From assembly GCA_035573435.1 (NCBI GenBank), contig DATMZR010000036.1:1-64000 (forward strand): a stretch of 64,000 bases of DNA, given 5' to 3'. This DNA comes from Solirubrobacterales bacterium. GTDB lineage: Bacteria > Actinomycetota > Thermoleophilia > Solirubrobacterales > 70-9. Positions within the stretch are counted from its first letter, which is position 1, and each line of letters starts with the position of its first letter. Shown here in pieces: positions 1 to 64,000 of this stretch. A model generated the notes under the pieces. The model searched no databases, had not been told where the DNA came from, and was given only the letters and a program-made list of their open reading frames with translations. The position numbers were made by a program, and so were the translations under genes.

Positions 1-205
1 CGAGCGTTTGCGTGCTCTCCGTGATCAGCTGGACGAGAAGCGGTGACTGCGCGGCCTCAACTATCTCCGTGTACGAGAGGCCGTCCGAGCGCCCGCGCTG
101 GATCTCGACGATTCTCCGCTTGATCTGAGCTAGGCGCTCGAGGTTGACCTCCAAGATGCCATCCAGCTCGAGCAACGCCTTTCCAAACGAATCCTCAGGG
201 GTCAC
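1..205 (-). CDS. Small HTH-type regulator, partial (C-terminus beyond left edge)
   Basis: Only the first ~68 codons are in the window; the C-terminus runs off the left edge. The protein starts at a GTG and aligns closely with the complete regulator at 2314..2664 (shared KALLELD, NLE..A.IKRR, DGLSYTEIVE, PLLVQL.TES). That paralogue ends in a helix-turn-helix, so a DNA-binding role is inferred here, although the HTH itself is outside the window. The gene is divergent from the STAS gene at 418. The region between them carries GCAATRG heptamers that also occur in front of the paralogue, which suggests self-recognition of a shared operator. Confidence 0.6.
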   Translation of the reverse strand, partial: MTPEDSFGKALLELDGILEVNLERLAQIKRRIVEIQRGRSDGLSYTEIVEAAQSPLLVQLITESTQTL

Positions 206-230
206 GCCGCGAAAAATAGACGGATTGAGC

Positions 231-290
231 GGCAAAGGCAATAGGCATTGCCGCAATAGCTATCACAGCAATGGCTATTGCGCTATGATC
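231..290 (+). promoter_or_regulatory. Divergent promoter with GCAATRG-type repeats
   Basis: Five copies of a GCAATRG-like heptamer on both strands (GCAATAG, CATTGC, GCAATAG, GCAATGG, CTATTGC) sit just upstream of a good -10 hexamer, TATGAT at 284-289. ATCACA lies 16 bases before it and could be the -35. The same layout (repeats, TTACA, 16 bases, TATGAT) occurs at 2693-2795 before the sigma-factor gene. An operator for the adjacent HTH regulator is inferred. Confidence 0.5.
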
Positions 291-417
291 TCGATCAAGG
301 GCGTCTCGGGTGACATGGGTACAGCGAGATGACCGGTAATAGCGAATGAACGGGGCGCTGGGCCAGCTGGCAGGGCGCCTCGGGCTTCCGAACGAATCGC
401 CGCCAAAGGAGGAAGCT

Positions 418-801
418 ATGTCGAACCCACAATCGCCCTCGGGACGCGAGGCCGGGAACGGCTACTCGCTGGCGCAGGCGTCTCTCAACGGCCACGGTGT
501 CGCGCTGGCGATCTCGGGCGAGATCGATATCGCAAACGCCCAGGCCTTCACCGATGAGGTGCACGCGCTCTTTAACGGCGCAAACAGCGAGCTGACGCTC
601 GACTTCCAGAACTGCGTCTTCATCGACTCAGCCGGGATCAGGGCCTTGGTGGTTTTGGCGCACGAACAGCAGGCGCGAGGGCGTACGCTGAAGCTGTCGG
701 GCGTCACCGGTGAGCCCGAGCGGGTGCTGAGGCTCTCAGGCCTCCTCGACTCGGATCTTTTGGAGGAAGGACTAACCAGCAACCAGAACCCCCCCACCTA
801 G
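418..801 (+). CDS. STAS-domain anti-sigma factor antagonist (RsbV/SpoIIAA-like)
   Basis: A 127-residue single-domain STAS protein. Proteins of this family bind an RsbW-type anti-sigma kinase and release the sigma factor; their activity is set by phosphorylation of a Ser. The signature FIDSAGIRAL (residues ~65-74) contains the expected phospho-Ser, after the strand ALAISGEIDIANA. The start at 418 is chosen because AAAGGAGG lies just upstream; an in-frame ATG at 346 has no such site. Its promoter is shared with the divergent regulator at 1-205, and a terminator hairpin follows at 825. A sigma factor (2840) and a second STAS set (38675-40186) in the window are plausible partners. Confidence 0.85.
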   Translation: MSNPQSPSGREAGNGYSLAQASLNGHGVALAISGEIDIANAQAFTDEVHALFNGANSELTLDFQNCVFIDSAGIRALVVLAHEQQARGRTLKLSGVTGEPERVLRLSGLLDSDLLEEGLTSNQNPPT

Positions 802-824
802 CACAGTTCCTGCCGGATGCAGAC

Positions 825-860
825 AAGCGCGGGTCGCCGGATGCGGCCCGCGTTTCTTTT
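825..860 (+). terminator. Rho-independent-like terminator after the STAS gene
   Basis: A 9-bp GC-rich stem (AAGCGCGGG pairing with CCCGCGTTT, one G-T) encloses a 13-base loop and is followed by TTTCTTTT. It lies 24 bases past the STAS stop codon. Confidence 0.6.
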
Positions 861-1046
861 GACAGCTTGGAGGCTTCCTGACGGTTCTTCGTTGCCTGAC
901 GGGATCGAATGGGTCGCTTTTGAAACCATTCCCGAGCGGGGGCCGACTCGTCCGGCTTTCGGGATGGATCCCGCTGATCGAGAAAAGGGGAGATCCGCCG
1001 GAGCACTCGTCGCCCCCAAACCTCTCCCTCCCTGGGCCTTGGTCTC

Positions 1047-1065
1047 GCGAGATACTGCGCGGGCG
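1047..1065 (+). repeat. Array leader, copy 1 (19 bases)
   Basis: GCGAGATACTGCGCGGGCG ends directly against the ATG of the first unit of a SnoaL run. Nine copies occur in the window. GATACT resembles an actinobacterial -10, and 9 bases to the ATG would fit a leaderless transcript; this reading is inference. Confidence 0.6.
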
Positions 1066-1466
1066 ATGTCGCAGGAGAACGTGGATGTGGTGCGGCGCAA
1101 TATCGAAGCGTGGAATCGGCGCGACCTGACGGCGTGGTTGGGCTCGTATTCCCCCGACGCGGAAATTGACTGGTCGCGGTCCCGAGGGCCGCACAAGGGG
1201 GTCTATCGCGGTCATGGCGAGATCGAGGCCTTCTGGGACGTGTGGTGGTCGACGTTTGAGGATGTCCAATTGGAGACGACGCATGGCTTCGTGGAGGCGG
1301 GCTCCGAGGTCGTGTACTCGCAAACCACCCACATCCGGGGACGCGAGGGATCGAAGTGAGTGCGAGGAGCACGTTCTTGTTCACGGTCGAGGGCGGGCTG
1401 ATCACTCGCTTTCGGATGTTCGATGAGCGAGCCGAAGCCCTCGAAGCCGTGGGGCTCTCGGAGTAG
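1066..1466 (+). pseudogene. SnoaL/NTF2-like unit, frameshifted
   Basis: First unit of run A. Translation from ATG 1066 (MSQENVDVVRRNIEAWNRRD) stays in frame through GVYRGHGEIEAFWDVWW to GREG, then meets a TGA at ~1357. Shifting by one base at the GGG of 1347-1350 restores the family C-terminus (IEVSARSTFLFTVEGG, then EALEAVGLSE and a TAG at 1464). The intact close paralogue at 13376 has one more G at this point (GGGGATCGAG), so a single-base deletion is the likely lesion. The constant 5' and 3' ends of the unit are preserved. Confidence 0.75.
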
Positions 1467-1469
1467 GCG

Positions 1470-1868
1470 ATGTCGCAGGAGAACGTGGAGATCGTGCGGC
1501 GTGTTTTCGACGCCTTCAACCGTCGGGACATTGCCGCGTTTATCGAGTTGCTCGATCGCGACGTGGAGTGGGTACCGGTCTTAGCCGTTTTGGAGGGCAG
1601 CGTCTATCGAGGACACGCGGACATTCGGCGGTGGATCAAAGACCTCGACACGGATTGGGAGTTCTTCGAGGTGTACTACGAGGAGCTGCGCGATCTCGGC
1701 GACCGAGTCCTTGTTTTTGGTCATTGGCGTGCGCGCGGCCGTGCCAGTGGCATCGAAGTGGAGAACCCCGGCACATATCTCTACGAGATAAATGGCGGCA
1801 AAGTCGTGTCGATGCGGACTTTCACTGACCGCGTCGAAGCCTTCGAAGCCGCCGGGCTGTCGGAGTAG
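1470..1868 (+). CDS. SnoaL-like NTF2-fold protein, run A unit 2
   Basis: A 132-residue protein of the SnoaL-like/NTF2 superfamily: a cone-shaped alpha+beta barrel that in other members is an enzyme (cyclase, isomerase, hydrolase) or a ligand-binding domain. Visible family pattern: MSQENVEIVRR.FDAFNRRD (helix 1), LLDRDVEW (first strand), YRGHADIRRW (helix 3), LGDRVLVFGH, RASGIEVE, and the constant tail EAAGLSE. No catalytic residue can be assigned, so substrate and reaction are unknown. It starts 3 bases after the preceding stop (TAG GCG ATG), which suggests translational coupling. No Shine-Dalgarno sequence is seen apart from the end of the previous gene. Confidence 0.8.
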   Translation: MSQENVEIVRRVFDAFNRRDIAAFIELLDRDVEWVPVLAVLEGSVYRGHADIRRWIKDLDTDWEFFEVYYEELRDLGDRVLVFGHWRARGRASGIEVENPGTYLYEINGGKVVSMRTFTDRVEAFEAAGLSE

Positions 1869-1871
1869 GCG

Positions 1872-2261
1872 ATGTCGCAGGAGAACGTGGAGATTGTTCG
1901 CGCCGCCCTTGACGCATACAAACGCAGAGACCTTGAGGCGATGCTGAAGCACGCCGCCCCAGACCTCGAATTCGACTGGTCGCGCTCGATCAGTCCACAA
2001 AAAGGCGTGTACAACCTCGATCAGTTCCCCGATTTCACCCTCGCAGGGATGTTTGAGTCGGTGAGGACCGAACCCGAGGAACTGATCGACGCCGGTGAGC
2101 AGGTGATCACGCCGCTGGTCGGCTACTTCCGGGGTCGCGATGGGCTCGAAGTGACGGCTCGGTTCACCTACTTGTGGACCTTTCGCGACGGCGCCTGCGT
2201 GCGAGTCACCATCAGTCAAGAATCCGGTGACGCCCTCGAAGCCGCCGGGCTGTCGGAGTAG
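1872..2261 (+). CDS. SnoaL-like NTF2-fold protein, run A unit 3
   Basis: 129 residues. The constant head MSQENVEIV and tail DALEAAGLSE enclose a body quite unlike the neighbouring unit: FDWSRSISPQKGVYNLDQFPD replaces the usual YRGH segment, and the later part reads EELIDAGEQVITPL, GRDGLEVTARFTYLWTFRDG. The DWSR..PQKGVY stretch is shared with the units at 1066 and 13376, so these three form a subgroup that is not fully contiguous. Three bases separate it from the upstream stop. After its own stop there is only a dangling unit start at 2265. Function unknown beyond the fold. Confidence 0.8.
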   Translation: MSQENVEIVRAALDAYKRRDLEAMLKHAAPDLEFDWSRSISPQKGVYNLDQFPDFTLAGMFESVRTEPEELIDAGEQVITPLVGYFRGRDGLEVTARFTYLWTFRDGACVRVTISQESGDALEAAGLSE

Positions 2262-2264
2262 GCG

Positions 2265-2281
2265 ATGTCGCAGGAGAACGT
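2265..2281 (+). pseudogene. Dangling SnoaL unit start
   Basis: TAG GCG is followed by ATGTCGCAGGAGAACGT, the constant unit head, and the sequence then becomes unrelated (the 3' flank of the regulator at 2314). No SnoaL body or tail follows. This marks the right edge of run A as a break exactly within the constant head. Confidence 0.7.
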
Positions 2282-2313
2282 CCGCGCCCGCATCTCAGCG
2301 CCAATACCGCTAG

Positions 2314-2664
2314 CTAAACGGGATCTTGGCGTGCTTCTCTCAACAGCGTCGACACTCGTTGCCGTGTGACGCCGAACCTCTCCGCGATAGCCTCCATCGT
2401 CATCCCTTCCTGGTGCAGGGCGAGGGCCTCGGCGCGGCGCACGCGACCACCGAACCCATCAAGGGCTTGCCTACTCTCCGTGACCAGTTGGACGAGGAGT
2501 GGCCCCCTTGCGCCTTCGACTATCTCCGTATACGACAGCCCGTCTGAGTGCTGTCGCTCGATCTCGGCGATCCTGCGCTTGATCACTGCGATGTGCTCGA
2601 GATTGAGGTCGAGGACGCGGTCCAGCTCGAGCAGAGCCTTTCGGAAGGGGTCAATCGGGGCCAA
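2314..2664 (-). CDS. Small HTH-type transcriptional regulator
   Basis: 116 residues from a TTG start, chosen because alignment with the partial paralogue at 1-205 begins there. The N-terminal ~50 residues are helical and charged (KALLELDRVLDLNLEHIAVIKRR). The C-terminal third holds a clear helix-turn-helix, MEAIAERFGVTRQRVSTLLRE (split as MEAIAERFGV and TRQRVSTLLRE, residues ~86-107), of the kind seen in region-4-like and Xre/MerR-like proteins. It is divergent from the sigma gene at 2840 across heptamer repeats, so autoregulation and control of the sigma gene are inferred. No effector domain is recognised. Confidence 0.7.
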   Translation of the reverse strand: MAPIDPFRKALLELDRVLDLNLEHIAVIKRRIAEIERQHSDGLSYTEIVEGARGPLLVQLVTESRQALDGFGGRVRRAEALALHQEGMTMEAIAERFGVTRQRVSTLLREARQDPV

Positions 2665-2692
2665 GTTTCAAGAAGGATAGGCCGCAACTAGC

Positions 2693-2795
2693 GGATTTGC
2701 AAGCCCCATTGCCGCAACAGCACTTACAGCATGACCTATTGCCGCAAGCCCAGTTACAGCAATAGCGGTTACAGCAATGGGGATTGCGCTATGAT
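2693..2795 (+). promoter_or_regulatory. Divergent promoter with tandem TTACAGCAAT / ATTGCCGCAA repeats
   Basis: About 100 bases with repeated ATTGCCGCAA (two copies), TTACAGCA (three copies) and GCAATRG/CYATTGC heptamers, ending in ATTGCGCTATGATC. TATGAT at 2790-2795 is a near-consensus -10, with GTTACA 16 bases upstream. The last ~15 bases match the promoter at 275-290. The sigma gene starts 45 bases downstream. Operator repeats for the paralogous HTH regulators are inferred. Confidence 0.55.
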
Positions 2796-2839
2796 CCTGG
2801 CCGCTGGAGGAGACCCTTAAGCGCGGATCGGAGGTTCGA

Positions 2840-3658
2840 ATGACCGCTTACGCCACAGTCGCACCAAGTCGGGCCCGCACCGCCCCCTCGACTCCTCAGA
2901 TTAAGAGAGCAAGGCGCTGCGACCGCCCGGGTCCGCTCAGCGAATCCGCTCTTTTGCGCCGATACGCAAGGACTCGGGACCCACAACTCCAGGAAGAGCT
3001 CCTGCGTCGCTTTCTGCCCCTGGCAAGGAGTCTCGCGCTTCGCTATCGCGGCACCCCGGAGCCACTCGATGACCTAATTCAGGTCGCGAGCCTCGGCTTG
3101 GTCAAAGCGCTCGCCGGCTTTGACCCGGAGCGCGCCGACAACTTCAAGGCCTACGCGGCGCCCACCATCCTGGGCGAGCTTCGCCGCCACTTCCGGGATC
3201 GCGTCTGGGACCTGCGGCTGCCCCGCGTCCTCCAGGAGCGGACCATGGTCGTGCGCAAGGCGGCGGGGAAGCTCTCCGACGAGCTGGGAAGGACGCCGAC
3301 CGTCGCGCAGATCGCGGAGCGCATCGAGCTCTCCGAGGAGGAGGTCTTCGAGGCGGTCGAGGCGGACTCCGCGCGTCGCACGCTTTCGCTTGACGAGAAG
3401 CGCGCCCCGGAGGATTCCGAGTCGCAGCCGATGCTCGAGACGATCGGCACGCCGGACGCCGGATATAGCCGAGTTGAGGACCAGCTCGCCGCTGACGCGG
3501 TGGACCTGACTTCACGCGAGCGCACCGTGCTTCGCCTTCGCTTTGAGGACGATTTGCCGCAGCATGAGATTGGCCGCCGGCTCGGTATCTCTCAGATGCA
3601 GGTCTCGCGGGTCATGCGTGGAGCGCTCGGCAAGGTCCTTGAGGCAGTTAAGGCGTAG
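2840..3658 (+). CDS. sigF: RNA polymerase sigma factor, SigB/SigF/SigG family
   Basis: 272 residues. An N-terminal extension of ~35 residues precedes region 2 (LLRRYARTRDPQLQEELLRR, then DLIQVASLGLVKAL in 2.2 and AYAAPTILGELRRHFRD in 2.3-2.4). Region 3 follows (LSDELGRTPTVAQIAERI) and region 4 ends with HEIGRRLGISQMQVSRVMRG as the -35-binding helix-turn-helix. This domain set is that of stress or sporulation sigma factors controlled by partner switching. It is close to the second copy at 39036, but has the longer N-terminus and its own repeat-rich promoter instead of a flanking STAS gene. The nearest antagonist gene is at 418. Confidence 0.9.
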   Translation: MTAYATVAPSRARTAPSTPQIKRARRCDRPGPLSESALLRRYARTRDPQLQEELLRRFLPLARSLALRYRGTPEPLDDLIQVASLGLVKALAGFDPERADNFKAYAAPTILGELRRHFRDRVWDLRLPRVLQERTMVVRKAAGKLSDELGRTPTVAQIAERIELSEEEVFEAVEADSARRTLSLDEKRAPEDSESQPMLETIGTPDAGYSRVEDQLAADAVDLTSRERTVLRLRFEDDLPQHEIGRRLGISQMQVSRVMRGALGKVLEAVKA

Positions 3659-3695
3659 CCGATTTTGGAATTACGACGACTGGAGGAAGAAGCGT

Positions 3696-3836
3696 ATGGG
3701 TGGCATATCGCTGGGAGGGATCATCGTCATCATCGGGATCGTCGCGATGATCTTCTGGAGCTTCTGGCTCGGTCTGATCATCACGCTCATCGGCCTGATC
3801 GCGTTTGGAGGTTTCGCGCGGGGCAAGTGGTACTGA
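3696..3836 (+). CDS. Small membrane protein, 46 residues
   Basis: ATG 3696 follows a GGAGGA 8 bases upstream, 37 bases after the sigma-factor stop, so it is probably in the same operon. Nearly the whole protein is hydrophobic: two helices (GGIIVIIGIVAMIFWSFW and LGLIITLIGLIAFGG) with a basic C-terminus FARGKWY. No family is recognised. Tiny membrane proteins next to stress sigma factors are common and often stress-induced; that link is inference. Confidence 0.6.
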   Translation: MGGISLGGIIVIIGIVAMIFWSFWLGLIITLIGLIAFGGFARGKWY

Positions 3837-3919
3837 GTCCCGCTGAGCTTTCAGTGAGAACTCGGTGCTCGAAGGCGGGTGACGAGGGCTCGGTGGACGC
3901 GCACTAAAGGCGGCAGGCC

Positions 3920-4411
3920 TCAGGCCTGATCGCCAGCGGGTTCGAGCGCGAACTGCGCCGCCTCGAGTCGGAATGCTTCGACACCCGTTCGCTGCGATTC
4001 GGCGCGGGCAATCAGCTCGCCGAGTTCGAACGCCGCCAGCCTGTCCGCGACAGTCGCTTGGAGAACCTTCCACATCCCGATCTTGCCGGTGATGCCGATC
4101 AGTAGGAACTCGAGCTCGACCAGGCGGCTGAGCGGAGAGTAGCCCCGCAGCTGGCCGTTGAGCTTCAGCCGCGCGAGCTTCTCGGCGCCCCAGCCGGCGA
4201 CGCGCTTGACCTGGTTCTTGTGCACGCCGAGCGTCTCCATCACCGCCTCCAGCGTGTCGCGATCGGCCTCGATCCCCGTGGTGAGCTCGGCGAGGAAGTC
4301 GCCCAGCTCCGTTCCCTGGTTGCTCGCCCGCGAGCGGCGGGCGAGCTCGACGCCGGTGGTCGCGCCGGCGAGGTGGTCGTTGAGGTAGATGCCCAGGAAT
4401 CTGGTGTTCAT
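3920..4411 (-). CDS. Conserved helical protein of unknown function
   Basis: 163 residues, starting MNTRFLGIYLNDHLAGATTGVEL and predicted to be mostly helical. It has no signal peptide or membrane span. The N-terminus contains HLAGATTGVELARR and the middle ETLGVHKNQVKRVAGWGAEK, which look like a packed helical bundle. I recall similar unnamed proteins in actinobacteria near stress genes but cannot assign a domain. It is convergent with the sigma operon and lies downstream of a tiny membrane ORF on the same strand (4457-4537). Confidence 0.6.
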   Translation of the reverse strand: MNTRFLGIYLNDHLAGATTGVELARRSRASNQGTELGDFLAELTTGIEADRDTLEAVMETLGVHKNQVKRVAGWGAEKLARLKLNGQLRGYSPLSRLVELEFLLIGITGKIGMWKVLQATVADRLAAFELGELIARAESQRTGVEAFRLEAAQFALEPAGDQA

Positions 4412-4456
4412 CGTCGACGCGCCCGCTTCTGTGTCCCGTTGGAACCTAGGCCCCGC

Positions 4457-4537
4457 TCACAACAGCCTGATGAGCAGATTCACCAGGATGGTGAGCGTGA
4501 TCGAGAGGATGATCGACCACGCCAAACAGCCAGGCAT
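4457..4537 (-). CDS. Very small membrane protein, 26 residues
   Basis: This ORF is too short for a usual ORF cut-off. It starts MPGCLAWSIILSITLTILVN and ends in NLLIRLL: one hydrophobic helix with a basic residue near the C-terminus. The short CLxWSIxLSxxLTxLxNLLIR pattern resembles tiny actinobacterial membrane proteins I have seen, so I think it is real. It lies 45 bases upstream of the 3920..4411 gene on the same strand. Upstream there is only a weak AGGTTCGG. Confidence 0.45.
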   Translation of the reverse strand: MPGCLAWSIILSITLTILVNLLIRLL

Positions 4538-4695
4538 GAACCGAACCTGCGTGCGTTCGCCAGATCGCTTCCAGATCACGAACATTGCTCACCGCTGCAC
4601 ATCAGTGTCTACCGGGACAAGCCCGGCCGAGGCCCCGATTGAAGCCTCGGCCGGACTGATGCCATTGAAGATGCGGCGGCCCCTTCACACCTTGC

Positions 4696-5733
4696 TCAGC
4701 CGCTCGAGTTCCCAGCCAGCTGCTCGGCTCTCTGCAGAACTCCGGGACGCTCCTTATGGCGACGCTCATACTCGTGCACCTCGCGGCTCTGCTTCGCGTC
4801 CGCGCGGGCCAGGGTCTTCCTGATCTCATCGACCCTCAGCTCGTCGTAGCCGGGCCATGGCTCGTTACCGCGTAGGGAATCGATGCGGCTGAGCACGGTT
4901 GAGCGGTTCTCGTGCTTGCGCTCATAGGCATCGATCTTGGCCAGGTCGATTTGCGAGAGCTCGCTTAGCTTCCCGAGCACCTCGTCGACGTTGAGCGAGT
5001 CGTAGTTCGCGATGGCCAGGTCCTGCTCAGAGGCAACAGCTCCCTTTAGCTCACCCTCGGCCTGGGCGACGCCTGGAACCCGTCGCGCCTGTCGCGCGGT
5101 ACCCCGAGCCTGGGAGCGAGCCTTCTTCGCGGCCTTCTTGGTCGTCCGCCCAGCGCTCCTTCCCGCACCACGGACCGCCTCGGCGGCACCCGTCTTGGCA
5201 AGGTCGTAAGCCGGCTCGCCCTTGAGCTCCGCGCGAATCACCTTGTCCACAAGCGTCGGGACTCTCTCCTGCAGGACGGCGAGCATGCGCTCCTCGTCCT
5301 TCCGGATCGAGGCGGCGAGCCGCGCCGTCTTCTTGTCGCCTATGCGACCGGCGTAGTGCTCAAGCGCCCGATACGTGGCGATCTCGAGCGCCTCCGTCGC
5401 GCTCTCGTCCTTAGCGTTCTTCAACAGCTTCTCTTCGCCGCTGGCTCCGCGGAGAAGATCGAAGGGGCCCTTGCCGAGGGCGAGGGCCTGGCCGACGAGG
5501 CTCTGCAGTGCCCCGACTCCCGCCGCGACCATGCTCCGACTCTCGCCGAGCTCCTCCAGCCGCTGCTGGAGGCTCGTCGCGTGGGACTCGGTCTCGCGCA
5601 GGTGGCGCTCCAAGTCAGTTCGGTAGGCGCCGCGCGGTGTCATTGCGATATGAGCCTGCAGCGTTCGGGTCAGAGCCTGCTCGCTTGCGTGGGCCTCGTT
5701 CAGGTATTGGATTGTCTTCTGGGCTGAGTTCAT
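4696..5733 (-). CDS. DUF892/YciF-like ferritin-fold protein with basic H1-like linker
   Basis: 345 residues. ATG 5733 follows AGGAGC at good spacing; the longer open frame has no comparable site. Residues 1-160 look like a DUF892 (YciE/YciF, ferritin-like four-helix) domain: QYLNEAHASEQALTRTLQAH, then RHLRETESHATSLQQRLEEL and IATYRALEHYAGRIGDKKTA. Residues ~205-250 are very basic (GRTTKKAAKKARSQARGTAR), like a histone-H1 or nucleoid-protein tail. The last ~95 residues hold two similar helical hairpins (NVDEVLGKLSELSQIDLAKI and RVDEIRKTLARADAKQSREV) of the SAP/Rho-N-like helix-turn-helix type. A stress-induced DNA-protective protein is inferred. Confidence 0.7.
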   Translation of the reverse strand: MNSAQKTIQYLNEAHASEQALTRTLQAHIAMTPRGAYRTDLERHLRETESHATSLQQRLEELGESRSMVAAGVGALQSLVGQALALGKGPFDLLRGASGEEKLLKNAKDESATEALEIATYRALEHYAGRIGDKKTARLAASIRKDEERMLAVLQERVPTLVDKVIRAELKGEPAYDLAKTGAAEAVRGAGRSAGRTTKKAAKKARSQARGTARQARRVPGVAQAEGELKGAVASEQDLAIANYDSLNVDEVLGKLSELSQIDLAKIDAYERKHENRSTVLSRIDSLRGNEPWPGYDELRVDEIRKTLARADAKQSREVHEYERRHKERPGVLQRAEQLAGNSSG

Positions 5734-5840
5734 GGGGTGCTCCTGTCTGTATCTAGTGATTGGTGGCCGTCGGTTGGTGCCACTGAGAATCAGTGCCGCT
5801 GTGGCAATCGTGGGCAGGATCGCCGTCGGCGTAGGAGTCA

Positions 5841-5872
5841 GGCCCGAGCGGGCTCTGGATGCCGCTCGGGCC
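5841..5872 (-). terminator. Hairpin between two minus-strand genes
   Basis: A perfect 11-bp stem (GGCCCGAGCGG with CCGCTCGGGCC) and 10-base loop lie 25 bases past the stop of the 5898..6227 gene. There is no T-tract, so termination is likely but not certain. Confidence 0.5.
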
Positions 5873-5897
5873 ACTTCAGAGTGAGCTTCGCTCCTGG

Positions 5898-6227
5898 TTA
5901 GGAGCGACCGTTCCGATCACCGTCGTCGCGACTCTCGGTGTATGGATCGCTCGATCCGGACTTCGCGAGACCGCGACTAATGAAATAGGCGCCGGCGACG
6001 ATGGCGACGTAGAGCCATGCCTGGCGGGCAATGAACTCGTCGGTCCCGTTGGTATCGCCACCCTTGATTACGGCGGCGCTGACGAGAATCGCTACCACGA
6101 CGCCGACCATTGCCCAAAACTCGGTGGTCTTGAAGGCCTGCTTGGTCTCAGTCGTCAGGCGGCGGATCCGGCTTTCGCGCCGGATCGGATCGGTGCGCAC
6201 GGCAGCGTGCTTGGTTCCAGCTTCCAT
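5898..6227 (-). CDS. Two-span membrane protein, unknown function
   Basis: 109 residues, with ACAGGAGACAG just upstream of the ATG. A basic cytoplasmic N-terminus (RRESRIRRLTTETKQAFKTT) leads into a first membrane helix, FWAMVGVVVAILVSAAVI. A short loop (GGDTNGTDEFIARQ) and a second helix, AWLYVAIVAGAYFISRGL, follow, and the tail is hydrophilic. The arrangement TEFW..VGVV..L..AA, loop, WLYV...A.YFISRG is one I recall in many small actinobacterial membrane proteins of unknown role. It is in line with the DUF892 gene, separated by a hairpin. Confidence 0.65.
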   Translation of the reverse strand: MEAGTKHAAVRTDPIRRESRIRRLTTETKQAFKTTEFWAMVGVVVAILVSAAVIKGGDTNGTDEFIARQAWLYVAIVAGAYFISRGLAKSGSSDPYTESRDDGDRNGRS

Positions 6228-6395
6228 AGGTGCTGTCTCCTGTCTTGAGGGTGTTCCCGTCTGGGCCGTGCAAGGTGACCGCCGGTCACTCTCGCCCCTT
6301 TGCTCCCAGAGCGATTTGGCAGGTGCTTCCCGTTTCGCTTTCGGTGAAGCAATGCTGCCTTGCTTCTAAGCGGTTACCCCGCGATAGGACACTGA

Positions 6396-6419
6396 AAACG
6401 GGAGCGTCAGGGACCGGAC
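6396..6419 (+). repeat. 24-base inverted repeat, left copy
   Basis: AAACGGGAGCGTCAGGGACC and the following GGAC match the reverse complement of 9647-9670 at 23 of 24 positions. The pair brackets SnoaL run B and two small genes (3.2 kb between copies). Confidence 0.6.
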
Positions 6420-6445
6420 GCAACGCGGCTGGAACAGCCATGTAG

Positions 6446-6820
6446 ATGGCGCTTTCTCGAGTTGGAAACACGGGTCAGGTTGAGATGCCATCTCGCTCCG
6501 CGTGCTCTCTTGGGCATGCGTGGGAGGCCTACGGCCCGGAGATCGTGGCCAACGGTAAGGGGCACGGGCTGCCGGAAACGCGGCCATGGGCCTATTGGCA
6601 CTTCGAGCTTGGCGAGGACTACCCCGAACGTGACCATGCGGCGATTCGGCTGGCCGAGCTCGGTCTCCTACGTGACGACGAAGTCGCCGCGATCGCCGAA
6701 CGCGCCAATAAGGGGCGCACACGGATCGGCACCACCCGCGAGCACCACGACGGTCAGGGCCATAGCGCTGACCGGGACGCCGTGGCGCTGCACGAGGCCG
6801 TCACGCGGGCGCTGCGGTAA
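6446..6820 (+). CDS. Hypothetical protein with PWAYWHFE motif
   Basis: 124 residues, no signal peptide. The readable core is RPWAYWHFELGEDYPERDHA, then IRLAELGLLRDDEVAAIAER and a C-terminal TREHHDGQGHSADRDA. The PWA.W.FE...P...A..LAELG.L.D.E pattern resembles short proteins I associate with prophage-derived regions, but this is a weak recollection and no function is claimed. ATG 6446 is taken as the start; no strong ribosome site is visible. It lies just inside the left inverted repeat and 90 bases before the leader of run B. Confidence 0.45.
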   Translation: MALSRVGNTGQVEMPSRSACSLGHAWEAYGPEIVANGKGHGLPETRPWAYWHFELGEDYPERDHAAIRLAELGLLRDDEVAAIAERANKGRTRIGTTREHHDGQGHSADRDAVALHEAVTRALR

Positions 6821-6909
6821 ACGCTCACGATGGCTTTCTGGTTTTCCTTACGCCGAGCCGGTCAGCGGTAGCGGAGACGGACCTCGGCGATTTCGACCTT
6901 CCCCCTGGC

Positions 6910-6928
6910 GCGAGATACTGCGCGGGCG
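6910..6928 (+). repeat. Array leader, copy 2
   Basis: Identical 19-base leader abutting ATG 6929, the first unit of run B. The ~45 bases before it (TTACGCCGAGCC ... CCCCCTGG) also resemble those before the leader at 21459, so homology extends upstream. Confidence 0.6.
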
Positions 6929-7339
6929 ATGTCGCAGGAGAACGTGGAGATCGTCCGCCGCTCTTTCGACGTCTGGAATGGCGTCTGGAATAGCGGGGAC
7001 ATCGAGCGCATCCTCCCCCTCTATACGGCGGACGTGGTTTTCCACTCCGCAACCAAGGATTTGGTCGGAAAGACCTACCGAGGCAAGCGCGCCTTGCGGC
7101 GATTCCTAGAGGAGCTGCATGACGAAATGTCCTCATGGGAGTGGAGGATCGAGGAGCTGATCGACGCTGGGGACCGAGTTGTCACGTTTCACAGCGTCAC
7201 TGCAACGGGCCCCGCAAGCGGCATCGAGGTGACGCGACCGCTCGCCGGCGTGTTCGAGATCCGCGACGGCCTCATCGCGAGCGTGTGGATCTTCCTCGAT
7301 CGCAACGAAGCCCTCAAAGCCGCCGGGCTCTCGGAGTAA
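6929..7339 (+). CDS. SnoaL-like NTF2-fold protein, run B unit 1
   Basis: 136 residues, the longest of run B because of a small internal duplication in helix 1 (VWNGVWNSGD). Body landmarks: LYTADVVFHSATKDL, KTYRGKRALRRFLEEL, a Trp-rich MSSWEWRIEELIDAGDRV, ASGIEVTRPLAGVFEIRDG, and tail EALKAAGLSE. The tail codon CTCAAAGCC differs by one base from the usual CTCGAAGCC. It is the only unit of this run directly behind a leader. Function unknown beyond the fold. Confidence 0.8.
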   Translation: MSQENVEIVRRSFDVWNGVWNSGDIERILPLYTADVVFHSATKDLVGKTYRGKRALRRFLEELHDEMSSWEWRIEELIDAGDRVVTFHSVTATGPASGIEVTRPLAGVFEIRDGLIASVWIFLDRNEALKAAGLSE

Positions 7340-7342
7340 GCG

Positions 7343-7744
7343 ATGTCGCAGGAGAACGTCGAGATCATCCGTCGAGGCTACGAGGCCTTCGCCGAAGGTC
7401 GCATCGCCTTCGAGTTGCTCGATCCTGAGATCGAGTGGCGCGGGCCGCGGGAGTTCCCTGATCTCGCAGAACCGCATCACGGGCACGAGGGCGTGAGGCG
7501 GTACATGGCCGAGCTGGACGAGGTCTTCGACGGGTATCGCATGGTCGCCGAGGAGTTCATGGATGCTGGCGGCGATCAGGTACTCGTGTTCACGCGCGAG
7601 GGAGGTCGGGGCAGGGGCAGTGGCGCAGAGGTGGAGACCCACCCAACCGGCCATCTTTGGACACTTCGCGATGGCAAGGCGATCCGCATGCGGAGCTACT
7701 GGGAGCGCTCCGAGGCCCTCGAAGCCGCCGGGCTTTCGGAGTAG
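7343..7744 (+). CDS. SnoaL-like NTF2-fold protein, run B unit 2
   Basis: 133 residues. Helix 1 is shortened (EAFAEGRIAFELLDPEIEW, no FNRGD). The pocket segment reads GPREFPDLAEPHHGHEGVRRY, followed by EEFMDAGGDQVLVFTREGGRG, SGAEVETHPTGHLWTLRDG and RSYWERSEALEAAGLSE. The paired His of PHHGHEG are unusual among the copies and could be pocket residues. Linked to both neighbours by 3-base TAG-GCG/AAG-CG-ATG junctions. Confidence 0.8.
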   Translation: MSQENVEIIRRGYEAFAEGRIAFELLDPEIEWRGPREFPDLAEPHHGHEGVRRYMAELDEVFDGYRMVAEEFMDAGGDQVLVFTREGGRGRGSGAEVETHPTGHLWTLRDGKAIRMRSYWERSEALEAAGLSE

Positions 7745-7747
7745 GCG

Positions 7748-8143
7748 ATGTCGCAGGAGAACGTGGAGACCGTGCGGCGCGGCTACGAGCACTACAACCG
7801 AACTGGCGAGCCGGACTACAGCGTCTTCGACCCGGAGATCGTCTACGACGTGTCGCGTCGGACCTTTGATCCCCACGTCTACCACGGCCACGAGGGAGTG
7901 CGGGAGTTCGTGGCTCTGATCCGCAGACAGTGGGCGACCATGCGCCTTGAGCCTCAGGACTTCGTCGACGCGGGAGATCGTGTCGTCGTTTCCGTTCATC
8001 TCGTCGGTGTCGGCAAGGAAAGCGGGGTCGAGACGACGGCCAACGCCGCACACGTCTGGACCTTCCGTGACGGGAAGATCGTCCGCCAGACGGTCTTCCA
8101 AACGATGGACGAGGCCCTCGAAGCGGCTGGGCTTTCGGAGTAG
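7748..8143 (+). CDS. SnoaL-like NTF2-fold protein, run B unit 3
   Basis: 131 residues: GYEHYNRTGEPDYSVFDPEI, VYHGHEGVREFVALIRRQW, EPQDFVDAGDRVVVSVHLVG, KESGVETTANAAHVWTFRDG, tail EALEAAGLSE. YHGHEGVREF is closest to the unit just upstream (HHGHEGVRRY), so these two may be a local duplication that has since diverged. The segment WTFRDGKIVR is the family's most conserved internal strand pair. No catalytic assignment is possible. Confidence 0.8.
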   Translation: MSQENVETVRRGYEHYNRTGEPDYSVFDPEIVYDVSRRTFDPHVYHGHEGVREFVALIRRQWATMRLEPQDFVDAGDRVVVSVHLVGVGKESGVETTANAAHVWTFRDGKIVRQTVFQTMDEALEAAGLSE

Positions 8144-8146
8144 GCG

Positions 8147-8542
8147 ATGTCGCAGGAGGACGTGGAGAGGCTGCGCCGGGCACTCGAAGCGTTCGCTCGA
8201 GGCGACAAGGAAGCCTGGGATGAGCTTTGCGATCCGAACGTTGAGGTTGTCCCGGTTGGCGATTGGCCGGAGGGCGAGATCCGAGGGCGCGAGGCTGCCT
8301 GGGATTTCTTCGTCGCTACAGAGGAGCCCTGGGAGCCCGGCTCCTACGAGATGGTCGAGGTCATCGATGCCGACGACCACGTAGTGACGCGCCTGCAGCG
8401 AGACATGCGCGGCAAGTCGAGCGGAGTTGAGGTCCGGTACGACTACTGGCTGGTGGTCACGAGCCGCAATGCGAAGGCCCTCCGCTTGGAGTGGTTCGAG
8501 CAGCGCGAAGAAGCCCTCGAAGCCGCTGGGCTTTCGGAGTAG
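8147..8542 (+). CDS. SnoaL-like NTF2-fold protein, run B unit 4
   Basis: 131 residues with a slightly drifted head (MSQEDVERLRR) and an acidic body: DELCDPNVEVVPVGDWPEGE, IRGREAAWDFFVATEEPWEP, EVIDADDHVVTRLQRDMRGK, SGVEVRYDYWLVVTSRN. The usual WTFRDGK strand is replaced by LVVTSRNAKALRLEW. This divergence in an otherwise invariant segment argues for older sequence drift of the body, while the tail EALEAAGLSE and its codons are unchanged. Confidence 0.8.
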   Translation: MSQEDVERLRRALEAFARGDKEAWDELCDPNVEVVPVGDWPEGEIRGREAAWDFFVATEEPWEPGSYEMVEVIDADDHVVTRLQRDMRGKSSGVEVRYDYWLVVTSRNAKALRLEWFEQREEALEAAGLSE

Positions 8543-8545
8543 GCG

Positions 8546-8935
8546 ATGTCGCAGGAGAACGTGGACCTGATCAGAGACGGATTCGCCGCGCACAGGCGTG
8601 GGGACCTCGATGCCCTGGTCGAGATCTACGACCCGGACGTGGTCTTCGAAACACTCCTCTTGGGGACGCACCGCGGCAAGGAGGCGATACGTCTGATCTA
8701 CGAGGAGAACCAAAAGACGCTGGCCGGCTACGCGGTCGAACCCGTCGAGCTGATCGACTCGGGAGATCAGGTGGTCGCCGTGGCCCAAGTCACCGGGGTG
8801 GGACCCGTCAGCCAGATCGCCATGGATGGAGACCGGTTCGCCTTTCTGTTCACGATCAAGAACGGGCGGGTTGTGCGCGAGCAAGCCTTCCGAAACAGGG
8901 ATGAGGCCCTCGAAGCCGCCGGGCTGCGGGAGTAG
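8546..8935 (+). CDS. SnoaL-like NTF2-fold protein, run B unit 5
   Basis: 129 residues: head MSQENVDLIRDGFAAHRRGD, then VEIYDPDVVFETLLLGTHRG, VELIDSGDQVVAVAQVTGVG, FAFLFTIKNGRVV and tail EALEAAGLRE. It closes run B. Its tail has LRE (CTGCGGGAG) instead of LSE, and this LRE form also ends other terminal or solitary units (14338, 22995, 24133) and two scars (19435, 21348). The LRE tail therefore looks like a marker of the last unit of a run. Confidence 0.8.
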   Translation: MSQENVDLIRDGFAAHRRGDLDALVEIYDPDVVFETLLLGTHRGKEAIRLIYEENQKTLAGYAVEPVELIDSGDQVVAVAQVTGVGPVSQIAMDGDRFAFLFTIKNGRVVREQAFRNRDEALEAAGLRE

Positions 8936-8963
8936 TCACGCCGCCACGGGCTTGTGACCTTCG

Positions 8964-9263
8964 ATGAGGCCCTCGCCGCACTGCCTCGCCCTGGTCGGTG
9001 AGCGCGTGGAGGTCCACGTCATGGACGCCGGGGAGACCCCACACCTCGTGGCGACCTTCGGCGGAAGGCTTCGCGCCGGTTACTCGATGACCGGTGGCGA
9101 GCCCGGCGATAACGAGGCGATCTTCGTCCGGCTCGAGGCCGGTGAGGAGATGGCGGCGATCAGTCTTGACCGCGAGGTGTTCGAGGGCGGGATCGCTCAT
9201 GAGGACGGAGCGCTCACGCTCCAGCTCGGTGGAGTGGAGTTCGTGATCGCCCGACACGGCTAA
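8964..9263 (+). CDS. Conserved small beta-rich protein; N-terminus possibly frameshifted
   Basis: 99 residues: VGERVEVHVMDAGETPHLVA, TFGGRLRAG, EAIFVRLEAGEEMAAISLDR, LTLQLGGVEFVIARHG. This looks like a compact beta protein with no signal or membrane span. The assigned ATG sits in an awkward place: a GTG at 8954 in another frame reads VTFDEALAALPRPGR before a stop, which looks like the natural N-terminus of the same protein. An indel near 8985-8995 could have split them. Family unknown to me. Confidence 0.5.
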   Translation: MRPSPHCLALVGERVEVHVMDAGETPHLVATFGGRLRAGYSMTGGEPGDNEAIFVRLEAGEEMAAISLDREVFEGGIAHEDGALTLQLGGVEFVIARHG

Positions 9264-9455
9264 TCCGATATTGCGCGGGGCGCTCCCTTATGGCGCGGGC
9301 GAAAATCCCCCTCGACGGTCCCGCGAGCCGCACATGGGGTTGCCCCGGCCCTCGGGGGTCCTGTCGAGATGCACAAGGCCAGGGCCCTTCTGTGTGAAGT
9401 CCGGGAGTTTGGGTACACGGCAACCGTTGACACCCGAATGGGAAAGGAAGATGGA

Positions 9456-9563
9456 ATGGCAGTCGCGGCTTCAGTTGGACTTCCAGTGGGCGCCAGCATC
9501 GCGATCCCCGGGATCGTGGTCCTGGTGCTCATCGTCCTTGTAATCCTCTGGCTTGTGTTCTGA
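9456..9563 (+). CDS. Small single-span membrane protein, 35 residues
   Basis: ATG 9456 is preceded by GGAAAGGAAG. The product is a short Ala/Gly-rich lead (MAVAASVGLPVGASIAIPG) followed by one strongly hydrophobic helix (IVVLVLIVLVILWLVF) that ends the protein. It is similar in type to the small membrane protein at 3696. A longer open frame from 9369 has no ribosome site. Role unknown. Confidence 0.5.
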   Translation: MAVAASVGLPVGASIAIPGIVVLVLIVLVILWLVF

Positions 9564-9646
9564 TCTTTGAGTCCAAGCAGGGGTCGGGTTCGGTGGGAGG
9601 CGAACCCGACGTACCCGACGGGCTGCAGAAGTAGGGCTTTAAGCGT

Positions 9647-9670
9647 GTCCGGTCCCTGACGTTCCCGTTT
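9647..9670 (-). repeat. 24-base inverted repeat, right copy
   Basis: Reverse complement of 6396-6419 with one mismatch. It lies between the small membrane protein and the broken SnoaL unit at 9798. The rest of 9564-9797 shows no gene. Confidence 0.6.
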
Positions 9671-9797
9671 CGAGGGGGCGGTGTGGGGAAAGCGCGGTAG
9701 TGGAGAGGCGGCTCGCCTGAGACGATCCGAAGGGAGGTTTCGAGGACTTCCGTCGGAGCGCCAGGGGATGGCCCGCCTCTCTCTTTTTTGGCAGGGC

Positions 9798-9900
9798 GGG
9801 AGATACTGCGCGGGCAATGGTCGCAGGAGAACGTCGAGATCGTGCGGGCTGCTTACGACGCCTTCAATCGCGGCCACCGGGATGCGCGGTTCACGTTCCG
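9798..9900 (+). pseudogene. Leader copy 3 plus truncated SnoaL head
   Basis: A leader with two changes (GCGGGAGATACTGCGCGGGC, then A) is followed by ATGG TCGCAGGAGAACGTCGAG: an extra G after the ATG shifts the frame. The shifted frame reads the family helix 1 (SQENVEIVRAAYDAFNRG) and then loses similarity within ~25 codons. No tail is present. The remaining bases up to the tRNA at 10085 hold no recognisable gene. Confidence 0.65.
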
Positions 9901-10084
9901 CGTCTATCAGCGGGCGGCGAAGCGGCGCGAGCGGCTGGCCGGCGAGCACCTGGCGGCGTTTCGACCGGGCGCTCGAATGGGCAGGGATGGGCAGGGAGCA
10001 CGTTCCTGACACCGTTGCTGACCAGCCGGCCACTGGTGCGAGGTCCGCCGGAAACCGCGCAGCGAAGCTAGAATCCGTGCCTGC

Positions 10085-10158
10085 GCGGCTGTAGCTCAGT
10101 TGGCTAGAGCGTCTGCTTGCCATGCAGAAGGTCGTGGGTTCGAATCCCATCAGCCGCT
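10085..10158 (+). tRNA. tRNA-Gly (GCC)
   Basis: Complete cloverleaf: acceptor GCGGCTG/CAGCCGC, D stem GCTC/GAGC, anticodon stem TCTGC/GCAGA around loop TTGCCAT (anticodon GCC), T arm GTGGG TTCGAAT CCCAT, discriminator T. CCA is not encoded. The 3' 44 bases recur at 12895 as part of a 151-base direct repeat. Confidence 0.95.
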
Positions 10159-10265
10159 TTTCTCAGATTCCGCTTGCTTGCAGGGAATCTCGGATGGCGG
10201 CAGCGCAGCTTCGTCGTCCGTCGGTTCGCGTGAAATCGCTCCCAGTGCCCATTGGTGCCCATTGG
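10115..10265 (+). repeat. 151-base direct repeat with tRNA-Gly 3' half, left copy
   Basis: It begins in the anticodon stem-loop (GCTTGCCATGCAGAAGGTCG) and runs past the tRNA through TGAAATCGCTCCCAGTGCCC to a doubled TGCCCATTGG. It aligns without gaps to 12895-13045, perfect in the tRNA part and ~85-90% beyond. The pair brackets the delta-60 gene. Confidence 0.8.
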
Positions 10266-10368
10266 TGGCTCTGGTGGTAGGGTCGTCTGAAAGGCGCGTG
10301 CAGGGGGGAGGAGTGCAGCGACCATCAATGCACGAAGGCTCGTAGTCAGCACCAGCCTCGTCGCTGCC

Positions 10369-12747
10369 GTGCTGGTCAGCGTCATCCCCTCGGCGAGCGC
10401 ACAGGCCGCGCCCGGGGACCTCGATGCCACGTTCTCCGGCGACGGCAAGCAGAGGACTGACTTCGGCGTCGGCATCAGCCGCGCGGCGGCAACGGCGATC
10501 CAGCCGGACGGCAAGATCGTCGCTGTCGGCACCCAGTTCTCGTCCCAAGACTGGGACTTCGCCCTCGCCCGCTACAACCCCAACGGCACCCTCGACACGA
10601 GCTTCTCCGGCGACGGCAAGCTGACCACCGATTTCGGCGGCTCCGACGTGGCGAATGGGGTGGCCCTGCAAGGCGACGGCAAGATCGTCGCAGTCGGCGG
10701 CGGCAACGGCGACTTTGCCCTCGCCCGCTACAACCTCAACGGCACCCTCGACTCGAGCTTCTCCGGCGACGGCAAGCAGACGACCGACTTCGGGAGCAAC
10801 GGAGACCAGGCAAGCGAGGTGGCCCTCCAGGCAAACGGCAAGATCATCGCGGTCGGCGGGAAAGGGCCCGCAGGCTTTGACGACACGACGTTCGCCCTCG
10901 CCCGCTTCAACCCCAGCGGCACCCTCGACACGAGCTTCTCCGGCGACGGCAGGCAGACGACCAACTTCGGGGAGACCTTTCGTGGGGACAGGGCGAACGG
11001 GGTGGCCCTGCAAGGCGACGGCAAGATCGTTGCGGTCGGCAACGGCGACGGGGGCGACAACCAAGACTTCGCCCTCGCCCGCTACAACCCCAGCGGCACC
11101 CTCGACACGAGCTTCTCCGGCGACGGCAAGCTGACCACCGACTTCGGCGGGTCCGAAGCAGCGAACGGGGTGGCCCTGCAAGGTGACGGCAAGATCGTCG
11201 TAGTCGGCGTTGGTGGCACCAGCAGCTTCGCCCTCGCCCGCTACAACCCCAACGGGTCACTCGACCCAAGCTTCTCGGGAGACGGCAAGCAGAAGACCGA
11301 CTTCGGCGGCGGTGAGGCGACCGGAGTGGCTATCCAGGGGAACGGCAAGATCGTCGCTGTCGGCGGCGACAGCAACAGTCGCAACTTCGCCCTCGCCCGC
11401 TACAACCCCAACGGCACCCTCGACACGAGCTTCTCCGGCGACGGGAAGCAGACGACCGACTTCGGAGGGGAAGACAAGGCGAACGCGTTGGCCCTCCAGG
11501 GAGACGGCAAGATCATCGCGGTTGGGGAGGGCGGGAACAGCGACTTCGCGCTCACCCGCTACAACCTCAACGGCAGCCTCGACACCACGTTCTCCGGCGA
11601 CGGCAAGCAGACGACTCCCTTCGGCGGCCCCTATGAAGCCCAGGGGGTGGCGCTCCAGAGCGACGGCAAGATGATCGTGGTCGGCGATGGCTTCTTCATC
11701 ACCCGATACAACCCCAACGGGTCACTCGACCCAAGCTTCTCGGGAGACGGCAAGCAGACGACCGATTTCGACCAGTTCGGCCAAGACGCGACGGGGGTGA
11801 CGATTCAGGATGACGGCAAGATCGTCGTCGTCGGCTCCACTGCTGGGCCCATGCTTTCCGCGTATTTCGCTGTCGCCCGCTACAACCCCAACGGCACCCT
11901 CGACACGAGCTTCTCCGGTGACGGGAAGCAGACGGCGATTTCGGTGGGTCACGACGAGGCACATGGGGTGGCGATTCAGGGCGACGGCAAGATCGTCGTG
12001 GTCGGCTCAGGATACGACGTCGTCACGGGCGATTCCGAGGGCGTGCTCGCCCGTTTCAACCCCAACGGCTCGCTTGACACGAGCTTCTCCGGCGACGGCA
12101 AGCAGACGACCGACTTCGGAGCCTGGAGTGGGGTGGCGATCCAAGGCGATGGCAAGATCGTTACGGTCGGCGGGGCTGACGGGGGCGGCACCGGCTTCGA
12201 CTTCGCAATCGCCCGCTTCAACCCCAACGGCACCCTCGACACGAGCTTCTCCGGTGACGGTACGCAGACCACAGACTTCGGGGACGACGAAGGAGCGAGT
12301 GGGGTGGCGCTCCAGGGCGACGGCAGGATCGTCACGGCTGGCGTCGGTGGCGGTGGCACCTTCGGTGACTTCGCACTCGCCCGCTACGACACCGATGGGT
12401 CGCTCGACACGAGCTTCTCCGGCGACGGCAAGCAGACAACCGACTTCGGATTCGGGGCCGACGACGCGGCGAACGGGATCGCGATCCAGGGCGACGGCAA
12501 GATCGTCGCGGCCGGTCGCGCTGGCGGAGGGGCTACCGCCAACGACTTCGCCCTCGCCCGCTACAACACCGACGGCACGCTCGACCCGAGCTTCTCCGAC
12601 GATGGCAAGCGGAGGACCGACTTCGGGGGCGACGACGCGGCAAACGGGGTGGCGCTCCAGGCGGACGGAAAGATCGTCGCCGTCGGGCGCGGCCTGGGTG
12701 CCGACGGCACCAGCGATTTCGCGCTCGCCCGCTATCTCGGGGGCTGA
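10369..12747 (+). CDS. Secreted delta-60-repeat protein
   Basis: 792 residues from the first standard in-frame start (GTG). About 14 tandem copies of a ~54-residue unit, each with GDGKIVAVG, FALARYNPNGTLDTSFSGDG and K.TTDFGG, match the delta-60 repeat described in large bacterial surface or secreted proteins and probably form a beta-propeller or solenoid. Only a few residues vary per repeat, and the DNA repeats are also highly alike. The N-terminus looks like the cut end of a signal peptide: in-frame codons upstream encode ARRLVVSTSLVAAVLVSVIP, ending in SASAQAAPG, but no ATG/GTG/TTG lies between the TGA at 10288 and 10369. The ribosome-site-like GGGGGGAGG at 10302 precedes an out-of-frame GTG (10313) and an in-frame ATC (10324). 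Bracketed by the tRNA-Gly-derived repeats. Confidence 0.85.
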   Translation: MLVSVIPSASAQAAPGDLDATFSGDGKQRTDFGVGISRAAATAIQPDGKIVAVGTQFSSQDWDFALARYNPNGTLDTSFSGDGKLTTDFGGSDVANGVALQGDGKIVAVGGGNGDFALARYNLNGTLDSSFSGDGKQTTDFGSNGDQASEVALQANGKIIAVGGKGPAGFDDTTFALARFNPSGTLDTSFSGDGRQTTNFGETFRGDRANGVALQGDGKIVAVGNGDGGDNQDFALARYNPSGTLDTSFSGDGKLTTDFGGSEAANGVALQGDGKIVVVGVGGTSSFALARYNPNGSLDPSFSGDGKQKTDFGGGEATGVAIQGNGKIVAVGGDSNSRNFALARYNPNGTLDTSFSGDGKQTTDFGGEDKANALALQGDGKIIAVGEGGNSDFALTRYNLNGSLDTTFSGDGKQTTPFGGPYEAQGVALQSDGKMIVVGDGFFITRYNPNGSLDPSFSGDGKQTTDFDQFGQDATGVTIQDDGKIVVVGSTAGPMLSAYFAVARYNPNGTLDTSFSGDGKQTAISVGHDEAHGVAIQGDGKIVVVGSGYDVVTGDSEGVLARFNPNGSLDTSFSGDGKQTTDFGAWSGVAIQGDGKIVTVGGADGGGTGFDFAIARFNPNGTLDTSFSGDGTQTTDFGDDEGASGVALQGDGRIVTAGVGGGGTFGDFALARYDTDGSLDTSFSGDGKQTTDFGFGADDAANGIAIQGDGKIVAAGRAGGGATANDFALARYNTDGTLDPSFSDDGKRRTDFGGDDAANGVALQADGKIVAVGRGLGADGTSDFALARYLGG

Positions 12748-12894
12748 GCGCCGGTAGTTGCCATTGGGCACTGCACCCACCCCTGTGCCCAAACCAATCG
12801 AAATCCCCAATCCCCGGGGAATCTCGCCCGTGCGCTTAGCGCGAGAACGGCTTCACAAAGCCGAAAATGCCGAAGCAAGCGCACGCGGCAGCAG

Positions 12895-13045
12895 GCTTGC
12901 CATGCAGAAGGTCGTGGGTTCGAATCCCATCAGCCGCTTTCCTCGGATTCCGCTTGCGTGCAGGGACTCTCTGAACACGGCGGCGCAGCATCGTCGTTCG
13001 TCGGGTCGCGTGAAATCGCTCCCAGTGCCCATTGGTGCCCATTGG
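12895..13045 (+). repeat. 151-base direct repeat with tRNA-Gly 3' half, right copy
   Basis: It carries the 3' 44 bases of tRNA-Gly (from the anticodon loop to the discriminator) but no 5' half, so it is not a functional tRNA. Same length as the left copy. The flanking stretch 12748-12894 shows nothing else recognisable. Confidence 0.8.
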
Positions 13046-13063
13046 ACGCGAGTCCGAGCGTGC

Positions 13064-13082
13064 GCGAGATACTGCGCGGGCG
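13064..13082 (+). repeat. Array leader, copy 4
   Basis: Identical 19-base leader directly before ATG 13083, 18 bases after the end of the right tRNA-Gly repeat. Confidence 0.6.
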
Positions 13083-13372
13083 ATGTCGCAGGAGAACGTG
13101 GAGTTGATCCAGCGTCAGATCGAGGCGCTCAACCGAGGGGACTGGGAGGGGACCAGATGCTCGAAGGGCTGACCTTCGAGGCGAAGGAAATCGTGGACAG
13201 GGACGATCTGGTCGCTGCGGTGGGACGAATCAAGGGCACCGGAAGCGACAGCGGGGCCGAGACTGAGGTCCCGATCGCCTTCGTGTCGCGGTTCCGTTAC
13301 GGCCTGGTAGCGCGCGTGGAGGAGTACCTCGATCCCGGGGAGGCCCTCGAAACCGCCGGGCTTTCGGAGTAG
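13083..13372 (+). pseudogene. SnoaL-like unit with internal deletion
   Basis: The head is intact (MSQENVELIQRQIEALNRGD) but after ~24 codons, near 13150-13160, the frame changes. The C-terminal half continues in another frame (EGLTFEAKEIVDRDDLVAAV, ETEVPIAFVSRFRYGLV, EALETAGLSE, stop 13370). Relative to other units, ~40 residues including the DPDVEW and YRGH segments are missing, so an out-of-frame deletion is inferred. The constant ends are preserved. Confidence 0.7.
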
Positions 13373-13375
13373 GCG

Positions 13376-13771
13376 ATGGCTCGGGAGAACGTGGACGTCG
13401 TGCAGCGCCATACCGAAGCGTTTAACCGGCGCGACCTGACGACCTGGTTGGCCTTATTTCGCTCCGACGCAGAAATTGACTGGTCCCGTGCCCGAGGGCC
13501 GCAAAAGGGTGTCTATCGCGGTCGTCGCGGGCATCAGGCCTTCTGGGACGTGTGGTTGACGTTTGATTGGGGCGAGATTGAGACGTACGACCTCGCCGAG
13601 GCGGGTTCCGAGGTCGTGGTCCCGAATACCACCACCTTTCGCGGTCGCCAGGGGATCGAGGTGGTCGCGAGAAGCGCCTTCGTGATCACAGTCGAGAACA
13701 GTCAGATCACTCGCTATCGGTTGTTCCAAGAGCGAGCCGAAGCCCTCGAAGCCGCCGGGCTTTCGGAGTAG
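13376..13771 (+). CDS. SnoaL-like NTF2-fold protein, run C unit 2
   Basis: 131 residues with head MARENVDVVQRHTEAFNRRD. The body (ALFRSDAEIDWSRARGPQKG, VYRGRRGHQAFWDVWLTFDW, DLAEAGSEVVVPNTTTFRGR, GIEVVARSAFVITVENSQI) is the closest match in the window to the frameshifted unit at 1066, 12 kb away. It shares DWSR.RGP.KGVYRG and the FWDVW motif. Head codons have drifted (ATGGCTCGGGAG). The tail EALEAAGLSE is standard. Confidence 0.8.
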   Translation: MARENVDVVQRHTEAFNRRDLTTWLALFRSDAEIDWSRARGPQKGVYRGRRGHQAFWDVWLTFDWGEIETYDLAEAGSEVVVPNTTTFRGRQGIEVVARSAFVITVENSQITRYRLFQERAEALEAAGLSE

Positions 13772-13774
13772 GGG

Positions 13775-14338
13775 ATGGCTCACGAAGACGTGGAGTCAAA
13801 GGCCTACCGCCAACATCTCAGGTGCCGCGAACAACCACGCCGCGGCCTCGACGAGAGGATCGCGACTCGCTTCCCGGCGGTCGCTACCTCGCTGACGGCG
13901 CGGGTATCCCGCCTTCCCCCGAGTTCGAAGCTTCGGCAGCGGGTGTTGGCGCGGGCAGTCTGTCGCGGGTTCGCGGCTCTGCAGCGGGGTGACTTCGAGG
14001 CGGCCTTGGGGAACTTCTACGACCCCGATGTCGAGTGGCACGGGGCGGCCGGGGGACTGGACGAGGGACGCGTCCTTCGGGGCCGCGCTGAGGTCGTTGA
14101 AGCGTTCCGGGACTACTACGACACCTGGGAGCGACTCGAACTGAGACCGGAGGAGATCATCGACACCGGTGATGAGCTGATCGTCTTCGTCCACGAGGTC
14201 GCCCGAGGCCGTAAGAGCGGCATAGTCATGGAGACAGACACTGCGGCGATCAGCACGCTTCACGAGGGGCGGATCATCCAGGTCAGGAACTACCTCGATC
14301 GCGGCGAGGCCCTCGAAGCCGCCGGGCTGCGGGAGTAG
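13775..14338 (+). CDS. SnoaL-like NTF2-fold protein with ~54-residue N-terminal insertion
   Basis: 187 residues instead of ~131. The head MAHEDVE is followed by about 54 residues unrelated to the family and rich in Arg (AYRQHLRCREQPRRGLDERI, PSSKLRQRVLARAV). The normal fold then resumes (CRGFAALQRGDFEAALGNFY, DPDVEWHG, LRGRAEVVEAFRDYYDTWER, EEIIDTGDELIVFVHEVARG, KSGIVMETDTAAISTLHEGR, EALEAAGLRE). The insert lies exactly between the constant head and helix 1, at ~13796-13957. It closes run C with the LRE-type tail. Whether the product folds is uncertain. Confidence 0.65.
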   Translation: MAHEDVESKAYRQHLRCREQPRRGLDERIATRFPAVATSLTARVSRLPPSSKLRQRVLARAVCRGFAALQRGDFEAALGNFYDPDVEWHGAAGGLDEGRVLRGRAEVVEAFRDYYDTWERLELRPEEIIDTGDELIVFVHEVARGRKSGIVMETDTAAISTLHEGRIIQVRNYLDRGEALEAAGLRE

Positions 14339-14401
14339 GCGCGGCGGTTTGCGAGCTGCTCGCCGAGGACCTGCCGGCGCCCACGGCCTAGAATCGCCGC
14401 G

Positions 14402-14602
14402 ATGTCGACGCGAATCGTGTTCTCCGAGGGCCCCTCGGTCACGGTTAACACTGACGCCGAGGAAGTCAAAACGACACTCGGCAAGGACAAGCGAAGCGGC
14501 GAACCGTTCACGTACTTTGAGGCGCAAGGCGGCCGAGATGTCTACGTCGCTGCCGAGCGCGTCGCGTATGTAGAGCAGATCTCGTCCACGGCAACCCGCT
14601 AG
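14402..14602 (+). CDS. Small conserved hypothetical protein, 66 residues
   Basis: Starts MSTRIVFSEGPSVTVNTDAE, then VKTTLGKDKRSGEPFTYFEA and GGRDVYVAAERVAYVEQIS. A small beta-rich protein; the pattern (short strands, DEE..V...L, then G..VYV....VAYVE) is one I recall as a common small actinobacterial protein without assigned function. It lies between the LRE end of run C and the leader of run D. No strong ribosome site; the start is close to a possible -10 (TAGAAT at ~14391), so leaderless expression is possible. Confidence 0.55.
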   Translation: MSTRIVFSEGPSVTVNTDAEEVKTTLGKDKRSGEPFTYFEAQGGRDVYVAAERVAYVEQISSTATR

Positions 14603-14703
14603 GTTCGCTTTCCCCGGGCCGCCCATCCCCCCGGCTGCTCTTGCGCCGTGATCGCCTTGTGGTGGGGCAAGCAGAGCGCTTGCAGGGTTCGTCTCGTCGT
14701 GGC

Positions 14704-14722
14704 GCGAGATACTGCGCGGACG
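14704..14722 (+). repeat. Array leader, copy 5
   Basis: GCGAGATACTGCGCGGACG: one change from the others, next to ATG 14723. Confidence 0.6.
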
Positions 14723-15115
14723 ATGTCGCAGGAGAAGGTGGAGATCGTCCGTCAGGGCTTCGAGGCTTTCGAGCGCGGCGAACTCGAAGCACTGCTCGAT
14801 CTGTTCGCCGACGATGTCACCACCTACCGCGCCGACCCGGATGGCGCGACGTACGACGGTAAGGCCGGATTCCTCGACGCAACCGCAGACTGGACGGAGG
14901 ATTTCAGCGACTGGCGGGTGCTTCCCCAGGAGTTCGTCGATCTGGGTGACCGCGTCCTGGTTCGGGTCCGCCAGATGGCACAAGGGAAAAGCAGCGGCGT
15001 CCGCGTGGAGGAGGACTTCTGGTTTCTCTTCGAGGTCAGCGGCACCGAAGTCTCGAAGCTCAGCTTCTATAGCCGACAAGCCGACGCCCTCGAAGCCGTT
15101 GGACTCTCGGATTAG
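14723..15115 (+). CDS. SnoaL-like NTF2-fold protein, run D unit 1
   Basis: 130 residues from the leader-linked ATG (an in-frame upstream start at 14648 would translate through the leader and is rejected). Landmarks: MSQEKVEIVRQGFEAFERGE, LLDLFADDVTTYRADPDGAT, YDGKAGFLDATADWTEDFSD, PQEFVDLGDRVLVRVRQMAQ, KSSGVRVEEDFWFLFEVSGT and tail DALEAVGLSD. It ends GGACTCTCGGATTAG, a slightly drifted tail. Confidence 0.8.
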   Translation: MSQEKVEIVRQGFEAFERGELEALLDLFADDVTTYRADPDGATYDGKAGFLDATADWTEDFSDWRVLPQEFVDLGDRVLVRVRQMAQGKSSGVRVEEDFWFLFEVSGTEVSKLSFYSRQADALEAVGLSD

Positions 15116-15118
15116 GCG

Positions 15119-15508
15119 ATGTCGCAGAAGAACGTGGAGCTGGTGCAGAGGTGGATGGCAGCATTCGACAGCGATGCTGATGCCTTCCGAGGCACTCTGC
15201 ATCCGGAGATCGAGTGGTTCCCCTTCGAGGACAACCACACGCTCACCCCAGGCATCGGAGGCGCGTTGCGGGTCAGGGAGCACTGGCTCGATAGCTGGGA
15301 CGAGATGCAGATCACCTTCGAGGAGATCGTGGATCAGGGTGACGATGTCATCGCCTCGATCCATGTGACAGCTCGAGGAAGAGGTAGCGGTATCGAGGTC
15401 GATACTCGCCTCCATCTGCACTTCAAGGTGCGAGACGAGAAGATCGTCCACGTCTTCGAGCACACGGACAGACGCAAAGCCCTCGAAGCCGCCGGGCTTT
15501 CGGAGTAG
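15119..15508 (+). CDS. SnoaL-like NTF2-fold protein, run D unit 2
   Basis: 129 residues: MSQKNVELVQRWMAAFDSDA, then LHPEIEWFPFEDNHTLTPGI, GGALRVREHWLDSWDEMQIT, EEIVDQGDDVIASIHVTARG, SGIEVDTRLHLHFKVRDEKI, KALEAAGLSE. The paired aromatic-acidic segment EWFPFEDNH is not shared with neighbours. Junctions on both sides are standard 3-base spacers. Confidence 0.8.
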   Translation: MSQKNVELVQRWMAAFDSDADAFRGTLHPEIEWFPFEDNHTLTPGIGGALRVREHWLDSWDEMQITFEEIVDQGDDVIASIHVTARGRGSGIEVDTRLHLHFKVRDEKIVHVFEHTDRRKALEAAGLSE

Positions 15509-15511
15509 GCG

Positions 15512-15922
15512 ATGTCGCAGGAGAACGTGGAAAACCTTCGGGTCTTGCTCCACGCCTGGAACCCGGAGGCTTGGAGGCGTGGAGAGATCGATACCTCGCT
15601 CCTCGACCCGCATGTCACCTATGAGGACAAGAACCTCCCCGACCACGTTCAGGAGACATATCGAGGACACGAGGGCGTCCTCAGGGCGACGGCGCGCTGG
15701 CTAGAGCCATTCGCAGAGATGACGATCGAGCTCGAAGAAATCGTTGGCACCGGAGACCGGCTCGTCTCCGTTCACCGGGTCAGCGGCAAGGCGAGGCACA
15801 CGGGTATCGAGCTCTCGGGGCCCGTCGCCTACCAGTGGACGTTTCGAGATGGCAAGGTCATCTACTTCCGGTCGTATCGAAGCCGAGACGAAGCCCTCGA
15901 AGCCGCCGGGCTTTCGGAGTAG
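15512..15922 (+). CDS. SnoaL-like NTF2-fold protein, run D unit 3
   Basis: 136 residues. A longer helix-1 region (LLHAWNPEAWRRGEIDTSLL) precedes DPHVTYEDKNLPDHVQETYR, GHEGVLRATARWLEPFAEMT, EEIVGTGDRLVSVHRVSGKA, TGIELSGPVAYQWTFRDGKV and EALEAAGLSE. GHEGV and WTFRDGKV link it to units 7343 and 7748 of run B. No substrate can be inferred. Confidence 0.8.
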   Translation: MSQENVENLRVLLHAWNPEAWRRGEIDTSLLDPHVTYEDKNLPDHVQETYRGHEGVLRATARWLEPFAEMTIELEEIVGTGDRLVSVHRVSGKARHTGIELSGPVAYQWTFRDGKVIYFRSYRSRDEALEAAGLSE

Positions 15923-15925
15923 GCG

Positions 15926-16342
15926 ATGTCGCGGGAGAACGTCGAGTTGGTCCGCCGAGCGTTCGACGTTTTCAACAGAGGGGGAGTCGACGCTTGCGTC
16001 AGCGAAGGCGTCTGGTCTCCGGAGATCGTGTGGGACGTCACTCCGAGCGGCATCCCCGGACTCGGTGCGTATCGCGGCCACATAGAGGTCAAGAGATTCT
16101 TCGAGGACGACTGGTTCAGCGCGTTCCCGTTTGAGGAGTGGGAGGTCGAGCTCGAGGAAGTCATCGACGCCGGCGATCGGATGATCAGCATGTCCCGCCA
16201 ACATGGCCGGGGCGCGAGCAGCGGGGCGGTGGCGGAGCTTGAGCTTGCACAGGTCGCCACGGTGCGCGACGGACAGATCGTGCGGATCGACAACTACCTC
16301 GACCGAGAAAAGGCCCTCGAAGCGGTGGGACTTCAGGACTAG
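15926..16342 (+). CDS. SnoaL-like NTF2-fold protein, run D unit 4
   Basis: 138 residues, head MSRENVELVRRAFDVFNRGG. An extended first strand (SEGVWSPEIVWDVTPSGIPG) leads to YRGHIEVKRFFEDDWFSAFP, EEVIDAGDRMISMSRQHGRG, SGAVAELELAQVATVRDGQI and tail KALEAVGLQD. Both ends have drifted (MSREN, GLQD followed by a TAGGCC junction). The body SRQHGRG.SG resembles the next unit's ARQHVTGRGRASG, which suggests the two share a recent ancestor. Confidence 0.8.
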   Translation: MSRENVELVRRAFDVFNRGGVDACVSEGVWSPEIVWDVTPSGIPGLGAYRGHIEVKRFFEDDWFSAFPFEEWEVELEEVIDAGDRMISMSRQHGRGASSGAVAELELAQVATVRDGQIVRIDNYLDREKALEAVGLQD

Positions 16343-16345
16343 GCC

Positions 16346-16741
16346 GTGTCGCGGGAGAACGCGGAGGTTGTGCGGCGCTGGTTCGAGGCGTTTAGCAGCG
16401 AGGACTTCGACGCGGCCATAGCGTTGGTCCATCGCGACGTCGTCTTCGTTCCGCCAGGGAATCAAGCGCCGTACAGGGGCGCAGAGAGCTTGCGACGCTG
16501 GATGGAGCCGGACGCGTTTCATGACCAGGTCGCCGACCCGCTCGAAACCGTTGCTGTCACTGACAGAACGATCCTTGCGAGACAACACGTCACCGGCCGC
16601 GGGAGGGCCAGCGGGATGGAGTTGGACACCACTACCTGGTCGGTCTGGACCTTTGACGACGACGGCCTCATAACGCGGATCGAGATCTACCTTCCCCACG
16701 AGAAAGAGAAAGCCCTCGAGGCCGCAGGGCTCTCGGAGTAG
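16346..16741 (+). CDS. SnoaL-like NTF2-fold protein, run D unit 5
   Basis: 131 residues from a GTG (GTGTCGCGGGAGAACGCGGA), the only unit whose constant start codon is GTG. Landmarks: VVRRWFEAFSSEDFDAAIAL, VHRDVVFVPPGNQAPYRGAE, SLRRWMEPDAFHDQVADPLE, ARQHVTGRGRASGMELDTTT, WSVWTFDDDGLITRIEIY and KALEAAGLSE. It closes run D; 17 bases beyond its stop is the end of the convergent alpha/beta hydrolase gene. Confidence 0.8.
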   Translation: MSRENAEVVRRWFEAFSSEDFDAAIALVHRDVVFVPPGNQAPYRGAESLRRWMEPDAFHDQVADPLETVAVTDRTILARQHVTGRGRASGMELDTTTWSVWTFDDDGLITRIEIYLPHEKEKALEAAGLSE

Positions 16742-16758
16742 GGAGTCGGGGCGTCTCT

Positions 16759-17583
16759 TCAGACGCCGGTCTCGGTGAGAAACTCGACGATCTCGGTCGC
16801 GCAGCGCTCCGGTTCATCCTCGAAGGCAAAGTGCCCGGCGCCTTCGATCAGCACGAGCTTGGAGTTGGGGATCTGCTTGTGAAACCGGTAGGCGCCCGCC
16901 ACCGGGGCGAAATCGTCGCGTTCTCCCCAGAGAATCAGGGTGGGGACGTCGAGCGCCGCCAGGCGGCCCTCGTACGGCACCAGTTTCTCGAAGTCGCCTG
17001 ACCGGTAGAGCTCCAGCATCCCCCGTCGCCCCTCCTCGGTCGTGAAAGCCTGAAAGTAATCGTCGATGGCCTCGTCGTCGAAGCCTCGGCCCGTCGCTCG
17101 CAGCATCGCGGCCAATCCCTCTCGGTCGATGGCTTCGAGCGCCTCCTCCCCGACCCCGGGCGTCCGGAGCGTCTTGCCCATCGCGGACCACTTGCCATCG
17201 GGAAAGAACCCGGTGTTGCTGATCACGAGGCCGGCGACTGCGCCCGGGTGGTCACATGCCCATCGCATCCCGATCAGTCCGCCCCAGTCATGCACGCCCA
17301 GCACCACCCGATCGAGGCCCAGGCCTTGCCGGAACTGCTCGACCACCTCCACATGGTGTTCCCAAGTGCCGGAGCGGAAGGGCGGCGAGCTCCCGTAGCC
17401 GGGGAGATCGGGGGCCACGGCTTGCCGCCCGGCAGCGGCGAGCGGAGGCAAGAGCCCCCGCCACATGAGTGAGCTCTCCGGGTAGCCGTGGATCAACAGG
17501 ACCGGCGCCCCCTCGCTGGGCGACTCGGGGAGCGCTTCGCGATAGGCGATCTCACCCTCGCGCTTCAACTCGACAGCGGCCAC
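16759..17583 (-). CDS. Alpha/beta hydrolase (haloalkane dehalogenase/epoxide hydrolase-like)
   Basis: 274 residues from GTG 17583 (an ATG 18 codons further upstream is also open). Fold landmarks: oxyanion-hole HGYPESSLMWR, PDLPGYGSS, nucleophile elbow GVHDWGGLIGMRWA with Asp as nucleophile, acid in WGERDDFAP and catalytic His in GAGHFAFEDEPE. An Asp nucleophile in HDWGG is typical of haloalkane dehalogenases and epoxide hydrolases, not esterases. The cap region (DDYFQAFTTEEGRRGMLELY) is helical. It hydrolyses a small hydrophobic substrate in the cytoplasm; which one cannot be told. Convergent with SnoaL run D. Confidence 0.8.
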   Translation of the reverse strand: MAAVELKREGEIAYREALPESPSEGAPVLLIHGYPESSLMWRGLLPPLAAAGRQAVAPDLPGYGSSPPFRSGTWEHHVEVVEQFRQGLGLDRVVLGVHDWGGLIGMRWACDHPGAVAGLVISNTGFFPDGKWSAMGKTLRTPGVGEEALEAIDREGLAAMLRATGRGFDDEAIDDYFQAFTTEEGRRGMLELYRSGDFEKLVPYEGRLAALDVPTLILWGERDDFAPVAGAYRFHKQIPNSKLVLIEGAGHFAFEDEPERCATEIVEFLTETGV

Positions 17584-17673
17584 GAAAGGCAGCCTATTAG
17601 GGGCGAAGAGTCCAGCGCAGCGATTTCGATCGACCAAGGGCCGGGCTAATCTCTCAACGACACTGGGCTACAC

Positions 17674-17744
17674 GGCGCCTTGGCGGAGTGGCTACGCAGC
17701 GGCCTGCAAAGCCGTTTACACCGGTTCGATTCCGGTAGGCGCCT
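17674..17744 (+). tRNA. tRNA-Cys (GCA)
   Basis: Acceptor GGCGCCT/AGGCGCC, anticodon loop CTGCAAA (GCA) on stem GCGGC/GCCGT, T arm ACCGG TTCGATT CCGGT, discriminator T as usual for Cys. No encoded CCA. Its 3' 44 bases plus 3 flanking bases are duplicated at 24723. Confidence 0.95.
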
Positions 17745-17747
17745 CTC
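17701..17747 (+). repeat. 47-base direct repeat (attL-like), within tRNA-Cys 3' half
   Basis: It runs from GGCCTGCAAAGCCG in the anticodon arm to GGCGCCTCTC just past the tRNA end and is identical to 24723-24769. The 7.0 kb between copies contains cargo genes but no integrase. Confidence 0.8.
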
Positions 17748-17748
17748 A

Positions 17749-17776
17749 CGGAAACCCCGCTACGGCGGGGTTTCCG
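17749..17776 (+). terminator. Strong hairpin after tRNA-Cys
   Basis: A perfect 12-bp stem (CGGAAACCCCGC with GCGGGGTTTCCG) with a TACG tetraloop, starting 5 bases past the tRNA. There is no T-tract. It probably ends the tRNA transcript. Confidence 0.6.
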
Positions 17777-17868
17777 CTTGCCTGGTCGGGCTTCAGTTCT
17801 TGAAGCAGGTACCGAACGGGTACCGAAGTGTGGACCGCATCTAGCTCGCCTGGTCGGGGATCGGCGAC

Positions 17869-18471
17869 GTGCGGAACGACACCCTGACCGGGGGCGGCCT
17901 TGGTGCAGTCGACCTCAAGCCCGGTTCCGTCGGCACCTCGGAGGTGGTGAACAACTCGTTGACCGGGGCGGACATCAACGAATCCCTCCTGGGGAAGGTC
18001 CCTAATGCCGACAAGCTCGACGGCATCGACTCGTCCGGCTTCTTGGAATCGGGGAACGTCCAGAAGCTGATTTACGAGGCCGCCGCGACCGAGGACCCGC
18101 CGATTACGGACATCGCCACCGTGGGTCCATACACACTCAAGGCCCGGTGCAAAGACTTCTCTGGCCCCGCCTTCGCAGGTCTTGAACTCTTTGCGAACGG
18201 CCCCGCGGGTAGCGCCGACTTCGCGTACCGCCGGATCCTCAATGACGGGGGCTCTGGTTCCGACCTCTCGAACACCATCCCCATCCCAGCCGATTCGTTT
18301 ACCGCGATCTTCGCCGGGCAGGCCTTCGAGCCCGACTATGAGCGTAAGTTCGGGACCGCGATGCTCAAGACGGGGTCGGTGCTGATCCAACTGGACCTTC
18401 ACGCCGTGACGGATGCCGATCCCGCCGGATACACCTGTCGCCTCTACGGCACCGCCACGGTGGGAACGTAG
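17869..18471 (+). pseudogene. Secreted repeat-family protein lacking its signal peptide (5'-truncated)
   Basis: 200 residues from a GTG. It opens with DVRNDTLTGGGLGAVDLKPG, SVGTSEVVNNSLTGADINES and DKLDGIDSSGFLE, which is the middle of the N-terminal module seen whole in the proteins at 18677 and 27092. Those two have a signal peptide and FSDDIVDN before this point; here an in-frame TAG at 17842 and the tRNA-Cys repeat replace it. The C-terminal ~130 residues (ARCKDFSGPAFAGLELFANG, DSFTAIFAGQAFEPDYERKF, VLIQLDLHAVTDADPAGYTC) look like a beta-sandwich. The gene appears cut by recombination at the island's left edge, so it is probably not exported or expressed. Confidence 0.6.
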
Positions 18472-18480
18472 GGAGGAAAC

Positions 18481-18510
18481 GAAGCCCTCGAAGCCGCCGG
18501 GCTCTCGGAC
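18481..18510 (+). repeat. SnoaL tail scar (constant 3' end without a SnoaL gene)
   Basis: GAAGCCCTCGAAGCCGCCGG and then GCTCTCGGAC match the constant tail of SnoaL units (EALEAAGLSD), but the body upstream is the secreted-protein gene at 17869. The stop codon has been lost. Confidence 0.7.
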
Positions 18511-18551
18511 CAGGGCACAACCCGATACGACGACTACTAGATTCAGCGCGA

Positions 18552-18679
18552 GGTTGACCCGGCCTGCCCGGAGTGAGAGGCTTGCACTTCCGGCGGTCGC
18601 CTGACCCGCCGACCAGCCCTAACGGACTCGCCGACGCGCTTGGCCTCCGCCTTAACCGGCTCGACGGGAGGTTCCAATG
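18552..18679 (+). repeat. 128-base 5' module, copy 1
   Basis: It aligns without gaps to 21491-21618 (about 88% identical). Both copies end with the ribosome site and start codon (GGGAGG, 6-7 bases, ATG) of a secreted-protein gene, but the two proteins are unrelated. It contains GGCGGTCGCCTGACC, CTAACGGACTCGCCGACGCG and CTTGGCCTCCGCC blocks. Confidence 0.75.
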
Positions 18680-19372
18680 CATTCCAGGCTTCGTCCGTCT
18701 CCAGCGATGGTGGTCGCGCTGATCGCCCTGTTCGTGGCGCTTGGTGGCAGCGCGGCGGCGCTTTCGGGTTCGAACACCGTGTTTTCGGACGACATCGTCG
18801 ATAACCAGGTCTTCAGCGCCGACGTGCGCAACGACACCCTCGCCGGAGGGGGTCTCGGTGCGGTCGACCTCCGTCTCGGCTCCGTCGGAGGCAGCGAGGT
18901 CGCCAACAGCTCGCTCGGAGCCAGCGAGCTCTCGCACTCGATCCCGGCGGCGCGCGTCACGCGCAGCAGCGCTCAGGCCATCCCGGACAGTCAGAACACG
19001 AGCCTGGCCTTCGACCAGGAGCGCTATGACACGGCGGACGTGCACGACAACGCGACCAACAACTCGCGGCTTACCGCACCGGTGCCGGGCATCTACGCGG
19101 TGACCGCGCAGTTCACGTGGGGAGGATCCGCAGGGAGTGGGTCTCGCTTCGCGGGGTTGATGAAGAACGGATCCACGTTGATCGCCCGCAGTCAGGAGTT
19201 GCCCGGTGACGACGACGAGAACATCACCACGCAGGTGCGACTGGTGGCGGGCGACTACGTCGAGGTCCTGGTGCTTCAGACCAGCGGCGGCAGCCTCAAC
19301 GTCGCCGCCAACGGCCTCGCCCAGCAGATCACCCCCGAGTTTTCGATGAGTTGGCTTGCGCCGGGGCCGTAG
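18677..19372 (+). CDS. Secreted protein with SDDIVDN-type N-terminal module and C1q/TNF-like C-terminal domain
   Basis: 231 residues. A signal peptide or anchor (RPSPAMVVALIALFVALGGS) is followed by the conserved GSNTVFSDDIVDNQVFSADV, RNDTLAGGGLGAVDLRLGSV and SEVANSSLGASEL module. The C-terminal half (FDQERYDTADVHDNATNNSR, LTAPVPGIYAVTAQFTWG, GDYVEVLVLQTSGGSLNVAA) has the ..GIY.V.A...W and GDYVEV.V.Q.. strands of a C1q/TNF-like jelly roll. It is therefore probably a trimeric extracellular adhesion or matrix protein. The ATG follows GGGAGG in the shared 128-base 5' module. It ends 30 bases before another SnoaL tail scar. Confidence 0.7.
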   Translation: MHSRLRPSPAMVVALIALFVALGGSAAALSGSNTVFSDDIVDNQVFSADVRNDTLAGGGLGAVDLRLGSVGGSEVANSSLGASELSHSIPAARVTRSSAQAIPDSQNTSLAFDQERYDTADVHDNATNNSRLTAPVPGIYAVTAQFTWGGSAGSGSRFAGLMKNGSTLIARSQELPGDDDENITTQVRLVAGDYVEVLVLQTSGGSLNVAANGLAQQITPEFSMSWLAPGP

Positions 19373-19401
19373 CCCGCGACCGGGCCGTCCGTCGCTCCAG
19401 A

Positions 19402-19453
19402 GAAAGCCCTCGAAGCGGCCGGGCTGCGGGAGTAGCGAGATACTGCGCGGGCG
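19402..19453 (+). repeat. SnoaL tail scar fused to leader copy 6
   Basis: GAAAGCCCTCGAAGCGGCCG GGCTGCGGGAGTAG (tail with stop, LRE type) runs straight into the 19-base leader at 19435-19453, followed by ATGTCGCAG and then unrelated sequence. Neither a SnoaL body before it nor one after it is present. Confidence 0.75.
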
Positions 19454-19469
19454 ATGTCGCAGTCACTCA

Positions 19470-20408
19470 TCAGGGCTGGGGGATCGGCTGCCAGCTCGGG
19501 CTGGCAATCGAATCTGTAACGACCCGCCCGTCAGTCCCGTGACGGTCGAAGGTGAGGAGCTTGCTGTGGCAGGTCTCGGTCAAGGCGTCGCAGCTAAACC
19601 ACGCCGCGGCGATCCGGTGTCCGTTCGGCGAGAACACGGGTTCTTTGGCGATATCAGTGATGGCTCGCTTTCGGCGACCGTCGGAGCGCATGAGAATGAC
19701 GTCGTCGTCGCAGGTATGCCCGTCGCAGTTGCTGACGCGGTGAAAGACGATGTGGGAGCCGTCGGGGTCAAAGTCGGGGTTATCGGCATTCGGGTTGGCG
19801 CGAAGCAAGCGCTTGTGGGTGCCGTCTCGGCGCATCACCCAGATCCCCCGCTCGCGCTCCTCTCGCGGCGCTCCGGAGAAGACGATCCGCCTGCCATTGG
19901 GCGAGAACGCGGGGTCCCTGGCCTCCCGGTCACTGGTCAACCGCACGGGGTCGGTCCCGTCGGTGCGGACGATGACGATGTTGCCCTGTGTGTTCCAGCC
20001 GCGCGTCATGACGATGCGAGCGCCGCCGGGGGAGAAGGAGGGCGACGATTCGGGGGTGGCCCGGTGGGTGACCTGGCGCTGATCGGTCCCGTCCGCGCTC
20101 ATCGTCCAGACGTTCTGGCTCTGGTCGATGTACGCAGATCCCCGGATGAAGGTGAGCCTTCGTCCGTCAGCCGACCAAGAGGGTTCGGTATCGGCGATCG
20201 CGTTGTCGGTCAGCTGGGTCGGGTCACCCCCAGCGGGCGAGATCGTGAAGATCTCCCCAGACGAGGAGGATCTGTAGATGTCCCCAGTTGAGTAGGCGAT
20301 TAGCCCGTTGGCCCCTGGATAGGCCGCCCATGAGACCGCCGGGGAGAGTGCAAGCAGCGCGCCAACGACCCCTACCCCCGAAAGCAGACCTCCCCGGATC
20401 GGCTTCAC
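19470..20408 (-). CDS. Secreted TolB/PD40-type beta-propeller protein
   Basis: 312 residues. A signal peptide (GGLLSGVGVVGALLALSPAV, cleavage near SWAAYPG) precedes six or so PD40/WD40-like blades with the usual signatures: TEPSWSADGRRLTFIRGS, ESSPSFSPGGARIVMTRG, RDPAFSPNGRRIVFSGAP, DNPDFDPDGSHIVFHRVS, KEPVFSPNGHRIAAAWFS. Such propellers bind partners or sugars outside the cell; no enzymatic residues are seen. A Cys pair (CDGHTCDDD) and a second (CDALTETC) may form disulfides. The C-terminus lies only 16 bases from the leader/head remnant at 19435. It is opposite in strand to the cargo around it. Confidence 0.8.
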   Translation of the reverse strand: MKPIRGGLLSGVGVVGALLALSPAVSWAAYPGANGLIAYSTGDIYRSSSSGEIFTISPAGGDPTQLTDNAIADTEPSWSADGRRLTFIRGSAYIDQSQNVWTMSADGTDQRQVTHRATPESSPSFSPGGARIVMTRGWNTQGNIVIVRTDGTDPVRLTSDREARDPAFSPNGRRIVFSGAPREERERGIWVMRRDGTHKRLLRANPNADNPDFDPDGSHIVFHRVSNCDGHTCDDDVILMRSDGRRKRAITDIAKEPVFSPNGHRIAAAWFSCDALTETCHSKLLTFDRHGTDGRVVTDSIASPSWQPIPQP

Positions 20409-20524
20409 ATGCTGAGTGTAGGGCGCTCAGACGCAGGGGTGGGCGTTACACAGACCGGTGTTGCGTGTTTGACCCTAGGGTGGGTTGGCCCAGGCGACGA
20501 GCGGCGGATAATGGGCATAGGGCG

Positions 20525-21307
20525 GTGAAACGATTGGCGACGGTCATCTGTGGCGCGGCGCTGTGTCTGTTCCTCGCGGCGTGGGGAGCCAGCCCGGCGG
20601 CAGCCAAACGCGCTACCTGCTTCGGCGAGCGGGCGACGATCGTGGGCACGCCCGGCAACGACCGGATTCGGGGGACCGGCGAGGTCGACGTGATCGCCGC
20701 CCGCGGCGGCAACGACGTCATCCGGGGTCGCGGCGAGGCGGACCAGGTCTGTGGCGGCCCGGGTAAGGACGAGATGCGCGGTGGGGCCGGACAAGACCTG
20801 CTGAGGGGCAACCGGGGCGCCGACAGCGCGAACGGAGGCGTGCGCAAGGACTTCATCTTCGGCGCGCGCGGAGCGGACCGCATCCAGGGCGGCGACCGCA
20901 CGGATCGCCTGTGGGGCGGCCGGGGCGGCGATCAGATCTGGGGGGACCGAGGCGGTGGAGCGGGCAACGACACGGTCTCCGGCGGCGCCGGGGCAGACAC
21001 GATCCGTGGCGGGCCCAGCGAACGAGCTTTCCGCAGGCAGGTGCTCGATGGCGACGCCGGTCGGGACACGATCTTCGGCGGTTCGGGTCCGGACTCGATC
21101 CAAGGCGACGACGGCAACGATCGCGTTCTCGGGGGGGCGAGTCGCGACCTTGTCGGCGGCGGAGACGGTGATGACGATCTCTTCGGCGAGGCCGGAGACG
21201 ACTGGTTGTTGGGCGAGCTTGGCAATGACCTTCTCAACGGCGGCGACGACACCGATCGGTGCGATCAGGGGCCGGGAACCGGCTTGGTCGTCAACTGCGA
21301 GTCGTAA
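20525..21307 (+). CDS. Secreted RTX-like calcium-binding repeat protein
   Basis: 260 residues from GTG 20525, chosen because a signal peptide begins there (KRLATVICGAALCLFLAAWG, ASPAAAKR). The rest is ~14 copies of a degenerate GGxGxDxIxG nonapeptide (GTPGNDRIRGTGEVDVIAAR, GGNDVIRGRG, GGAGADTIRGG, GEAGDDWLLGELGNDLLNGG) that forms a calcium-binding parallel beta-roll. Cys residues near both ends (ATCFGE, DQVCGG, DRCDQG, VVNCES) suggest disulfide caps. There is no catalytic domain. It is part of the cargo between the scars at 19435 and 21329. Confidence 0.8.
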   Translation: MKRLATVICGAALCLFLAAWGASPAAAKRATCFGERATIVGTPGNDRIRGTGEVDVIAARGGNDVIRGRGEADQVCGGPGKDEMRGGAGQDLLRGNRGADSANGGVRKDFIFGARGADRIQGGDRTDRLWGGRGGDQIWGDRGGGAGNDTVSGGAGADTIRGGPSERAFRRQVLDGDAGRDTIFGGSGPDSIQGDDGNDRVLGGASRDLVGGGDGDDDLFGEAGDDWLLGELGNDLLNGGDDTDRCDQGPGTGLVVNCES

Positions 21308-21328
21308 CAGACACGCGAGCTGATGCCC

Positions 21329-21348
21329 CCCGCCGGGCTGCGGGAGTA
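21329..21348 (+). repeat. SnoaL tail scar, partial
   Basis: CCCGCCGGGCTGCGGGAGTA then A: the last ~20 bases of the LRE-type tail with TAG changed to TAA, 22 bases after the RTX-like gene. From here to the leader at 21459 there is no gene; a T-tract lies at ~21390. Confidence 0.65.
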
Positions 21349-21458
21349 AGGACGCTCACCCCGCCGAATCCACCCTGAGATTTTCAAGTTTTTTTTACGC
21401 CGAGCCACTGGGGCCGTCCTACGCCTTGCGGGTGCGCTGCGCGACCGTCCCCCTGGGC

Positions 21459-21487
21459 GCGAGATACTGCGCGGGCGATGTCGCAGG
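21459..21487 (+). repeat. Array leader copy 7 with truncated head
   Basis: The exact 19-base leader plus ATGTCGCAGG, then GTGGGTTGACTC, where the 128-base 5' module begins. The SnoaL head is broken after 9-10 bases, as at 19454. Confidence 0.7.
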
Positions 21488-21490
21488 GTG

Positions 21491-21618
21491 GGTTGACTCG
21501 GCCTCTGCGGAGTGAGAAGCTTGCCTTTCCGGCGGTCGCCTGACCTGCCGACCAGCCCTAACGGACTCGCCGACGCGCTTGGCCTCCGCCCAAACCGGCT
21601 CCACGGGAGGCTCCAATG
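21491..21618 (+). repeat. 128-base 5' module, copy 2
   Basis: Gapless match to 18552-18679, joined here almost directly to a truncated SnoaL head. It ends with CACGGGAGGCTCCAATG, the start of the gene at 21616. Confidence 0.75.
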
Positions 21619-22518
21619 CGTCCAATGCCTCGGCCTCATATCAAGAAGCGGCCGACCGTCGTTCTCGGCCTCGCCACGGCTGCGGCCCTCGGCGTGGGCT
21701 TGGTCGCCTTCCCGGGAATTGCCGCCGCCCCGCCGCCGCCGGTGGTGCCGAGTTGTACCCCCCAGTTCTCATCTGCGAGCCGATCCTGCGTGAGGCTCAA
21801 GGTCACGGGGCTTCAGGGGCCGGCGGGAATTCAGGCTGGGGCCGAGAACATCCGCCTGGGCGTCCGCACGCGTTCCACGCTTATTTTTCCGAGCGCGAGC
21901 GAGGTAACGAGCGTGGTGCTGCGATTCGATGACGACATCCTGCTGAACCTTGGGGGGATCCCGACCTGTCCCGCTTCGGAGCTGACCGGCAAGAAGATCG
22001 CCCAGGCGTGGGAGCAATGCGGCCCGGGCGCCGATGGCAGTCCACCCAGCGAGGGCAACGCCTATCTGTCGACCGGGTTGGGGCCGTTCGTCAGCGGGGT
22101 CGCGTCGACCACGGGGGCGGGGACCGACGCGTGCGTGATGGCGTTCAAGGGGGCCAACAACACCCAGATCGTGTTCTACGCGCGGTTCCCTATTGGCAAT
22201 CCGGACAGTGAGTGCAACAACCCGGCGGCCAACATGGGGGGCACGGGGACGGTTCTCTTCACGGGCACCCTCTCGCACCAGCCCCTGGCCTCGCCCTACG
22301 ACTGGACGCTCACGGTCCCGAACATCCAGGTCGCGCACCCCCCCCTGGACGACTTCTACGGGACCCTCACGCGTGCAACCGCCTTTCGGGCACGGTGCCC
22401 CGCCGGGCAAGACCCCCACCAGATCGAGGGGGTCGTCGCCTACACCAATTCCGGTGATCCGACCGACACGATCTCGCCGCCGTACACGGGAACGGAGGAT
22501 CCATGCGCTGCTCCCTAG
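21616..22518 (+). CDS. Secreted protein of unknown family
   Basis: 300 residues. An export signal (KKRPTVVLGLATAAALGVGL, VAFPGIAAAPPP) is followed by a Pro-rich PPPPVVPSC and a mature domain with at least nine Cys (SCTPQ, SRSCVRL, PTCPASEL, EQCGPG, DACVMAF, SECNNP, ARCPAG, DPCAAP). Strand-rich segments such as SEVTSVVLRFDDDILLNLGG and NTQIVFYARFPIGN suggest a beta-sandwich. I recall similar actinobacterial extracellular proteins but no named domain. It sits between a leader/head remnant (21459) and a tail scar (22539), exactly where a SnoaL body would be. Confidence 0.65.
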   Translation: MRPMPRPHIKKRPTVVLGLATAAALGVGLVAFPGIAAAPPPPVVPSCTPQFSSASRSCVRLKVTGLQGPAGIQAGAENIRLGVRTRSTLIFPSASEVTSVVLRFDDDILLNLGGIPTCPASELTGKKIAQAWEQCGPGADGSPPSEGNAYLSTGLGPFVSGVASTTGAGTDACVMAFKGANNTQIVFYARFPIGNPDSECNNPAANMGGTGTVLFTGTLSHQPLASPYDWTLTVPNIQVAHPPLDDFYGTLTRATAFRARCPAGQDPHQIEGVVAYTNSGDPTDTISPPYTGTEDPCAAP

Positions 22519-22538
22519 CGAGACCGGATTCCTAGGCT

Positions 22539-22563
22539 CCAAGCCGCCGCCCGCTCGGAGTAG
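22539..22563 (+). repeat. SnoaL tail scar before a solitary unit
   Basis: CCAAGCCGCCGCCCGCTCGG then AGTAG resembles the constant tail with a short internal loss; GCG and the head of the unit at 22567 follow. Together with 21459 it frames the secreted-protein gene. Confidence 0.6.
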
Positions 22564-22566
22564 GCG

Positions 22567-22995
22567 ATGTCGCAGGAGAACGTCGAGAATGCCCGCCGAA
22601 GCTACGCGACGCTCAATGAGGCGTATCGCGGCGGCGACCCCAACCTCTTCCTTCCGATCCTCAAGGAGCTCTGGGACCCAGATTGCGTATTTGAGCCAGC
22701 GGGGGTGCTTCCCGACAGCAGGCCTCGCCCGCATCGCGGATGGGACGGAGTTCTCCAGTTCATCGGCAACCAGATGGACGCCTTCAGCGAGGGCTGGGTG
22801 GAGGCCTTCGAGTTCATCGATCTCGGGGACTACCTGATCGTTCCCTATCGGTTTGGCGGACGTGCCAGACACACCGGACTCGAGGTTGAGTTCTCCTTCG
22901 TGCACCTGATCAGGATGCGTGACGGAAAGGTGACCCGATGCGAAGTCCACAAGACCAAGGCCGAGGCCCTCGAAGCCGCCGGGCTGCGGGAGTAG
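22567..22995 (+). CDS. SnoaL-like NTF2-fold protein, solitary unit
   Basis: 142 residues, among the longest. Head MSQENVENARRSYATLNEAY, then PILKELWDPDCVFEPAGVLP, DSRPRPHRGWDGVLQFIGNQ, FEFIDLGDYLIVPYRFGGRA, HTGLEVEFSFVHLIRMRDGK, EALEAAGLRE. RHTGLEVE matches KARHTGIELS in unit 15512. It begins 3 bases after a tail scar instead of a leader and ends with the LRE-type tail. Confidence 0.8.
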   Translation: MSQENVENARRSYATLNEAYRGGDPNLFLPILKELWDPDCVFEPAGVLPDSRPRPHRGWDGVLQFIGNQMDAFSEGWVEAFEFIDLGDYLIVPYRFGGRARHTGLEVEFSFVHLIRMRDGKVTRCEVHKTKAEALEAAGLRE

Positions 22996-23144
22996 AGCGC
23001 TCACGACCCGCCCCTGGACTCCGCGAAAAGCTCCCTCGGCGGGCCTGATGAGACGCGATTCGATTCGGGTTGCCCCCCGCTCACGCGGTCGGTCGATACG
23101 CGCTAGACGGATATCCTCCGGCTAGTCGATGGAGGGAGTTGGGG

Positions 23145-23651
23145 ATGAGACGCAAGGGCGTTCTCGTGGGCCTGATCGCGGCGCTGGCACTGGCAAGCAG
23201 CCTGGCCGTGACCGCAGTCGTGCTGGGACATACGAAGAAGACAGTCATAAAAGACCCGCGTAACCCCAACATTGCCGGGGAGTGCGACATTCGTGAGGCC
23301 ACCGCCCAGGTGGTCAAGAAGGGACGCGTGGCGCGGCATACCGTGACGGTCCGGGGGGCGCTCCCCTATAACAACGCCGCCCCCCTCGTCTGGCTCGCAA
23401 AGGGTCGGACCTCGGACCTGTTCACCGAGCCCGCCGAGGTCCTGCATCCGACCGCTAGTGGCCGCTACCACTTTGCCGACAACCGCCGGACAGTCGTGTA
23501 CGAGATCAATAAGCGCGACCTTCCGCGCGCCTTCAGGCAGCGTGAGAAGTATTTCTGGTGGGCAGCCGTATCGTGCGGCGGGATGGCTGGCGATGACGCG
23601 CCGAACGATGGAAGGCAGCGTCAGGTGCTGAAGAGGCACGACCACCACTGA
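23145..23651 (+). CDS. Exported small protein of unknown function
   Basis: 168 residues; ATG 23145 follows GGAGGGAG. An N-terminal signal or anchor (RKGVLVGLIAALALASSLAV, TAVVLGHTKK) is followed by a basic mature part: DPRNPNIAGECDIREATAQV, VKKGRVARHTVTVRGALPYN, TEPAEVLHPTASGRYHFADN, REKYFWWAAVSCGGM. Two Cys could form a disulfide. No domain is recognised. It lies between the end of a solitary SnoaL unit and the leader of the next, so it is another cargo-like gene. Confidence 0.55.
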   Translation: MRRKGVLVGLIAALALASSLAVTAVVLGHTKKTVIKDPRNPNIAGECDIREATAQVVKKGRVARHTVTVRGALPYNNAAPLVWLAKGRTSDLFTEPAEVLHPTASGRYHFADNRRTVVYEINKRDLPRAFRQREKYFWWAAVSCGGMAGDDAPNDGRQRQVLKRHDHH

Positions 23652-23670
23652 GTCGCCGGTCACCCCGCTC

Positions 23671-23689
23671 GCGAGATACTGCGCGGGCG
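23671..23689 (+). repeat. Array leader, copy 8
   Basis: Exact 19-base leader adjoining ATG 23690, 19 bases after the stop of the exported-protein gene. Confidence 0.6.
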
Positions 23690-24133
23690 ATGTCGCAGGA
23701 GAACGTCGAGAGCGTGCGACGAGCATTCGAGCTCGTGCAGGAGGGCTTGCGGCGGAGCGATCTCGGTGCTGCATTCGACCAGTCCGTCCTCGAGGGAATC
23801 GTCGCCTCGAACTTCGAGTGGAGGGCGGGTATGAGGGGGGGCGTGGGAGTGGCAGGTATGGGTGATGTTGCGGGGCGCGAGGGATACGTGGAGCTCCTGA
23901 CCACATGGACCGAGGACTTCGATGACTTTCAGCAGGAGACCGAGGCGATCATCGATGCCGACAACGATCGCGTCGTTGCAATCACACGGAACCATGGAAC
24001 CGGCAAGGGAAGCGGCGCGCCCGTCGAGCTGCGCACCGCCCAGGTCTTCACACTCGAAGCGGGTCGCATCGTGCGGGTCGACGTTTTCCTTAAGCCAGAA
24101 GCTGCCCTCGAAGCCGCAGGGCTGCGGGAGTAG
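23690..24133 (+). CDS. SnoaL-like NTF2-fold protein, solitary unit
   Basis: 147 residues. Head MSQENVESVRRAFELVQEGL, with a longer and Gly-rich pocket region (SNFEWRAGMRGGVGVAGMGD, VAGREGYVELLTTWTEDFDD), then AIIDADNDRVVAITRNHGTG, SGAPVELRTAQVFTLEAGRI and tail AALEAAGLRE. FDQSVLEGIV in front of the first strand is not seen in other units. It has a leader upstream and the LRE-type tail downstream, so it is a complete one-unit run. Confidence 0.8.
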   Translation: MSQENVESVRRAFELVQEGLRRSDLGAAFDQSVLEGIVASNFEWRAGMRGGVGVAGMGDVAGREGYVELLTTWTEDFDDFQQETEAIIDADNDRVVAITRNHGTGKGSGAPVELRTAQVFTLEAGRIVRVDVFLKPEAALEAAGLRE

Positions 24134-24252
24134 GTGGTCCCCGGGTCCGGTCCGGTAAGCCTCTGACCGTTCCCCCTCGCTACCCTCAGCGGTAGCCCGG
24201 GGGGGGCGCCGTGAGGTCGCGTTCAGCACCGGATTCTCTACGAGAGGAATAC

Positions 24253-24492
24253 ATGGCGCTCGTCCTCCTTCCGGTCGCGTTCGTCCTCGGTCTGGTGATC
24301 CGCGATCCCCGACGCGCCAGTGTGGCGTGCTTGCTGGTATGGCTGGCCGCGATGGTGGGGTTATTGGTCGCGAAGCTTGGCGGCGTAGGGGTTTCCCCAT
24401 GGGAAACTCTGGTCCTTGCCGTCTGCCTTGCGCCAGCCGTTCTGCTTGCGAGGCTCGGGGCTCGTCTGAGGCTCGCGGCGCAGGGGGCCTGA
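24253..24492 (+). CDS. Small membrane protein, 79 residues
   Basis: ATG 24253 follows GAGAGGAAT. Three hydrophobic stretches (ALVLLPVAFVLGLVI, VACLLVWLAAMVGLLVAKLG, TLVLAVCLAPAVLLARLGAR) separated by short loops (RDPRRAS, GVGVSPWE) suggest a three-span membrane protein. No family is recognised. It is followed at once by a tail-plus-head scar (24557), so it occupies a cargo position. Confidence 0.55.
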   Translation: MALVLLPVAFVLGLVIRDPRRASVACLLVWLAAMVGLLVAKLGGVGVSPWETLVLAVCLAPAVLLARLGARLRLAAQGA

Positions 24493-24556
24493 TCGGGCAG
24501 GGTGACCACTCACCACCAAGAAACGAGTAAGCCGAGATCCGCGACCTCGGCGATCA

Positions 24557-24618
24557 AGAAAGCCCTCGAAGCCGCTGAACTTTCGGAGTAGGCGATGTCG
24601 CAGGAGAACCTGGAGATC
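24557..24618 (+). repeat. SnoaL tail-head junction scar
   Basis: AGAAAGCCCTCGAAGCCGCT, GAACTTTCGGAGTAG, GCG, ATGTCGCAGGAGAACCTGGA: a complete tail-stop-start junction with no SnoaL body on either side. Beyond GAGATCGGGCC the sequence is unrelated. It is 105 bases before the duplicated tRNA-Cys end. Confidence 0.75.
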
Positions 24619-24722
24619 GGGCCGGGTCGACTTGACTCGAATGGGAGAGGGTCAAGGGCGCTCACTGGCGCGCGGCGAAGTTGAAAGTGTTGTTTTGCAG
24701 GGATTTGACCGCTAGACGTACG

Positions 24723-24769
24723 GGCCTGCAAAGCCGTTTACACCGGTTCGATTCCGGTAGGCGCCTCTC
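24723..24769 (+). repeat. 47-base direct repeat (attR-like), tRNA-Cys 3' half copy
   Basis: Identical to 17701-17747. The 5' half of the tRNA is absent (preceded by GACCGCTAGACGTACG), so it is not a gene. The remaining bases of the 24493-24911 gap hold only the scar at 24557. Confidence 0.8.
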
Positions 24770-24911
24770 CCACTTCCATCCGAGCTGGACCTGTACGGCG
24801 AGCGTGGCCTGATCGGGGAGGTAACAAAAAACCGGAAATACCGGCAACACGAGGTAGCGACTAGTGGGTAGGACGCGCATCGCCGTGGCCGCTGTCGGGT
24901 TAGATCGAACG

Positions 24912-25295
24912 ATGACTCGCGCCGAGCTCACCGACCGCATTCTCGAGCTGTCTCCGCCGCTCAGCGACGTCGAGGATTGGTACTGGGATGAGACCGAGGC
25001 GGGCGCGCCGATCGTGACGATCGGGAACTACAACACCTTCAGCGGCCTCCACAACGGCGACGTGCTGGTCTGTGGCCCGGTCCCGGACACGACGCTGACC
25101 GCCGTTTTCCGGGTCAAGCCCGACAACAGCGGCGTCCTCGTGCGGGTCGAGCCTGAACCGCTCGCGGTCGACGCGGCGGCGAAGCGTCTGTCTGGTGCCG
25201 AAGCTTCCGGCGCTCCTCGAGGGGACATGGCCTCGCTCGGAAGATGGGCTGGGGCGCTGGCCACGCTCGCTGCCGCCATCGTTTTGCTCGCCTAG
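24912..25295 (+). CDS. Hypothetical protein with C-terminal membrane helix
   Basis: 127 residues: MTRAELTDRILELSPPLSDV, EDWYWDETEAGAPIVTIG, NTFSGLHNGDVLVCGPVPDT, AVFRVKPDNSGVLVRVEPEP, and a final hydrophobic helix LGRWAGALATLAAAIVLLA. Tail-anchored topology is likely. No domain is recognised. A GTG 16 codons upstream is possible, but ATG 24912 gives the cleaner start. It is the first gene outside the tRNA-Cys-bracketed segment. Confidence 0.5.
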   Translation: MTRAELTDRILELSPPLSDVEDWYWDETEAGAPIVTIGNYNTFSGLHNGDVLVCGPVPDTTLTAVFRVKPDNSGVLVRVEPEPLAVDAAAKRLSGAEASGAPRGDMASLGRWAGALATLAAAIVLLA

Positions 25296-25328
25296 CACCC
25301 CGCGAGGTCTCGACGAGTCCTTTGGCGG

Positions 25329-25706
25329 CTACCCGCCGAAGTTGCAGGAGGACGGGGCCGCTGTCTCGAGCCCGACGACGCCGTGGTCCGACGATCCTCT
25401 GCTGATTGCCTGCTCGGGAAGGGCTCCGTGCGGCTGCGCGTAGGTGATTACGTCCGGCGCACCGTCGCCCATGCAGTCGAAGCCGACCACGCCACCGTGC
25501 AGGCTATCCGGGCTCTTTCCGTGATCAATCTGGTTCTGGAAGCTCTTGCCGATCGAGATCGGGTCGCCATTGGTGTCCAGCACCGCCTTGACGCCGGGCC
25601 CAATCGGCCTGCTGGCGTTCGAGCAGTGGAAGGCCAGCGCCGGAGCGGGGGCCAGGGCCGCGATCGACAACGTGCAGACTCCAAGCAGGGCGAAGCGTCG
25701 TTTCAT
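25329..25706 (-). CDS. Secreted small protein of unknown function
   Basis: 125 residues. ATG 25706 has a strong GGAAGGAGGAACAG before it, so the longer frame from 25757 is rejected. The signal peptide (KRRFALLGVCTLSIAALAPA, PALAFHC) is clear. The mature part has FHCSNASRPIGPGVKAVLDT, NGDPISIGKSFQNQIDHGKS, VVGFDCMGDGAPDVITYAQP and a late Cys (PSSCNFGG). With three or four Cys it is probably a small disulfide-bonded extracellular protein. No family is recognised. Confidence 0.6.
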   Translation of the reverse strand: MKRRFALLGVCTLSIAALAPAPALAFHCSNASRPIGPGVKAVLDTNGDPISIGKSFQNQIDHGKSPDSLHGGVVGFDCMGDGAPDVITYAQPHGALPEQAISRGSSDHGVVGLETAAPSSCNFGG

Positions 25707-25861
25707 CTGTTCCTCCTTCCGCCTGTAGGGAGCGGGACGATTCCCTAGGACCTTCAATCCTTGCTGAACGGATGCTTCCCATTACTTGAAGCGCTCGAAG
25801 CGGCTACGCGGCTGCATTACCGCTCATCGAGATGAATGAGGTTCGGATGCGGCGGGCTCGT

Positions 25862-26278
25862 TCATGTGACCCAGCGGGACTCCCGCAGCCCGGCGGCTTC
25901 GAGGGCCTGGTCCTCGCGCATGAAGATCTTCAACTCGACGATCTTGCCGTCCCGGACGCTGAAGACAAACGAGAAATCCATCTCCACCTCGACCCCGCTC
26001 TGCTTGCCGCGTCCACCAGTTCGGGCTGTGACGGCAACATGGTCGCCGCGGTCGGCCATCCTCAAAATCTCTATCTGGTAGTCGTCCCACTGGTCCGGCC
26101 AGATACTGAACGCCTCCACCACCCCGCTGTGGCCGCGCTGCTGTGGCGAAGCGCCCGGCAACTCCGGAGGCTGGGTGACGACGATGTCCTCGTCGCAGAG
26201 CCGCAACACGGCCTGCATGTCGTCGCGGTTGGAGGCGTCAAAGGCGGCGCGCACGATCTCCACGTTCTCCCGTGACAT
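25862..26278 (-). CDS. SnoaL-like NTF2-fold protein, solitary, minus strand
   Basis: 138 residues and the only copy on the minus strand. Head MSRENVEIVRAAFDASNRDD, then VLRLCDEDIVVTQPPELPGA, SPQQRGHSGVVEAFSIWPDQ, ILRMADRGDHVAVTARTGGR, SGVEVEMDFSFVFSVRDGKI, and the tail QALEAAGLRESRWVT. The constant tail lacks its TAG (the GAGTAG is GAGTCC), so translation runs four residues further to a TGA. The leader is present upstream, so head, body and tail were inverted together. Confidence 0.8.
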   Translation of the reverse strand: MSRENVEIVRAAFDASNRDDMQAVLRLCDEDIVVTQPPELPGASPQQRGHSGVVEAFSIWPDQWDDYQIEILRMADRGDHVAVTARTGGRGKQSGVEVEMDFSFVFSVRDGKIVELKIFMREDQALEAAGLRESRWVT

Positions 26279-26297
26279 CGCCCGCGCAGTATCTCGC
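26279..26297 (-). repeat. Array leader, copy 9 (minus strand)
   Basis: On the minus strand it reads GCGAGATACTGCGCGGGCG directly before the ATG at 26278. It is the rightmost copy in the window. Confidence 0.6.
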
Positions 26298-26356
26298 TAT
26301 GGCGGGCGACCCGGCGATGGGATCGCTGGGCCCGCCGAGGTTGCTCGCGACGCTGC

Positions 26357-26632
26357 TTAGACGGTCTTCCCGAAGACCACGACGGCGTACGGCCCCCAGT
26401 CGCGGAATGATTTGGCGCGAGGCTCTTCGGAGATCTCAACGGCATACCCGAGCTCCCGGTAGGCAAGCGCTGCCTTCTCGGCGTTGCTCCGGCGCCAGAA
26501 TCGCCCGGCGATCCGCCCGCTGCGAGCGAGCGGAGTTCCTCCCTCTGTCGTGTATGCGTCGGGTTGCTGTTCGCGCACCTTGGTCACTCCGAAAGCCAAC
26601 AGATCGATTGGCAGGGGCATAGCAATGAGCAT
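26357..26632 (-). CDS. Hypothetical protein
   Basis: 91 residues from ATG 26632; a second ATG four codons on and an upstream frame to 26758 are alternatives. The sequence (LIAMPLPIDLLAFGVTKVRE, YTTEGGTPLARSGRIAGRFW, SNAEKAALAYRELGYAVEIS, FRDWGPYAVVVFGKTV) suggests a small alpha/beta protein. No domain is recognised. It lies just outside the SnoaL region and is divergent from the repeat protein at 27092, with 460 bases between them. Confidence 0.4.
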   Translation of the reverse strand: MLIAMPLPIDLLAFGVTKVREQQPDAYTTEGGTPLARSGRIAGRFWRRSNAEKAALAYRELGYAVEISEEPRAKSFRDWGPYAVVVFGKTV

Positions 26633-26774
26633 TTCGGCAGCTGTGGCAACGACCTTTAGAAACAGAACCGGCTGGGCTCGCAGCCGTGGCCCGTTGGTCC
26701 ATGGATCCCGTTCGTAAGCTGACAAGCGCGGCGCTACGGGAGTCGATAGCTTGGCCACTCAGCCAGCGCGAGGG

Positions 26775-26814
26775 GGCGGGCCCGGTTGGGAGAGGGGGGA
26801 GCACCGGGCCCGCC
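26775..26814. other. Large hairpin in a gene-free stretch
   Basis: A perfect 12-bp inverted repeat (GGCGGGCCCGGT ... ACCGGGCCCGCC) encloses a 16-base purine-rich loop. It lies between divergent genes, so it is more likely a regulatory or structural element than a terminator. The rest of 26633-27091 shows no gene. Confidence 0.4.
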
Positions 26815-27091
26815 AGTCGCGCGTCGATGGTTGCACCCGCGCCTTCTCGGAACGGGTTGTCCCGATCCTATGCGTCCGGTCGGCGTACGGACGGGGGCAT
26901 CGCTGTCCCAATCGGCCAAAGTGCGGGAAAAAGAAGGTGGGGGAGGGTCAAAATCGCGGGAAACCGGCGCGGCTACCCGGCGGCGCTACGCAGGAATCCC
27001 AGGTTCCACTTGCATCTCGCCCCGGTGCGGTCGTATGGTCCTTGCTAACAGCGGGCACGGTCCGTGCCTGCTCTGCCTTGGGGAGGTCATC

Positions 27092-28069
27092 TTGTCCGCA
27101 CGGATCCGCGATCACATTCGCTCGAACGTTGTCGGCTACATCGCGCTGTTCTTCGCACTAAGCACGGGCAGCGCGTTCGCCCTGAGCGGCTCGAACACGG
27201 TCTTTTCGGACGACATCGTTGATAACGAGGTGAGGACAGCCGACGTGCGCGATGACACCCTGGCCGGAGGGGGCCTCTCTGCAGCCGACCTCAGAGCCGG
27301 CTCCGTCGGCACCTCGGAGGTGGCGGCCGACAGCCTCGGGGCAAATGACTTGGCACCAGGTTCTGTTGCCAGCTCGGAGGTGGCGGACGACAGCCTGGGG
27401 GCGGGGGATCTGGCTCCAGATTCCGTCTCCAGCTCCGAGGTGGCCGCCGACAGCCTCACCGCGGGGGACCTGGGTACGGCTTCCGTCGCCAGCTCGGAGG
27501 TGGCGGCCGACAGCCTGACCGCGGGTGACCTGGCCGCGGGCTCCGTTGGGAGCTCCGAGGTGGCGGCCGACAGCCTTGGGGCGGGTGACCTGGCTGCGGG
27601 CTCCGTCGGCAGCTCGGAGGTCGCTAATGACTCGCTCACCGGAAGCGACATCGTGGAGGCGAGCCTCGGCTCGGTTGGGAGTGCCAATTTCGCAGGTGAC
27701 TCCGCCCTGCTCGACGGCTTCGACTCATCGGAGTTCCTGTCGACGAGCTCTGGAGGAACCGTGAATGGCGCCGTCACCCTGAACACCGCGGCCGGCACTG
27801 ACCTCGAGCTCGGCGAAGCGACCCTGTTCAGGAACAGCGGCACCGACGAGACCTTCACCATGAACAATCCCGGAGCGGGAGACCTGAACCTGTTCGTCGG
27901 AGGACAGATCACAGCCACCGGCTACATCAACTTCCCGACGATCAGCGGCGCTGCCCCGCCGAGCACTGACTGTGATGACGCAAGCGAGGCCGGCCGAGCC
28001 GTCGTCAGGACCGACGGCGCGACGAATCTCTACCTGTGCAGGGGAGCCGCAGGCTGGATCGGGAAGTAG
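27092..28069 (+). CDS. Secreted protein with tandem 16-residue SxVxSSEVAxDSLxAGDL repeats
   Basis: 325 residues from TTG 27092, which follows GGGAGG by 5 bases and gives a proper signal segment (RDHIRSNVVGYIALFFALST, GSAFALSG); the longer frame from 26786 is rejected. The N-module GSNTVFSDDIVDNEVRTADV matches the protein at 18677. About seven tandem ~16-17-residue repeats follow, with units such as SSEVAADSLTAGDLAAGSVG. Next come a DSALLDGFDSSEFLSTSSGG linker and a C-terminal part (GEATLFRNSGTDETFTMNNP, GAGDLNLFVGGQITATGYIN) like tail-spike or endosialidase-type surface proteins. It ends with LYLCRGAAGWIGK. Probably a fibrous cell-surface protein. The repeat DNA is similar enough to allow slippage. 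Confidence 0.7.
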   Translation: MSARIRDHIRSNVVGYIALFFALSTGSAFALSGSNTVFSDDIVDNEVRTADVRDDTLAGGGLSAADLRAGSVGTSEVAADSLGANDLAPGSVASSEVADDSLGAGDLAPDSVSSSEVAADSLTAGDLGTASVASSEVAADSLTAGDLAAGSVGSSEVAADSLGAGDLAAGSVGSSEVANDSLTGSDIVEASLGSVGSANFAGDSALLDGFDSSEFLSTSSGGTVNGAVTLNTAAGTDLELGEATLFRNSGTDETFTMNNPGAGDLNLFVGGQITATGYINFPTISGAAPPSTDCDDASEAGRAVVRTDGATNLYLCRGAAGWIGK

Positions 28070-28121
28070 CGGCTCTCCAGACCGGGGGGCGGCCTTAGCG
28101 CCTTCGAGCTGCGAGAGGCGC

Positions 28122-28152
28122 GAACCGGCCCGGCACGATGCCGGACCGGTTC
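28122..28152 (+). terminator. Hairpin downstream of the surface-protein gene
   Basis: GAACCGGCCCGGCA pairs with TGCCGGACCGGTTC around CGA with one bulge/mismatch, 52 bases past the stop. No T-tract. Confidence 0.5.
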
Positions 28153-28308
28153 CGCCTGCTTCGGATGGCGGTCGGACTGCATCTGGCTGGCTGACCAGTT
28201 AAGATGGCTATGCAGGTTCCCAAAGCAGCCGCGGGCGCTTGGCGGCTGGGGCCTCCTGCCCTCCTCCTTGTTCCCAGTCGCCTGCGTCCGCCATAAGCTC
28301 CCAGCCCC

Positions 28309-29454
28309 TTGGACTTCGAGCTGAGTGACGAGCAGAGGCTCCTGCGCGACACGGTGCGGGACTTCGCGCGTCAGGAGGTTGCCCCGCTGGCGGCGGATCT
28401 CGATCGCGAGAAGCGCTTCCCGTATGAGCTCGTCGAGAGGTTGGGCGGCCTGGGCCTGATGGGGATCCCGCTCCCGCAGGAGTACGGCGGGGGCGGCGCC
28501 GACACCCTTTCCTATGCGCTGGCGATAGAGGAGCTGGGGCGGGTCGACTCCTCGGTGGCAATTACGGTCGCAGCCCATACCTCCCTCGGCACCCTCCCGA
28601 TCCACCTGTGGGGAACGGACGAGCAGAAGTCACAGTGGCTGCCGGACCTCTGCAGCGGTCAGAAGCTGGCGGCGTTCGGCCTAACCGAGCCGGAAGCCGG
28701 CTCCGACGCCGGCGCCACTCGTACGACCGCCCGGCTCGTCGACGGCGAGTTCGCCATCAACGGCTCCAAGCAGTTCATCACCAATGCGGGCACGGACATA
28801 ACCGCCTGCGTGACGATCACCGCGCTGACCGGTCAATCGGAGGACCGCCGCGAGATCTCGAACATCATCGTCCCCAACGGGACGCCCGGCTATGAGGTCG
28901 GCGAGCCCTACCGCAAGATGGGCTGGAATGCCTCCGACACCCGGCCCTTGAGCTTCGAGGACTGTCGAGTGCCCGAGTCCAACCTCTTGGGCCAGCGGGG
29001 CGCAGGACTCAGGCAGTTCATGCAAATCCTTGAAGGCGGGCGGATCGGGGTTGCCGCTCTGGGGGTCGGCCTTGCGCAGGGCGCGTTGGATGAAGCGCTG
29101 ACCTATGCCAAGGAGCGCCGCACCTGGGGCAAGCCGATCTCTTCCTATCAGGCGATTCAGGGGAAGATCGCGGACATCTCTTCTCAGATCGAGGCCACCC
29201 GGCTGCTCACTTACAGAGCCGCGGTGCAGAAGGATCGTGGCGAGCCGTTCGGGCTCGCGGCCGCGCAGGCAAAGCTGATCAGCGGCCGACTCGCGGTGCG
29301 GGCCACCGAGGAGGCCGTGCAGATCCATGGAGGGTACGGGTACATCGAGGAGTACCCGGTCTGCCGCTTCTACCGCGATGCGAAGATCCTCACGATCGGT
29401 GAGGGCACCGACGAGGTGCAGCAGATGGTGATCGCGCGACAGCTTGGGTGCTAG
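28309..29454 (+). CDS. Acyl-CoA dehydrogenase
   Basis: 381 residues, the usual length. FAD-dependent alpha,beta-dehydrogenation of an acyl-CoA, passing electrons to ETF; cytoplasmic. Domains in order: N-terminal helices (DFELSDEQRLLRDTVRDFAR), the middle beta domain with the FAD/substrate signature AFGLTEPEAGSDAGATRTTA, and the C-terminal helices with QAIQGKIADISSQIEATRLL and YGYIEEYPVCRFYRDAKI. The catalytic Glu is the E of IGEGTDEVQ. The start is TTG 28309; no ATG lies near the family N-terminus. Substrate chain length cannot be told. It stands alone, closed by a terminator, so its pathway context is unknown. Confidence 0.93.
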   Translation: MDFELSDEQRLLRDTVRDFARQEVAPLAADLDREKRFPYELVERLGGLGLMGIPLPQEYGGGGADTLSYALAIEELGRVDSSVAITVAAHTSLGTLPIHLWGTDEQKSQWLPDLCSGQKLAAFGLTEPEAGSDAGATRTTARLVDGEFAINGSKQFITNAGTDITACVTITALTGQSEDRREISNIIVPNGTPGYEVGEPYRKMGWNASDTRPLSFEDCRVPESNLLGQRGAGLRQFMQILEGGRIGVAALGVGLAQGALDEALTYAKERRTWGKPISSYQAIQGKIADISSQIEATRLLTYRAAVQKDRGEPFGLAAAQAKLISGRLAVRATEEAVQIHGGYGYIEEYPVCRFYRDAKILTIGEGTDEVQQMVIARQLGC

Positions 29455-29484
29455 CGCCGGGCAGGGAGGCCCCGAGGAACGGAA

Positions 29485-29507
29485 AAGGGCCCCTCGAGGG
29501 GGCCCTT
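29485..29507 (+). terminator. Terminator after acyl-CoA dehydrogenase
   Basis: A 9-bp stem (AAGGGCCCC with GGGGCCCTT), 5-base loop, A-run before and GGTTT after, 31 bases past the stop. The gap to 29733 holds no other gene. Confidence 0.7.
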
Positions 29508-29732
29508 GGTTTCCGAAGGACGTGCCGCCAGCGAATCCCCGCCGCTGGCCCGTCGGTCCTTAGTCTCACCTAACTTAACACCATGGTTCGACTTAGGTTG
29601 CGGTAATACCTCCGATCGGGACCGTGCCCCGTTTATTCGTGATTTGCAGCATGTTCCTGTGTGGACAAAGTGGCGGCGGCCCCTGCTGCGCTACGGACAA
29701 CGACCGGTCGCAAAATCCGGCCGGGCAATAGG

Positions 29733-30734
29733 ATGAACGCCGTGCGGTACCTGATCACCGGCGGCTCCGGCTACATCGGCTCGCGCCTGACGGAGATGCT
29801 CGCGGGTCGGGAGGAGGTGGAGCGGATCGTCAACCTCGACGTTCGCCCACCGGCATGGCCCCACGCCAAGGCCACCTTCGTGCGCGGGGACGTGCGCGAC
29901 CTAGGGGCTGTCCGGAACCTGCTCGAGAGCCAGGAGCCCGATGCGCTCGTCCACCTGGCGTTCCTGCTCAACCCGATCCGCGACGAGGCCCGGATGTACG
30001 ACATAGACGTCAACGGCACCGCGACGGTGCTGCGTGCCGCGGCCGAGGCGGGCACCCAGCAGGTGCTCGTGACCTCCTCGGCGACCGCCTACGGCGCCTT
30101 CCCCGACAATCCAAGGCCGATTGCCGAGGATTGGCCGGTTCGCGGCCAGCCCGATTTCTCCTACGCTCGCGACAAGGCCGAGGCGGACAGGCTGTGCCAG
30201 CTCTGGGCCCTCGAGCACCCCGATCGGGTGATGACGATCGTCAGGCCCTGCATCGTGTTCGGCCCCACCGTGGACAACTACATCGTGCGAGCCTGGGAGA
30301 AGTCGAGCTTCATGCCGATCATGGATGGAGTGGATGAGGAATTCCAACTCGTGCACGAGGACGACGTCGTGAGCGCCATCATCGGCCTGCTCGACGCCAG
30401 GGCAGGCGGCGCCTTCAACGTCGCCGGCGACGGCTCGCTGAGATGGGGGGAGTCAGCTCGGATGATCGGCCTGAAGACGCGTGAGATGTCGTTCAAGACT
30501 GTGCGCCGCATCTACGCCATAGCCTGGGCGCTGCATGCGCCGAGGGTGGAGGCGCCAGCGGGCAATCTCAACTTCATCCGCCACCCGTGGCTGGTCTCGA
30601 ACGAGAAGCTCAAGGCGGAGATTGGCTGGGCCCCGTCGGCCGATACCCGCGAGGTCTTCATAGAGGCGATGTACGCGAAGGGGCTGACCGCCACGCCGCC
30701 GCCCCGCGTCGCGCAGGCCGCTCCCACGCCGTGA
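29733..30734 (+). CDS. NAD-dependent nucleotide-sugar epimerase/dehydratase (extended SDR)
   Basis: 333 residues from ATG 29733. Rossmann motif VRYLITGGSGYIGSRLTEML (GxxGxxG), acidic cofactor residue in VNLDVRPP, active-site Ser-Ser-Ala-Thr in VLVTSSATAYG and the catalytic YxxxK as SYARDKAEAD. IVRPCIVFGP and the C-terminal substrate region (DEEFQLVHEDDVVSAIIGLL) are typical of UDP-sugar epimerases. It opens a run of polysaccharide genes (to 34346) on the same strand, so it probably supplies an activated sugar. Confidence 0.85.
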   Translation: MNAVRYLITGGSGYIGSRLTEMLAGREEVERIVNLDVRPPAWPHAKATFVRGDVRDLGAVRNLLESQEPDALVHLAFLLNPIRDEARMYDIDVNGTATVLRAAAEAGTQQVLVTSSATAYGAFPDNPRPIAEDWPVRGQPDFSYARDKAEADRLCQLWALEHPDRVMTIVRPCIVFGPTVDNYIVRAWEKSSFMPIMDGVDEEFQLVHEDDVVSAIIGLLDARAGGAFNVAGDGSLRWGESARMIGLKTREMSFKTVRRIYAIAWALHAPRVEAPAGNLNFIRHPWLVSNEKLKAEIGWAPSADTREVFIEAMYAKGLTATPPPRVAQAAPTP

Positions 30735-30816
30735 CTTGCGGAGAGCGGTGGGGCCGGCGCCTCCACGGCGCCCGGCCGCGGGCGGCGCAGACAACGAGGC
30801 GGACCGGGAGAACCTG

Positions 30817-32106
30817 ATGGGGAGCAGTGGGATCGCACAGATACCGATCACGCGGCGGAATCTCAGGAATCTGGCGCTGATGACGCTGACCACCATGTGG
30901 CCACCGAACACGCTGGTGCTGTCCCGCAACGCCATTGCTGTGCGGCGGCGCGAGCCCTGGGATAACTACGTGGAGAGGAGCGGGGCCACCCTGGAGACGC
31001 TGGCGGACCGGGCGCTCGCCTGGATCTGCCGGTCCCAGGATCGGGTGGCATCCGGCGGTGTCGGGGACTTCCAGTTCCAGGGCTGGACACCCGGATATCC
31101 CGAGGTGACCGGCTACATCATTCCCACGTTCTGGGACTACCACCGGCTGCTCGGTCGGGACGAGCTCGCGCAGCGGGCGATCCGGATGGCGGACTGGGAG
31201 CTTCGGGTGCAAAAGCCAGCGGGCGGTTTCGAGAGCCTGTACGAAGGCGAAGGACGGCCCCCCGTCGTGTTCAACACCGGTCAAGTCATCCGCGGCTTGA
31301 CCAGGACCTACGAGGAGACCGGGGAGGGGCGCTACCTGGAAGCCGCGGTGAGGGCCGCGGATTGGATGGTGGCCAACCAGGATCCGGATGGGAGCTGGAC
31401 CAGGGCCGGTTATCTGGGAATGAAGCGGACCTACGATGTCTACGCGGCCGCCGGGCTCGCGAAACTGTCGACTGTGACCGCGAATGACGACCACGCCCGC
31501 GCGGCGACCGCCAATTGCGAATTCGCGCTGCGACACCAGCTGGGTAACGGTTGGTTCGACCTCTGCGACAACACCCCCGGAGGCAACGCTACCCCCAGCA
31601 CCCACACGCTCTGCTACACGATCGACGGGCTGATTGAAACGGGCGAGGCCCTTGGAGAGCACGGCTTCATTGTGGGCGGGCAGCGAGCCGCCCGCGCGCT
31701 CATGGACAGGGTCGAGCAGGGCGGGCGACTTCCCGGCCGGTTCGACCGCTATTGGCAGCCGGCTTCGCGGTCCGTGGTTCTGACCGGCTCTGCTCAGCTT
31801 GGCCTGATCCTGACGAGGCTCTACCGCCGCGAAGGCGAGCGGCGTCTGCTGCAGACCGCGCGCAGCCTGGTCGACTTCCTCGCCTTCTCGCAGCGGCTGA
31901 ACGGCATCGGTCGGAATCGACGCGGCGGCATCGCAGGGTCGTTCCCGATCTGGGGACGGTACGTGCCGCTGAAGCATCCGTCCTGGGCGACGAAATTCTT
32001 CCTCGATCATCTCCTTGGCGTGCGTATGGCCTTCGAGAGCACGTCGCCTGCCAGCGCTGCCGCCGCAGCCGCCGATCGGGGTGACGGCGGCGTCGGTTCC
32101 TCGTGA
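30817..32106 (+). CDS. Alpha/alpha-toroid (six-hairpin) protein of the polysaccharide cluster
   Basis: 429 residues from ATG 30817. After a basic N-terminus come repeated helical hairpins with the look of an (alpha/alpha)6 barrel: TLADRALAWICRSQDRVASG, GYPEVTGYIIPTFWDYHRLL, LAQRAIRMADWELRVQKPAG, YLEAAVRAADWMVANQDPDG, CEFALRHQLGNGWFDLCDNT, STHTLCYTIDGLIETGEALG. Such folds occur in glycoside hydrolases, lyases and uronyl epimerases. I cannot pick the reaction. It overlaps the next gene by 4 bases (GTGA), so the two are co-translated. Confidence 0.6.
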   Translation: MGSSGIAQIPITRRNLRNLALMTLTTMWPPNTLVLSRNAIAVRRREPWDNYVERSGATLETLADRALAWICRSQDRVASGGVGDFQFQGWTPGYPEVTGYIIPTFWDYHRLLGRDELAQRAIRMADWELRVQKPAGGFESLYEGEGRPPVVFNTGQVIRGLTRTYEETGEGRYLEAAVRAADWMVANQDPDGSWTRAGYLGMKRTYDVYAAAGLAKLSTVTANDDHARAATANCEFALRHQLGNGWFDLCDNTPGGNATPSTHTLCYTIDGLIETGEALGEHGFIVGGQRAARALMDRVEQGGRLPGRFDRYWQPASRSVVLTGSAQLGLILTRLYRREGERRLLQTARSLVDFLAFSQRLNGIGRNRRGGIAGSFPIWGRYVPLKHPSWATKFFLDHLLGVRMAFESTSPASAAAAAADRGDGGVGSS

Positions 32107-33119
32107 TCCTCGAGCGGCTCGGTCCAGACCAGGTCGATTGGGAGCGTCTCGACGGGTTTGCGGATCGGGTGGTCTTTCAAACGCGGGAATGGGTCGAGTT
32201 CGTGGCCAGCTGCCAGGGGGCCGAGCCGGTGATCGCGGAGCTCAAGGACGAAAGCGCGACGGTCGGCTATCTCACGGCCCTGATGGTGCGCAGATACGGA
32301 ATCCCGATCCTGGGCAGCCCGATGCCGGGATGGACCACCTCGTTCATGGGCTTCAACCTCGAGGACGGGGTGTCCCGCCGGGACGCGGTGGAAGCGCTGA
32401 TCGAGTTCGCATTCCACTCGCTTGGCTGCAGACATCTCGAGTTCCGTGACTATGACGTCAGCCTCGCGGATGTCGAGGGGCTTCGATTCGAGCACACACC
32501 GTGGAGGGGTTTGAAGGTGGATCTGCGGCAGCCCGAGGAGGAGATCTGGGCGGGGATGAAGAGCGAGTGTCGTACCGCGATCCGGAAGGCGGAGCGCAGC
32601 GGTGTGGTGATCGAGGAGGCGAGCGACCTCGGCTTCGCCGACGACTACTACGCCCAGCTCGAGGACGTGTTCGCCAAGCAATCGATGGTGCCGCCGTACG
32701 ACGCGGGGCGAATTCGCGAGCTCATTCGCCACGTTCATCCCTCCGGGCAGCTCCTGCTGCTTCGGGCTAGGAACCCGGAGGGCGCCTGCATCGCGACCGG
32801 GATCTTTCCGGCAATGACTCGGAGCATGCATTTCCTCGCGGGAGCCAGCTGGCGAGATCAACAGAATCTCCGCCCCAACGAGGCTTTGATGTGGAGCGCG
32901 ATGAGGTACTGGAGGGATCGAGGCGTGCAGGCATGCGACCTGGGCGGCTACATGAGCTACAAGCGCAAGTGGGGTGGCGACGAGGTCCGCGTTCCGTTCC
33001 TGAGGAGATCGCGCTCGAGCACCGTCTCCCTGATGCGGAACCTGGCCCAGACTGCGTATACGGCTCGTCAGAGCCTGCGGGGCCGCATGCGCTCGGGCCT
33101 GAGGTCATCTGCGGGCTGA
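32103..33119 (+). CDS. FemAB/GNAT-type aminoacyl- or acyl-transferase
   Basis: 338 residues from a GTG overlapping the upstream stop. A double-GNAT (FemABX/BioF2-like) architecture is suggested by the N-terminal half (FQTREWVEFVASCQGAEPVI, TALMVRRYGIPILGSPMPGW), the signature KSECRTAIRKAERSGV, and the C-terminal GNAT strand-helix LLLRARNPEGACIATGIFPA with NEALMWSAMRYWRDRGVQAC and DLGGYMSYKRKWGGDEV. Relatives add amino acids to lipid II or acyl groups to envelope glycans. It ends one base before the next start. Confidence 0.75.
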   Translation: MILERLGPDQVDWERLDGFADRVVFQTREWVEFVASCQGAEPVIAELKDESATVGYLTALMVRRYGIPILGSPMPGWTTSFMGFNLEDGVSRRDAVEALIEFAFHSLGCRHLEFRDYDVSLADVEGLRFEHTPWRGLKVDLRQPEEEIWAGMKSECRTAIRKAERSGVVIEEASDLGFADDYYAQLEDVFAKQSMVPPYDAGRIRELIRHVHPSGQLLLLRARNPEGACIATGIFPAMTRSMHFLAGASWRDQQNLRPNEALMWSAMRYWRDRGVQACDLGGYMSYKRKWGGDEVRVPFLRRSRSSTVSLMRNLAQTAYTARQSLRGRMRSGLRSSAG

Positions 33120-34346
33120 ATGCGGATCCTCATCCTCACCCAGCACTTCGCCCCAGAGGTCACCGCGGCCCGCGTGCGGCTGGAGGCGTTTGCGGAGGGT
33201 CTCGCGGAACGCGGCCACGAGGTCGAGGTGGTCTGTGAAGTGCCCAACCATCCCGAGGGCGTGGTGCGTCCTGAATTCAAGGGGAGGGTGACCGTGCGGA
33301 AGACGATGAACGGCGTCAAAGTGCACTACGTCTGGGTCCGCGCGAGTCCGCGCAAGACCGCCGTCAACAGGGTTCTCCTCTACGGGTCCTACGCGGCGAT
33401 GGCGACCGTTGTGGGATCGAGCCTGCGCCGCCCGGATGTGGTCCTGGCCTCCTCGCCCCCTCTGCCCGTCGCGGCCGCGGCCGCTCTCGTGGCCGCGCGT
33501 CACCGGGTCCCATGGGTGTTCGACGTGCGGGACCTCTGGCCCGAGGCGGCGATCATCCTCGGTGAGCTGAGCGACGGTCGCGTGGCCCGGCTCGCACGGC
33601 GACTCGAGCATTGGCTCTACCGAAGCGCAGCCGCGATCGTGACCGTCACGGAGCCGTTTCGAAGCGACATTGCCCGTCACATCGAGGATCCCGGGAAGAT
33701 CAGCGTGATCACGAACGGGACGACCCGGACCTGGCTCGACATCGGCGCGAGTGAGGTGGACCGAGCGCCGCTGTCCCTTCCCGAGGACCGCTTTGTGTGG
33801 GCGTATGCCGGAAACCTGGGAATTGCGCAGGGTTTGGAGGCGGCGATCGACGCAGCCGGCATTCTGGGAGACGGCTACCAGCTGTTGCTGCTCGGAGACG
33901 GCCCCGTGCGCGAGTCGCTGCACCAGCGCGCCCAGGACCTTGACTCTGGGGCGGTCGCCTTCCACGGCTTGGTCGAGCCCGCCGTGGCCGCACGCTACCT
34001 GCGGGCCGCCGACGCCCTGCTCGTGCCGCTGGACGCCCAGCCAGCGCTGCGCAAGTTCGTGCCCTCGAAGCTCTTCGACTGCTGCGCCGTGGGCCGTCCG
34101 GTGATCGTGGCCGCAGCGGGCGAGCCCCAGCGCTTGGTCGCCGAGGGGGACGCGGGGATCGCCGTGCCTCCCGCAGATGCCGAGGCGCTGGCGGGCGCCG
34201 TGCGGCGCCTGCGCGACGACCCGGCCCTGGGCGCAAGCCTGGGCGAGGCGGGCCGAGCTTTTGCATCGCAGCATCTGCGCGAGCGTCAGGTCGCTCAGCT
34301 GGAGGAGGTCCTTCGGAGCGTTCAGTCGCGCAGCGCGTTCAGGTAG
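33120..34346 (+). CDS. Glycosyltransferase family 4 (WcaI/WbuB-like)
   Basis: 408 residues. GT-B fold: N-terminal acceptor domain beginning RILILTQHFAPEVTAARVRL, AFAEGLAERGHEVEVVCEVP, and DVRDLWPEAAIIL, typical of this subfamily. The C-terminal nucleotide-sugar domain has FVWAYAGNLGIAQGLEAAID, YQLLLLGDGPVRESL, VAFHGLVEPAVAARYLRAAD and the EX7E-like PSKLFDCCAVGRPVIVAAAG. It transfers a sugar to a lipid-linked or growing glycan at the inner face of the membrane. The start abuts the FemAB-like stop. Its last 25 bases overlap the convergent deacetylase gene. Confidence 0.88.
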   Translation: MRILILTQHFAPEVTAARVRLEAFAEGLAERGHEVEVVCEVPNHPEGVVRPEFKGRVTVRKTMNGVKVHYVWVRASPRKTAVNRVLLYGSYAAMATVVGSSLRRPDVVLASSPPLPVAAAAALVAARHRVPWVFDVRDLWPEAAIILGELSDGRVARLARRLEHWLYRSAAAIVTVTEPFRSDIARHIEDPGKISVITNGTTRTWLDIGASEVDRAPLSLPEDRFVWAYAGNLGIAQGLEAAIDAAGILGDGYQLLLLGDGPVRESLHQRAQDLDSGAVAFHGLVEPAVAARYLRAADALLVPLDAQPALRKFVPSKLFDCCAVGRPVIVAAAGEPQRLVAEGDAGIAVPPADAEALAGAVRRLRDDPALGASLGEAGRAFASQHLRERQVAQLEEVLRSVQSRSAFR

Positions 34347-35071
34347 CCGAACGCGCGGCTGGCGCGAAAATGCCGCCCCACGGGAGACACCTTGAGACGA
34401 AACCGGGCTCCATCGTCCGGGTGGTAGACGCCGATCCTGGGCCAGCAGAGGGGCTCCGGCGGATGCCGCGTGTACAGGCTGCAACCCGTCTCGTATCCGG
34501 CCTCGCGAGCGGCGCGAACGATCCGCTCATCGTGGTCGCCGTAGGGGTAGGCCACCGACGTGCATGGCCGGCCCAGGCCCTCTTCGCATTCCCGCCGTGA
34601 GTCGGCAAGCTCGCGCGCCACAGCATCGTCGTCGAGCTGGGTGAGCATCGGGTGCGTGCGGCTGTGGGAGCCGATCTCCCAGCCGGCCTCCGCGAGACGG
34701 CGAAGCTGATCCCAGGACATCGGCAAGAGCTCGGGCTCGTGCGGCCCTCCGAACCACTGGTCGATCCCCGGCCAGGCCATTGGCGCCTCGCTGCCCGCGA
34801 ACGAGCTCGGAACGAACACCGTGCCGCGATGCCCGAGCTTTGAGAGGATCGGGAACGCGATCTCGAACACCGAGCGATAGGCGTCGTCAAACGTCACCGC
34901 CATCGTTTTCGCCCCCTCCGGCGCACGGATCGCATCGGTGAAGGTCTCGCCGCTGTACCCGCGCTGGCCGAGCAGCCGCAGCTGGCGCTCGAGTGCTCGT
35001 GGCGTCACGGAAAGCGGGGCGGGCCAGCTCTCGCTGACGGCGTGGTAACAGAGGAGGATGGGGTGGCTCAT
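34322..35071 (-). CDS. Polysaccharide deacetylase (NodB/CE4 family)
   Basis: 249 residues from ATG 35071, which overlaps the upstream phosphoesterase stop (ATGA). NodB homology: TMAVTFDDAYRSVFEIAFPI (motif 1 with the DD pair), GSHSRTHPML (motif 2, HxxxH-type zinc His pair) and VAYPYGDHDERIVRAAREAG (motif 3). A CE4 enzyme removes N- or O-acetyl groups from an envelope glycan using a divalent metal. No signal peptide is seen. Position in the polysaccharide cluster suggests it tailors that polymer. Confidence 0.87.
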   Translation of the reverse strand: MSHPILLCYHAVSESWPAPLSVTPRALERQLRLLGQRGYSGETFTDAIRAPEGAKTMAVTFDDAYRSVFEIAFPILSKLGHRGTVFVPSSFAGSEAPMAWPGIDQWFGGPHEPELLPMSWDQLRRLAEAGWEIGSHSRTHPMLTQLDDDAVARELADSRRECEEGLGRPCTSVAYPYGDHDERIVRAAREAGYETGCSLYTRHPPEPLCWPRIGVYHPDDGARFRLKVSPVGRHFRASRAFGYLNALRD

Positions 35072-35856
35072 CGGGACCGGATCGAGCGCGTCGCGCTGCG
35101 CAGGGCTCGCCGTGCCTTTCCGATCGGCGACGGTCGGATGTGGCAGGAGCCCGGAGACAGACCCACGCGCTTCAGCGCCGCACGGCATTGGTCCAGCTCG
35201 TAGGGGATCGCGAAGAAGGTGGCCCGCTCGGGCCCGAGGTCGAGCAGCATGAAACGAGCCCGGGCCCGCAGCTCCCAGGAGCGTGACTGTCCGACCGCGC
35301 CGGGGTTGAGCAGGACGGGATCGCCGCCTTGGACGGAGACCGGCCTGCGGGTCGACCTCGCCCCGGAGCTCAACGCGAATGCCCACGGGCGGTGGGTATG
35401 TCCGAGGAGGAGGATGTGCGCGTCGCCTTCGTCCTGACTGAGGGTGGTCAGCTGGCGGATGGCCTGCTGCGGCCGTCGCGTGTATTCCTGCACATCGTCG
35501 AGCGAGCCGTGGACCATCACGATCCCACCCTGCGCGGTTGCCCGCAGGGGCAACGACTCCAGGAAGGTGCGCGTCTCATCCGCGAGGACGGTTCGCGTCC
35601 AGCGGAGGCTCCGCCGAGCGATCTCCGGACAGCGCTCGTCGGAGAGACGGTCGAGGGCGATGAGATCGTGATTACCGGCCACGCAGACGGCGTCCAGCCC
35701 GGCTACGAGCTCGACGCACTCGTTTGGGAAGGGCCCATAGCCGACCAGGTCGCCGGCGATCAGGTAGCGGTCGACGCCCTGCCGGCCGAGCGCGTCGAGA
35801 ACCGCGCGCAGCGCGTGCAAGTTGCCGTGGATGTCGGCGAGGACCCCGTACCGCAT
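35068..35856 (-). CDS. Calcineurin-like metallophosphoesterase (YfcE/ApaH-like)
   Basis: 262 residues. All metal-binding motifs are visible: DIHGN (residues 8-12), GDLVGYGP, GNHD, VHGS and GHTHRP. The family hydrolyses phosphodi- or monoesters with two metal ions. Length and motif order match bacterial 'metallophosphatase family' proteins of unknown physiological substrate. A basic tail (GKARRALRSATRSIRSR) follows the domain. It is coupled to the deacetylase by a 4-base overlap and lies 7 bases after the ATP-grasp gene, so the three form one minus-strand operon. Confidence 0.85.
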   Translation of the reverse strand: MRYGVLADIHGNLHALRAVLDALGRQGVDRYLIAGDLVGYGPFPNECVELVAGLDAVCVAGNHDLIALDRLSDERCPEIARRSLRWTRTVLADETRTFLESLPLRATAQGGIVMVHGSLDDVQEYTRRPQQAIRQLTTLSQDEGDAHILLLGHTHRPWAFALSSGARSTRRPVSVQGGDPVLLNPGAVGQSRSWELRARARFMLLDLGPERATFFAIPYELDQCRAALKRVGLSPGSCHIRPSPIGKARRALRSATRSIRSR

Positions 35857-35863
35857 GACGGCG

Positions 35864-37114
35864 TCACCGGGCGGCAGCGTTCGGTTCGACGGACGTCGCC
35901 CCGGAGTCTTCGCTGTCGCTCCTCCCCGATAGACGCGTGCGGGCCATCTGCCTCAATCGCCAGAGGGTTGCCCGGGGAAGGGGTAGCGGGTCGTCCCAGG
36001 CGAAGCCTGATTTGGCCTCGCAGGCAAGGACCCAGCGAAGCCATCGTGCGGACGAGATGCCTTCTGCGCGCGCCGCTTGGAGGTCGTGCGCGAGGCTGCA
36101 CCAGTTGACGCCTGCGCGCGAGCCAGTGGATGCCGGTCGGGGGATCCCCACCAGGTCGCTGTACACGAGCGCCGGGAGATTGACCCCGGCGAGCGCTCCT
36201 GGGTGGTGCCACAGGTTGAAGCGAGGGTTGATCTCGAGCAGACGAAGGCGACCGTCTGGCCCGCGCTTCAAGTCGAGCTTCGCGACCCCTCGAAGGTCGA
36301 GCCGCCGCGAGATCTCGCGTCCGAGCTCGGTCACTTCGTCGCTCTGCGTGATCGTGACCGCTGTGCTGTACCCGTAGCGGCGAGGATAGGTGCGAAGCTT
36401 GCGGCCTGTGAACTCTCCAGCGATCTCACCGTCCGCGTCGATGTAAGCGTGATAGCTCTCCACCGAGCTCTCCGGCCCCAGGACGGCCTCCTGAACCAGT
36501 ACGTCGGGCACTGTCTCCGCAAGCCGGGGCCAGACGGCACTCAGCTCGGCGGGGCTGTCGACGTGGATCGCCTTCGCTCCGGCCACCGGCTTCCAGCTCT
36601 CGTTTTGACGCGTGAGTGGCTTCACGACGATCGGGAAGGGAAGGTCCACCGCGCTCGCGGGCTCCTTGGCGGCCGAGAGGCGCAGCGCGGCGGGCACGGG
36701 AAGCTCGAGCTCCTCGGCGAGTGCCTGGAACCGCGCCTTGTCGACGAGCGTCTCGACGAGCTCCGCCTCGGCGACTACGAAGCGGAACGCCTCCGCGAGC
36801 CGTTCCCGGTGTCGCGAGAGGAGCAACAGGTCGGCGTCGCCGTCATAGAAGAAAACCGGTGGCTCGGGCTGCGCCCGCCCGAACTCGAGCAGGCGCTCCA
36901 CGAGCACGGTCGGCTCCTTCCACGGGTCGATCCACTCGAATGCGGGCACCGCTGCACGCGAATAGCGGGCCGGGTAGCTGGGCCGAGCGATAACCGCGGA
37001 TCGGATGCCGGCCAGGGCGAGTGCGCGGACGAGGTCGATCTCGCCGAGCACGCAGGCGATCGGACGCCCGTCCTGTGCAGCAACCCGCGAAGCCGCACCG
37101 CCCGTCCGCGGCAT
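35864..37114 (-). CDS. ATP-grasp domain ligase
   Basis: 416 residues from ATG 37114 (an ATG at 37279 is also open but would add an unrelated Pro/Arg-rich lead). ATP-grasp features: N-terminal alpha/beta (ACVLGEIDLVRALALAGIRS), a lid with PFPIVVKPLTRQNESWKPVA, the acidic VLVQEAVLGPESSVESYHAY, and metal ligands in RLRLLEINPRFNLWHHPGAL. Relatives in polysaccharide clusters ligate amino acids or carboxylates to sugars or phosphate groups. The substrate is unknown. First gene of the minus-strand three-gene operon. Confidence 0.8.
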   Translation of the reverse strand: MPRTGGAASRVAAQDGRPIACVLGEIDLVRALALAGIRSAVIARPSYPARYSRAAVPAFEWIDPWKEPTVLVERLLEFGRAQPEPPVFFYDGDADLLLLSRHRERLAEAFRFVVAEAELVETLVDKARFQALAEELELPVPAALRLSAAKEPASAVDLPFPIVVKPLTRQNESWKPVAGAKAIHVDSPAELSAVWPRLAETVPDVLVQEAVLGPESSVESYHAYIDADGEIAGEFTGRKLRTYPRRYGYSTAVTITQSDEVTELGREISRRLDLRGVAKLDLKRGPDGRLRLLEINPRFNLWHHPGALAGVNLPALVYSDLVGIPRPASTGSRAGVNWCSLAHDLQAARAEGISSARWLRWVLACEAKSGFAWDDPLPLPRATLWRLRQMARTRLSGRSDSEDSGATSVEPNAAAR

Positions 37115-37329
37115 GCGGGTGCGCTTGTCTTCGCCCGTCGGGATCGTGAGCCCTCCGCCGTCAAGATATCGCCCCACGAGCGGAGCCTTCCCGGCCCGCT
37201 TCGCGAAAAAAGGGCGGGTAGGGGGGAGCGGTCGCGGCGCCCCCGGCCGCATTGGCGAGTTTATGGCGGTATGCGCCACTAAGTCGCCAGTAGCGGTTGC
37301 GGATCGAGGCCGGGGCCACCAGTCGGCGA

Positions 37330-38271
37330 CTATTCGAGCCAGTACCCCAGGTCAACCCCGAGCAGATCCCGCAGCTCCTCTACCTCTTGCGCGACGAGCG
37401 GCCGGAGCGAGCGCGTTGCGTCGTCCGGGGGAGCCTTCCGGGCGACGAACTTCGTGTTCCACCGCTTGAGCGCGGTTCCCACCCTCACCCGCGTGCTCTG
37501 CGAGGTGATGGTGTGGAGCGCGCCCCGCACCGGCTCCGGTGTGTCCCACAGGAGGCGTCGTAGCGCCCTGCTCCGCACGCGCTTGTTCGGGTTCACGACC
37601 TCGAGCTCGGGCTCGTAGCTCGGGTCCACCCCGAGGAACTCGCAGGTGCCTCGATAGACGTCGCGCGTGCGATCACGAAACTCGTCATAGATGATCACGT
37701 GGACCCGGTCGCGTGCGAACACGTCGAGATACCGCCTCAGCTGTTCGGCGTAGCGGACCGCCGATCTGTAGGAGTGCGGCGGAAAGCCGGGCGGAGTTCC
37801 AGACTGCAGCCGCTCCTCGTCGAGCGCCAGCGCCTGCTCGAAGTCCTCCACCGGCTCGATGCCGACGTGAACGAACTGCGAGTGAAGAGAGGGCAGCATC
37901 TCCAGCGGATTGCGGAGCATCGCGATGATGTCCGCCTCGGGCGAGAACTCCTTGATCTCGCCGGCCGCCTCGGATGAGTACAGGTACCAGACGGAGGCCT
38001 CGCCCAGTCGTCGGCGATCTTGCACCGCGGTGAACAGCTCCAGGTACTCGTCCCGCCGCTGATCGAGCCACTCTTGCCGTTGGGCCGGCCTTGCGCGCCG
38101 ATCCCTTCTCCTGGCGAGTCGCGGGTGCAGATCGCTGCCGAAGTAGTGCCTCTCCTTCGCGGCGGCCATGCCGACCTCTGGGTGCTGGCCCAGATAGTCC
38201 GCCATCGCGGTCGTCCCACACTTCGGCGCGCCGACGATGAAGAAGTCCGGACCTCTCAGCCGCTCCGCCAT
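37330..38271 (-). CDS. PAPS-dependent sulfotransferase
   Basis: 313 residues from ATG 38271. The 5'-phosphosulfate loop is FIVGAPKCGTTAMADYLGQH and the 3'-phosphate motif is AMLRNPLEMLPSLHSQFVHV. VIIYDEFRDRTRDVYRGTCE and FLGVDPSYEPELEVVNPNKR are typical of the heparan N-deacetylase/sulfotransferase-like family. It transfers sulfate from PAPS to a glycan or small acceptor. A second sulfotransferase lies at 62155 next to lyase-like genes. It ends the envelope cluster, facing away from tRNA-Val; 38272-38547 holds no other gene. Confidence 0.85.
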   Translation of the reverse strand: MAERLRGPDFFIVGAPKCGTTAMADYLGQHPEVGMAAAKERHYFGSDLHPRLARRRDRRARPAQRQEWLDQRRDEYLELFTAVQDRRRLGEASVWYLYSSEAAGEIKEFSPEADIIAMLRNPLEMLPSLHSQFVHVGIEPVEDFEQALALDEERLQSGTPPGFPPHSYRSAVRYAEQLRRYLDVFARDRVHVIIYDEFRDRTRDVYRGTCEFLGVDPSYEPELEVVNPNKRVRSRALRRLLWDTPEPVRGALHTITSQSTRVRVGTALKRWNTKFVARKAPPDDATRSLRPLVAQEVEELRDLLGVDLGYWLE

Positions 38272-38547
38272 CGACCACCCGACAATAGACCAGACCGCGG
38301 CTGCCGCCTGGACCCGGGAGGAGCCTGCGTTCCTGGCCGAAGTGGACCGCTTCGCGTCTGGTGGTTTGCCGATCGGGACATCGGGTACCCACAACCTGCC
38401 GCCTCGCCAGTTGGAGGAGATGGCAGGTGGCATCGATCTCCCTTGGAACGCGAGGAGTGGTCCGGGTCCCTCCCCCCTTAGCCCGGTCCGCCCCTCGCGT
38501 TTCACTGTGGCGAGGTCGTGGGGCCTGGGGCTAAACTCCGAAACCCC

Positions 38548-38620
38548 GGGCGCTTAGCTCAGTTGGGAGAGCGCCAGCTCGACAAGCTGGAGGTCGCTGG
38601 TTCGAGCCCAGCAGCGCCCA
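38548..38620 (+). tRNA. tRNA-Val (GAC), with C at position 33
   Basis: Acceptor GGGCGCT/AGCGCCC, D stem GCTC/GAGC, anticodon stem CCAGC/GCTGG around loop TCGACAA, T arm GCTGG TTCGAGC CCAGC, discriminator A. All stems are perfect. The anticodon at 34-36 is GAC, but the base before it is C instead of the almost universal U33. Confidence 0.9.
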
Positions 38621-38674
38621 TGGCGCTTGACTATGCCGGACGGGCGAGTCACTCTGTTAGCAGGAAGGATTGGC

Positions 38675-39031
38675 GTGCAGCAGTTCGAGGCAACTGCGGA
38701 AATGGTCAACGGGGTGCTCGTGGTGGCCGTGCGCGGCGAGCTCGACATCGCCACCAGCCCGCAGGTTCGCAAGCTGCTCGCCGACCTGCCGACGGATCAG
38801 GCGTACCCGGTGGCGATCGATCTCGCGCGATGCGACTTCATCGACTCAACCGGCCTCGCCACGCTGTTGCACGGGGCCAAGCACACGCAAAACGGAGAGC
38901 CTGGGGTGGCCATCGTCAGCCCGCAGGGAGAGGTGCGCCGGGTGCTCGAGCTGACGGCGGTCGACAAGTTGATTCCGGTGTTTGCAAGTCTGGAGGAAGC
39001 GGTGACGGCCATCCAGACCATGGACGCGTAA
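38675..39031 (+). CDS. STAS-domain anti-sigma factor antagonist (RsbV-like)
   Basis: 118 residues from GTG 38675, preceded by AGGAAGG at 6 bases (a TTG at 38627 lies inside the tRNA 3' flank and is rejected). Fold landmarks: VVAVRGELDIATSPQVRKLL, DLARCDFIDSTGLATLLHGA with the phospho-acceptor Ser, and VSPQGEVRRVLELTAVDKLI. It should bind the RsbW-like kinase at 40199 when unphosphorylated. Five bases separate it from the sigma gene, as in rsbV-sigB arrangements. Confidence 0.88.
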   Translation: MQQFEATAEMVNGVLVVAVRGELDIATSPQVRKLLADLPTDQAYPVAIDLARCDFIDSTGLATLLHGAKHTQNGEPGVAIVSPQGEVRRVLELTAVDKLIPVFASLEEAVTAIQTMDA

Positions 39032-39035
39032 CGCG

Positions 39036-39797
39036 TTGAGCAACGAGACCGAGCTGCTCCGCCGCTATACGGAGACTCGCGATCCGGCGCTGAAGGAGCA
39101 GCTGGTTCATCGCTTTCTGCCGCTGGCTCGGTCCCTGGCCCTCCGCTACCGCGGTTCCAGCGAAGACATCGAGGACCTGATCCAGGTCGCCAGCCTGGGG
39201 CTCGTCAAGGCCCTGGACGGGTTCGACCTCGAGCGTGGCACGTCGTTCATCGCCTACGCGGCGCCGACCATCCTGGGCGAGCTGCGCCGCCATTTTCGCG
39301 ATCGGGTCTGGGAGGTGCGCCTCCCCAGAGGGCTCCAGGAGCGAACCATGGCGGTCAACGAGGCAGCGGCAGTGCTCAGCGACGAGCTCGGAGCAAGCCC
39401 CACTGTGTCTCAGATCGCCCAACGCTTGCAGTGGAAGGAGGACGAGGTCTCCGAGGCCCTGCAAGCCGATGAGGCGCGTCGCACGCTGTCGCTGGAGGTG
39501 CCCAGAAGCAGGGAGGAGGTGGGATCCGCGACGATCTTGGAGACGCTGGGCGAGACGGAGCCGGGCTACGACGCGGTGGAGGCTCAACTCGCCGCAGAGG
39601 AGGCGCCGCTCGACGAGCGCGAGCGCCACGTGCTCAGGCTTCGCTTCGAGGAAGACCTGAATCAGTACGAGATCGGGCGTCGCCTCGGGGTCTCCCAGAT
39701 GCAGATCTCGCGAATCATGCGGCGGGCGCTACGCAAGCTGTTGGCGGCCGTGCAGGCGGAGCCCGTCGAAGAGCCCGACACCCGTCCGCCGAGCTGA
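39036..39797 (+). CDS. sigF: RNA polymerase sigma factor, SigB/SigF family
   Basis: 253 residues from a TTG five bases past the STAS stop. Region 2: LLRRYTETRDPALKEQLVHR, DLIQVASLGLVKALDGFDLE, AYAAPTILGELRRHFRD. Region 3: LSDELGASPTVSQIAQRL. Region 4: DERERHVLRLRFEEDLNQYE and IGRRLGVSQMQISRIMRRAL. It is a close paralogue of the sigma factor at 2840 without the ~35-residue N-terminal extension. Flanking STAS, kinase and phosphatase genes make partner-switch control very likely. Confidence 0.92.
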   Translation: MSNETELLRRYTETRDPALKEQLVHRFLPLARSLALRYRGSSEDIEDLIQVASLGLVKALDGFDLERGTSFIAYAAPTILGELRRHFRDRVWEVRLPRGLQERTMAVNEAAAVLSDELGASPTVSQIAQRLQWKEDEVSEALQADEARRTLSLEVPRSREEVGSATILETLGETEPGYDAVEAQLAAEEAPLDERERHVLRLRFEEDLNQYEIGRRLGVSQMQISRIMRRALRKLLAAVQAEPVEEPDTRPPS

Positions 39798-39850
39798 TCG
39801 CCAAGCCCGGCTGAATCGCCTTTGCGCCCGTGTATCGTGGCGTGCTCTGA

Positions 39851-40186
39851 GTGACGCCGCTCGAGATAACAGCGGAGCAGCATCCCGGGCAAACCCGAGT
39901 TGTCCTGATCGGCGAGCTCGACATCGACAGTACCGGCGGCTTCGAGGAGCAACTCGCTGCGTTGGAGGTCGATTCGCCTTCAATCCTCGTGCTCGACCTG
40001 CGACGTGTTGAGTTCGTGGACTCGACTGGGCTTCGAGCGGTGATCGCCGCCGATGAGCGCGCTCGGTCCCAGAGCCGCCGCCTGGCGGTCGTCAGCGGCC
40101 CGAACGCAGTCGCCCGACTGCTCGAGGTGACCCAGCTCGACCAACGCCTGGAGATCGTGGACGACCCTGACGCTGTGAGCGCCTGA
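39851..40186 (+). CDS. STAS-domain anti-sigma factor antagonist, second copy
   Basis: 111 residues from GTG 39851. GQTRVVLIGELDIDSTGGFE, DLRRVEFVDSTGLRAVIAAD (phospho-Ser in DSTGL) and VARLLEVTQLDQRLEIVDDP. The sequence is clearly different from the STAS protein at 38675, so the two may answer to different phosphatases or kinases. A 53-base gap after the sigma gene includes TATCGTGG, a possible promoter. Convergent with the kinase gene, 12 bases between stops. Confidence 0.87.
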   Translation: MTPLEITAEQHPGQTRVVLIGELDIDSTGGFEEQLAALEVDSPSILVLDLRRVEFVDSTGLRAVIAADERARSQSRRLAVVSGPNAVARLLEVTQLDQRLEIVDDPDAVSA

Positions 40187-40198
40187 CGGCGGCCCAGC

Positions 40199-41029
40199 TC
40201 AGCGGGCGCCGAGGACCAGACAGAGCAACTCCCCGTCCTGGGAGCTCTCCACCGAGTGCTGCTCCGTGAGTCGCTCGAGCACCGGGGGTAGGTCCTCCAA
40301 CGCGGAGGCCTGGACAACCCGCGTTGCCCCGCCTTCCGTGAGCGGCCCGAGGCGAACGACCAGCCGGCCGTCCGGACGGTCGATCCCCAGCTGGATCCGG
40401 TCACCGACGATCGCCCGTGGCGCGTGTGCCGCCAAAGCGTCGGTGACCAGCTCCGCCTCGGAGATGCCCTCGAGTGAGAACTCGGCTCGCGCCGCCAGCA
40501 TGGCGATCACGCGGCCGAGCACCGGCGCCGCCAAGGGGCCCGAAGAGACGGTGATGGAGAGCTCGCCGGGGGGCGGAGCGGCTTCACGCCCGTCCCCGTC
40601 CTCGCCAGCGGATAACCCCTCGGTGCCGTTCTCGAACGTGAAGCCCATGCGGACCTCGGTGCCCTCTTCCATGCCGCCAAGAAACTCGACGCGATCGGTC
40701 AACGCGTGGATCAGCGACAACCCAAGGCCCTGCACCTCCAGGCCCGGCTCCGGCACGTTCGGCCGAATACCCACGCCGTCGTCGCGGACGATCACCTCGA
40801 GCTCGCCGGGCCGGACGCACAGGTGAACGTCCATCGGGCCCTCCTTGCCCTCGTAGGCATGCACCACGACGTTGTTGCAGGCCTCGCTCACGGCCGCGTT
40901 GATGTCGAGCAGCCGTGCTTCCCCGAGCCCGAGCACGTCCACAACCCCGGCCAGCGCCCGCCGGACCAGGGCCACGTTCTCGGCTCGGCTGGGCAGCATC
41001 AGACGAAGCTCGCTTTCGGTGCTCGTCAT
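40199..41029 (-). CDS. RsbW-like anti-sigma ATPase/kinase with extra C-terminal half
   Basis: 276 residues, about twice the usual RsbW length. Residues 1-140 are a GHKL ATPase domain: LLDINAAVSEACNNVVVHAY (N box), VIVRDDGVGIRPNVPEPGLE (G1) and GLGLSLIHALTDRVEFLGG (G2). Residues ~155-276 (SITVSSGPLAAPVLGRVIAM, AELVTDALAAHAPRAIVGDR, IQLGIDRPDGRLVVRLGPLT) keep the outline of a second such domain but lack N- and G-box residues, so this half is probably non-catalytic. Expected role: bind and inhibit SigF and phosphorylate the STAS proteins. It follows the phosphatase gene on the same strand, 86 bases apart. Confidence 0.83.
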   Translation of the reverse strand: MTSTESELRLMLPSRAENVALVRRALAGVVDVLGLGEARLLDINAAVSEACNNVVVHAYEGKEGPMDVHLCVRPGELEVIVRDDGVGIRPNVPEPGLEVQGLGLSLIHALTDRVEFLGGMEEGTEVRMGFTFENGTEGLSAGEDGDGREAAPPPGELSITVSSGPLAAPVLGRVIAMLAARAEFSLEGISEAELVTDALAAHAPRAIVGDRIQLGIDRPDGRLVVRLGPLTEGGATRVVQASALEDLPPVLERLTEQHSVESSQDGELLCLVLGAR

Positions 41030-41115
41030 TACATCCTGCATGCGAGAACTACTGGTCAGGTTCGTTCCATGATCCGGCGCTGCGGCCTGCAAAGCTCTGC
41101 CAATCCGAAAATACC

Positions 41116-43635
41116 CTACTGCGCCCCGCCCAAACCCATGTCGGCCGCGCCGGTCGATGCGGCGGGCTTTGCTCGCGACCTGCTCGACCTCCCAATCGCC
41201 GCTGTCCCTGATCGCTGCACGACGACAACGGCGGCATCGTCCTGCGGCGGGCCGGCCAGGAAGGAGTCCAGCGCGGATTCGATCCGGGCGACCGTGTGCG
41301 CCGGATCGCTGACGACGGATACGCAGGCGCACAGGCGCTCCTCGCCGAACCGATCCGCCTCTCCGCGCGCCTCGGTTACACCGTCGGTGTAGAGGACGAG
41401 CTGATCGCCCCGAGACAGCTCCAAGGGCGTGACCGACCACTGGGGCTGGTCCAGTGTCCCGGCCAGAGGCCCAGACTCTCCGACCGAGTCGACCCGTCCC
41501 GCCCGAACGAGCAGCGGCAGGGGGTGCCCGGCCACGAGCAGCGAGGCTCGCGCGGGATCGTCGTCCGTATCGGGGAGCACCAGGACGATCGCGCTGCACA
41601 GCGCCAGGTCCGTCCTGCGCTTGACGCTCTCGTCGAGCATCGAAGCGGCGGCACGGGGGTCGCCCGTCAGCTTGCCCGCGGTGCGGATCGTGTAGCGCGC
41701 CAGGGCCGTCACCGACGCCGCGGCGGCGCCGCGACCGACCACGTCCCCGATCGCAAGCATCCACCCACCCTCGATCTCGAAGGCCTCGTAGAAGTCGCCG
41801 CCGACCTCATTCACCTCGCCGGCGGGCCGGTACAACGTCGCAACCTCGAACCCAGCCATCGACGGCACCTCCGCAGGCAGCAGGCCGCGTTGCAGCACCC
41901 GGGCGACCTCGGCCTGCTCGCCCGCCAGGCGCGCATTCTCCAGGACGATGCCGGCGCGGCGAGCGACCTCGACGGCGAGCCTCAAGTCGTCGTCGTCGAA
42001 CGAGCGTGCCCCCGAGTCGTCGCCGAATACGAGCGTCCCGACCACCTTGGCGCCCGCCGCCATCGGCACCGCGACCGCTGAGCCGGGGTCCTCGCCCTCG
42101 ACGATCTGCGGATCGCCGTCCAATCGCACCGGGTAGCGCTCGGCGAGCTGTTCCCCCGTGGCGACACCCTCCGGATCCCGGTGCGCAAACGCGACCTGTC
42201 GCAGGTCCCCGCTCTCATCCGGAATCCTCACTGAGCACCAGTCGGCGAACTGCGGGACCGCCACCTGCGCCACGGCTTCCACCGTATGCCGGTAATCGAT
42301 CGAGGAACCGAGCAACTCGCCCGCCCGCGCCAGCAGCTGCTGGGCAAGCTCTGAGCGCTTCAGCTCGGTCACGTCCTCGACCGTGGTCACCGCGTACAGA
42401 AGGCGCCCGTCCGGGCCGTTGATCGCCTCCGAGCTGACCACCGCCCAGCGCTCTTCGCCGCTGGCCTTGAGGGTCAGTCGAACCTGCTCGCGCTGCGGCA
42501 GACGGCCCGTTTGCAGCCGCTGGGCGATGCGGTCGCGGTCGAGGCTGGTGCCGTCCTCGCCCCAGACCTCCAACCGTCCCAAGAGCTCGCCCTCCGCGGC
42601 CTCGACGATCTCCCGAGCGCTCGTGAAACCGAGCAGGCGAGCGGCCGCTTCGTTCGCATAGACCAGGTCGCCGCTGGCGTCGTGAACCGTGATCGCCTCG
42701 TTGATCATCGACATCACGGTGTCGAGCCGTCGCTCGACGCTCTCGAGATCCGAGAACAGGCCGGCGTTGTCCAGGGCCAGGCCGATGCGCGTCGCCAAGA
42801 CCTGGGCGAAGTTGACGTCGTCGGCGGTGTAGCGTCGCTTGGACCAGGCGGTGACCAGCGTTACGGTGCCGAGCGTTCGCCCGCGGGCGGTCATCGCCGC
42901 GACGATCGACGATTGTGGTCGCAACGACTTCAGGAACTCGAAGTCGTCGGGGCCCTCCGACATGCGCCGAAGGTCCTCGGTGTCCATGCGAGGCCGGAAG
43001 TGAGCAATTCGGGTCCAGGCCGGCTCCAAGGTCACGAAGCGCTCTGGTACGGATGGCGTTCGGCGCCGCAGCCGGTCCTCGATGTCAGCGGCGTTCGGGA
43101 CCCCCCTGACTCGAACAGCGGCGCGCACGACGCGACCCTCGTTGATCGCGTCGATCATGCACATGTCGGCCGCCTCGGGGACGGTCAGCTCGGTCGCCCG
43201 GCCCAGCGTTTCGGTAAGTGGCAGAGAGCCGTCGGCGAACTCGCTGATCGCATCCAGGAGTCGCAGGCGGCTGGCGTTTCGGCGCCACCTATCGCGCGCT
43301 TGGGCGCCGGCGACCGCGAAGGCCCCGGAGGCGACGATCGCGACCATGCGGATTACGTAGGTGAGACCGTGGTCGTCCTGCCAGAGGGGGCTTGCGGCGC
43401 CGGCCGTGATGGTCACGCCGGCGACCAGCGCCGTCGCCCATGGGCCCGCGAACACCGCGCAGACGAAGGGGGCCATCAGAAACGTGCCCGTGATGACCGG
43501 CGAGGGTCCGAGGATCATGCCCACGGCGATCAGGGCAGCCAGCACGGCGAGGCCCAAGAGGACGCCCCAGCGGTTCCCGCGGCGCGGGCTGGGCCCGCGG
43601 GGGAGAGCGGCTGCAAGAAGCCGCGGACGTTTCAT
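41116..43635 (-). CDS. SpoIIE-type PP2C phosphatase with membrane, GAF and PAS sensor domains
   Basis: 839 residues from ATG 43635. Order: membrane part (VLLGLAVLAALIAVGMILGP, GTFLMAPFVCAVFAGPWATA and more, ~25-115); a GAF domain (~130-300, ending RRYTADDVNFAQVLATRIGL); a PAS domain (VMSMINEAITVHDASGDLVY to LLYAVTTVEDVTELKRSELA, ~315-430); a second GAF (~440-580); and a PP2C/SpoIIE phosphatase (~590-815) with VNEVGGDFYEAFEIEGGWML, AIGDVVGRGAAAA, LVLYTDGVTEARGE and QDDAAVVVVQ as metal-binding motifs. It should dephosphorylate the STAS proteins in response to a membrane or cytoplasmic signal and so free SigF. Confidence 0.9.
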   Translation of the reverse strand: MKRPRLLAAALPRGPSPRRGNRWGVLLGLAVLAALIAVGMILGPSPVITGTFLMAPFVCAVFAGPWATALVAGVTITAGAASPLWQDDHGLTYVIRMVAIVASGAFAVAGAQARDRWRRNASRLRLLDAISEFADGSLPLTETLGRATELTVPEAADMCMIDAINEGRVVRAAVRVRGVPNAADIEDRLRRRTPSVPERFVTLEPAWTRIAHFRPRMDTEDLRRMSEGPDDFEFLKSLRPQSSIVAAMTARGRTLGTVTLVTAWSKRRYTADDVNFAQVLATRIGLALDNAGLFSDLESVERRLDTVMSMINEAITVHDASGDLVYANEAAARLLGFTSAREIVEAAEGELLGRLEVWGEDGTSLDRDRIAQRLQTGRLPQREQVRLTLKASGEERWAVVSSEAINGPDGRLLYAVTTVEDVTELKRSELAQQLLARAGELLGSSIDYRHTVEAVAQVAVPQFADWCSVRIPDESGDLRQVAFAHRDPEGVATGEQLAERYPVRLDGDPQIVEGEDPGSAVAVPMAAGAKVVGTLVFGDDSGARSFDDDDLRLAVEVARRAGIVLENARLAGEQAEVARVLQRGLLPAEVPSMAGFEVATLYRPAGEVNEVGGDFYEAFEIEGGWMLAIGDVVGRGAAAASVTALARYTIRTAGKLTGDPRAAASMLDESVKRRTDLALCSAIVLVLPDTDDDPARASLLVAGHPLPLLVRAGRVDSVGESGPLAGTLDQPQWSVTPLELSRGDQLVLYTDGVTEARGEADRFGEERLCACVSVVSDPAHTVARIESALDSFLAGPPQDDAAVVVVQRSGTAAIGRSSRSRAKPAASTGAADMGLGGAQ

Positions 43636-43727
43636 CGCCCAAGCGTAGTCGCAAGGCGCCCCGGCCCCAAGCCCTGCCGAGTTAACGCTCCTGCCGGCGC
43701 TGACAGCGCGTCTATGCTCGCCGGCCA

Positions 43728-45623
43728 ATGCTCGGGACCTATGCGTCTTTCGTTGTGATCCTCGGCGCCTCCCTCGTCGTCGGGCAGGGGGTATTCGCGA
43801 TTTGCGGAAGACGCGAGTGGTCCTGGCTCGCGCCGGCGGTCGGGCTCGCCGTGGTCACGGCGGTCGCCTGGGGCACCGTGCGGATGCCTGGCGAGGGAGC
43901 GACGGCCCTTGCTGCGATCGCCGTGCTCGTCCTGGCCGCGCTGGCGTACTTGCGAGGACGATGCCGCGGGCTCGGCGACGCAGTGCGCATCGGTGTGCCG
44001 GTCGCCGTCGCGGCGCTGCTGGCCGCTTCGTTGCCGTTCTTCGTCGAGGGGCGCTTTGGCATTCTCGGCACCGGCCTCAACCCCGATATGTCGCAGCACC
44101 TGTTCGCGGCCGACCGCCTCGCGGAGGGGGACGGAGGGAAGCTGCTCAGCCAGGGGTACCCGCTTGGGCCGCATGCCCTCGTCGTGGCGACCGCCAAGGG
44201 GACCGGCGCGAGCCTCGTGCACGCGTTCGACGGGCTAATGCTCGCCATCGCGGTGATCGCCGCGCTCACCCCGCTGGCTCTCTTCGCACGGCTTCCCGGG
44301 TGGCGGCGACTCACCGGCGCCCTGCTCGTGGGGCTTCCGTACATGGTGGCTTCGTACCTGATCCAGGGAGCCTTCAAGGAGACGATGGAGGCGCTGTTCG
44401 TGCTCGCGTTCTCGGTCGGGTTGCACGAGCTCATGCGGGGAAGGCTCACCGTGGACGCCCGCCAAGGCGCTCCGGCGGCCTCGCGGCCTGCGCTGACGGC
44501 CATTCCACTCGCGGCGCTCGCCGTCGGCTGCGTCTATTCCTACAGTTTCCCCGGGCTCCTGTGGCTCGCAGGCACGGCCGGGCTTTGGGCGCTCGTCGAG
44601 CTGCTTCTGGTTTCGTTTCGGGATTCGCCCGCCGCCGCCGTCGTGCTCGCCCGGCGTGCGGCGCCCGCGACCGGGGTCGCGGGCGCTGCCCTGGCTCTGG
44701 CCGTCGCGCCCGAGGTCGGGCGCATGGTCGAATTCGCGAGCTTTGAGACCTTCGATCCCTCGGGCGCCGGGCTGGGCAACCTCTTCAACCCAATCTCGCC
44801 CCTCGAGGCGCTCGGCGTCTGGCCGTCCGGCGACTTCCGCCTCGACCCGGGCGACGGCGCAATGCCGGCCGCCGGCTATTACCTCGGAGGTGCGCTGGCC
44901 CTGGTCGCGCTTGGCTACGGCCTCGCCTGGTGGCTGCGGCGCGGCGAGCGTGCGGTCCCGACGGCGCTCGCCGTGGCGGCGGTGCTGTTCGCCTACGCGA
45001 ACGTCGCGGGCACCCCATACCAGGAGGCGAAATCGATCGTGATCGCCTCCCCGCTGGCAATGCTGATCACCGCCCGGGCGCTGCTGGACAGCGAGCCGCT
45101 GATCGCGATCGGCGGCATCAGGGGGGTGATTGCGCGTCGGGGGGGCGGGCCGTCCGGGACTGCTGCGCGCCTGGCGATGCCCCTTCAGAACGCCCTGGCC
45201 GCCACCTTCCTCGCCGCGGCAGCCGGATGCACTTTGCTCGCGCTCGTCAACGGCCCGGTCGGCCCGGCCACGTACACGCCCGCGCTCACGGAGCTGCGGC
45301 CGGCGCTTGGCACCGCCTCTACCCTGGTGGTTGCTCCCGAGCAGCTGCTTGCCGACGAGCATGGGCGCGACTACATCGTCTGGGAGCTGCGGGGCGGGCG
45401 CGTCTGCGTGGATCAGCTGGGCGCGCCGTCGTCTTCTCCGCCTCCCCACGGGGCCGCGCACGTCATCACGCAGGGCTCGTCAGAAACGCCGCCGTTCACC
45501 CAGCTCGAATTCCATCGTCGCTCGGGCCCCTATGTGCTCTGGCAGCGTCGGCCTCTCCCGCGAGGCCACGGCTCCTGCCCTCTGATCTCGCCGGGTGGGC
45601 GGGCGAATCCGGCCGGCGACTAG
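43728..45623 (+). CDS. Large polytopic membrane protein (GT-C-like)
   Basis: 631 residues with 12 or so hydrophobic helices, such as YASFVVILGASLVVGQGVFA, AVGLAVVTAVAWGTVRMPGE, AVAALLAASLPFFVEGRFGI, AIAVIAALTPLALFARLPGW and IPLAALAVGCVYSYSFPGLL. The early loop LNPDMSQHLFAADRLAEGDG (acidic residues after the first helices) and QGYPLGPHALVVA resemble GT-C glycosyltransferases that use lipid-linked sugars. A C-terminal soluble tail with TEFxxRSGPYVLWQR-like text follows. The assignment to GT-C is inference. It is divergent from the phosphatase gene and 35 bases before thrS. Confidence 0.55.
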   Translation: MLGTYASFVVILGASLVVGQGVFAICGRREWSWLAPAVGLAVVTAVAWGTVRMPGEGATALAAIAVLVLAALAYLRGRCRGLGDAVRIGVPVAVAALLAASLPFFVEGRFGILGTGLNPDMSQHLFAADRLAEGDGGKLLSQGYPLGPHALVVATAKGTGASLVHAFDGLMLAIAVIAALTPLALFARLPGWRRLTGALLVGLPYMVASYLIQGAFKETMEALFVLAFSVGLHELMRGRLTVDARQGAPAASRPALTAIPLAALAVGCVYSYSFPGLLWLAGTAGLWALVELLLVSFRDSPAAAVVLARRAAPATGVAGAALALAVAPEVGRMVEFASFETFDPSGAGLGNLFNPISPLEALGVWPSGDFRLDPGDGAMPAAGYYLGGALALVALGYGLAWWLRRGERAVPTALAVAAVLFAYANVAGTPYQEAKSIVIASPLAMLITARALLDSEPLIAIGGIRGVIARRGGGPSGTAARLAMPLQNALAATFLAAAAGCTLLALVNGPVGPATYTPALTELRPALGTASTLVVAPEQLLADEHGRDYIVWELRGGRVCVDQLGAPSSSPPPHGAAHVITQGSSETPPFTQLEFHRRSGPYVLWQRRPLPRGHGSCPLISPGGRANPAGD

Positions 45624-45658
45624 GCGACCCGCTGGACCGCGGATAGCATGAATCGCCG

Positions 45659-47608
45659 ATGGCCCCGCTGACCGTCAAGCTTCCGGACGGCTCCCGGCTC
45701 GAGTTGGAGCAGGGCGCCACCGGTGCGGACGCAGCCGCGGCAATCGGTCCGCGGCTGGCCAAGGATGCGCTCGGGGTCAGGGTGGACGGCGAGGTCCAGG
45801 ACCTCGATGCACCGCTCGAGGACGGAGCCGCGATCGAGATCATCACACCTGGCGCCGATGAGGACGCCCTGTGGCTGATTCGCCACGACGCCGCCCACGT
45901 GATGGCGACCGCGGTGCTCGACCTCTGGCCGGGAACCAAGGTCTCGATCGGCCCGCCGATCGCGGACGGCTTCTACTACGACTTCGACTTCCCGAATGGC
46001 TTCCGGCCCTCCGACGCGGACCTGGAGCAGATCGAGGACCGGATGCGCGCCCACGTGGAGGCGGACGAGCGGTTCGAGCGCAGCGAGCTCTCGGCCGCGA
46101 AGGCAATTGAGCGTTTCCAAGCCGAGCACCAGCCCTACAAGGTCGAGCTGATCGAGGACCTGGTGCGCGACCAGGGGGTCGAGACGGTCTCCCTGTACCG
46201 CAACGACTCCTTCGTAGACCTTTGCCGCGGTCCCCACGGGCCCTCCACCGGCCGGATCGGCGCCTTCAAGCTGAACGCGGTGGCCGGCGCATACTGGCGC
46301 GGCGACGAGACTCGCCAGATGCTCACTCGCATCTACGGCACCGCGTTCTTCTCGGGGCAAGAGCTCGAGCAGTATCTAGAGCGGATCGAGGAGGCAAAGG
46401 CCCGCGACCACCGCCGCCTTGGCCCCGACCTGGGCCTCTTCACGCTCCGTGGCGAGGCGCCCGGGATGCCGTTCTGGCTACCGGAGGGCACCGTTCTGCT
46501 GCGCCTCATAGAGACGGAGGTGCGCGAGCAGCTCCAGAAGCGGGGCTACGTCGAGATCAGGACACCTCACATCCTCGAGGAGGAGCTGTGGCACCGATCG
46601 GGGCACTGGGACAACTACCGCGAAAACATGTTCTTCGCCGAGCCGTCGGCTCGAGAGCGCGAGGAGGGCGGGCGACGCTACGCGGTGCGGCCCATGAACT
46701 GTCCGGGCGCGTGCCTGGTGTTCGGGGGCGAAGCGCACTCGTATCGCGACTTGCCCCTGCGGCTCGCCGAGTTCGGGCTCGTTTCCCGCTTCGAGCGGGA
46801 GGGCGTCCTTCACGGCCTCCTGCGGGTTCGTGCCTTCACCCAGGACGACGCGCACATCTTCTGCACCCTCGATCAACTCGGCGCCGAGGTGGACTCCGTC
46901 TGCGAGGCGATCGACGAGCTCTATTCACGCTTCGGGTTCGACCAGGTCCGGGTGGAGCTGTCCACCCGTCCCGAGAAGTCGATCGGCACCGACGAGCAGT
47001 GGGAACGGGCCGAAGGCGCGCTGCGCGAGGCACTCGAGCGCCAGGGACGCGAGCACGACCTGAGCCCGGGCGAAGGAACCTTCTACGGACCGAAAATCGA
47101 CTTCCACATCACCGACGCGCTCGGCCGATCCTGGCAGTGCGGCACCTGCCAGATCGACTTTCAGATGCCGGAGCGCTTCGAGCTTTCCTATCGCGGCGAG
47201 GACAACGCGGAGCACCGGCCGGTGATGATCCATCGGGCCCTGCTCGGCTCGATGGAGCGCTTCGTCGGAATCCTGATCGAGCACTATGGCGGACGCTTCC
47301 CGGTCTGGCTGGCGCCGGTGCAGGCGGCGATCCTGCCCGTCGCCGACCGGCACAACGACTACGCGTTGGAGGTTGCGGGACGCCTGCGCGCCGCGGACCT
47401 GCGCTGCCGGATCGACCAGCGCTCCGAGTCGGTCGGCAAGAAGGTCCACGACGCCGAGGTCGCCAAGCACCCGTACATGCTGGTGGTCGGGGACCGTGAG
47501 CTGGAGGCTGGGCAGGTGGCCGTTCGCTCGCACGATGACGGTGACCTCGGCACGATGTCGCCGGACGAGTTCGCGGCTCTCCTCGAGCGTGCAGTTTCCG
47601 ACGCCTAG
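45659..47608 (+). CDS. thrS: Threonyl-tRNA synthetase
   Basis: 649 residues. A TGS domain (LTVKLPDGSRLELEQGATGA, residues 1-62) is followed by the editing domain with HDAAHVMATAVLDLWPGTKV and DLCRGPHGPSTGRI. The class II core has motif 2 around MFFAEPSAREREEGGRRYAV, the zinc Cys in RPMNCPGACLVFGGE, and motif 3 HRALLGSMERFVGILIEHYG. The anticodon-binding domain (VWLAPVQAAILPVADRHNDY) ends the protein. It charges tRNA-Thr and hydrolyses Ser-tRNA-Thr. It begins the translation-gene block thrS-infC-rpmI-rplT. No T-box leader is visible in the short upstream gap. Confidence 0.96.
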   Translation: MAPLTVKLPDGSRLELEQGATGADAAAAIGPRLAKDALGVRVDGEVQDLDAPLEDGAAIEIITPGADEDALWLIRHDAAHVMATAVLDLWPGTKVSIGPPIADGFYYDFDFPNGFRPSDADLEQIEDRMRAHVEADERFERSELSAAKAIERFQAEHQPYKVELIEDLVRDQGVETVSLYRNDSFVDLCRGPHGPSTGRIGAFKLNAVAGAYWRGDETRQMLTRIYGTAFFSGQELEQYLERIEEAKARDHRRLGPDLGLFTLRGEAPGMPFWLPEGTVLLRLIETEVREQLQKRGYVEIRTPHILEEELWHRSGHWDNYRENMFFAEPSAREREEGGRRYAVRPMNCPGACLVFGGEAHSYRDLPLRLAEFGLVSRFEREGVLHGLLRVRAFTQDDAHIFCTLDQLGAEVDSVCEAIDELYSRFGFDQVRVELSTRPEKSIGTDEQWERAEGALREALERQGREHDLSPGEGTFYGPKIDFHITDALGRSWQCGTCQIDFQMPERFELSYRGEDNAEHRPVMIHRALLGSMERFVGILIEHYGGRFPVWLAPVQAAILPVADRHNDYALEVAGRLRAADLRCRIDQRSESVGKKVHDAEVAKHPYMLVVGDRELEAGQVAVRSHDDGDLGTMSPDEFAALLERAVSDA

Positions 47609-47613
47609 CCGTC

Positions 47614-47619
47614 TATACT
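47614..47619 (+). promoter_or_regulatory. Candidate -10 element for the infC operon
   Basis: TATACT stands 168 bases before the infC GTG, in the only sizeable gap of this block (47609-47786). The gap also holds GGCGCC-based inverted repeats (CGGCGCC at ~47671 and GGCGCCG at ~47692). A structured leader of the kind that ribosomal protein L20 regulates in other bacteria is possible but not shown. Confidence 0.35.
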
Positions 47620-47786
47620 GGCCGGCGATGAAGGGCACGATGACGTCAACCGCACCGGCCTCTCGCCGGCTCGGCGCCAGAACAACTTGGCGGCGCCGTT
47701 AAGCGCCTGCGCCCTTGCTCCCCGGCCGTCTCGTCCCCCCGATCCTTCCCGAGCGCCCGTAGCTTGATTCGCGTCCACGCAATCTA

Positions 47787-48365
47787 GTGGCGAACCCGCG
47801 CTTCGACCGGTCGCCTCCCGAGCGTGACCCGACGCGGATCAACGAGCGGATCCGCGTCTCCGAGGTCCGCCTGATCGACGAGAATGGGAACCAGGTCGGG
47901 ATCGTCCCGACGAACCAGGCCCTCGAGCTCGCCTCCGAGCGGGACCTCGATCTGGTCGAGGTCGCTCCCGACGCCAAGCCGCCGGTCGCCCGCCTGCTCG
48001 ACTACTCGAAGTACAAGTACGAGCAGGAGCAAAAGGCGAAGGCGGCCCGCAAGCACCAGCAGCAGGTCAACGTGCGCGAGATCAAGCTGCGGCCGAAGAT
48101 CGCCACCCACGACTACGAGACCAAGAAGAGCCACGTTGAGCGCTTCCTCCGCCAGCAGGACAAGGTCAAGGTGACGATCATGTTCCGGGGCCGCGAGCAA
48201 GCGCACCCAGAGCGCGGCCGAGCACTTCTCCAGCGCCTCTACGACGACATCGAGGACCTGGCGACGATCGAGCAGGAGCCCGAGCAGGAGGGGCGCAACA
48301 TGAGCATGCTGCTCGCCCCGGTGAGGGCAAAAGGCGGCGACGCCGAACGCCCCGCTGCCGCTTGA
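47787..48365 (+). CDS. infC: Translation initiation factor IF-3
   Basis: 192 residues from GTG. N-terminal domain: [60 protein letters not shown]. The linker is Lys-rich ([20 protein letters not shown]). C-terminal domain: [40 protein letters not shown], with a short charged tail. IF-3 binds the 30S subunit and proofreads initiator tRNA and start codon. The start is GTG, not the rare AUU used for infC autoregulation in enterobacteria. First of the infC-rpmI-rplT operon. Confidence 0.96.
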
Positions 48366-48397
48366 ACTCAGGGCTCGTCTGCTTCAATAGCCGCTCG

Positions 48398-48601
48398 ATG
48401 CCGAAGACGAAGACGCATTCGGGCACCAAGAAGCGGTTTCGCAAGACCGCCACGGGCAAGCTTCGCGGCCGCCGGGCCTATTCGAGCCACATCCTCGAGA
48501 AGAAGTCCCCGAAGCGCAAGCGGCGCATGAGGCGGCCGACCGAGGTACAACGCCCAGATCGCAAGCGGGTACGGACGCTGCTGACCGGAAGGCGGAGGTG
48601 A
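48398..48601 (+). CDS. rpmI: 50S ribosomal protein L35
   Basis: 67 residues, very basic: [58 protein letters not shown]. Length and the [14 protein letters not shown] core are diagnostic. It is placed between infC (32-base gap) and rplT (1-base gap), the standard order. No ribosome site is clear upstream of ATG 48398; translation may be coupled to infC. Confidence 0.96.
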
Positions 48602-48602
48602 G

Positions 48603-48962
48603 ATGAGCCGCACAACGAACGCCGTCGCCAGGCGCCGGCGGCGCAAGAAGGTGCTCTCCCAGGCGAAGGGCTACTGGGGCCGCAAGCACTCGAGCTACCG
48701 GCTCGCCAATGAGCAGGTGATGCGCTCGGGGCGCTACGCCTACCGCGATCGTCGCGCACGCAAGCGTGACTTTCGCCGCCTGTGGATCGTGCGGATCAAT
48801 GCGGCCGCGAGGCGCGAGGGGCTGAGCTACTCGGAGCTGATCCACGGCCTCGGCCAGGCTGGGGTGGAGGTCAACCGCAAGATGCTCGCCGACATCGCGG
48901 TCCGTGACCCGGAGGCGTTTCGCCGATTTGCCGAGCGAGCCCGGGAGGCCAACGCGGCGTAG
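48603..48962 (+). CDS. rplT: 50S ribosomal protein L20
   Basis: 119 residues: [100 protein letters not shown]. It is an early-assembly 23S rRNA-binding protein. GAGGTGAG overlapping the rpmI stop serves as its ribosome site. A terminator follows at 48991, closing the operon. Confidence 0.96.
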
Positions 48963-48990
48963 ACGCGACGGCACACACCACTGACTCCCG

Positions 48991-49023
48991 GGCGGCTCAC
49001 CAGGTGGGCCGCCCGTCTTTTTT
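48991..49023 (+). terminator. Rho-independent terminator after rplT
   Basis: GGGCGGCTCACC pairs with GGTGGGCCGCCC (one G-T) and is followed by GTCTTTTTTCG. It is the clearest intrinsic terminator in the window. Confidence 0.85.
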
Positions 49024-49056
49024 CGCAAAGCCAAGAACGAACAACACCAGACACAC

Positions 49057-49752
49057 GTGATCTCCTCACTACACAACGAGAACCTGAAGCGGATCCGCAA
49101 GCTGCGCTCCCGTCGCGAGCGGGAGCGCACCGGCCTGTTCGTGGTCGAGGGCGAGGACCTGGTGGGGGCCGCCGTGGCCGCCGGTGTCGAACCCGAGCTG
49201 ATCCTGGTGGCCGGACAGGACGTCGAGCCTGAGCTCCTGAACGCGGTGAGCACGCTGGGCTCGGGGGCGCGGGTGATCGGCGTCTACCCTCAGCGCTGGG
49301 GGACACTCGGCGGAAAGCTTTCCGCCTACCTGCACGGGGTCGCCGACCCCGGCAACATCGGCACGGTCATCCGGGCAGCGCATGCGCTCTGCGACGGCCC
49401 GGTCGTGCTCGGGCCGGGCTGCGCCGATCCCTATTCGCCCAAGGCCGTGCGCGCGAGCATGGGGTCGGTGTTCGCCCGTCCGCCGGCGCGCGCGGAGATG
49501 GCCGGCCTGGCCGGGATGAAGCTGGCGCTGGACGGCGGGGCGCCGACCTCTCTGGCTGACCTGGAGGTCCGGCCGCCGGTGGTGATCTGCCTGGGGGCGG
49601 AGCGCGGGGGTCTGCCGGCGGACCTCGAGTCGCGGGCCGACGCCCGCGCCCGGATTCCGATGCGCCCAGACGGCCCGGACTCGCTCAACGTGGCGATGGC
49701 CGCCACCGTGGCGCTGTATGACCTGGGCCATAGGATGGCCGCTCGTGCCTGA
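49057..49752 (+). CDS. SpoU/TrmH-family RNA 2'-O-methyltransferase
   Basis: 231 residues from GTG. The N-terminal substrate-binding part (ISSLHNENLKRIRKLRSRRE, GLFVVEGEDLVGAAVAAGVE) is like TsnR/RlmB. The SPOUT knot has motif 1 HGVADPGNIGTVIRAAHALC, motif 2 VVICLGAERGGLPADLES and motif 3 DSLNVAMAATVALYDLGH. It uses AdoMet to methylate a ribose in rRNA (or tRNA). Its usual place directly before pheS is kept, and its last 8 bases overlap pheS. Confidence 0.88.
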   Translation: MISSLHNENLKRIRKLRSRRERERTGLFVVEGEDLVGAAVAAGVEPELILVAGQDVEPELLNAVSTLGSGARVIGVYPQRWGTLGGKLSAYLHGVADPGNIGTVIRAAHALCDGPVVLGPGCADPYSPKAVRASMGSVFARPPARAEMAGLAGMKLALDGGAPTSLADLEVRPPVVICLGAERGGLPADLESRADARARIPMRPDGPDSLNVAMAATVALYDLGHRMAARA

Positions 49753-50866
49753 GGTCCAGGAAAGGATCGGGGAGCTCCGCCGCGACGCCGAGGCGGCCAT
49801 CGGTGCCGCCCCTGACGTCGCCGAGCTGGAGGAGCTGCGGGTTCGCTACCTGGGACGCAAGGCGGAGCTGACCGGGATCCTGCGCGGGATCGCGAAGCTC
49901 CCGGCGGAGGAGCGGGGGACCGTGGGCGCCGCCGGAAACGAAGCCCGCACGGCGCTGGAGGAGCAGCTCGCGTCCAGGCGGGCAGAGCTCGAGGCAGCGG
50001 AGCTCGCCGACGGCCTCGCCGCCGATGCCGTCGATGTGACCCTCCCGGGCACTCCCGCGGTGCCCGTGGGCTCTCGCAGCCTGCTGATCCGGACCCTGCG
50101 GGAGATCGAGGACGTCTTCGTCGGGCTTGGGTACCGGGTCATGGAGGGCCCCGAGGTGGAGCTCGACTACTACAACTTCACCGCCCTGAACCACCCGCCC
50201 GGGCATCCGGCGCGGCTCGCCCAGGACACCTTCTACGTTGATCCCGCCAGCCTGGACCCCGGCCTTCGCCTCCAGCCGGGATCGACCATTCCGGGCCCCG
50301 AAGACGTCGTCCTGCGGACCCATACCTCGCCGATGCAGGTGCGGGCGATGGAGGATCAAGGGCCGCCGATCTTCATCGTCGTCCCGGGTCGTTGCTACCG
50401 CAGCGACCCGTTCGACGCCACGCACAGCCCCGTCTTCCATCAGGTCGAGGGCCTGGCTGTTGCGGAGGGGATCACCCTCGCCGACCTGAAGGGGACGCTG
50501 GACGAGTTCGCGAGGGCGCTCTTCGGCCCTGAGCGCTCCACCCGCTTCCGCCCCGGGTTCTTTCCCTTCACCGAGCCCAGCGTCGAAGTCGATGTCTCAT
50601 GCTTTCGTTGCGGGGGCTCCGGCGCGCTCCGGGACGGGACCAGGGACCCGGTCTGCAAGGGCACCGGCTGGATAGAGATCCTCGGGTCCGGGATGGTGGA
50701 TCCGAACGTCTTCGGCTTCGTGAAGGCCAACGGCTACGACCCCGAAAGGGTGCAGGGCTTTGCGTTCGGAATGGGGATCGAGCGCATCGCGATGCTGAAG
50801 CACGGGGTCCCCGACCTGCGCAAGTTCTTCGAGAACGACGTCCGCGTGCTGGAGCAGTTCCGTTGA
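49745..50866 (+). CDS. pheS: Phenylalanyl-tRNA synthetase alpha subunit
   Basis: 373 residues from GTG 49745, which overlaps the methyltransferase stop. An N-terminal coiled coil (VQERIGELRRDAEAAIGAAP to LEEQLASRRAELEAAELADG) binds tRNA. The class II catalytic core has EIEDVFVGLGYRVMEGPEVE (motif 1), GRCYRSDPFDATHSPVFHQV (motif 2) and FAFGMGIERIAMLKHGVPDL (motif 3). It works with PheT as an (alpha-beta)2 enzyme. TTGA overlap with pheT. Confidence 0.96.
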   Translation: MPEVQERIGELRRDAEAAIGAAPDVAELEELRVRYLGRKAELTGILRGIAKLPAEERGTVGAAGNEARTALEEQLASRRAELEAAELADGLAADAVDVTLPGTPAVPVGSRSLLIRTLREIEDVFVGLGYRVMEGPEVELDYYNFTALNHPPGHPARLAQDTFYVDPASLDPGLRLQPGSTIPGPEDVVLRTHTSPMQVRAMEDQGPPIFIVVPGRCYRSDPFDATHSPVFHQVEGLAVAEGITLADLKGTLDEFARALFGPERSTRFRPGFFPFTEPSVEVDVSCFRCGGSGALRDGTRDPVCKGTGWIEILGSGMVDPNVFGFVKANGYDPERVQGFAFGMGIERIAMLKHGVPDLRKFFENDVRVLEQFR

Positions 50867-53325
50867 GAGTCCCAATCTCCTGGCTGCGCGAGCACTGCGA
50901 TCCCGATCTGACCGTGGGTGAGCTCGGGGAGCTGCTGGCGCTCCGTACCACCGAGGTCGAGCGGATTTCCCACGTGGGCCCCCCCTCCACGGAAGGCTTC
51001 GTGGTCGGAAGGGTGGACCGGGTGGATCACCACCCCGACGCCGACCGGCTGAGCGTCTGCCAGGTCGAGACCGGCGACGCGACCCGCACGATCGTCTGCG
51101 GCGCCCCCAACGTGGCGGCGGGGCAGACCGTTGCGGTGGGGCTCCCCGGCGCGGTCATGCCCAACGGCGAAGAGCTCGGTCGCGCCGAGCTTCGCGGCGT
51201 CACCTCCGACGGGATGATCCTCTCCGAGGCGGAGCTTCAGGTTGGCGACGACGCCGATGGAATAGTTGTTCTTTCGGAGGACGGCTGGGCTCCCGGGACT
51301 CCACTTTCCGAGGTCCTCCCGATTGCGGAGCCGGTTCTGGAGCTCGAGGTCGCCTCCAACCGGGTGGACTGCCTCGGGGTCTACGGGGTGGCACGGGAGG
51401 TGCATGCCTTCAGTGGCGCTGCGCTGGCCCGGGCGCCGTGGGAGGACGACGCGGCCCCGGCCGGCGAGGGTCAGGCGTCGGACTATGCGTCCGTGACCGT
51501 GGAGGTCCCGGAGCTCTGTCCGCGCTTCACCGCCCGGGTGTTCACGGAGGTGAAGCTTGGCCCGTCGCCGTTGTGGCTGAAGGCGCGGTTGGTCGCAGCT
51601 GGGCAGCGGCCGATCAACAACGTCGTCGACATCACCAACTACGTGATGCTGCTCACTGCACAGCCGCTGCACGCCTTCGACCTCGACCGGGTTCCCGACG
51701 GGGCGCTGATCATCCGCACCGCGGCCGACGGCGAGCGGATGACCACGCTGGACGGGGTCGAGCGGACCTTCGACGCCGATGCGGTCTTGGTCTGCGACCG
51801 TCGCGGTCCCTCGGGCATCGCCGGGATCATGGGCGGCCAGGCGTCGGAGGTCTCCGAGTCGACCACGCACGTCCTGCTCGAGGTTGCGACCTGGAACGGA
51901 GTCAACATCCTCCGCACCTCCAGGAAGCTCGGTTTGCGATCGGAGGCCTCGAACCGGTTCGAGAAGCAGCTTCACCCGGAGCTGGCCATGCGCGCTCAGC
52001 GCATCGCCTCGCGGCTGCTGGTGGAGCTGTGCGGCGCGAAGCTGACCCCGGGGACGATCGACGTCGCCGCCGAGGTGCCCCCCGCGGGCCGGCCGCGGTT
52101 GCGCGCCGGCCGTGCCGAATCGCTGCTCGGGATGCGCATCGAGCCGGAGCTCTGCACCACCTATCTGGAGCGGCTGGGCTTCAGGGTCGAGCGCGACGGA
52201 GACGACCTCACCGCCGAGGTTCCGTTCGACCGGCACTACGACGTCGGCCGCGAGGTTGATCTGATCGAGGAGGTAGGGCGCATCCACGGCTACGACCAGC
52301 ACCTGCCCGCCACCCTGCCCGCCGAGATCGCCCAGGGGGGTCGGTTGACCCGTGAGCAGACGTTGCGCCGCCGGGCGGAGGACGTGATGCGTGACCTGGG
52401 CTTCGACGCAGTCGTCAACCTGAGCCTGGCCGATCCGGGTCTGCCGGGACGGCTGCGCCTGGAGGAGGGCGATCCCAGGGGGGCGCCGATTCGCGTCTCG
52501 AACCCGCTCTCGGTTGACCAGTCGGAGCTCAGAACCACCCTGCTCGGCTCGCTGTTGGACGCCGCGCGCTACAACGTCGCCCGCGGTGCCGAGCGTGTCG
52601 CCGTGTTCGAGTCGGGGCGCGCCTACCTGGCCACCGGGAAATCCGAAGCGGGAGGGGTGCTGGGCGGCGAGTTCGTGGGCGAGCGCACCCGACCCGCGTT
52701 CGAGCCGCACTGCATCGCGGCCCTCGCCCAAGGCCCGCTCGCACGGCCGAGCTGGGGGGCGGACGATCGACCAACCGACTTTTTCGCGCTCAAGGGCGTG
52801 CTGGAGGCGCTCGCCGCCCAGCTCGGGGCGGAGCTCGCATTCGCGCCGGGGCCGCAGCCCTTCCTGCATCCCGGTCGCGCGGCCCGGGTCTTGGTCGGCG
52901 AGTTGGAGGCGGGTTGGCTGGGCGAGGTCCACCCGGTCGTCTGCCGCCAGTGGGATCTCGAGCCGGCGGCGGCGTTCCAGGTCGGGCTTGCCGAGCTGGT
53001 GGCCTCCTCGTCCGTCGGGCTCGAGCAGTACGAGGACGTCACCACGTACCCGGCAGTTCACCAGGACCTTGCTGTGGTGGTCGATGAGGACGTGCCCGCC
53101 GCGAGCGTGCGGGACGCGGTGGTGACTGGTGGTGGCGAGCTCCTTCGCGGCGTAAACGTCTTCGACCTCTATCGGGGCGAGCAGGTCGGAGAGGGGCGCA
53201 AGAGCCTTGCTCTGCGGCTCGAGTTCCGCGCTCTCGATCGCACGCTGACCGACCCGGAGGTCGCCGAGCGGCGCGAGGCCATCAAGGCGGCGCTTGCCGA
53301 GATCGGCGGGTCGCTTCGTGAGTGA
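50863..53325 (+). CDS. pheT: Phenylalanyl-tRNA synthetase beta subunit
   Basis: 820 residues from TTG 50863, chosen because RVPISWLREHCDPDLTVGEL is the family N-terminus; upstream frame belongs to pheS. Domains in order: EMAP-like tRNA-binding (VDHHPDADRLSVCQVETGDA, TSDGMILSEAELQVGDDADG), B3/B4 editing (LEVASNRVDCLGVYGVAREV, INNVVDITNYVMLLTAQPLH), B5 (EVPFDRHYDVGREVDLIEEV), the catalytic-like domain (NPLSVDQSELRTTLLGSLLD) and C-terminal FDX-ACB anticodon-binding (DVTTYPAVHQDLAVVVDEDV, VFDLYRGEQVGEGRKSLALR). Its end overlaps argC by 8 bases. Confidence 0.96.
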   Translation: MRVPISWLREHCDPDLTVGELGELLALRTTEVERISHVGPPSTEGFVVGRVDRVDHHPDADRLSVCQVETGDATRTIVCGAPNVAAGQTVAVGLPGAVMPNGEELGRAELRGVTSDGMILSEAELQVGDDADGIVVLSEDGWAPGTPLSEVLPIAEPVLELEVASNRVDCLGVYGVAREVHAFSGAALARAPWEDDAAPAGEGQASDYASVTVEVPELCPRFTARVFTEVKLGPSPLWLKARLVAAGQRPINNVVDITNYVMLLTAQPLHAFDLDRVPDGALIIRTAADGERMTTLDGVERTFDADAVLVCDRRGPSGIAGIMGGQASEVSESTTHVLLEVATWNGVNILRTSRKLGLRSEASNRFEKQLHPELAMRAQRIASRLLVELCGAKLTPGTIDVAAEVPPAGRPRLRAGRAESLLGMRIEPELCTTYLERLGFRVERDGDDLTAEVPFDRHYDVGREVDLIEEVGRIHGYDQHLPATLPAEIAQGGRLTREQTLRRRAEDVMRDLGFDAVVNLSLADPGLPGRLRLEEGDPRGAPIRVSNPLSVDQSELRTTLLGSLLDAARYNVARGAERVAVFESGRAYLATGKSEAGGVLGGEFVGERTRPAFEPHCIAALAQGPLARPSWGADDRPTDFFALKGVLEALAAQLGAELAFAPGPQPFLHPGRAARVLVGELEAGWLGEVHPVVCRQWDLEPAAAFQVGLAELVASSSVGLEQYEDVTTYPAVHQDLAVVVDEDVPAASVRDAVVTGGGELLRGVNVFDLYRGEQVGEGRKSLALRLEFRALDRTLTDPEVAERREAIKAALAEIGGSLRE

Positions 53326-54316
53326 GGCGCGGGTGTTGGTCGCCGGTGCGTCCGGCTACGCCGGCGCGCTGGCGGCAGCCCTGGTCTGGAGGCACCCACG
53401 CCTGGAGCTCGCCGCCGCGACCTCGCGCGGCGACGCCGGCACACGACTCGACCGCCTGTATCCCCGCCACCGCGTTCCGATCGAGCTTGTGGAGTTGGAT
53501 CCCGACCGGTTCGCCGGATACGACGCCGCCCTGGTCGCCTACCCGCACGGCGCGGCCGCGGAGCTCGTTGCCTCGCTCCGGGAGGCGGATGTGCCCGTTG
53601 TGGACATCTCGGCCGACTTCCGTCTTCGCGACCTGTCCACATACCAGCGCACCTACGGGGATCACGGCGCCCCGCAGCTCCTGGGGGAGGCCGTCTACGG
53701 GCTCCCGGAGCTTCACCGCGAGCCTATCCGGCAAGCGAAGCTGGTCGCCAATCCCGGCTGCTACCCGAGCGCCGCGCTGCTCGCTCTCGCGCCGTTGGCC
53801 GAGGCGGGGCTGGCGCGTGACGTCGTGATCAGCGCCGCGTCGGGCATCTCGGGTGCCGGCCGGGGTGGGGGGGAGCGCTTGGCGTTCGTCACCGTGGACG
53901 AGAACTTCAGCCCCTACGGGGTGGCCGGCCACCGCCACGCGCCGGAGATCGTGCAGGAGCTCGGGGCCCTGGGCAGCTCGGCGCCGGTTTCGTTCGTGCC
54001 GCATCTGTTGCCGCTGGACCAGGGCCTGCTGGCGAGCTGCTACGTCCACTTGGCCCGGAACGTGGGAGAAAAGGAGCTGCGCTCCCTGTACGCGGAACGC
54101 TATGGCGACGAACCGTTCGTGGAGCTGGTCGACGAACCACCCGGGGTTCGGGACGTTCGCGACACCAACGTCTGCCGCGTGCACGTTTCGCTCGACGCCG
54201 CCGGACGGGCGCTCGTCTTCGCCGCGATCGACAACCTTTGGAAAGGGGCAGCGGGCCAGGCGGTCCAGAACCTGAACCTGATGTTGGGATTGTCCGAATC
54301 GGAGGGGCTCGGGTGA
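53318..54316 (+). CDS. argC: N-acetyl-gamma-glutamyl-phosphate reductase
   Basis: 332 residues from GTG 53318. NADPH motif RVLVAGASGYAGALAAALVW; catalytic Cys in LVANPGCYPSAALLALAPLA; substrate residues in VDISADFRLRDL and GYGVAGHRH-like YGVAGHRHAPEI. It makes N-acetylglutamate semialdehyde in arginine synthesis. First of the argCJBD run, in the typical actinobacterial order. It is translationally joined to pheT, so arginine genes and the Phe synthetase appear to share a transcript. Confidence 0.96.
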   Translation: MSEARVLVAGASGYAGALAAALVWRHPRLELAAATSRGDAGTRLDRLYPRHRVPIELVELDPDRFAGYDAALVAYPHGAAAELVASLREADVPVVDISADFRLRDLSTYQRTYGDHGAPQLLGEAVYGLPELHREPIRQAKLVANPGCYPSAALLALAPLAEAGLARDVVISAASGISGAGRGGGERLAFVTVDENFSPYGVAGHRHAPEIVQELGALGSSAPVSFVPHLLPLDQGLLASCYVHLARNVGEKELRSLYAERYGDEPFVELVDEPPGVRDVRDTNVCRVHVSLDAAGRALVFAAIDNLWKGAAGQAVQNLNLMLGLSESEGLG

Positions 54317-55464
54317 CCTTCTTCCGCTCACGCTGGGTCGAGGCACCGACCGGTGTGCAAGAGCTGGACCCCGCCGGGCTGGCGCCTGGATTCAGGGCGG
54401 CGGGCGTCGCCTGTGGCCTCAAGCAGGGCGGCAGCACCGACTTCGGCCTCATGGTCTGCGACTCCGACGTGGTGGCCTCCGCGCTCCTTTTGACCCGTAA
54501 CGCTGCCGCAGCCGCCCCCGTGCGGGTGTGCAGGGAGGAATGCGACCGCACCGAGGTGCGGGCCGCGGTCGTCAACTCGGGGAACGCGAATGCCGCCGTC
54601 GGCGAGCGTGGCTACCGCGACGCCCTGGCCATGCGCGATGCCGCAGCGCAAGCGCTTGGTCTGGATGCCCGCAATGCGGCGATCGCCGAGACCGGCCCGA
54701 TCGGGGTACCGCTCGAGATGGAAGCGGTTCGACGCGGTGTGAGCGAGGCGGCCAGCGCACTGTCCACGCACGGTGGTGGTGACTTCGCGGCGGCGATCAT
54801 GACCACCGACCGTGGCCCGAAGCAGTGCACGGTTCGGGCCGGCGGCGTCACGGTCTCCGCCCAGGCCAAGGGCGCCGGGATGATCGAGCCGGGTTTCGCG
54901 ACCATGCTGTGCTTTGTGCAGACCGATGCCCAGGTCCCCGCTCCGGAGACGACGCTGCGCGCCGCGGTTGCCGACTCGTTCGAGCGGATCACCGTCGATG
55001 GGCAGATGAGCACCAACGACACCGTCCTGCTCCAGGCGACCGGGTCGTCGGGTCGCCCGCTGCCGGAGGGGCTGCTTGACGCGATCCTGCTCCAGCTCGC
55101 GCTCGAAATCGTTGCCGATGGAGAGGGAGCGACGCGAGTGGGCCGGATCGAGGTTGCCGGAGGGGCCTCGAGCGAGGAGGCTGACCGGGTTGCCCGGGCG
55201 ATCGCCAACTCGCCCCTCGTCAAGACCGCGTTCTATGGCCGAGACCCCAACTGGGGCCGGATCGCCCAGGCAGCCGGCATGGCGCTGGCCGGAGTTGACC
55301 TTCCCGAGCTTGGCCCGGATGTGATCGAGGCAGCGGAGCTTGGCACCGGCGCTGCCGAGGCCGAGATCGGCCTGCGGCTGGACCGCGGCGACTCCGAAGC
55401 CTGTATCTACTTCTCCGACCTCACGCATGGCTACATCGAGCTGAACGCGGAGTACGCAACGTGA
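54313..55464 (+). CDS. argJ: Glutamate N-acetyltransferase / amino-acid acetyltransferase
   Basis: 383 residues from GTG 54313 (4-base overlap with argC). The self-cleavage site is GMIEPGFATMLCFVQTDAQV, with the Thr of ATML as the nucleophile that splits the chain into alpha and beta. AAVVNSGNANAAVGERGYRD, AAIMTTDRGPKQ and NDTVLLQATGSSGRPLPEGL are family landmarks. It recycles the acetyl group from N-acetylornithine to glutamate; whether it is mono- or bifunctional cannot be seen. Confidence 0.95.
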   Translation: MTFFRSRWVEAPTGVQELDPAGLAPGFRAAGVACGLKQGGSTDFGLMVCDSDVVASALLLTRNAAAAAPVRVCREECDRTEVRAAVVNSGNANAAVGERGYRDALAMRDAAAQALGLDARNAAIAETGPIGVPLEMEAVRRGVSEAASALSTHGGGDFAAAIMTTDRGPKQCTVRAGGVTVSAQAKGAGMIEPGFATMLCFVQTDAQVPAPETTLRAAVADSFERITVDGQMSTNDTVLLQATGSSGRPLPEGLLDAILLQLALEIVADGEGATRVGRIEVAGGASSEEADRVARAIANSPLVKTAFYGRDPNWGRIAQAAGMALAGVDLPELGPDVIEAAELGTGAAEAEIGLRLDRGDSEACIYFSDLTHGYIELNAEYAT

Positions 55465-56300
55465 GCGCGAACGTGAAGACGCTGCTCGAGGCGCTCCCCT
55501 ACATCAGGGAGTTCCACGGCCGCACGGTGGTGATCAAGTACGGGGGCGCTGCGATGCGCGACGAGGAGCTTCGCGAAGCCTTCGCGACCGACGTCGTCCT
55601 GCTCAAGTACGTGGGCCTGAACCCGGTGATCGTCCACGGCGGCGGCCCGGACATCACCAACTACATGCAGCGGCTGGGAATGGAGGTCAAGTTCGTCGAG
55701 GGGGTTCGCGTCTCCGATCCCGAGACGGTGGAGGTGGCGAAGATGGTCCTGCTCGGCAAGGTCAACTCGGACATCGTCAGCCGGCTCAACCGTCACGGAC
55801 AGCCTGCGGTGGGGCTCTCGGGTGAGGACGGGACCTTGTTCGAGGTCAGGGCGCATCCGAATGCGGACGAGGTCGGGTTCGTGGGGGAGGTCGAGCGCGT
55901 CGACGTCGATGTGCTCAACCACATCGCCGAGGACTACATCCCGGTCATCGCCTCCGCGGGCACCGACCGCGAGGGCAACTCCTACAACGTCAATGCCGAC
56001 ACCGCTGCCGGCAAGGTCGCCGCGGCCCTGCGCGCGCACAAGGCGATCTTTCTGACCGACGTTCGTGGCTGGCTCGCCGACCCCGGGGATCCCGGATCGC
56101 TCGTCTCCCGCGCCACGGTGGACGAGGTGGCAGCCGCGCTCGGAGAGGTCGAGGGCGGCATGCGGCCGAAGCTCGGAGCCTGCATCGAGGCGATCGGCGG
56201 CGGGGTGCAGTCCGCGCACATCATCGACGGCTCGGAGCCGCACTCCCTGTTGTTGGAGCTGTTCACGGACGCGGGGATCGGCACGATGGTCGTCCCTTGA
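55461..56300 (+). CDS. argB: Acetylglutamate kinase
   Basis: 279 residues from GTG overlapping argJ by 4 bases. Amino-acid kinase fold: TVVIKYGGAAM (phosphate-binding Lys and GG), NPVIVHGGGPDITNYMQRLG, VSRLNRHGQPAVGLSGEDG-like text (VGLSGEDGTLFEV), YNVNADTAAGKVAAALRAHK and KAIFLTDVRGWLADPGDP. The N-terminal helix (VKTLLEALPYIREFHGRT) is present as in arginine-inhibited hexameric enzymes. It phosphorylates N-acetylglutamate. Confidence 0.96.
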   Translation: MSANVKTLLEALPYIREFHGRTVVIKYGGAAMRDEELREAFATDVVLLKYVGLNPVIVHGGGPDITNYMQRLGMEVKFVEGVRVSDPETVEVAKMVLLGKVNSDIVSRLNRHGQPAVGLSGEDGTLFEVRAHPNADEVGFVGEVERVDVDVLNHIAEDYIPVIASAGTDREGNSYNVNADTAAGKVAAALRAHKAIFLTDVRGWLADPGDPGSLVSRATVDEVAAALGEVEGGMRPKLGACIEAIGGGVQSAHIIDGSEPHSLLLELFTDAGIGTMVVP

Positions 56301-57472
56301 GTCTCGCTGAGTTGCAAGCTTTGGAGGCGCGGTATGCGATGCCGACCTATGCGCGTGCGCCGGTCGAGTTCGTGCGCGGCTCGGGGCCCCGGCTGTGGGA
56401 CGCCGAAGGCAAGGAGTACCTCGACTTCTTTGCCGGGCTCTCGGTCCACAATGCGGGCCACTGCCATCCGCGGATCGTCGCCGCGATCTCAGATCAAGCG
56501 GGCCGGCTGGGGGGCGTCTCCAACCTCTACTACACAGAGCCGGCGATGCGGCTCTGCAAGCGGCTGGCGGACGCGAGCCTCGGTGGGAAGGTCTTCCTCT
56601 GCAACTCGGGTACCGAGGCGAACGAGTGCGCGATCAAGCTCGCTCGGAAGCGCGCCCACGCCCGGGGAGTGCAGGCACCGGAGATCGTCGTGCTGCACGG
56701 CGCATTTCACGGTCGCACGCTGGGAGCCCTCGCGGCGACACCCAAGCTGGCCCGCGAGGACCTGTTCGGGCCGCTGCCCGCCGGCTTCGTGGCCGTGCCG
56801 CAGGACGCTCCCGACGCGCTTCGGGCTGCGGTCGGCGACCGCACGGCCGCCGTGATGATCGAGCCGATCCAGGGCGAGGCGGGCATCTTTCCGATCGCCG
56901 ATGACGTCCTGCTCGCCGCCCGCGAGAGCTGCGATGCCGCGGACGCCATCCTGATCCTGGACGAGATCCAGTCGGGCATGGGGAGGACGGGGTCGCTCTG
57001 GGCCTACGAGCAGCTCCGTGTGCGTCCGGACGCGATCACGGTGGCGAAGGCCCTCGGCGGCGGCTTGCCGGTGGGCGCTTGCGTCACCACCGGCGAGCTC
57101 GGCGAGGTGCTCGAGCTCGGCGACCACGGCTCGACGTTCGCCGGGGGGCCGATCGGGGCCGCCGCCGCGCTGGCCGCGCTCGAGGTGATCGACGAGCCCG
57201 AGCTCCTGCGCAGAGTTCGCGAGGTTGGCGCGGATTTCATGCAGCGATTGGCCGAGCTCGACGGCATCGCCGAGGTCCGCGGTCGGGGCCTGATGGTTGG
57301 CGTCACACTTGCCGAGGGGCTGGACGCGGGCCAGGTCGCGGCGCGCGCTCTCGAGGCGGGCCTCCTGCTGAACGTACCCGACTCCGGCATGCTGCGATTC
57401 CTGCCGCCACTGGTGATCACAGCGGAAGACGTCGATTCGGCGCTCGCGATCCTTAGCGATGTCCTCGCCTGA
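56297..57472 (+). CDS. argD: Acetylornithine aminotransferase
   Basis: 391 residues from TTG (4-base overlap). Class III PLP aminotransferase: FFAGLSVHNAGHCHPRIVAA, VFLCNSGTEANECAIKLARK, VVLHGAFHGRTLGALAATPK, AILILDEIQSGMGRTGSLWA and PLP Lys in ITVAKALGGGLPVGACVTTG. It converts N-acetylglutamate semialdehyde to N-acetylornithine using glutamate. argF and argR are not seen next to it; the next two genes are Thr-rich membrane proteins. Confidence 0.95.
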   Translation: MSLAELQALEARYAMPTYARAPVEFVRGSGPRLWDAEGKEYLDFFAGLSVHNAGHCHPRIVAAISDQAGRLGGVSNLYYTEPAMRLCKRLADASLGGKVFLCNSGTEANECAIKLARKRAHARGVQAPEIVVLHGAFHGRTLGALAATPKLAREDLFGPLPAGFVAVPQDAPDALRAAVGDRTAAVMIEPIQGEAGIFPIADDVLLAARESCDAADAILILDEIQSGMGRTGSLWAYEQLRVRPDAITVAKALGGGLPVGACVTTGELGEVLELGDHGSTFAGGPIGAAAALAALEVIDEPELLRRVREVGADFMQRLAELDGIAEVRGRGLMVGVTLAEGLDAGQVAARALEAGLLLNVPDSGMLRFLPPLVITAEDVDSALAILSDVLA

Positions 57473-57842
57473 GCGACAGCCGCCCCCGCCCGACCCCCGG
57501 CGCATTCTGGCCGAGGGGGGGTTGACGCCGAAGCCGCCACCTCCCGGCGACGGTACGTCAAGGCGGACGACCATCGCGCTGATCCTTGCCTCCGCCGTGG
57601 CCCTGGGCCTCGGCATTGCAGTTGCGGTGCTCGTCGCGTCGGGACCTGAGAAGGAGGTGGTCACGCGTTCGAAGACCACCACCAGCGTGAAGACGGTGGA
57701 GCCGACGACGACGGTCGTGACCACTGTCCCGACGATCACCACCACTGTCCAGAAGACCGTCAAAACGGTGACCAGCACGACGACCGCCACCGTCACGAAG
57801 GAGAAGCCGACGCCCGGGGGGCCGCCCGCCGGCAAGCGGTGA
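57459..57842 (+). CDS. Single-pass membrane protein with Thr-rich extracellular tail
   Basis: 127 residues; the ATG lies 14 bases inside argD. A Pro-rich cytoplasmic part (RQPPPPDPRRILAEGGLTPK) is followed by one membrane helix (TTIALILASAVALGLGIAVA, VLVASG) and a ~60-residue outside tail of Thr/Val repeats (TTSVKTVEPTTTVVTTVPTI). Such tails are often O-glycosylated or act as spacers. No function is known. It overlaps argD, so it is co-expressed with the arginine genes. Confidence 0.6.
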   Translation: MSSPERQPPPPDPRRILAEGGLTPKPPPPGDGTSRRTTIALILASAVALGLGIAVAVLVASGPEKEVVTRSKTTTSVKTVEPTTTVVTTVPTITTTVQKTVKTVTSTTTATVTKEKPTPGGPPAGKR

Positions 57843-57895
57843 GATTCCGAGCGGCGGCGGGTCCGGCCGCCGCGGCGCATACACTCGCCCCCAAG

Positions 57896-58249
57896 GTGCA
57901 CGAGGATCCCACTCGCCGAATGGGCCAGCCCGAGCCGCCTCCGGGCCCGCCTCCGCCGGGCTCGACCGGGGGCATGAGCCGCGGCGTCAAATGGGCGATC
58001 GCGCTGCTGGTGGCCGCGGTGATAGGCCTAGCCCTCGCACTCGTCGTGATCGCGGCCGACAGTGGGGACAACGAGACGACCACGACGACGGTTGCCCCGA
58101 CGACCAGCACGTCCACGGCGCCAACGACGACGCCAACGACCACGTCGACGACGTCGACGACGCCCACGACGACGACGGCCACAACCACAACCACCACCAC
58201 GAGCACCCAGACCGGCACCGGCGGGAGCGGCGGCACCCCGTCGCCATAG
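57896..58249 (+). CDS. Single-pass membrane protein with long poly-Thr tail
   Basis: 117 residues from GTG 57896 (57839 and 57920 are alternative starts). Pro-rich cytoplasmic part (MGQPEPPPGPPPPGSTGGMS), a membrane helix (VKWAIALLVAAVIGLALALV), an acidic linker (ADSGDNET), then ~45 residues of Thr with few Ser/Pro, ending GTGGSGGTPSP. Same architecture as the gene just before it but with a different tail, so the two are probably an ancient duplication. The poly-Thr DNA (ACG/ACC repeats) is low-complexity and prone to length change. Confidence 0.5.
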   Translation: MHEDPTRRMGQPEPPPGPPPPGSTGGMSRGVKWAIALLVAAVIGLALALVVIAADSGDNETTTTTVAPTTSTSTAPTTTPTTTSTTSTTPTTTTATTTTTTTSTQTGTGGSGGTPSP

Positions 58250-58345
58250 GCCCGCCTCCGCCTACGACATCCGTCCAGGCTCAAAGGTCTCGCTCCCGGC
58301 GAGGTGGCTCGGCTGCCGAAAGGAAGAGGCGAAGGGAGGCCGGGG

Positions 58346-59677
58346 GTGTCAAGGTCAAGCAGACAGCGAAACGCGCTTACGACGCTCGCACTAGCACTGA
58401 TTGCGGGCGCAGCTCTTGCTCTGCCCTCTCCGGCCGCCGCCCACACGTGTGCGAACGTCGAACGGGGCACCGAAGCGCCGGACACGCTCGTGGGCACCGA
58501 CGAGGGCGACCGGCTCCAGGCGGGCGGCGGCGCTGACGAGGTCAATGGCCTGGCGGGCCCCGACTGCCTGGCCGGTGGCCGCGAGTCCGACGTCCTGAGG
58601 CCCGGCGCCGGCGTTGATCGGGTCCGGGGCGGTGGGGGCAGCGACAAGCTGGTCACGCGTGACGGGTTTCGGGATCTCGTGCGCTGCGGCGATGGACGCG
58701 ACAAGGTCGTGGCCGACTGGCGCGACCGGGTGAAGCGGAGCTGCGACCGGGTCATTCGAAAGGGTCCCAAGAGCCCCAAGCCCCACGGCGGGCCCCCGCT
58801 CCCGGCTGGGAACTGTGTGATCGACCCGGCCACCATGACCGCCCCGGGCTGCAGACTGGTGAGCTCGGATACGAGCTCGACGGCCAATCCCGAGTCGGCG
58901 TGGGGCAAGATCGACTGCGCCAGCGATTCCCGCGCCAACGACGTGACGAGCGGCGGCGACCCGCACCTGATGGGCACCGCGGCCCCGCAGGGAAACAGCG
59001 CCTACCGGCGCTTGACCGCTTTCGACGGCGATGATGTCTCCGGCGAGCGCTGCGAGCTCGGTCGGAACGAGCAGCGGTACGGCTCCAAGGGGGGCAAGGG
59101 GACCTTCCAGCTCTACCGGGAGGGCGAGCGCCGGATCACCTTCGTTTCCTTCCGGCTGCCCGGGGACTTCACGATGAGCACGAGCAGCTTCCAGAACGTG
59201 CTCCAGATGAAGCAGACCCAGCCCTCCGACAACGGCAGCTGCCCGCCAGTCCTCAGCCTTCAGGTTCGCGCCGGGGAATGGTGGCTGCAGCATGCGAAGT
59301 CGCCGGGAGCCTGCGGAGAGTCGATCAGCGAGACCCTCTGGCGCGCCCCCGCCGCGACCGGGGTCTGGGTCCGAACCGCCTTGGAGGTCACCTACTCCCA
59401 GCACAGCGACAAGGGGCAGGTCAAGCTCTATATCGACCGCAACGGCGATGGCGATTGGCTGGACGACGAGGAACAGTCACCCGCGTTCACGACCCACACG
59501 CTGAAGTACGAGACCCCGGATCGCCACGGCGCCGCCAGCGACACAGACGGCCTCGCGCCCGGGGATTCGATCCCCTCACACTTGCGGGTCGGCGTCTACC
59601 ACGACCCGTCCATCGACTGCCCGGCACCGAGCGGCTGCTCAGTGCAGGTGGACAACGTGCAGGTCGTCGCGCCGTGA
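58346..59677 (+). CDS. Secreted polysaccharide-lyase-like protein with RTX-like N-terminal domain
   Basis: 443 residues from GTG 58346 (GGGAGG at 7 bases). Signal peptide TTLALALIAGAALALPSPAA; residues ~30-110 are degenerate GGxGxD calcium-type repeats (GTEAPDTLVGTDEGDRLQAG, GGADEVNGLAGPDCLAGGRE). From ~160 comes a beta-jelly-roll domain like heparin lyase I/PL-type enzymes: SGGDPHLMG, SGERCELGRNEQRYGSKGGK, GTFQLYREGERRITFVSFRL, FQNVLQMKQTQPSDNG, VWVRTALEVTYSQHSDKGQV, KLYIDRNGDGDW. The lyase reaction itself is inferred from fold-like motifs. First of three tandem paralogues. Confidence 0.7.
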   Translation: MSRSSRQRNALTTLALALIAGAALALPSPAAAHTCANVERGTEAPDTLVGTDEGDRLQAGGGADEVNGLAGPDCLAGGRESDVLRPGAGVDRVRGGGGSDKLVTRDGFRDLVRCGDGRDKVVADWRDRVKRSCDRVIRKGPKSPKPHGGPPLPAGNCVIDPATMTAPGCRLVSSDTSSTANPESAWGKIDCASDSRANDVTSGGDPHLMGTAAPQGNSAYRRLTAFDGDDVSGERCELGRNEQRYGSKGGKGTFQLYREGERRITFVSFRLPGDFTMSTSSFQNVLQMKQTQPSDNGSCPPVLSLQVRAGEWWLQHAKSPGACGESISETLWRAPAATGVWVRTALEVTYSQHSDKGQVKLYIDRNGDGDWLDDEEQSPAFTTHTLKYETPDRHGAASDTDGLAPGDSIPSHLRVGVYHDPSIDCPAPSGCSVQVDNVQVVAP

Positions 59678-59844
59678 GTCGCTCCCGCGACTAGCCGCTA
59701 CTCCGAATCGAAGCGCGCCGTCACTCACGCCCGCGACCGCAGGCTCCGGAGCGTGGCTACCGGCACCCACTACCCGAAATCCGGACACCTGCAGAAAGTC
59801 GCGATTTGACCCGGGGGCAAACGGATAGAGGGTCCCTCGACAAG

Positions 59845-60948
59845 GTGGGAAGGCGGATCAGACATCTCGTCGTGGGACTCGGTGCCGCGCTCGTTTTTGG
59901 CGCTGTCGGCGTCGGCGTGTCCGCCATAGGCCAAACGACCTGGCGCGTCACGATCAACGGTCCCGATGGGGCTGAGCACGTCTACGAGGTCAGCGCCGAG
60001 AGCGAAGGCGAGGCAAGGGACGCCGCCTGGGCGGAGCTTCGCGCGGAGTCCAGCACGACCGTCCGCTCGGCCCCCTCGGAGAGCTGCGAGGCAACCTTGG
60101 GGGGCGATCCCTTCACCGCCTCCATCCCGGCCTGCGCCGTCGTGTCCACGGACATGGGCCAGAGCCCAGATCCCGAGCAGCGGTGGGGCAAGATCGACTG
60201 CGCCAGCGACTCACGCGTCAGCCAGGCGGCCAGTGGTGGCGACCCGCATCCGACCGCGACGGGCAAGCTGCAGGAAGACAGCGCCTATCGGCGCCTGACG
60301 GTTTTCGACGGCGATGACGTCTCCGGGGAGCGATGCGAGCTGGGCCGGAACGAGCATCGGTACGGCTCCGACGGAGGCGATGGGACCTTCCAGCTCTATC
60401 GGGAGGGACAGCGCCGAATCACCTTTGTCTCCTTCCGGCTGCCCGAGAACTTTCACATGAACCACTCGAGCTTCCAGAACGTGCTGCAGATGAAGCAGAC
60501 GCAGCCCTCCGACAACGGCAGCTGCCCGCCCGAGCTCACTCTTCAGGTTCGAGACGGGGAATGGTGGCTGCAGCACGCGAGCTCCGCCGGTCCGTGCGGC
60601 GACAGCGACACGCTTTGGAAGGCTCCCGCCCAAGCCGGGGTCTGGGTCCGCATGGCACTGGACGTGACCTACTCCCAGGACAGTGAGGAGGGCAAGGTCA
60701 AGCTCTATCTCGATCGCAACGGCGACGGCGACTCGCTCGACGCCGACGAGCGATCACCCACCTTCACGACCCACACGCTGAAGTACGAGACTCCGGATCC
60801 CGACGGCGACGACACCGACCGCCTGTCGGCCGGAGATTCGATCCCCTCGCATTTGCGCGTTGGCATCTACCACGCCTCCTCGTTTGATTGTTCGGCGCCG
60901 AGCGGTTGCTCGGTCGACCTGGACAACGTGCAGGTCGTACACCCGTAG
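59845..60948 (+). CDS. Polysaccharide-lyase-like protein, signal-anchored (paralogue 2)
   Basis: 367 residues from GTG 59845 (TTG 59806 is also possible). N-terminal signal or anchor (RRIRHLVVGLGAALVFGAVG, VGVSAIG), then a short unique domain (TWRVTINGPDGAEHVYEVSA, ESEGEARDAAWAELRAESST) not present in its neighbours. The common lyase-like domain follows (WGKIDCASDSRVSQAASGGD, SGERCELGRNEHRYGSDGGD, FHMNHSSFQNVLQMKQTQPS, GVWVRMALDVTYSQDSEEGK, SIPSHLRVGIYHASSFDC). The C-terminal domain is ~75-80% identical to the first paralogue, so the tandem copies are recent while the N-termini differ. Confidence 0.68.
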   Translation: MGRRIRHLVVGLGAALVFGAVGVGVSAIGQTTWRVTINGPDGAEHVYEVSAESEGEARDAAWAELRAESSTTVRSAPSESCEATLGGDPFTASIPACAVVSTDMGQSPDPEQRWGKIDCASDSRVSQAASGGDPHPTATGKLQEDSAYRRLTVFDGDDVSGERCELGRNEHRYGSDGGDGTFQLYREGQRRITFVSFRLPENFHMNHSSFQNVLQMKQTQPSDNGSCPPELTLQVRDGEWWLQHASSAGPCGDSDTLWKAPAQAGVWVRMALDVTYSQDSEEGKVKLYLDRNGDGDSLDADERSPTFTTHTLKYETPDPDGDDTDRLSAGDSIPSHLRVGIYHASSFDCSAPSGCSVDLDNVQVVHP

Positions 60949-61071
60949 CTCATTCGCCATAGCTACCGTTAAGTTGGGCGGTTAACGTGGGCGGCCTCCG
61001 GCGGCCCCATAGGTGGCGGGCAGCTTCTCTCGCGGCGGCGGGCCGCGATCCGACTCTCGGAACGGCGCGAA

Positions 61072-62028
61072 ATGAGCAAGGCCTTGACAATCGTTCTCGT
61101 GGTGCTCCTGGCGGGCGCCGGCATCTTGGTCGCGTTCGGGATCGATCTCCCCGGCCAGGGGTCGCCCGAAGCATCGTGCGCCTTCCATCCGGCGACGATG
61201 ACCGTTTCCGGCTGCACGGTGAAGTCAGATACCGGCTCGAGCGCCGATCCCGAGTCGCTGTGGGGGAGCATCGACTGCGCCAGCGCCTCGCGCGCCAGTG
61301 TGGTGCCGAGCGGGGGCGATCCGCACCCGACGGCCACGGGCGCGCCACAGGGAGACGATGCCTACCGGCGCCTGACGGTGCTCGACGGCGACGACGTCTC
61401 CGGGGAGCGATGCGAGTTGGGACGCAACGAGTGGAGCAATGGCTCCGGAGGGGGAGAGGGGACCTTTCAGCTCTACCGGGAAAGCGAGCGCCGGATCACC
61501 TTCGCCTCCTTCCGGCTGCCCGAGAACTTCCCGCTCAACACCCCCCTGTTCCAGAACGTGCTGCAGATGAAGCAGACCCAGCCCTCCGACAACGGGGGCG
61601 GAATCCCTGTCCTCAGCCTCCAGGCGAGCGACGGCGAATGGAAGCTCAACCATGCGAACTCGCCCTCAGGGGGGACCAGCGAGACCCTGTGGGAAGCTCC
61701 CGCCAGCGCCGGCGTTTGGGTCCGCCTGGCGCTCGACGTCAAATACTCGCAGCACGACGACGAGGGCCGGGTCAAGCTCTATATCGACCGAAACGGCGAC
61801 GGCGATTGGCTCGACGCCGAGGAGCGATCACCGCCCTTCATCACCCACACGCTGAAGTACGAGCTGCCGGATCCCGAGGGCGCCTCCAGCGACACCGACG
61901 GCCTCGAGCCGGGGGACTCGATCCCCTCCCACCTGCGGATCGGTCTCTACCACGATCCCTTGATCGCGTGCCCGGCGCCGCGCGGTTGCTCGGTCGAGAT
62001 CGACAACGTTCAGGTGGTTGGGCCGTGA
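61072..62028 (+). CDS. Polysaccharide-lyase-like protein, signal-anchored (paralogue 3)
   Basis: 318 residues, the shortest paralogue: a signal anchor (KALTIVLVVLLAGAGILVAF) leads almost directly into the shared domain (CAFHPATMTVSGCTVKSDTG, DPESLWGSIDCASASRASVV, SGERCELGRNEWSNGSGGGE, FPLNTPLFQNVLQMKQTQPS, VWVRLALDVKYSQHDDEGRV, SIPSHLRIGLYHDPLIACPA). FHPATMTVSGC matches IDPATMTAPGC of paralogue 1, a segment lost in paralogue 2. Some Cys seen in paralogues 1 and 2 (NGSCPP) are replaced (NGGGIP). Confidence 0.68.
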   Translation: MSKALTIVLVVLLAGAGILVAFGIDLPGQGSPEASCAFHPATMTVSGCTVKSDTGSSADPESLWGSIDCASASRASVVPSGGDPHPTATGAPQGDDAYRRLTVLDGDDVSGERCELGRNEWSNGSGGGEGTFQLYRESERRITFASFRLPENFPLNTPLFQNVLQMKQTQPSDNGGGIPVLSLQASDGEWKLNHANSPSGGTSETLWEAPASAGVWVRLALDVKYSQHDDEGRVKLYIDRNGDGDWLDAEERSPPFITHTLKYELPDPEGASSDTDGLEPGDSIPSHLRIGLYHDPLIACPAPRGCSVEIDNVQVVGP

Positions 62029-62154
62029 GTCAAGCCACGGTGGCCGCAACGTTCGAAGCGTGGTGTGGCGCCTGTACACTCGGCCGCTGCTCGAGGCCAG
62101 AGCCAACCATTGGCGAGGGCGCCAGGAACTCGATGGGCCAAGAGCTCGATTGGG

Positions 62155-62967
62155 ATGATCGATCGCCTGAAGCGCACGCGCCGCCGGGTTCTTCGCCGCT
62201 GGCGCTACCGGCACGTGCGCGACTGGATCGTTGGCCCGCCCGACTTCGTCGGCGTCGGTACGCAGCGTTCCGGGACGACGTGGTGGTGGCGGCTGCTCTG
62301 CGACCATCCCCGGGTCCACGAGCCGGCGGGCGGGAAGGAGATCCACTTCTTCGACAAGTACTTCGCGCGTGACTTCTCCGACGACGACGTGCGTGCCTAC
62401 CACCGAATCTTCACCCGGCCCAAGGGAACGATCACCGGAGAGTGGTGTCCGCGCTACATGCACGACTTCTGGACGCCGGCTCTCCTGCGCAGGGCCGCGC
62501 CCGACGCGAAGCTCCTGGTACTACTCAGAGACCCGGTCGGTCGCTATCGGTCGGGCCTCAGCCACGAGCTGGATGTGCTCCAGCGGGATGTGCGGGGTAA
62601 GCGCCGCGGGTATGTGGGCGCGATGGACGCGAACGATGCCCTGAGCCGCAGCCTGTACGGCAGGCAGCTGCGGAGGCTGTTCGAGCACTTCGACCGAGCG
62701 CAGGTCCTGGTGCTCCAATACGAGCAGTGCGTGCAGGACCCCAGAGCAGAGCTCCGGCGGACCTATGAGTTCGTCGGCGCCGACGTTCCCCACCACGTGC
62801 CGACGTTTCTCACCGATCGAGCCGGTCAGTCGCATCCTCAGGTAGAGGTCATGGATGAGGTGACGGAGGCGGCACGCCACATCATCCACAGTGATCTGGC
62901 CGAGCTGAAAGCCCTCGTTCCGGAGATCGACTTCAACCTCTGGCCCTCGTGCCAGGCCATCGGTTAG
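62155..62967 (+). CDS. PAPS-dependent sulfotransferase
   Basis: 270 residues from ATG 62155. PAPS loop FVGVGTQRSGTTWWWRLLCD, 3'-phosphate motif LLVLLRDPVGRYRSGLSHEL, and VLVLQYEQCVQDPRAELRRT with YEFVGADVPHHVPTFLTDRA. A basic N-terminus (DRLKRTRRRVLRRWRYRHVR) may bind membrane or polyanion. It follows three lyase-like genes and precedes a fourth, convergent with it by 7 bases, which suggests a linked role with sulfated glycans. It differs clearly from the sulfotransferase at 37330. Confidence 0.82.
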   Translation: MIDRLKRTRRRVLRRWRYRHVRDWIVGPPDFVGVGTQRSGTTWWWRLLCDHPRVHEPAGGKEIHFFDKYFARDFSDDDVRAYHRIFTRPKGTITGEWCPRYMHDFWTPALLRRAAPDAKLLVLLRDPVGRYRSGLSHELDVLQRDVRGKRRGYVGAMDANDALSRSLYGRQLRRLFEHFDRAQVLVLQYEQCVQDPRAELRRTYEFVGADVPHHVPTFLTDRAGQSHPQVEVMDEVTEAARHIIHSDLAELKALVPEIDFNLWPSCQAIG

Positions 62968-62974
62968 GAACCGC

Positions 62975-64000
62975 TCAGGGCTGGATCGCCCGCCGCAGCT
63001 CTTGGACCGATCGCCCCCCCCAGGGGTCGCTGGGCGAGTGGGCGAGGACCTCGACGTTCGCATAGTCCCGACTGACTGAGGGCAGGCTTACGTGGTTGTA
63101 AGGGCCGATCGAGAGCATGGCGTAGCTGTCGCCCCCGTTGAGCGTCCCCGAGGTGATCCTCTCCGTCAGGGGACGGTACCGCCAGTAGTTGCTGTCGCCG
63201 TTGGTATCACCCCAGAGCCGGAAAGCGCCCTCGGTCTGATCACTGTCAAATTGGACATCGATGCAGAGGCGCAGCCATTTTCCGCGCGGCACGTCCCGGA
63301 AGAAGTACTCCCTGACGTGCTGGCCCTGGTTGTAATTGTTAACGAGCTTCAGTCCATTCCGACCTTCGAGCATTGAGAGGATTGGACCCCCGTGGGTCTT
63401 GATCTGCCACACCTGTGAGTACTTGGTATTGCCGCCTCCGGGACCGACGTTGTACGGCAGCGGCGTGGGGGCTTGCAGGCGAACACCCATGCAGGTGAGG
63501 CTTCTCGTGCCGGCTCTGTAGCAGTAGAAGGTGTTGCTGCACGACTGGTTTATGAGTTGCGTTCGTGTCGAGTCTCGCTGGTGGTGGAAGTCCCATTCGC
63601 TCTGAGACACAACGCGCGAGCCTGAACGAGGTGTGCCGCTACCTCCTCTTACCCCGATGAAGCGCTGCGCCCTCTTGCCAAGATAGGTCACCTGTGTGTA
63701 CGAACTGCCCTTCTGAATCCACAGGTGGCCGGACGTCGGGAACCCGGCGGTCGACCGAACGTTGAGGCTTAGGCGTGGCAGGGTCTGCGACGCCGACAAC
63801 TTCGTTTCCTCGATCTTCAGCGTCCGGTACCCGTGGTGGACGATGCCGTTGATGTCCGGGTGCGGATCCCCGCCGGTGGCGTGATAGGAGATCAGGGGAT
63901 CCTGCTCGGCCTTGTAGCAGCACGCCCCCTGGTCGAAGGCATCCGAGACCCCACGCCATTCCGAGACCGGATTCGGATTCGTCACTGGATCGCTTTGGAC
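62975..64000 (-). CDS. Polysaccharide-lyase-like protein, 5' end beyond right edge
   Basis: At least 336 residues; the frame is open to the window edge upstream of the first possible start (GTG at 63985), so the N-terminus is probably missing. Landmarks: SYHATGGDPHPDINGIVHHG, YRTLKIEETKLSASQTLPRL, a Cys-rich centre (INQSCSNTFYCYRAGTRSLT), YSQVWQIKTHGGPILSMLEG, GKWLRLCIDVQFDSDQTEGA, FRLWGDTNGDSNYW. The GGDPHP, W..K...GP and GKW.RL.IDV..D...G strands parallel the three tandem paralogues, but the sequence is much more diverged and an extra ~100-residue segment is inserted. Secretion cannot be judged. Confidence 0.6.
   Translation of the reverse strand, partial: VQSDPVTNPNPVSEWRGVSDAFDQGACCYKAEQDPLISYHATGGDPHPDINGIVHHGYRTLKIEETKLSASQTLPRLSLNVRSTAGFPTSGHLWIQKGSSYTQVTYLGKRAQRFIGVRGGSGTPRSGSRVVSQSEWDFHHQRDSTRTQLINQSCSNTFYCYRAGTRSLTCMGVRLQAPTPLPYNVGPGGGNTKYSQVWQIKTHGGPILSMLEGRNGLKLVNNYNQGQHVREYFFRDVPRGKWLRLCIDVQFDSDQTEGAFRLWGDTNGDSNYWRYRPLTERITSGTLNGGDSYAMLSIGPYNHVSLPSVSRDYANVEVLAHSPSDPWGGRSVQELRRAIQP

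What the first reader, a model, noticed from the sequence alone, without database searches (positions are those of the whole stretch)
10085..13045. 151-base tRNA-Gly-derived direct repeats around a single delta-60-repeat gene
Seen: a gapless 151-base repeat containing the 3' 44 bases of tRNA-Gly flanks one gene only (2.8 kb). The repeat extends ~100 bases beyond the tRNA, longer than typical att cores, and the copies differ outside the tRNA part, so the event is not recent. This is the second tRNA-end duplication in 15 kb, also inside the SnoaL region, with SnoaL fragments hugging both sides (9798, 13083).
Basis: partly seen in the sequence, partly recalled or inferred. Interest (0 to 1): 0.6.

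Follow-up and report, generated by a model that had tools for sequence, protein, structure and literature searches.

The report
Single-gene mobile cassette in tRNA-Gly
The repeats mark the two ends of a small mobile piece of DNA that inserted itself into a tRNA gene carrying one gene and no enzyme of its own, and this bacterium has at least eight tRNA genes with such inserts, most of them one or two genes long.

Summary
The repeat is real: 10115-10265 and 12895-13045, gapless, 139/151 identical. It is not a simple duplication. It is an integrase attachment arm: the 3' half of tRNA-Gly from the anticodon loop (44 nt) plus a 107-nt P' arm that ends exactly at two 10-bp iterons (GTGCCCATTG x2). 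A second arm (GGGCAC-N13-GTGCCCAAACC) lies upstream of the right copy. That motif occurs four times in 232 genomes of the order, each time directly upstream of a displaced tRNA 3' half. Integrases of the order that sit beside tRNA genes carry the same iterons at the same spacing; they encode the integrase tail WAP(L/M)GT. The window's P' arm is such a tail, a stub of a lost integrase. So 10085-12938 is an integrase-less, att-bounded mini-element with one delta-60-repeat gene, inserted beside an older element of which only core and P' arm (12895-13045) remain. At least eight tRNA genes here have displaced 3' halves 0.85-7 kb downstream, with a tandem array at tRNA-Val(CAC), yet only Xer recombinases were found. 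A sister genome has the empty site. Trans-mobilisation is inferred, not shown. New variant of integrase-less tRNA islands (CIME-like).

The parts
10085..10158 (+). Intact tRNA-Gly(GCC), the attachment gene
   Evidence: ARAGORN
10117..10123 (+). Anticodon loop TTGCCAT, inferred 7-bp strand-exchange region
   Evidence: 5' fragments end at tRNA position 39 or 41 and 3' fragments begin at 31-33 in G000 and relatives; the overlap is the loop, flanked by stem TCTGC/GCAGA. Inference.
10115..10265 (+). Left repeat copy: tRNA 3' half plus P' arm (attL side)
10245..10265 (+). P' arm iterons, 2x GTGCCCATTG(G), period 10, 86 nt after the tRNA
   Evidence: on the minus strand they encode WAPMGT, the tail motif of the tRNA-linked integrases
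10369..12747 (+). Cargo: secreted-looking delta-60-repeat (DUF5122 beta-propeller) protein, 14 repeats
12761..12795 (+). P arm: GTGCCCAATGG on minus (12761-12771) facing GTGCCCAAACC on plus (12785-12795)
   Evidence: 4 exact hits of GGGCAC-N-GTGCCCAAACC in 232 genomes, all before a displaced tRNA 3' half
12895..12938 (+). Displaced 3' half of tRNA-Gly (attR core)
12939..13045 (+). Second P' arm with iterons at 13025-13045: remains of a second related element in tandem
   Evidence: no further tRNA-Gly 3' half found in the genome
9851..9961 (+). C-terminal remnant of a tyrosine integrase of an island on the 5' side of tRNA-Gly
   Evidence: 51% over 37 aa to the integrase in L042; homologous remnant before tRNA-Gly in G002
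9817..9879 (+). SnoaL N-terminus fused to the integrase remnant
13081..13372 (+). SnoaL pseudogene with its own N- and C-terminus; flanking, not part of the element

Best explanation
The segment is a non-autonomous integrative mini-element of about 2.8 kb in tRNA-Gly(GCC). A tyrosine integrase supplied in trans recombined the element's attP with the anticodon loop. The incoming 3' half restored the tRNA and the old 3' half was displaced to 12895. The element kept the two arms an integrase needs (P' with two iterons, P with the facing pair) but lost the integrase gene except for the tail that doubles as the P' arm, and carries one delta-60-repeat gene. It sits directly against the core and P' arm of a second, related element, which makes the 151-nt repeat. 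Shown by sequence: both repeat copies, both arms, the match of arms and spacing to integrase-bearing elements, the empty site, absence of an integrase in the assembled genome. Inferred: that the arms bind integrase, that it moved as a one-gene unit, that the integrase acted in trans.
For: Empty site in G001. P motif: 4 hits in 232 genomes against 0 for the reversed control, all 4 before displaced tRNA 3' halves: Gly and Val(TAC) here, Gly and Pro in G157. The G157 Pro element is about 16 kb with phage-like genes and an integrase whose tail carries the iterons. Period-10 iterons 70-95 nt after tRNAs: 11 of 32 flanks in loci with an integrase, 3 of 64 others (all tRNA-Gly with displaced 3' halves, one of them this one), 0.3% of random places. 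P' arm translates to WAPMGT like integrase tails; L097 keeps a longer integrase stub. Mismatches confined to the middle. Similar 0.6-3.6 kb units in tandem at tRNA-Val(CAC) here and in G161.
Against: No compatible integrase in the genome, only XerC/XerD-like; the genome is a draft (97% complete, 43 contigs), where mobile DNA is easily lost. No second copy of this cassette at another site, so movement as a unit is not seen. Integrase stubs in L097 and L236 fit deletion in place as well. The older element's far end was not found.
Confidence: 0.6

Rival explanations
1. Decay in place: a full island with its integrase integrated here, then shrank by deletion to arms plus one gene (a CIME in the sense of the ICE/IME literature). 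It never moved as a one-gene unit.
For: The P' arm is an integrase tail; L097 and L236 keep 44-69-codon stubs. No integrase in the genome. CIMEs in tandem are known (PMC5704250).
Against: No other remnant genes between the arms; both P' copies end exactly at the outer iteron; one- and two-gene units recur in tandem with identical 45-nt 3' halves at tRNA-Val(CAC).
Confidence: 0.3
2. Segmental duplication: a tandem copy of the tRNA 3' end and its downstream flank arose by ordinary recombination, with the delta-60 gene in between.
For: The repeat includes sequence beyond the tRNA; SnoaL genes nearby share leader sequences that could recombine (families D6 and D7).
Against: Does not explain the P arm, the iterons at integrase spacing, the boundary at the anticodon loop, or the mismatch-free ends.
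Confidence: 0.05
3. Assembly artefact joining two tRNA-Gly loci.
For: Draft genome; contigs break at repeats.
Against: Same architecture in an unrelated assembly (G157/L097) and synteny of both flanks with G001.
Confidence: 0.03

Closest known systems
CIME (cis-mobilizable element: island that lost integration and transfer genes but kept attL and attR; PMC5704250)
   Same: att-bounded, no integrase, found in tandem with related elements at a tRNA gene
   Different: CIMEs are described as decayed ICEs/IMEs; here one gene only, many tRNA targets, arms derived from an integrase tail, no sign of conjugation genes
tRNA/tmRNA genomic islands as catalogued by Islander (PMC4383910)
   Same: Intact tRNA plus displaced 3' half, anticodon-loop site; 5'-half islands are also known (159 of 3919)
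   Different: Islander requires an integrase in the island; this element has none
Tycheposons (tRNA-anchored cargo elements; as described in PMC10872708)
   Same: Cargo unit next to a tRNA, tyrosine recombinase chemistry
   Different: Described as 4-200 kb with a recombinase; here 0.6-7 kb without one
Integron gene cassettes
   Same: Works somewhat like it: small gene units added in tandem next to a fixed site
   Different: No integron integrase, boundaries are tRNA halves; recombination site is a tRNA anticodon loop with P and P' arms

Membership tests
tRNA-targeted integrative island | Intact tRNA gene and displaced fragment in the same orientation, fragment downstream for a 3' half | tested here: met
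tRNA-targeted integrative island | Integrase gene inside the island | tested here: not met
   Interior holds only the delta-60 gene; PF00589 search of own genome finds two Xer-like proteins
tRNA-targeted integrative island | Empty site in a relative | tested here: met
   G001: rnhA, tRNA-Gly, SnoaL, hydrolase
CIME | attL and attR retained, integrase lost | tested here: met
   By sequence only:
CIME | Derived from an ICE or IME and mobilised in cis by an accreted element | not testable with these tools
   No transfer genes seen; needs population data or experiment
Integron cassette | Integron integrase (IntI) | tested here: not met
   No tyrosine recombinase above cut-off other than two Xer-like proteins
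Integron cassette | attC site at the cassette boundary | not tested
   No attC model was run; the boundaries seen are tRNA halves
Arm sites of the order's tRNA-linked tyrosine integrases | Period-10 iterons 77-87 nt from the tRNA 3' end | tested here: met

The most novel reading that the evidence does not exclude
In this order tRNA genes serve as docking sites for a cassette economy: one- and two-gene units with conserved arms, made by keeping only an integrase tail as P' arm, are moved in trans by integrases of related prophages and islands and pile up in tandem, functionally like integron arrays without an integron.
Probability: 0.3. Interest if true: 0.8.

Novelty: new variant of a known kind. 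Interest (0 to 1): 0.58.

Why it matters
Island finders such as Islander demand an integrase, so cassettes like this are invisible to them. If they move, one resident integrase could mobilise many small gene units across tRNA genes, a route of gene capture between integrons and genomic islands. The P and P' motifs found here give a direct search key.

Tried and rejected
Viral-contig hits of the P motif are in coding-like sequence without tRNAs and look like chance. Rokubacterial and viral iteron hits have no tRNA nearby and were not pursued. The other delta-60 genes of this genome were checked for tRNA halves and arms; only those on C41 and C16 (both tRNA-Val(CAC) halves) are in such units. 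Joining the SnoaL pieces at 9798 and 13083 was rejected since both carry the N-terminus. ARAGORN's tRNA-Ala on C41 and its many 'fragments' are false calls inside delta-60 genes.

Full report
Observation. The two copies at 10115-10265 and 12895-13045 are gapless and share 139 of 151 positions. The first 44 nt are positions 31-74 of tRNA-Gly(GCC) at 10085-10158. The 12 mismatches all fall at repeat positions 47-111; both ends are identical, which random placement gives in 4 of 10,000 simulations. The displaced tRNA half has no tRNA function to conserve, so an old single duplication that drifted would not leave it and the far end intact while the middle differs by about 18%. Two related elements that share functional ends fit better.

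Boundary. Across relatives, 3' halves of tRNA-Gly start at tRNA position 31-33 and 5' halves end at 39 or 41. The shared piece is the 7-nt anticodon loop TTGCCAT flanked by the stem, the usual layout for a tyrosine integrase core (inference from known integrase biology).

Arms. The repeat ends at two tandem copies of GTGCCCATTG 86 nt past the tRNA. GTGCCCAWTGG occurs 7 times in the 2.58-Mb genome, 5 of them here. A facing pair, GGGCAC-N13-GTGCCCAAACC, lies at 12766-12795. In 232 genomes of the order the pair (N11-15) occurs four times, the reversed control never, and each time a displaced 3' tRNA half follows: tRNA-Gly here, tRNA-Val(TAC) on C31 of the same genome, tRNA-Gly and tRNA-Pro in G157. 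L097, the G157 tRNA-Gly locus (a Solirubrobacteraceae MAG record), has the same plan at the same spacing with unrelated cargo (an ATPase-like regulatory protein) and no complete integrase.

Link to integrases. The G157 tRNA-Pro element is about 16 kb, holds phage-like genes and an integrase whose 3' end carries the iterons. Integrases of the order that face a tRNA 3' end show period-10 iterons, mostly TGGTGCCCAW, 77-87 nt from the tRNA. Such iterons are found at 11 of 32 tRNA flanks in loci with an integrase and 3 of 64 others; those three are all tRNA-Gly with displaced 3' halves downstream (this one, G157, G021); random places give 0.3%. The iterons encode WAP(L/M)GT in the integrase tail. 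The window's two P' arms read QWAPMGTGSDFTR... on the minus strand and differ from each other by amino-acid changes and a stop, so this is a non-coding stub; L097 and L236 keep longer stubs that match integrase C-termini. The genome itself has only two PF00589 proteins; one meets the NCBIfam cut-off of a Xer-type model and the other reads as Xer-like.

Neighbourhood. In G001 of the same genus, rnhA is followed by an intact tRNA-Gly, SnoaL genes and an alpha/beta hydrolase: the empty site. In the window's genome the rnhA neighbour on contig C43 is only the 5' half (1-41) of tRNA-Gly, as in G002. So a second island sits on the 5' side, replacing the 5' half; its integrase survives as a C-terminal stub at 9851-9961, fused to a SnoaL start. 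That C43 and C36 adjoin is inferred. Integrases directly upstream of tRNA 5' ends group largely in one clade (6 of 7). Both kinds of fragment flank tRNA-Gly in G029 as well.

Scale. RF00005 and BLAST on downstream stretches find displaced 3' halves at tRNA-Arg(CCT) 0.85 kb, Val(TAC) 1.0 kb, Asp 1.4 kb, Lys 2.1 kb, Gly 2.7 kb, Ser(CGA) 5.6 kb, Cys 7.0 kb and three at Val(CAC) at 1.6, 3.5 and 4.1 kb; halves of tRNA-Met and a further Val(CAC) half lie on other contigs. Most intervals hold one or two genes: a GFA-like enzyme, an ABC transporter pair, a phosphatase plus 2H phosphoesterase, SnoaL, delta-60 (annotations from reading the translations; only delta-60 was confirmed by profile). The Val(CAC) units share a P arm. 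Small integrase-less units at tRNA-Val(CAC) also exist in G161 (two in tandem), G025 and G075.

Verdict. An att-bounded, integrase-less mini-element is well supported. Whether it moved as a one-gene cassette in trans (preferred) or shrank in place (CIME, PMC5704250) is open. Arm binding is inferred throughout.

Noticed in passing
window 17674-24767: tRNA-Cys(GCA) with its 3' 45 nt displaced 7.0 kb downstream; a different iteron pair, GGTACCGAA x2 (17808, 17819), lies about 62 nt after the tRNA, suggesting another integrase family.
   Followed up: partly
L172 (G000:C41) 2593-6847: Tandem array at tRNA-Val(CAC): three identical 45-nt 3' halves bounding a 1.6-kb delta-60 unit, a 2.0-kb two-gene unit and a 0.6-kb unit; another such half is next to a delta-60 gene on C16.
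   Followed up: yes
L039 (G000:C43) 2271-2311: 5' half (1-41) of tRNA-Gly next to rnhA: left end of an island that replaced the tRNA 5' half and so supplies its promoter region.
   Followed up: partly
L066-L070, L072, L083: Integrases placed directly upstream of tRNA 5' ends (Gly, Arg, Met, Cys, Ala); six of seven form one clade, the minority 5'-half orientation.
   Followed up: partly
window 10325-10369: The delta-60 frame is open for about 26 codons upstream of its first GTG and would give a full signal peptide only from an ATC codon after a GGAGG; the original start may be lost or unusual.
   Followed up: no
G000 contigs C1, C10, C16, C19, C25, C41, C43: Delta-60 genes are numerous in this genome but absent at the same threshold from three same-genus genomes.
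   Followed up: partly
L040 2885-5837 (G014) and L042 2668-7911 (G029): Integrase-less tRNA-Gly intervals of 2.9 and 5 kb with AbiE-like toxin-antitoxin/defence genes (read from translations).
   Followed up: no
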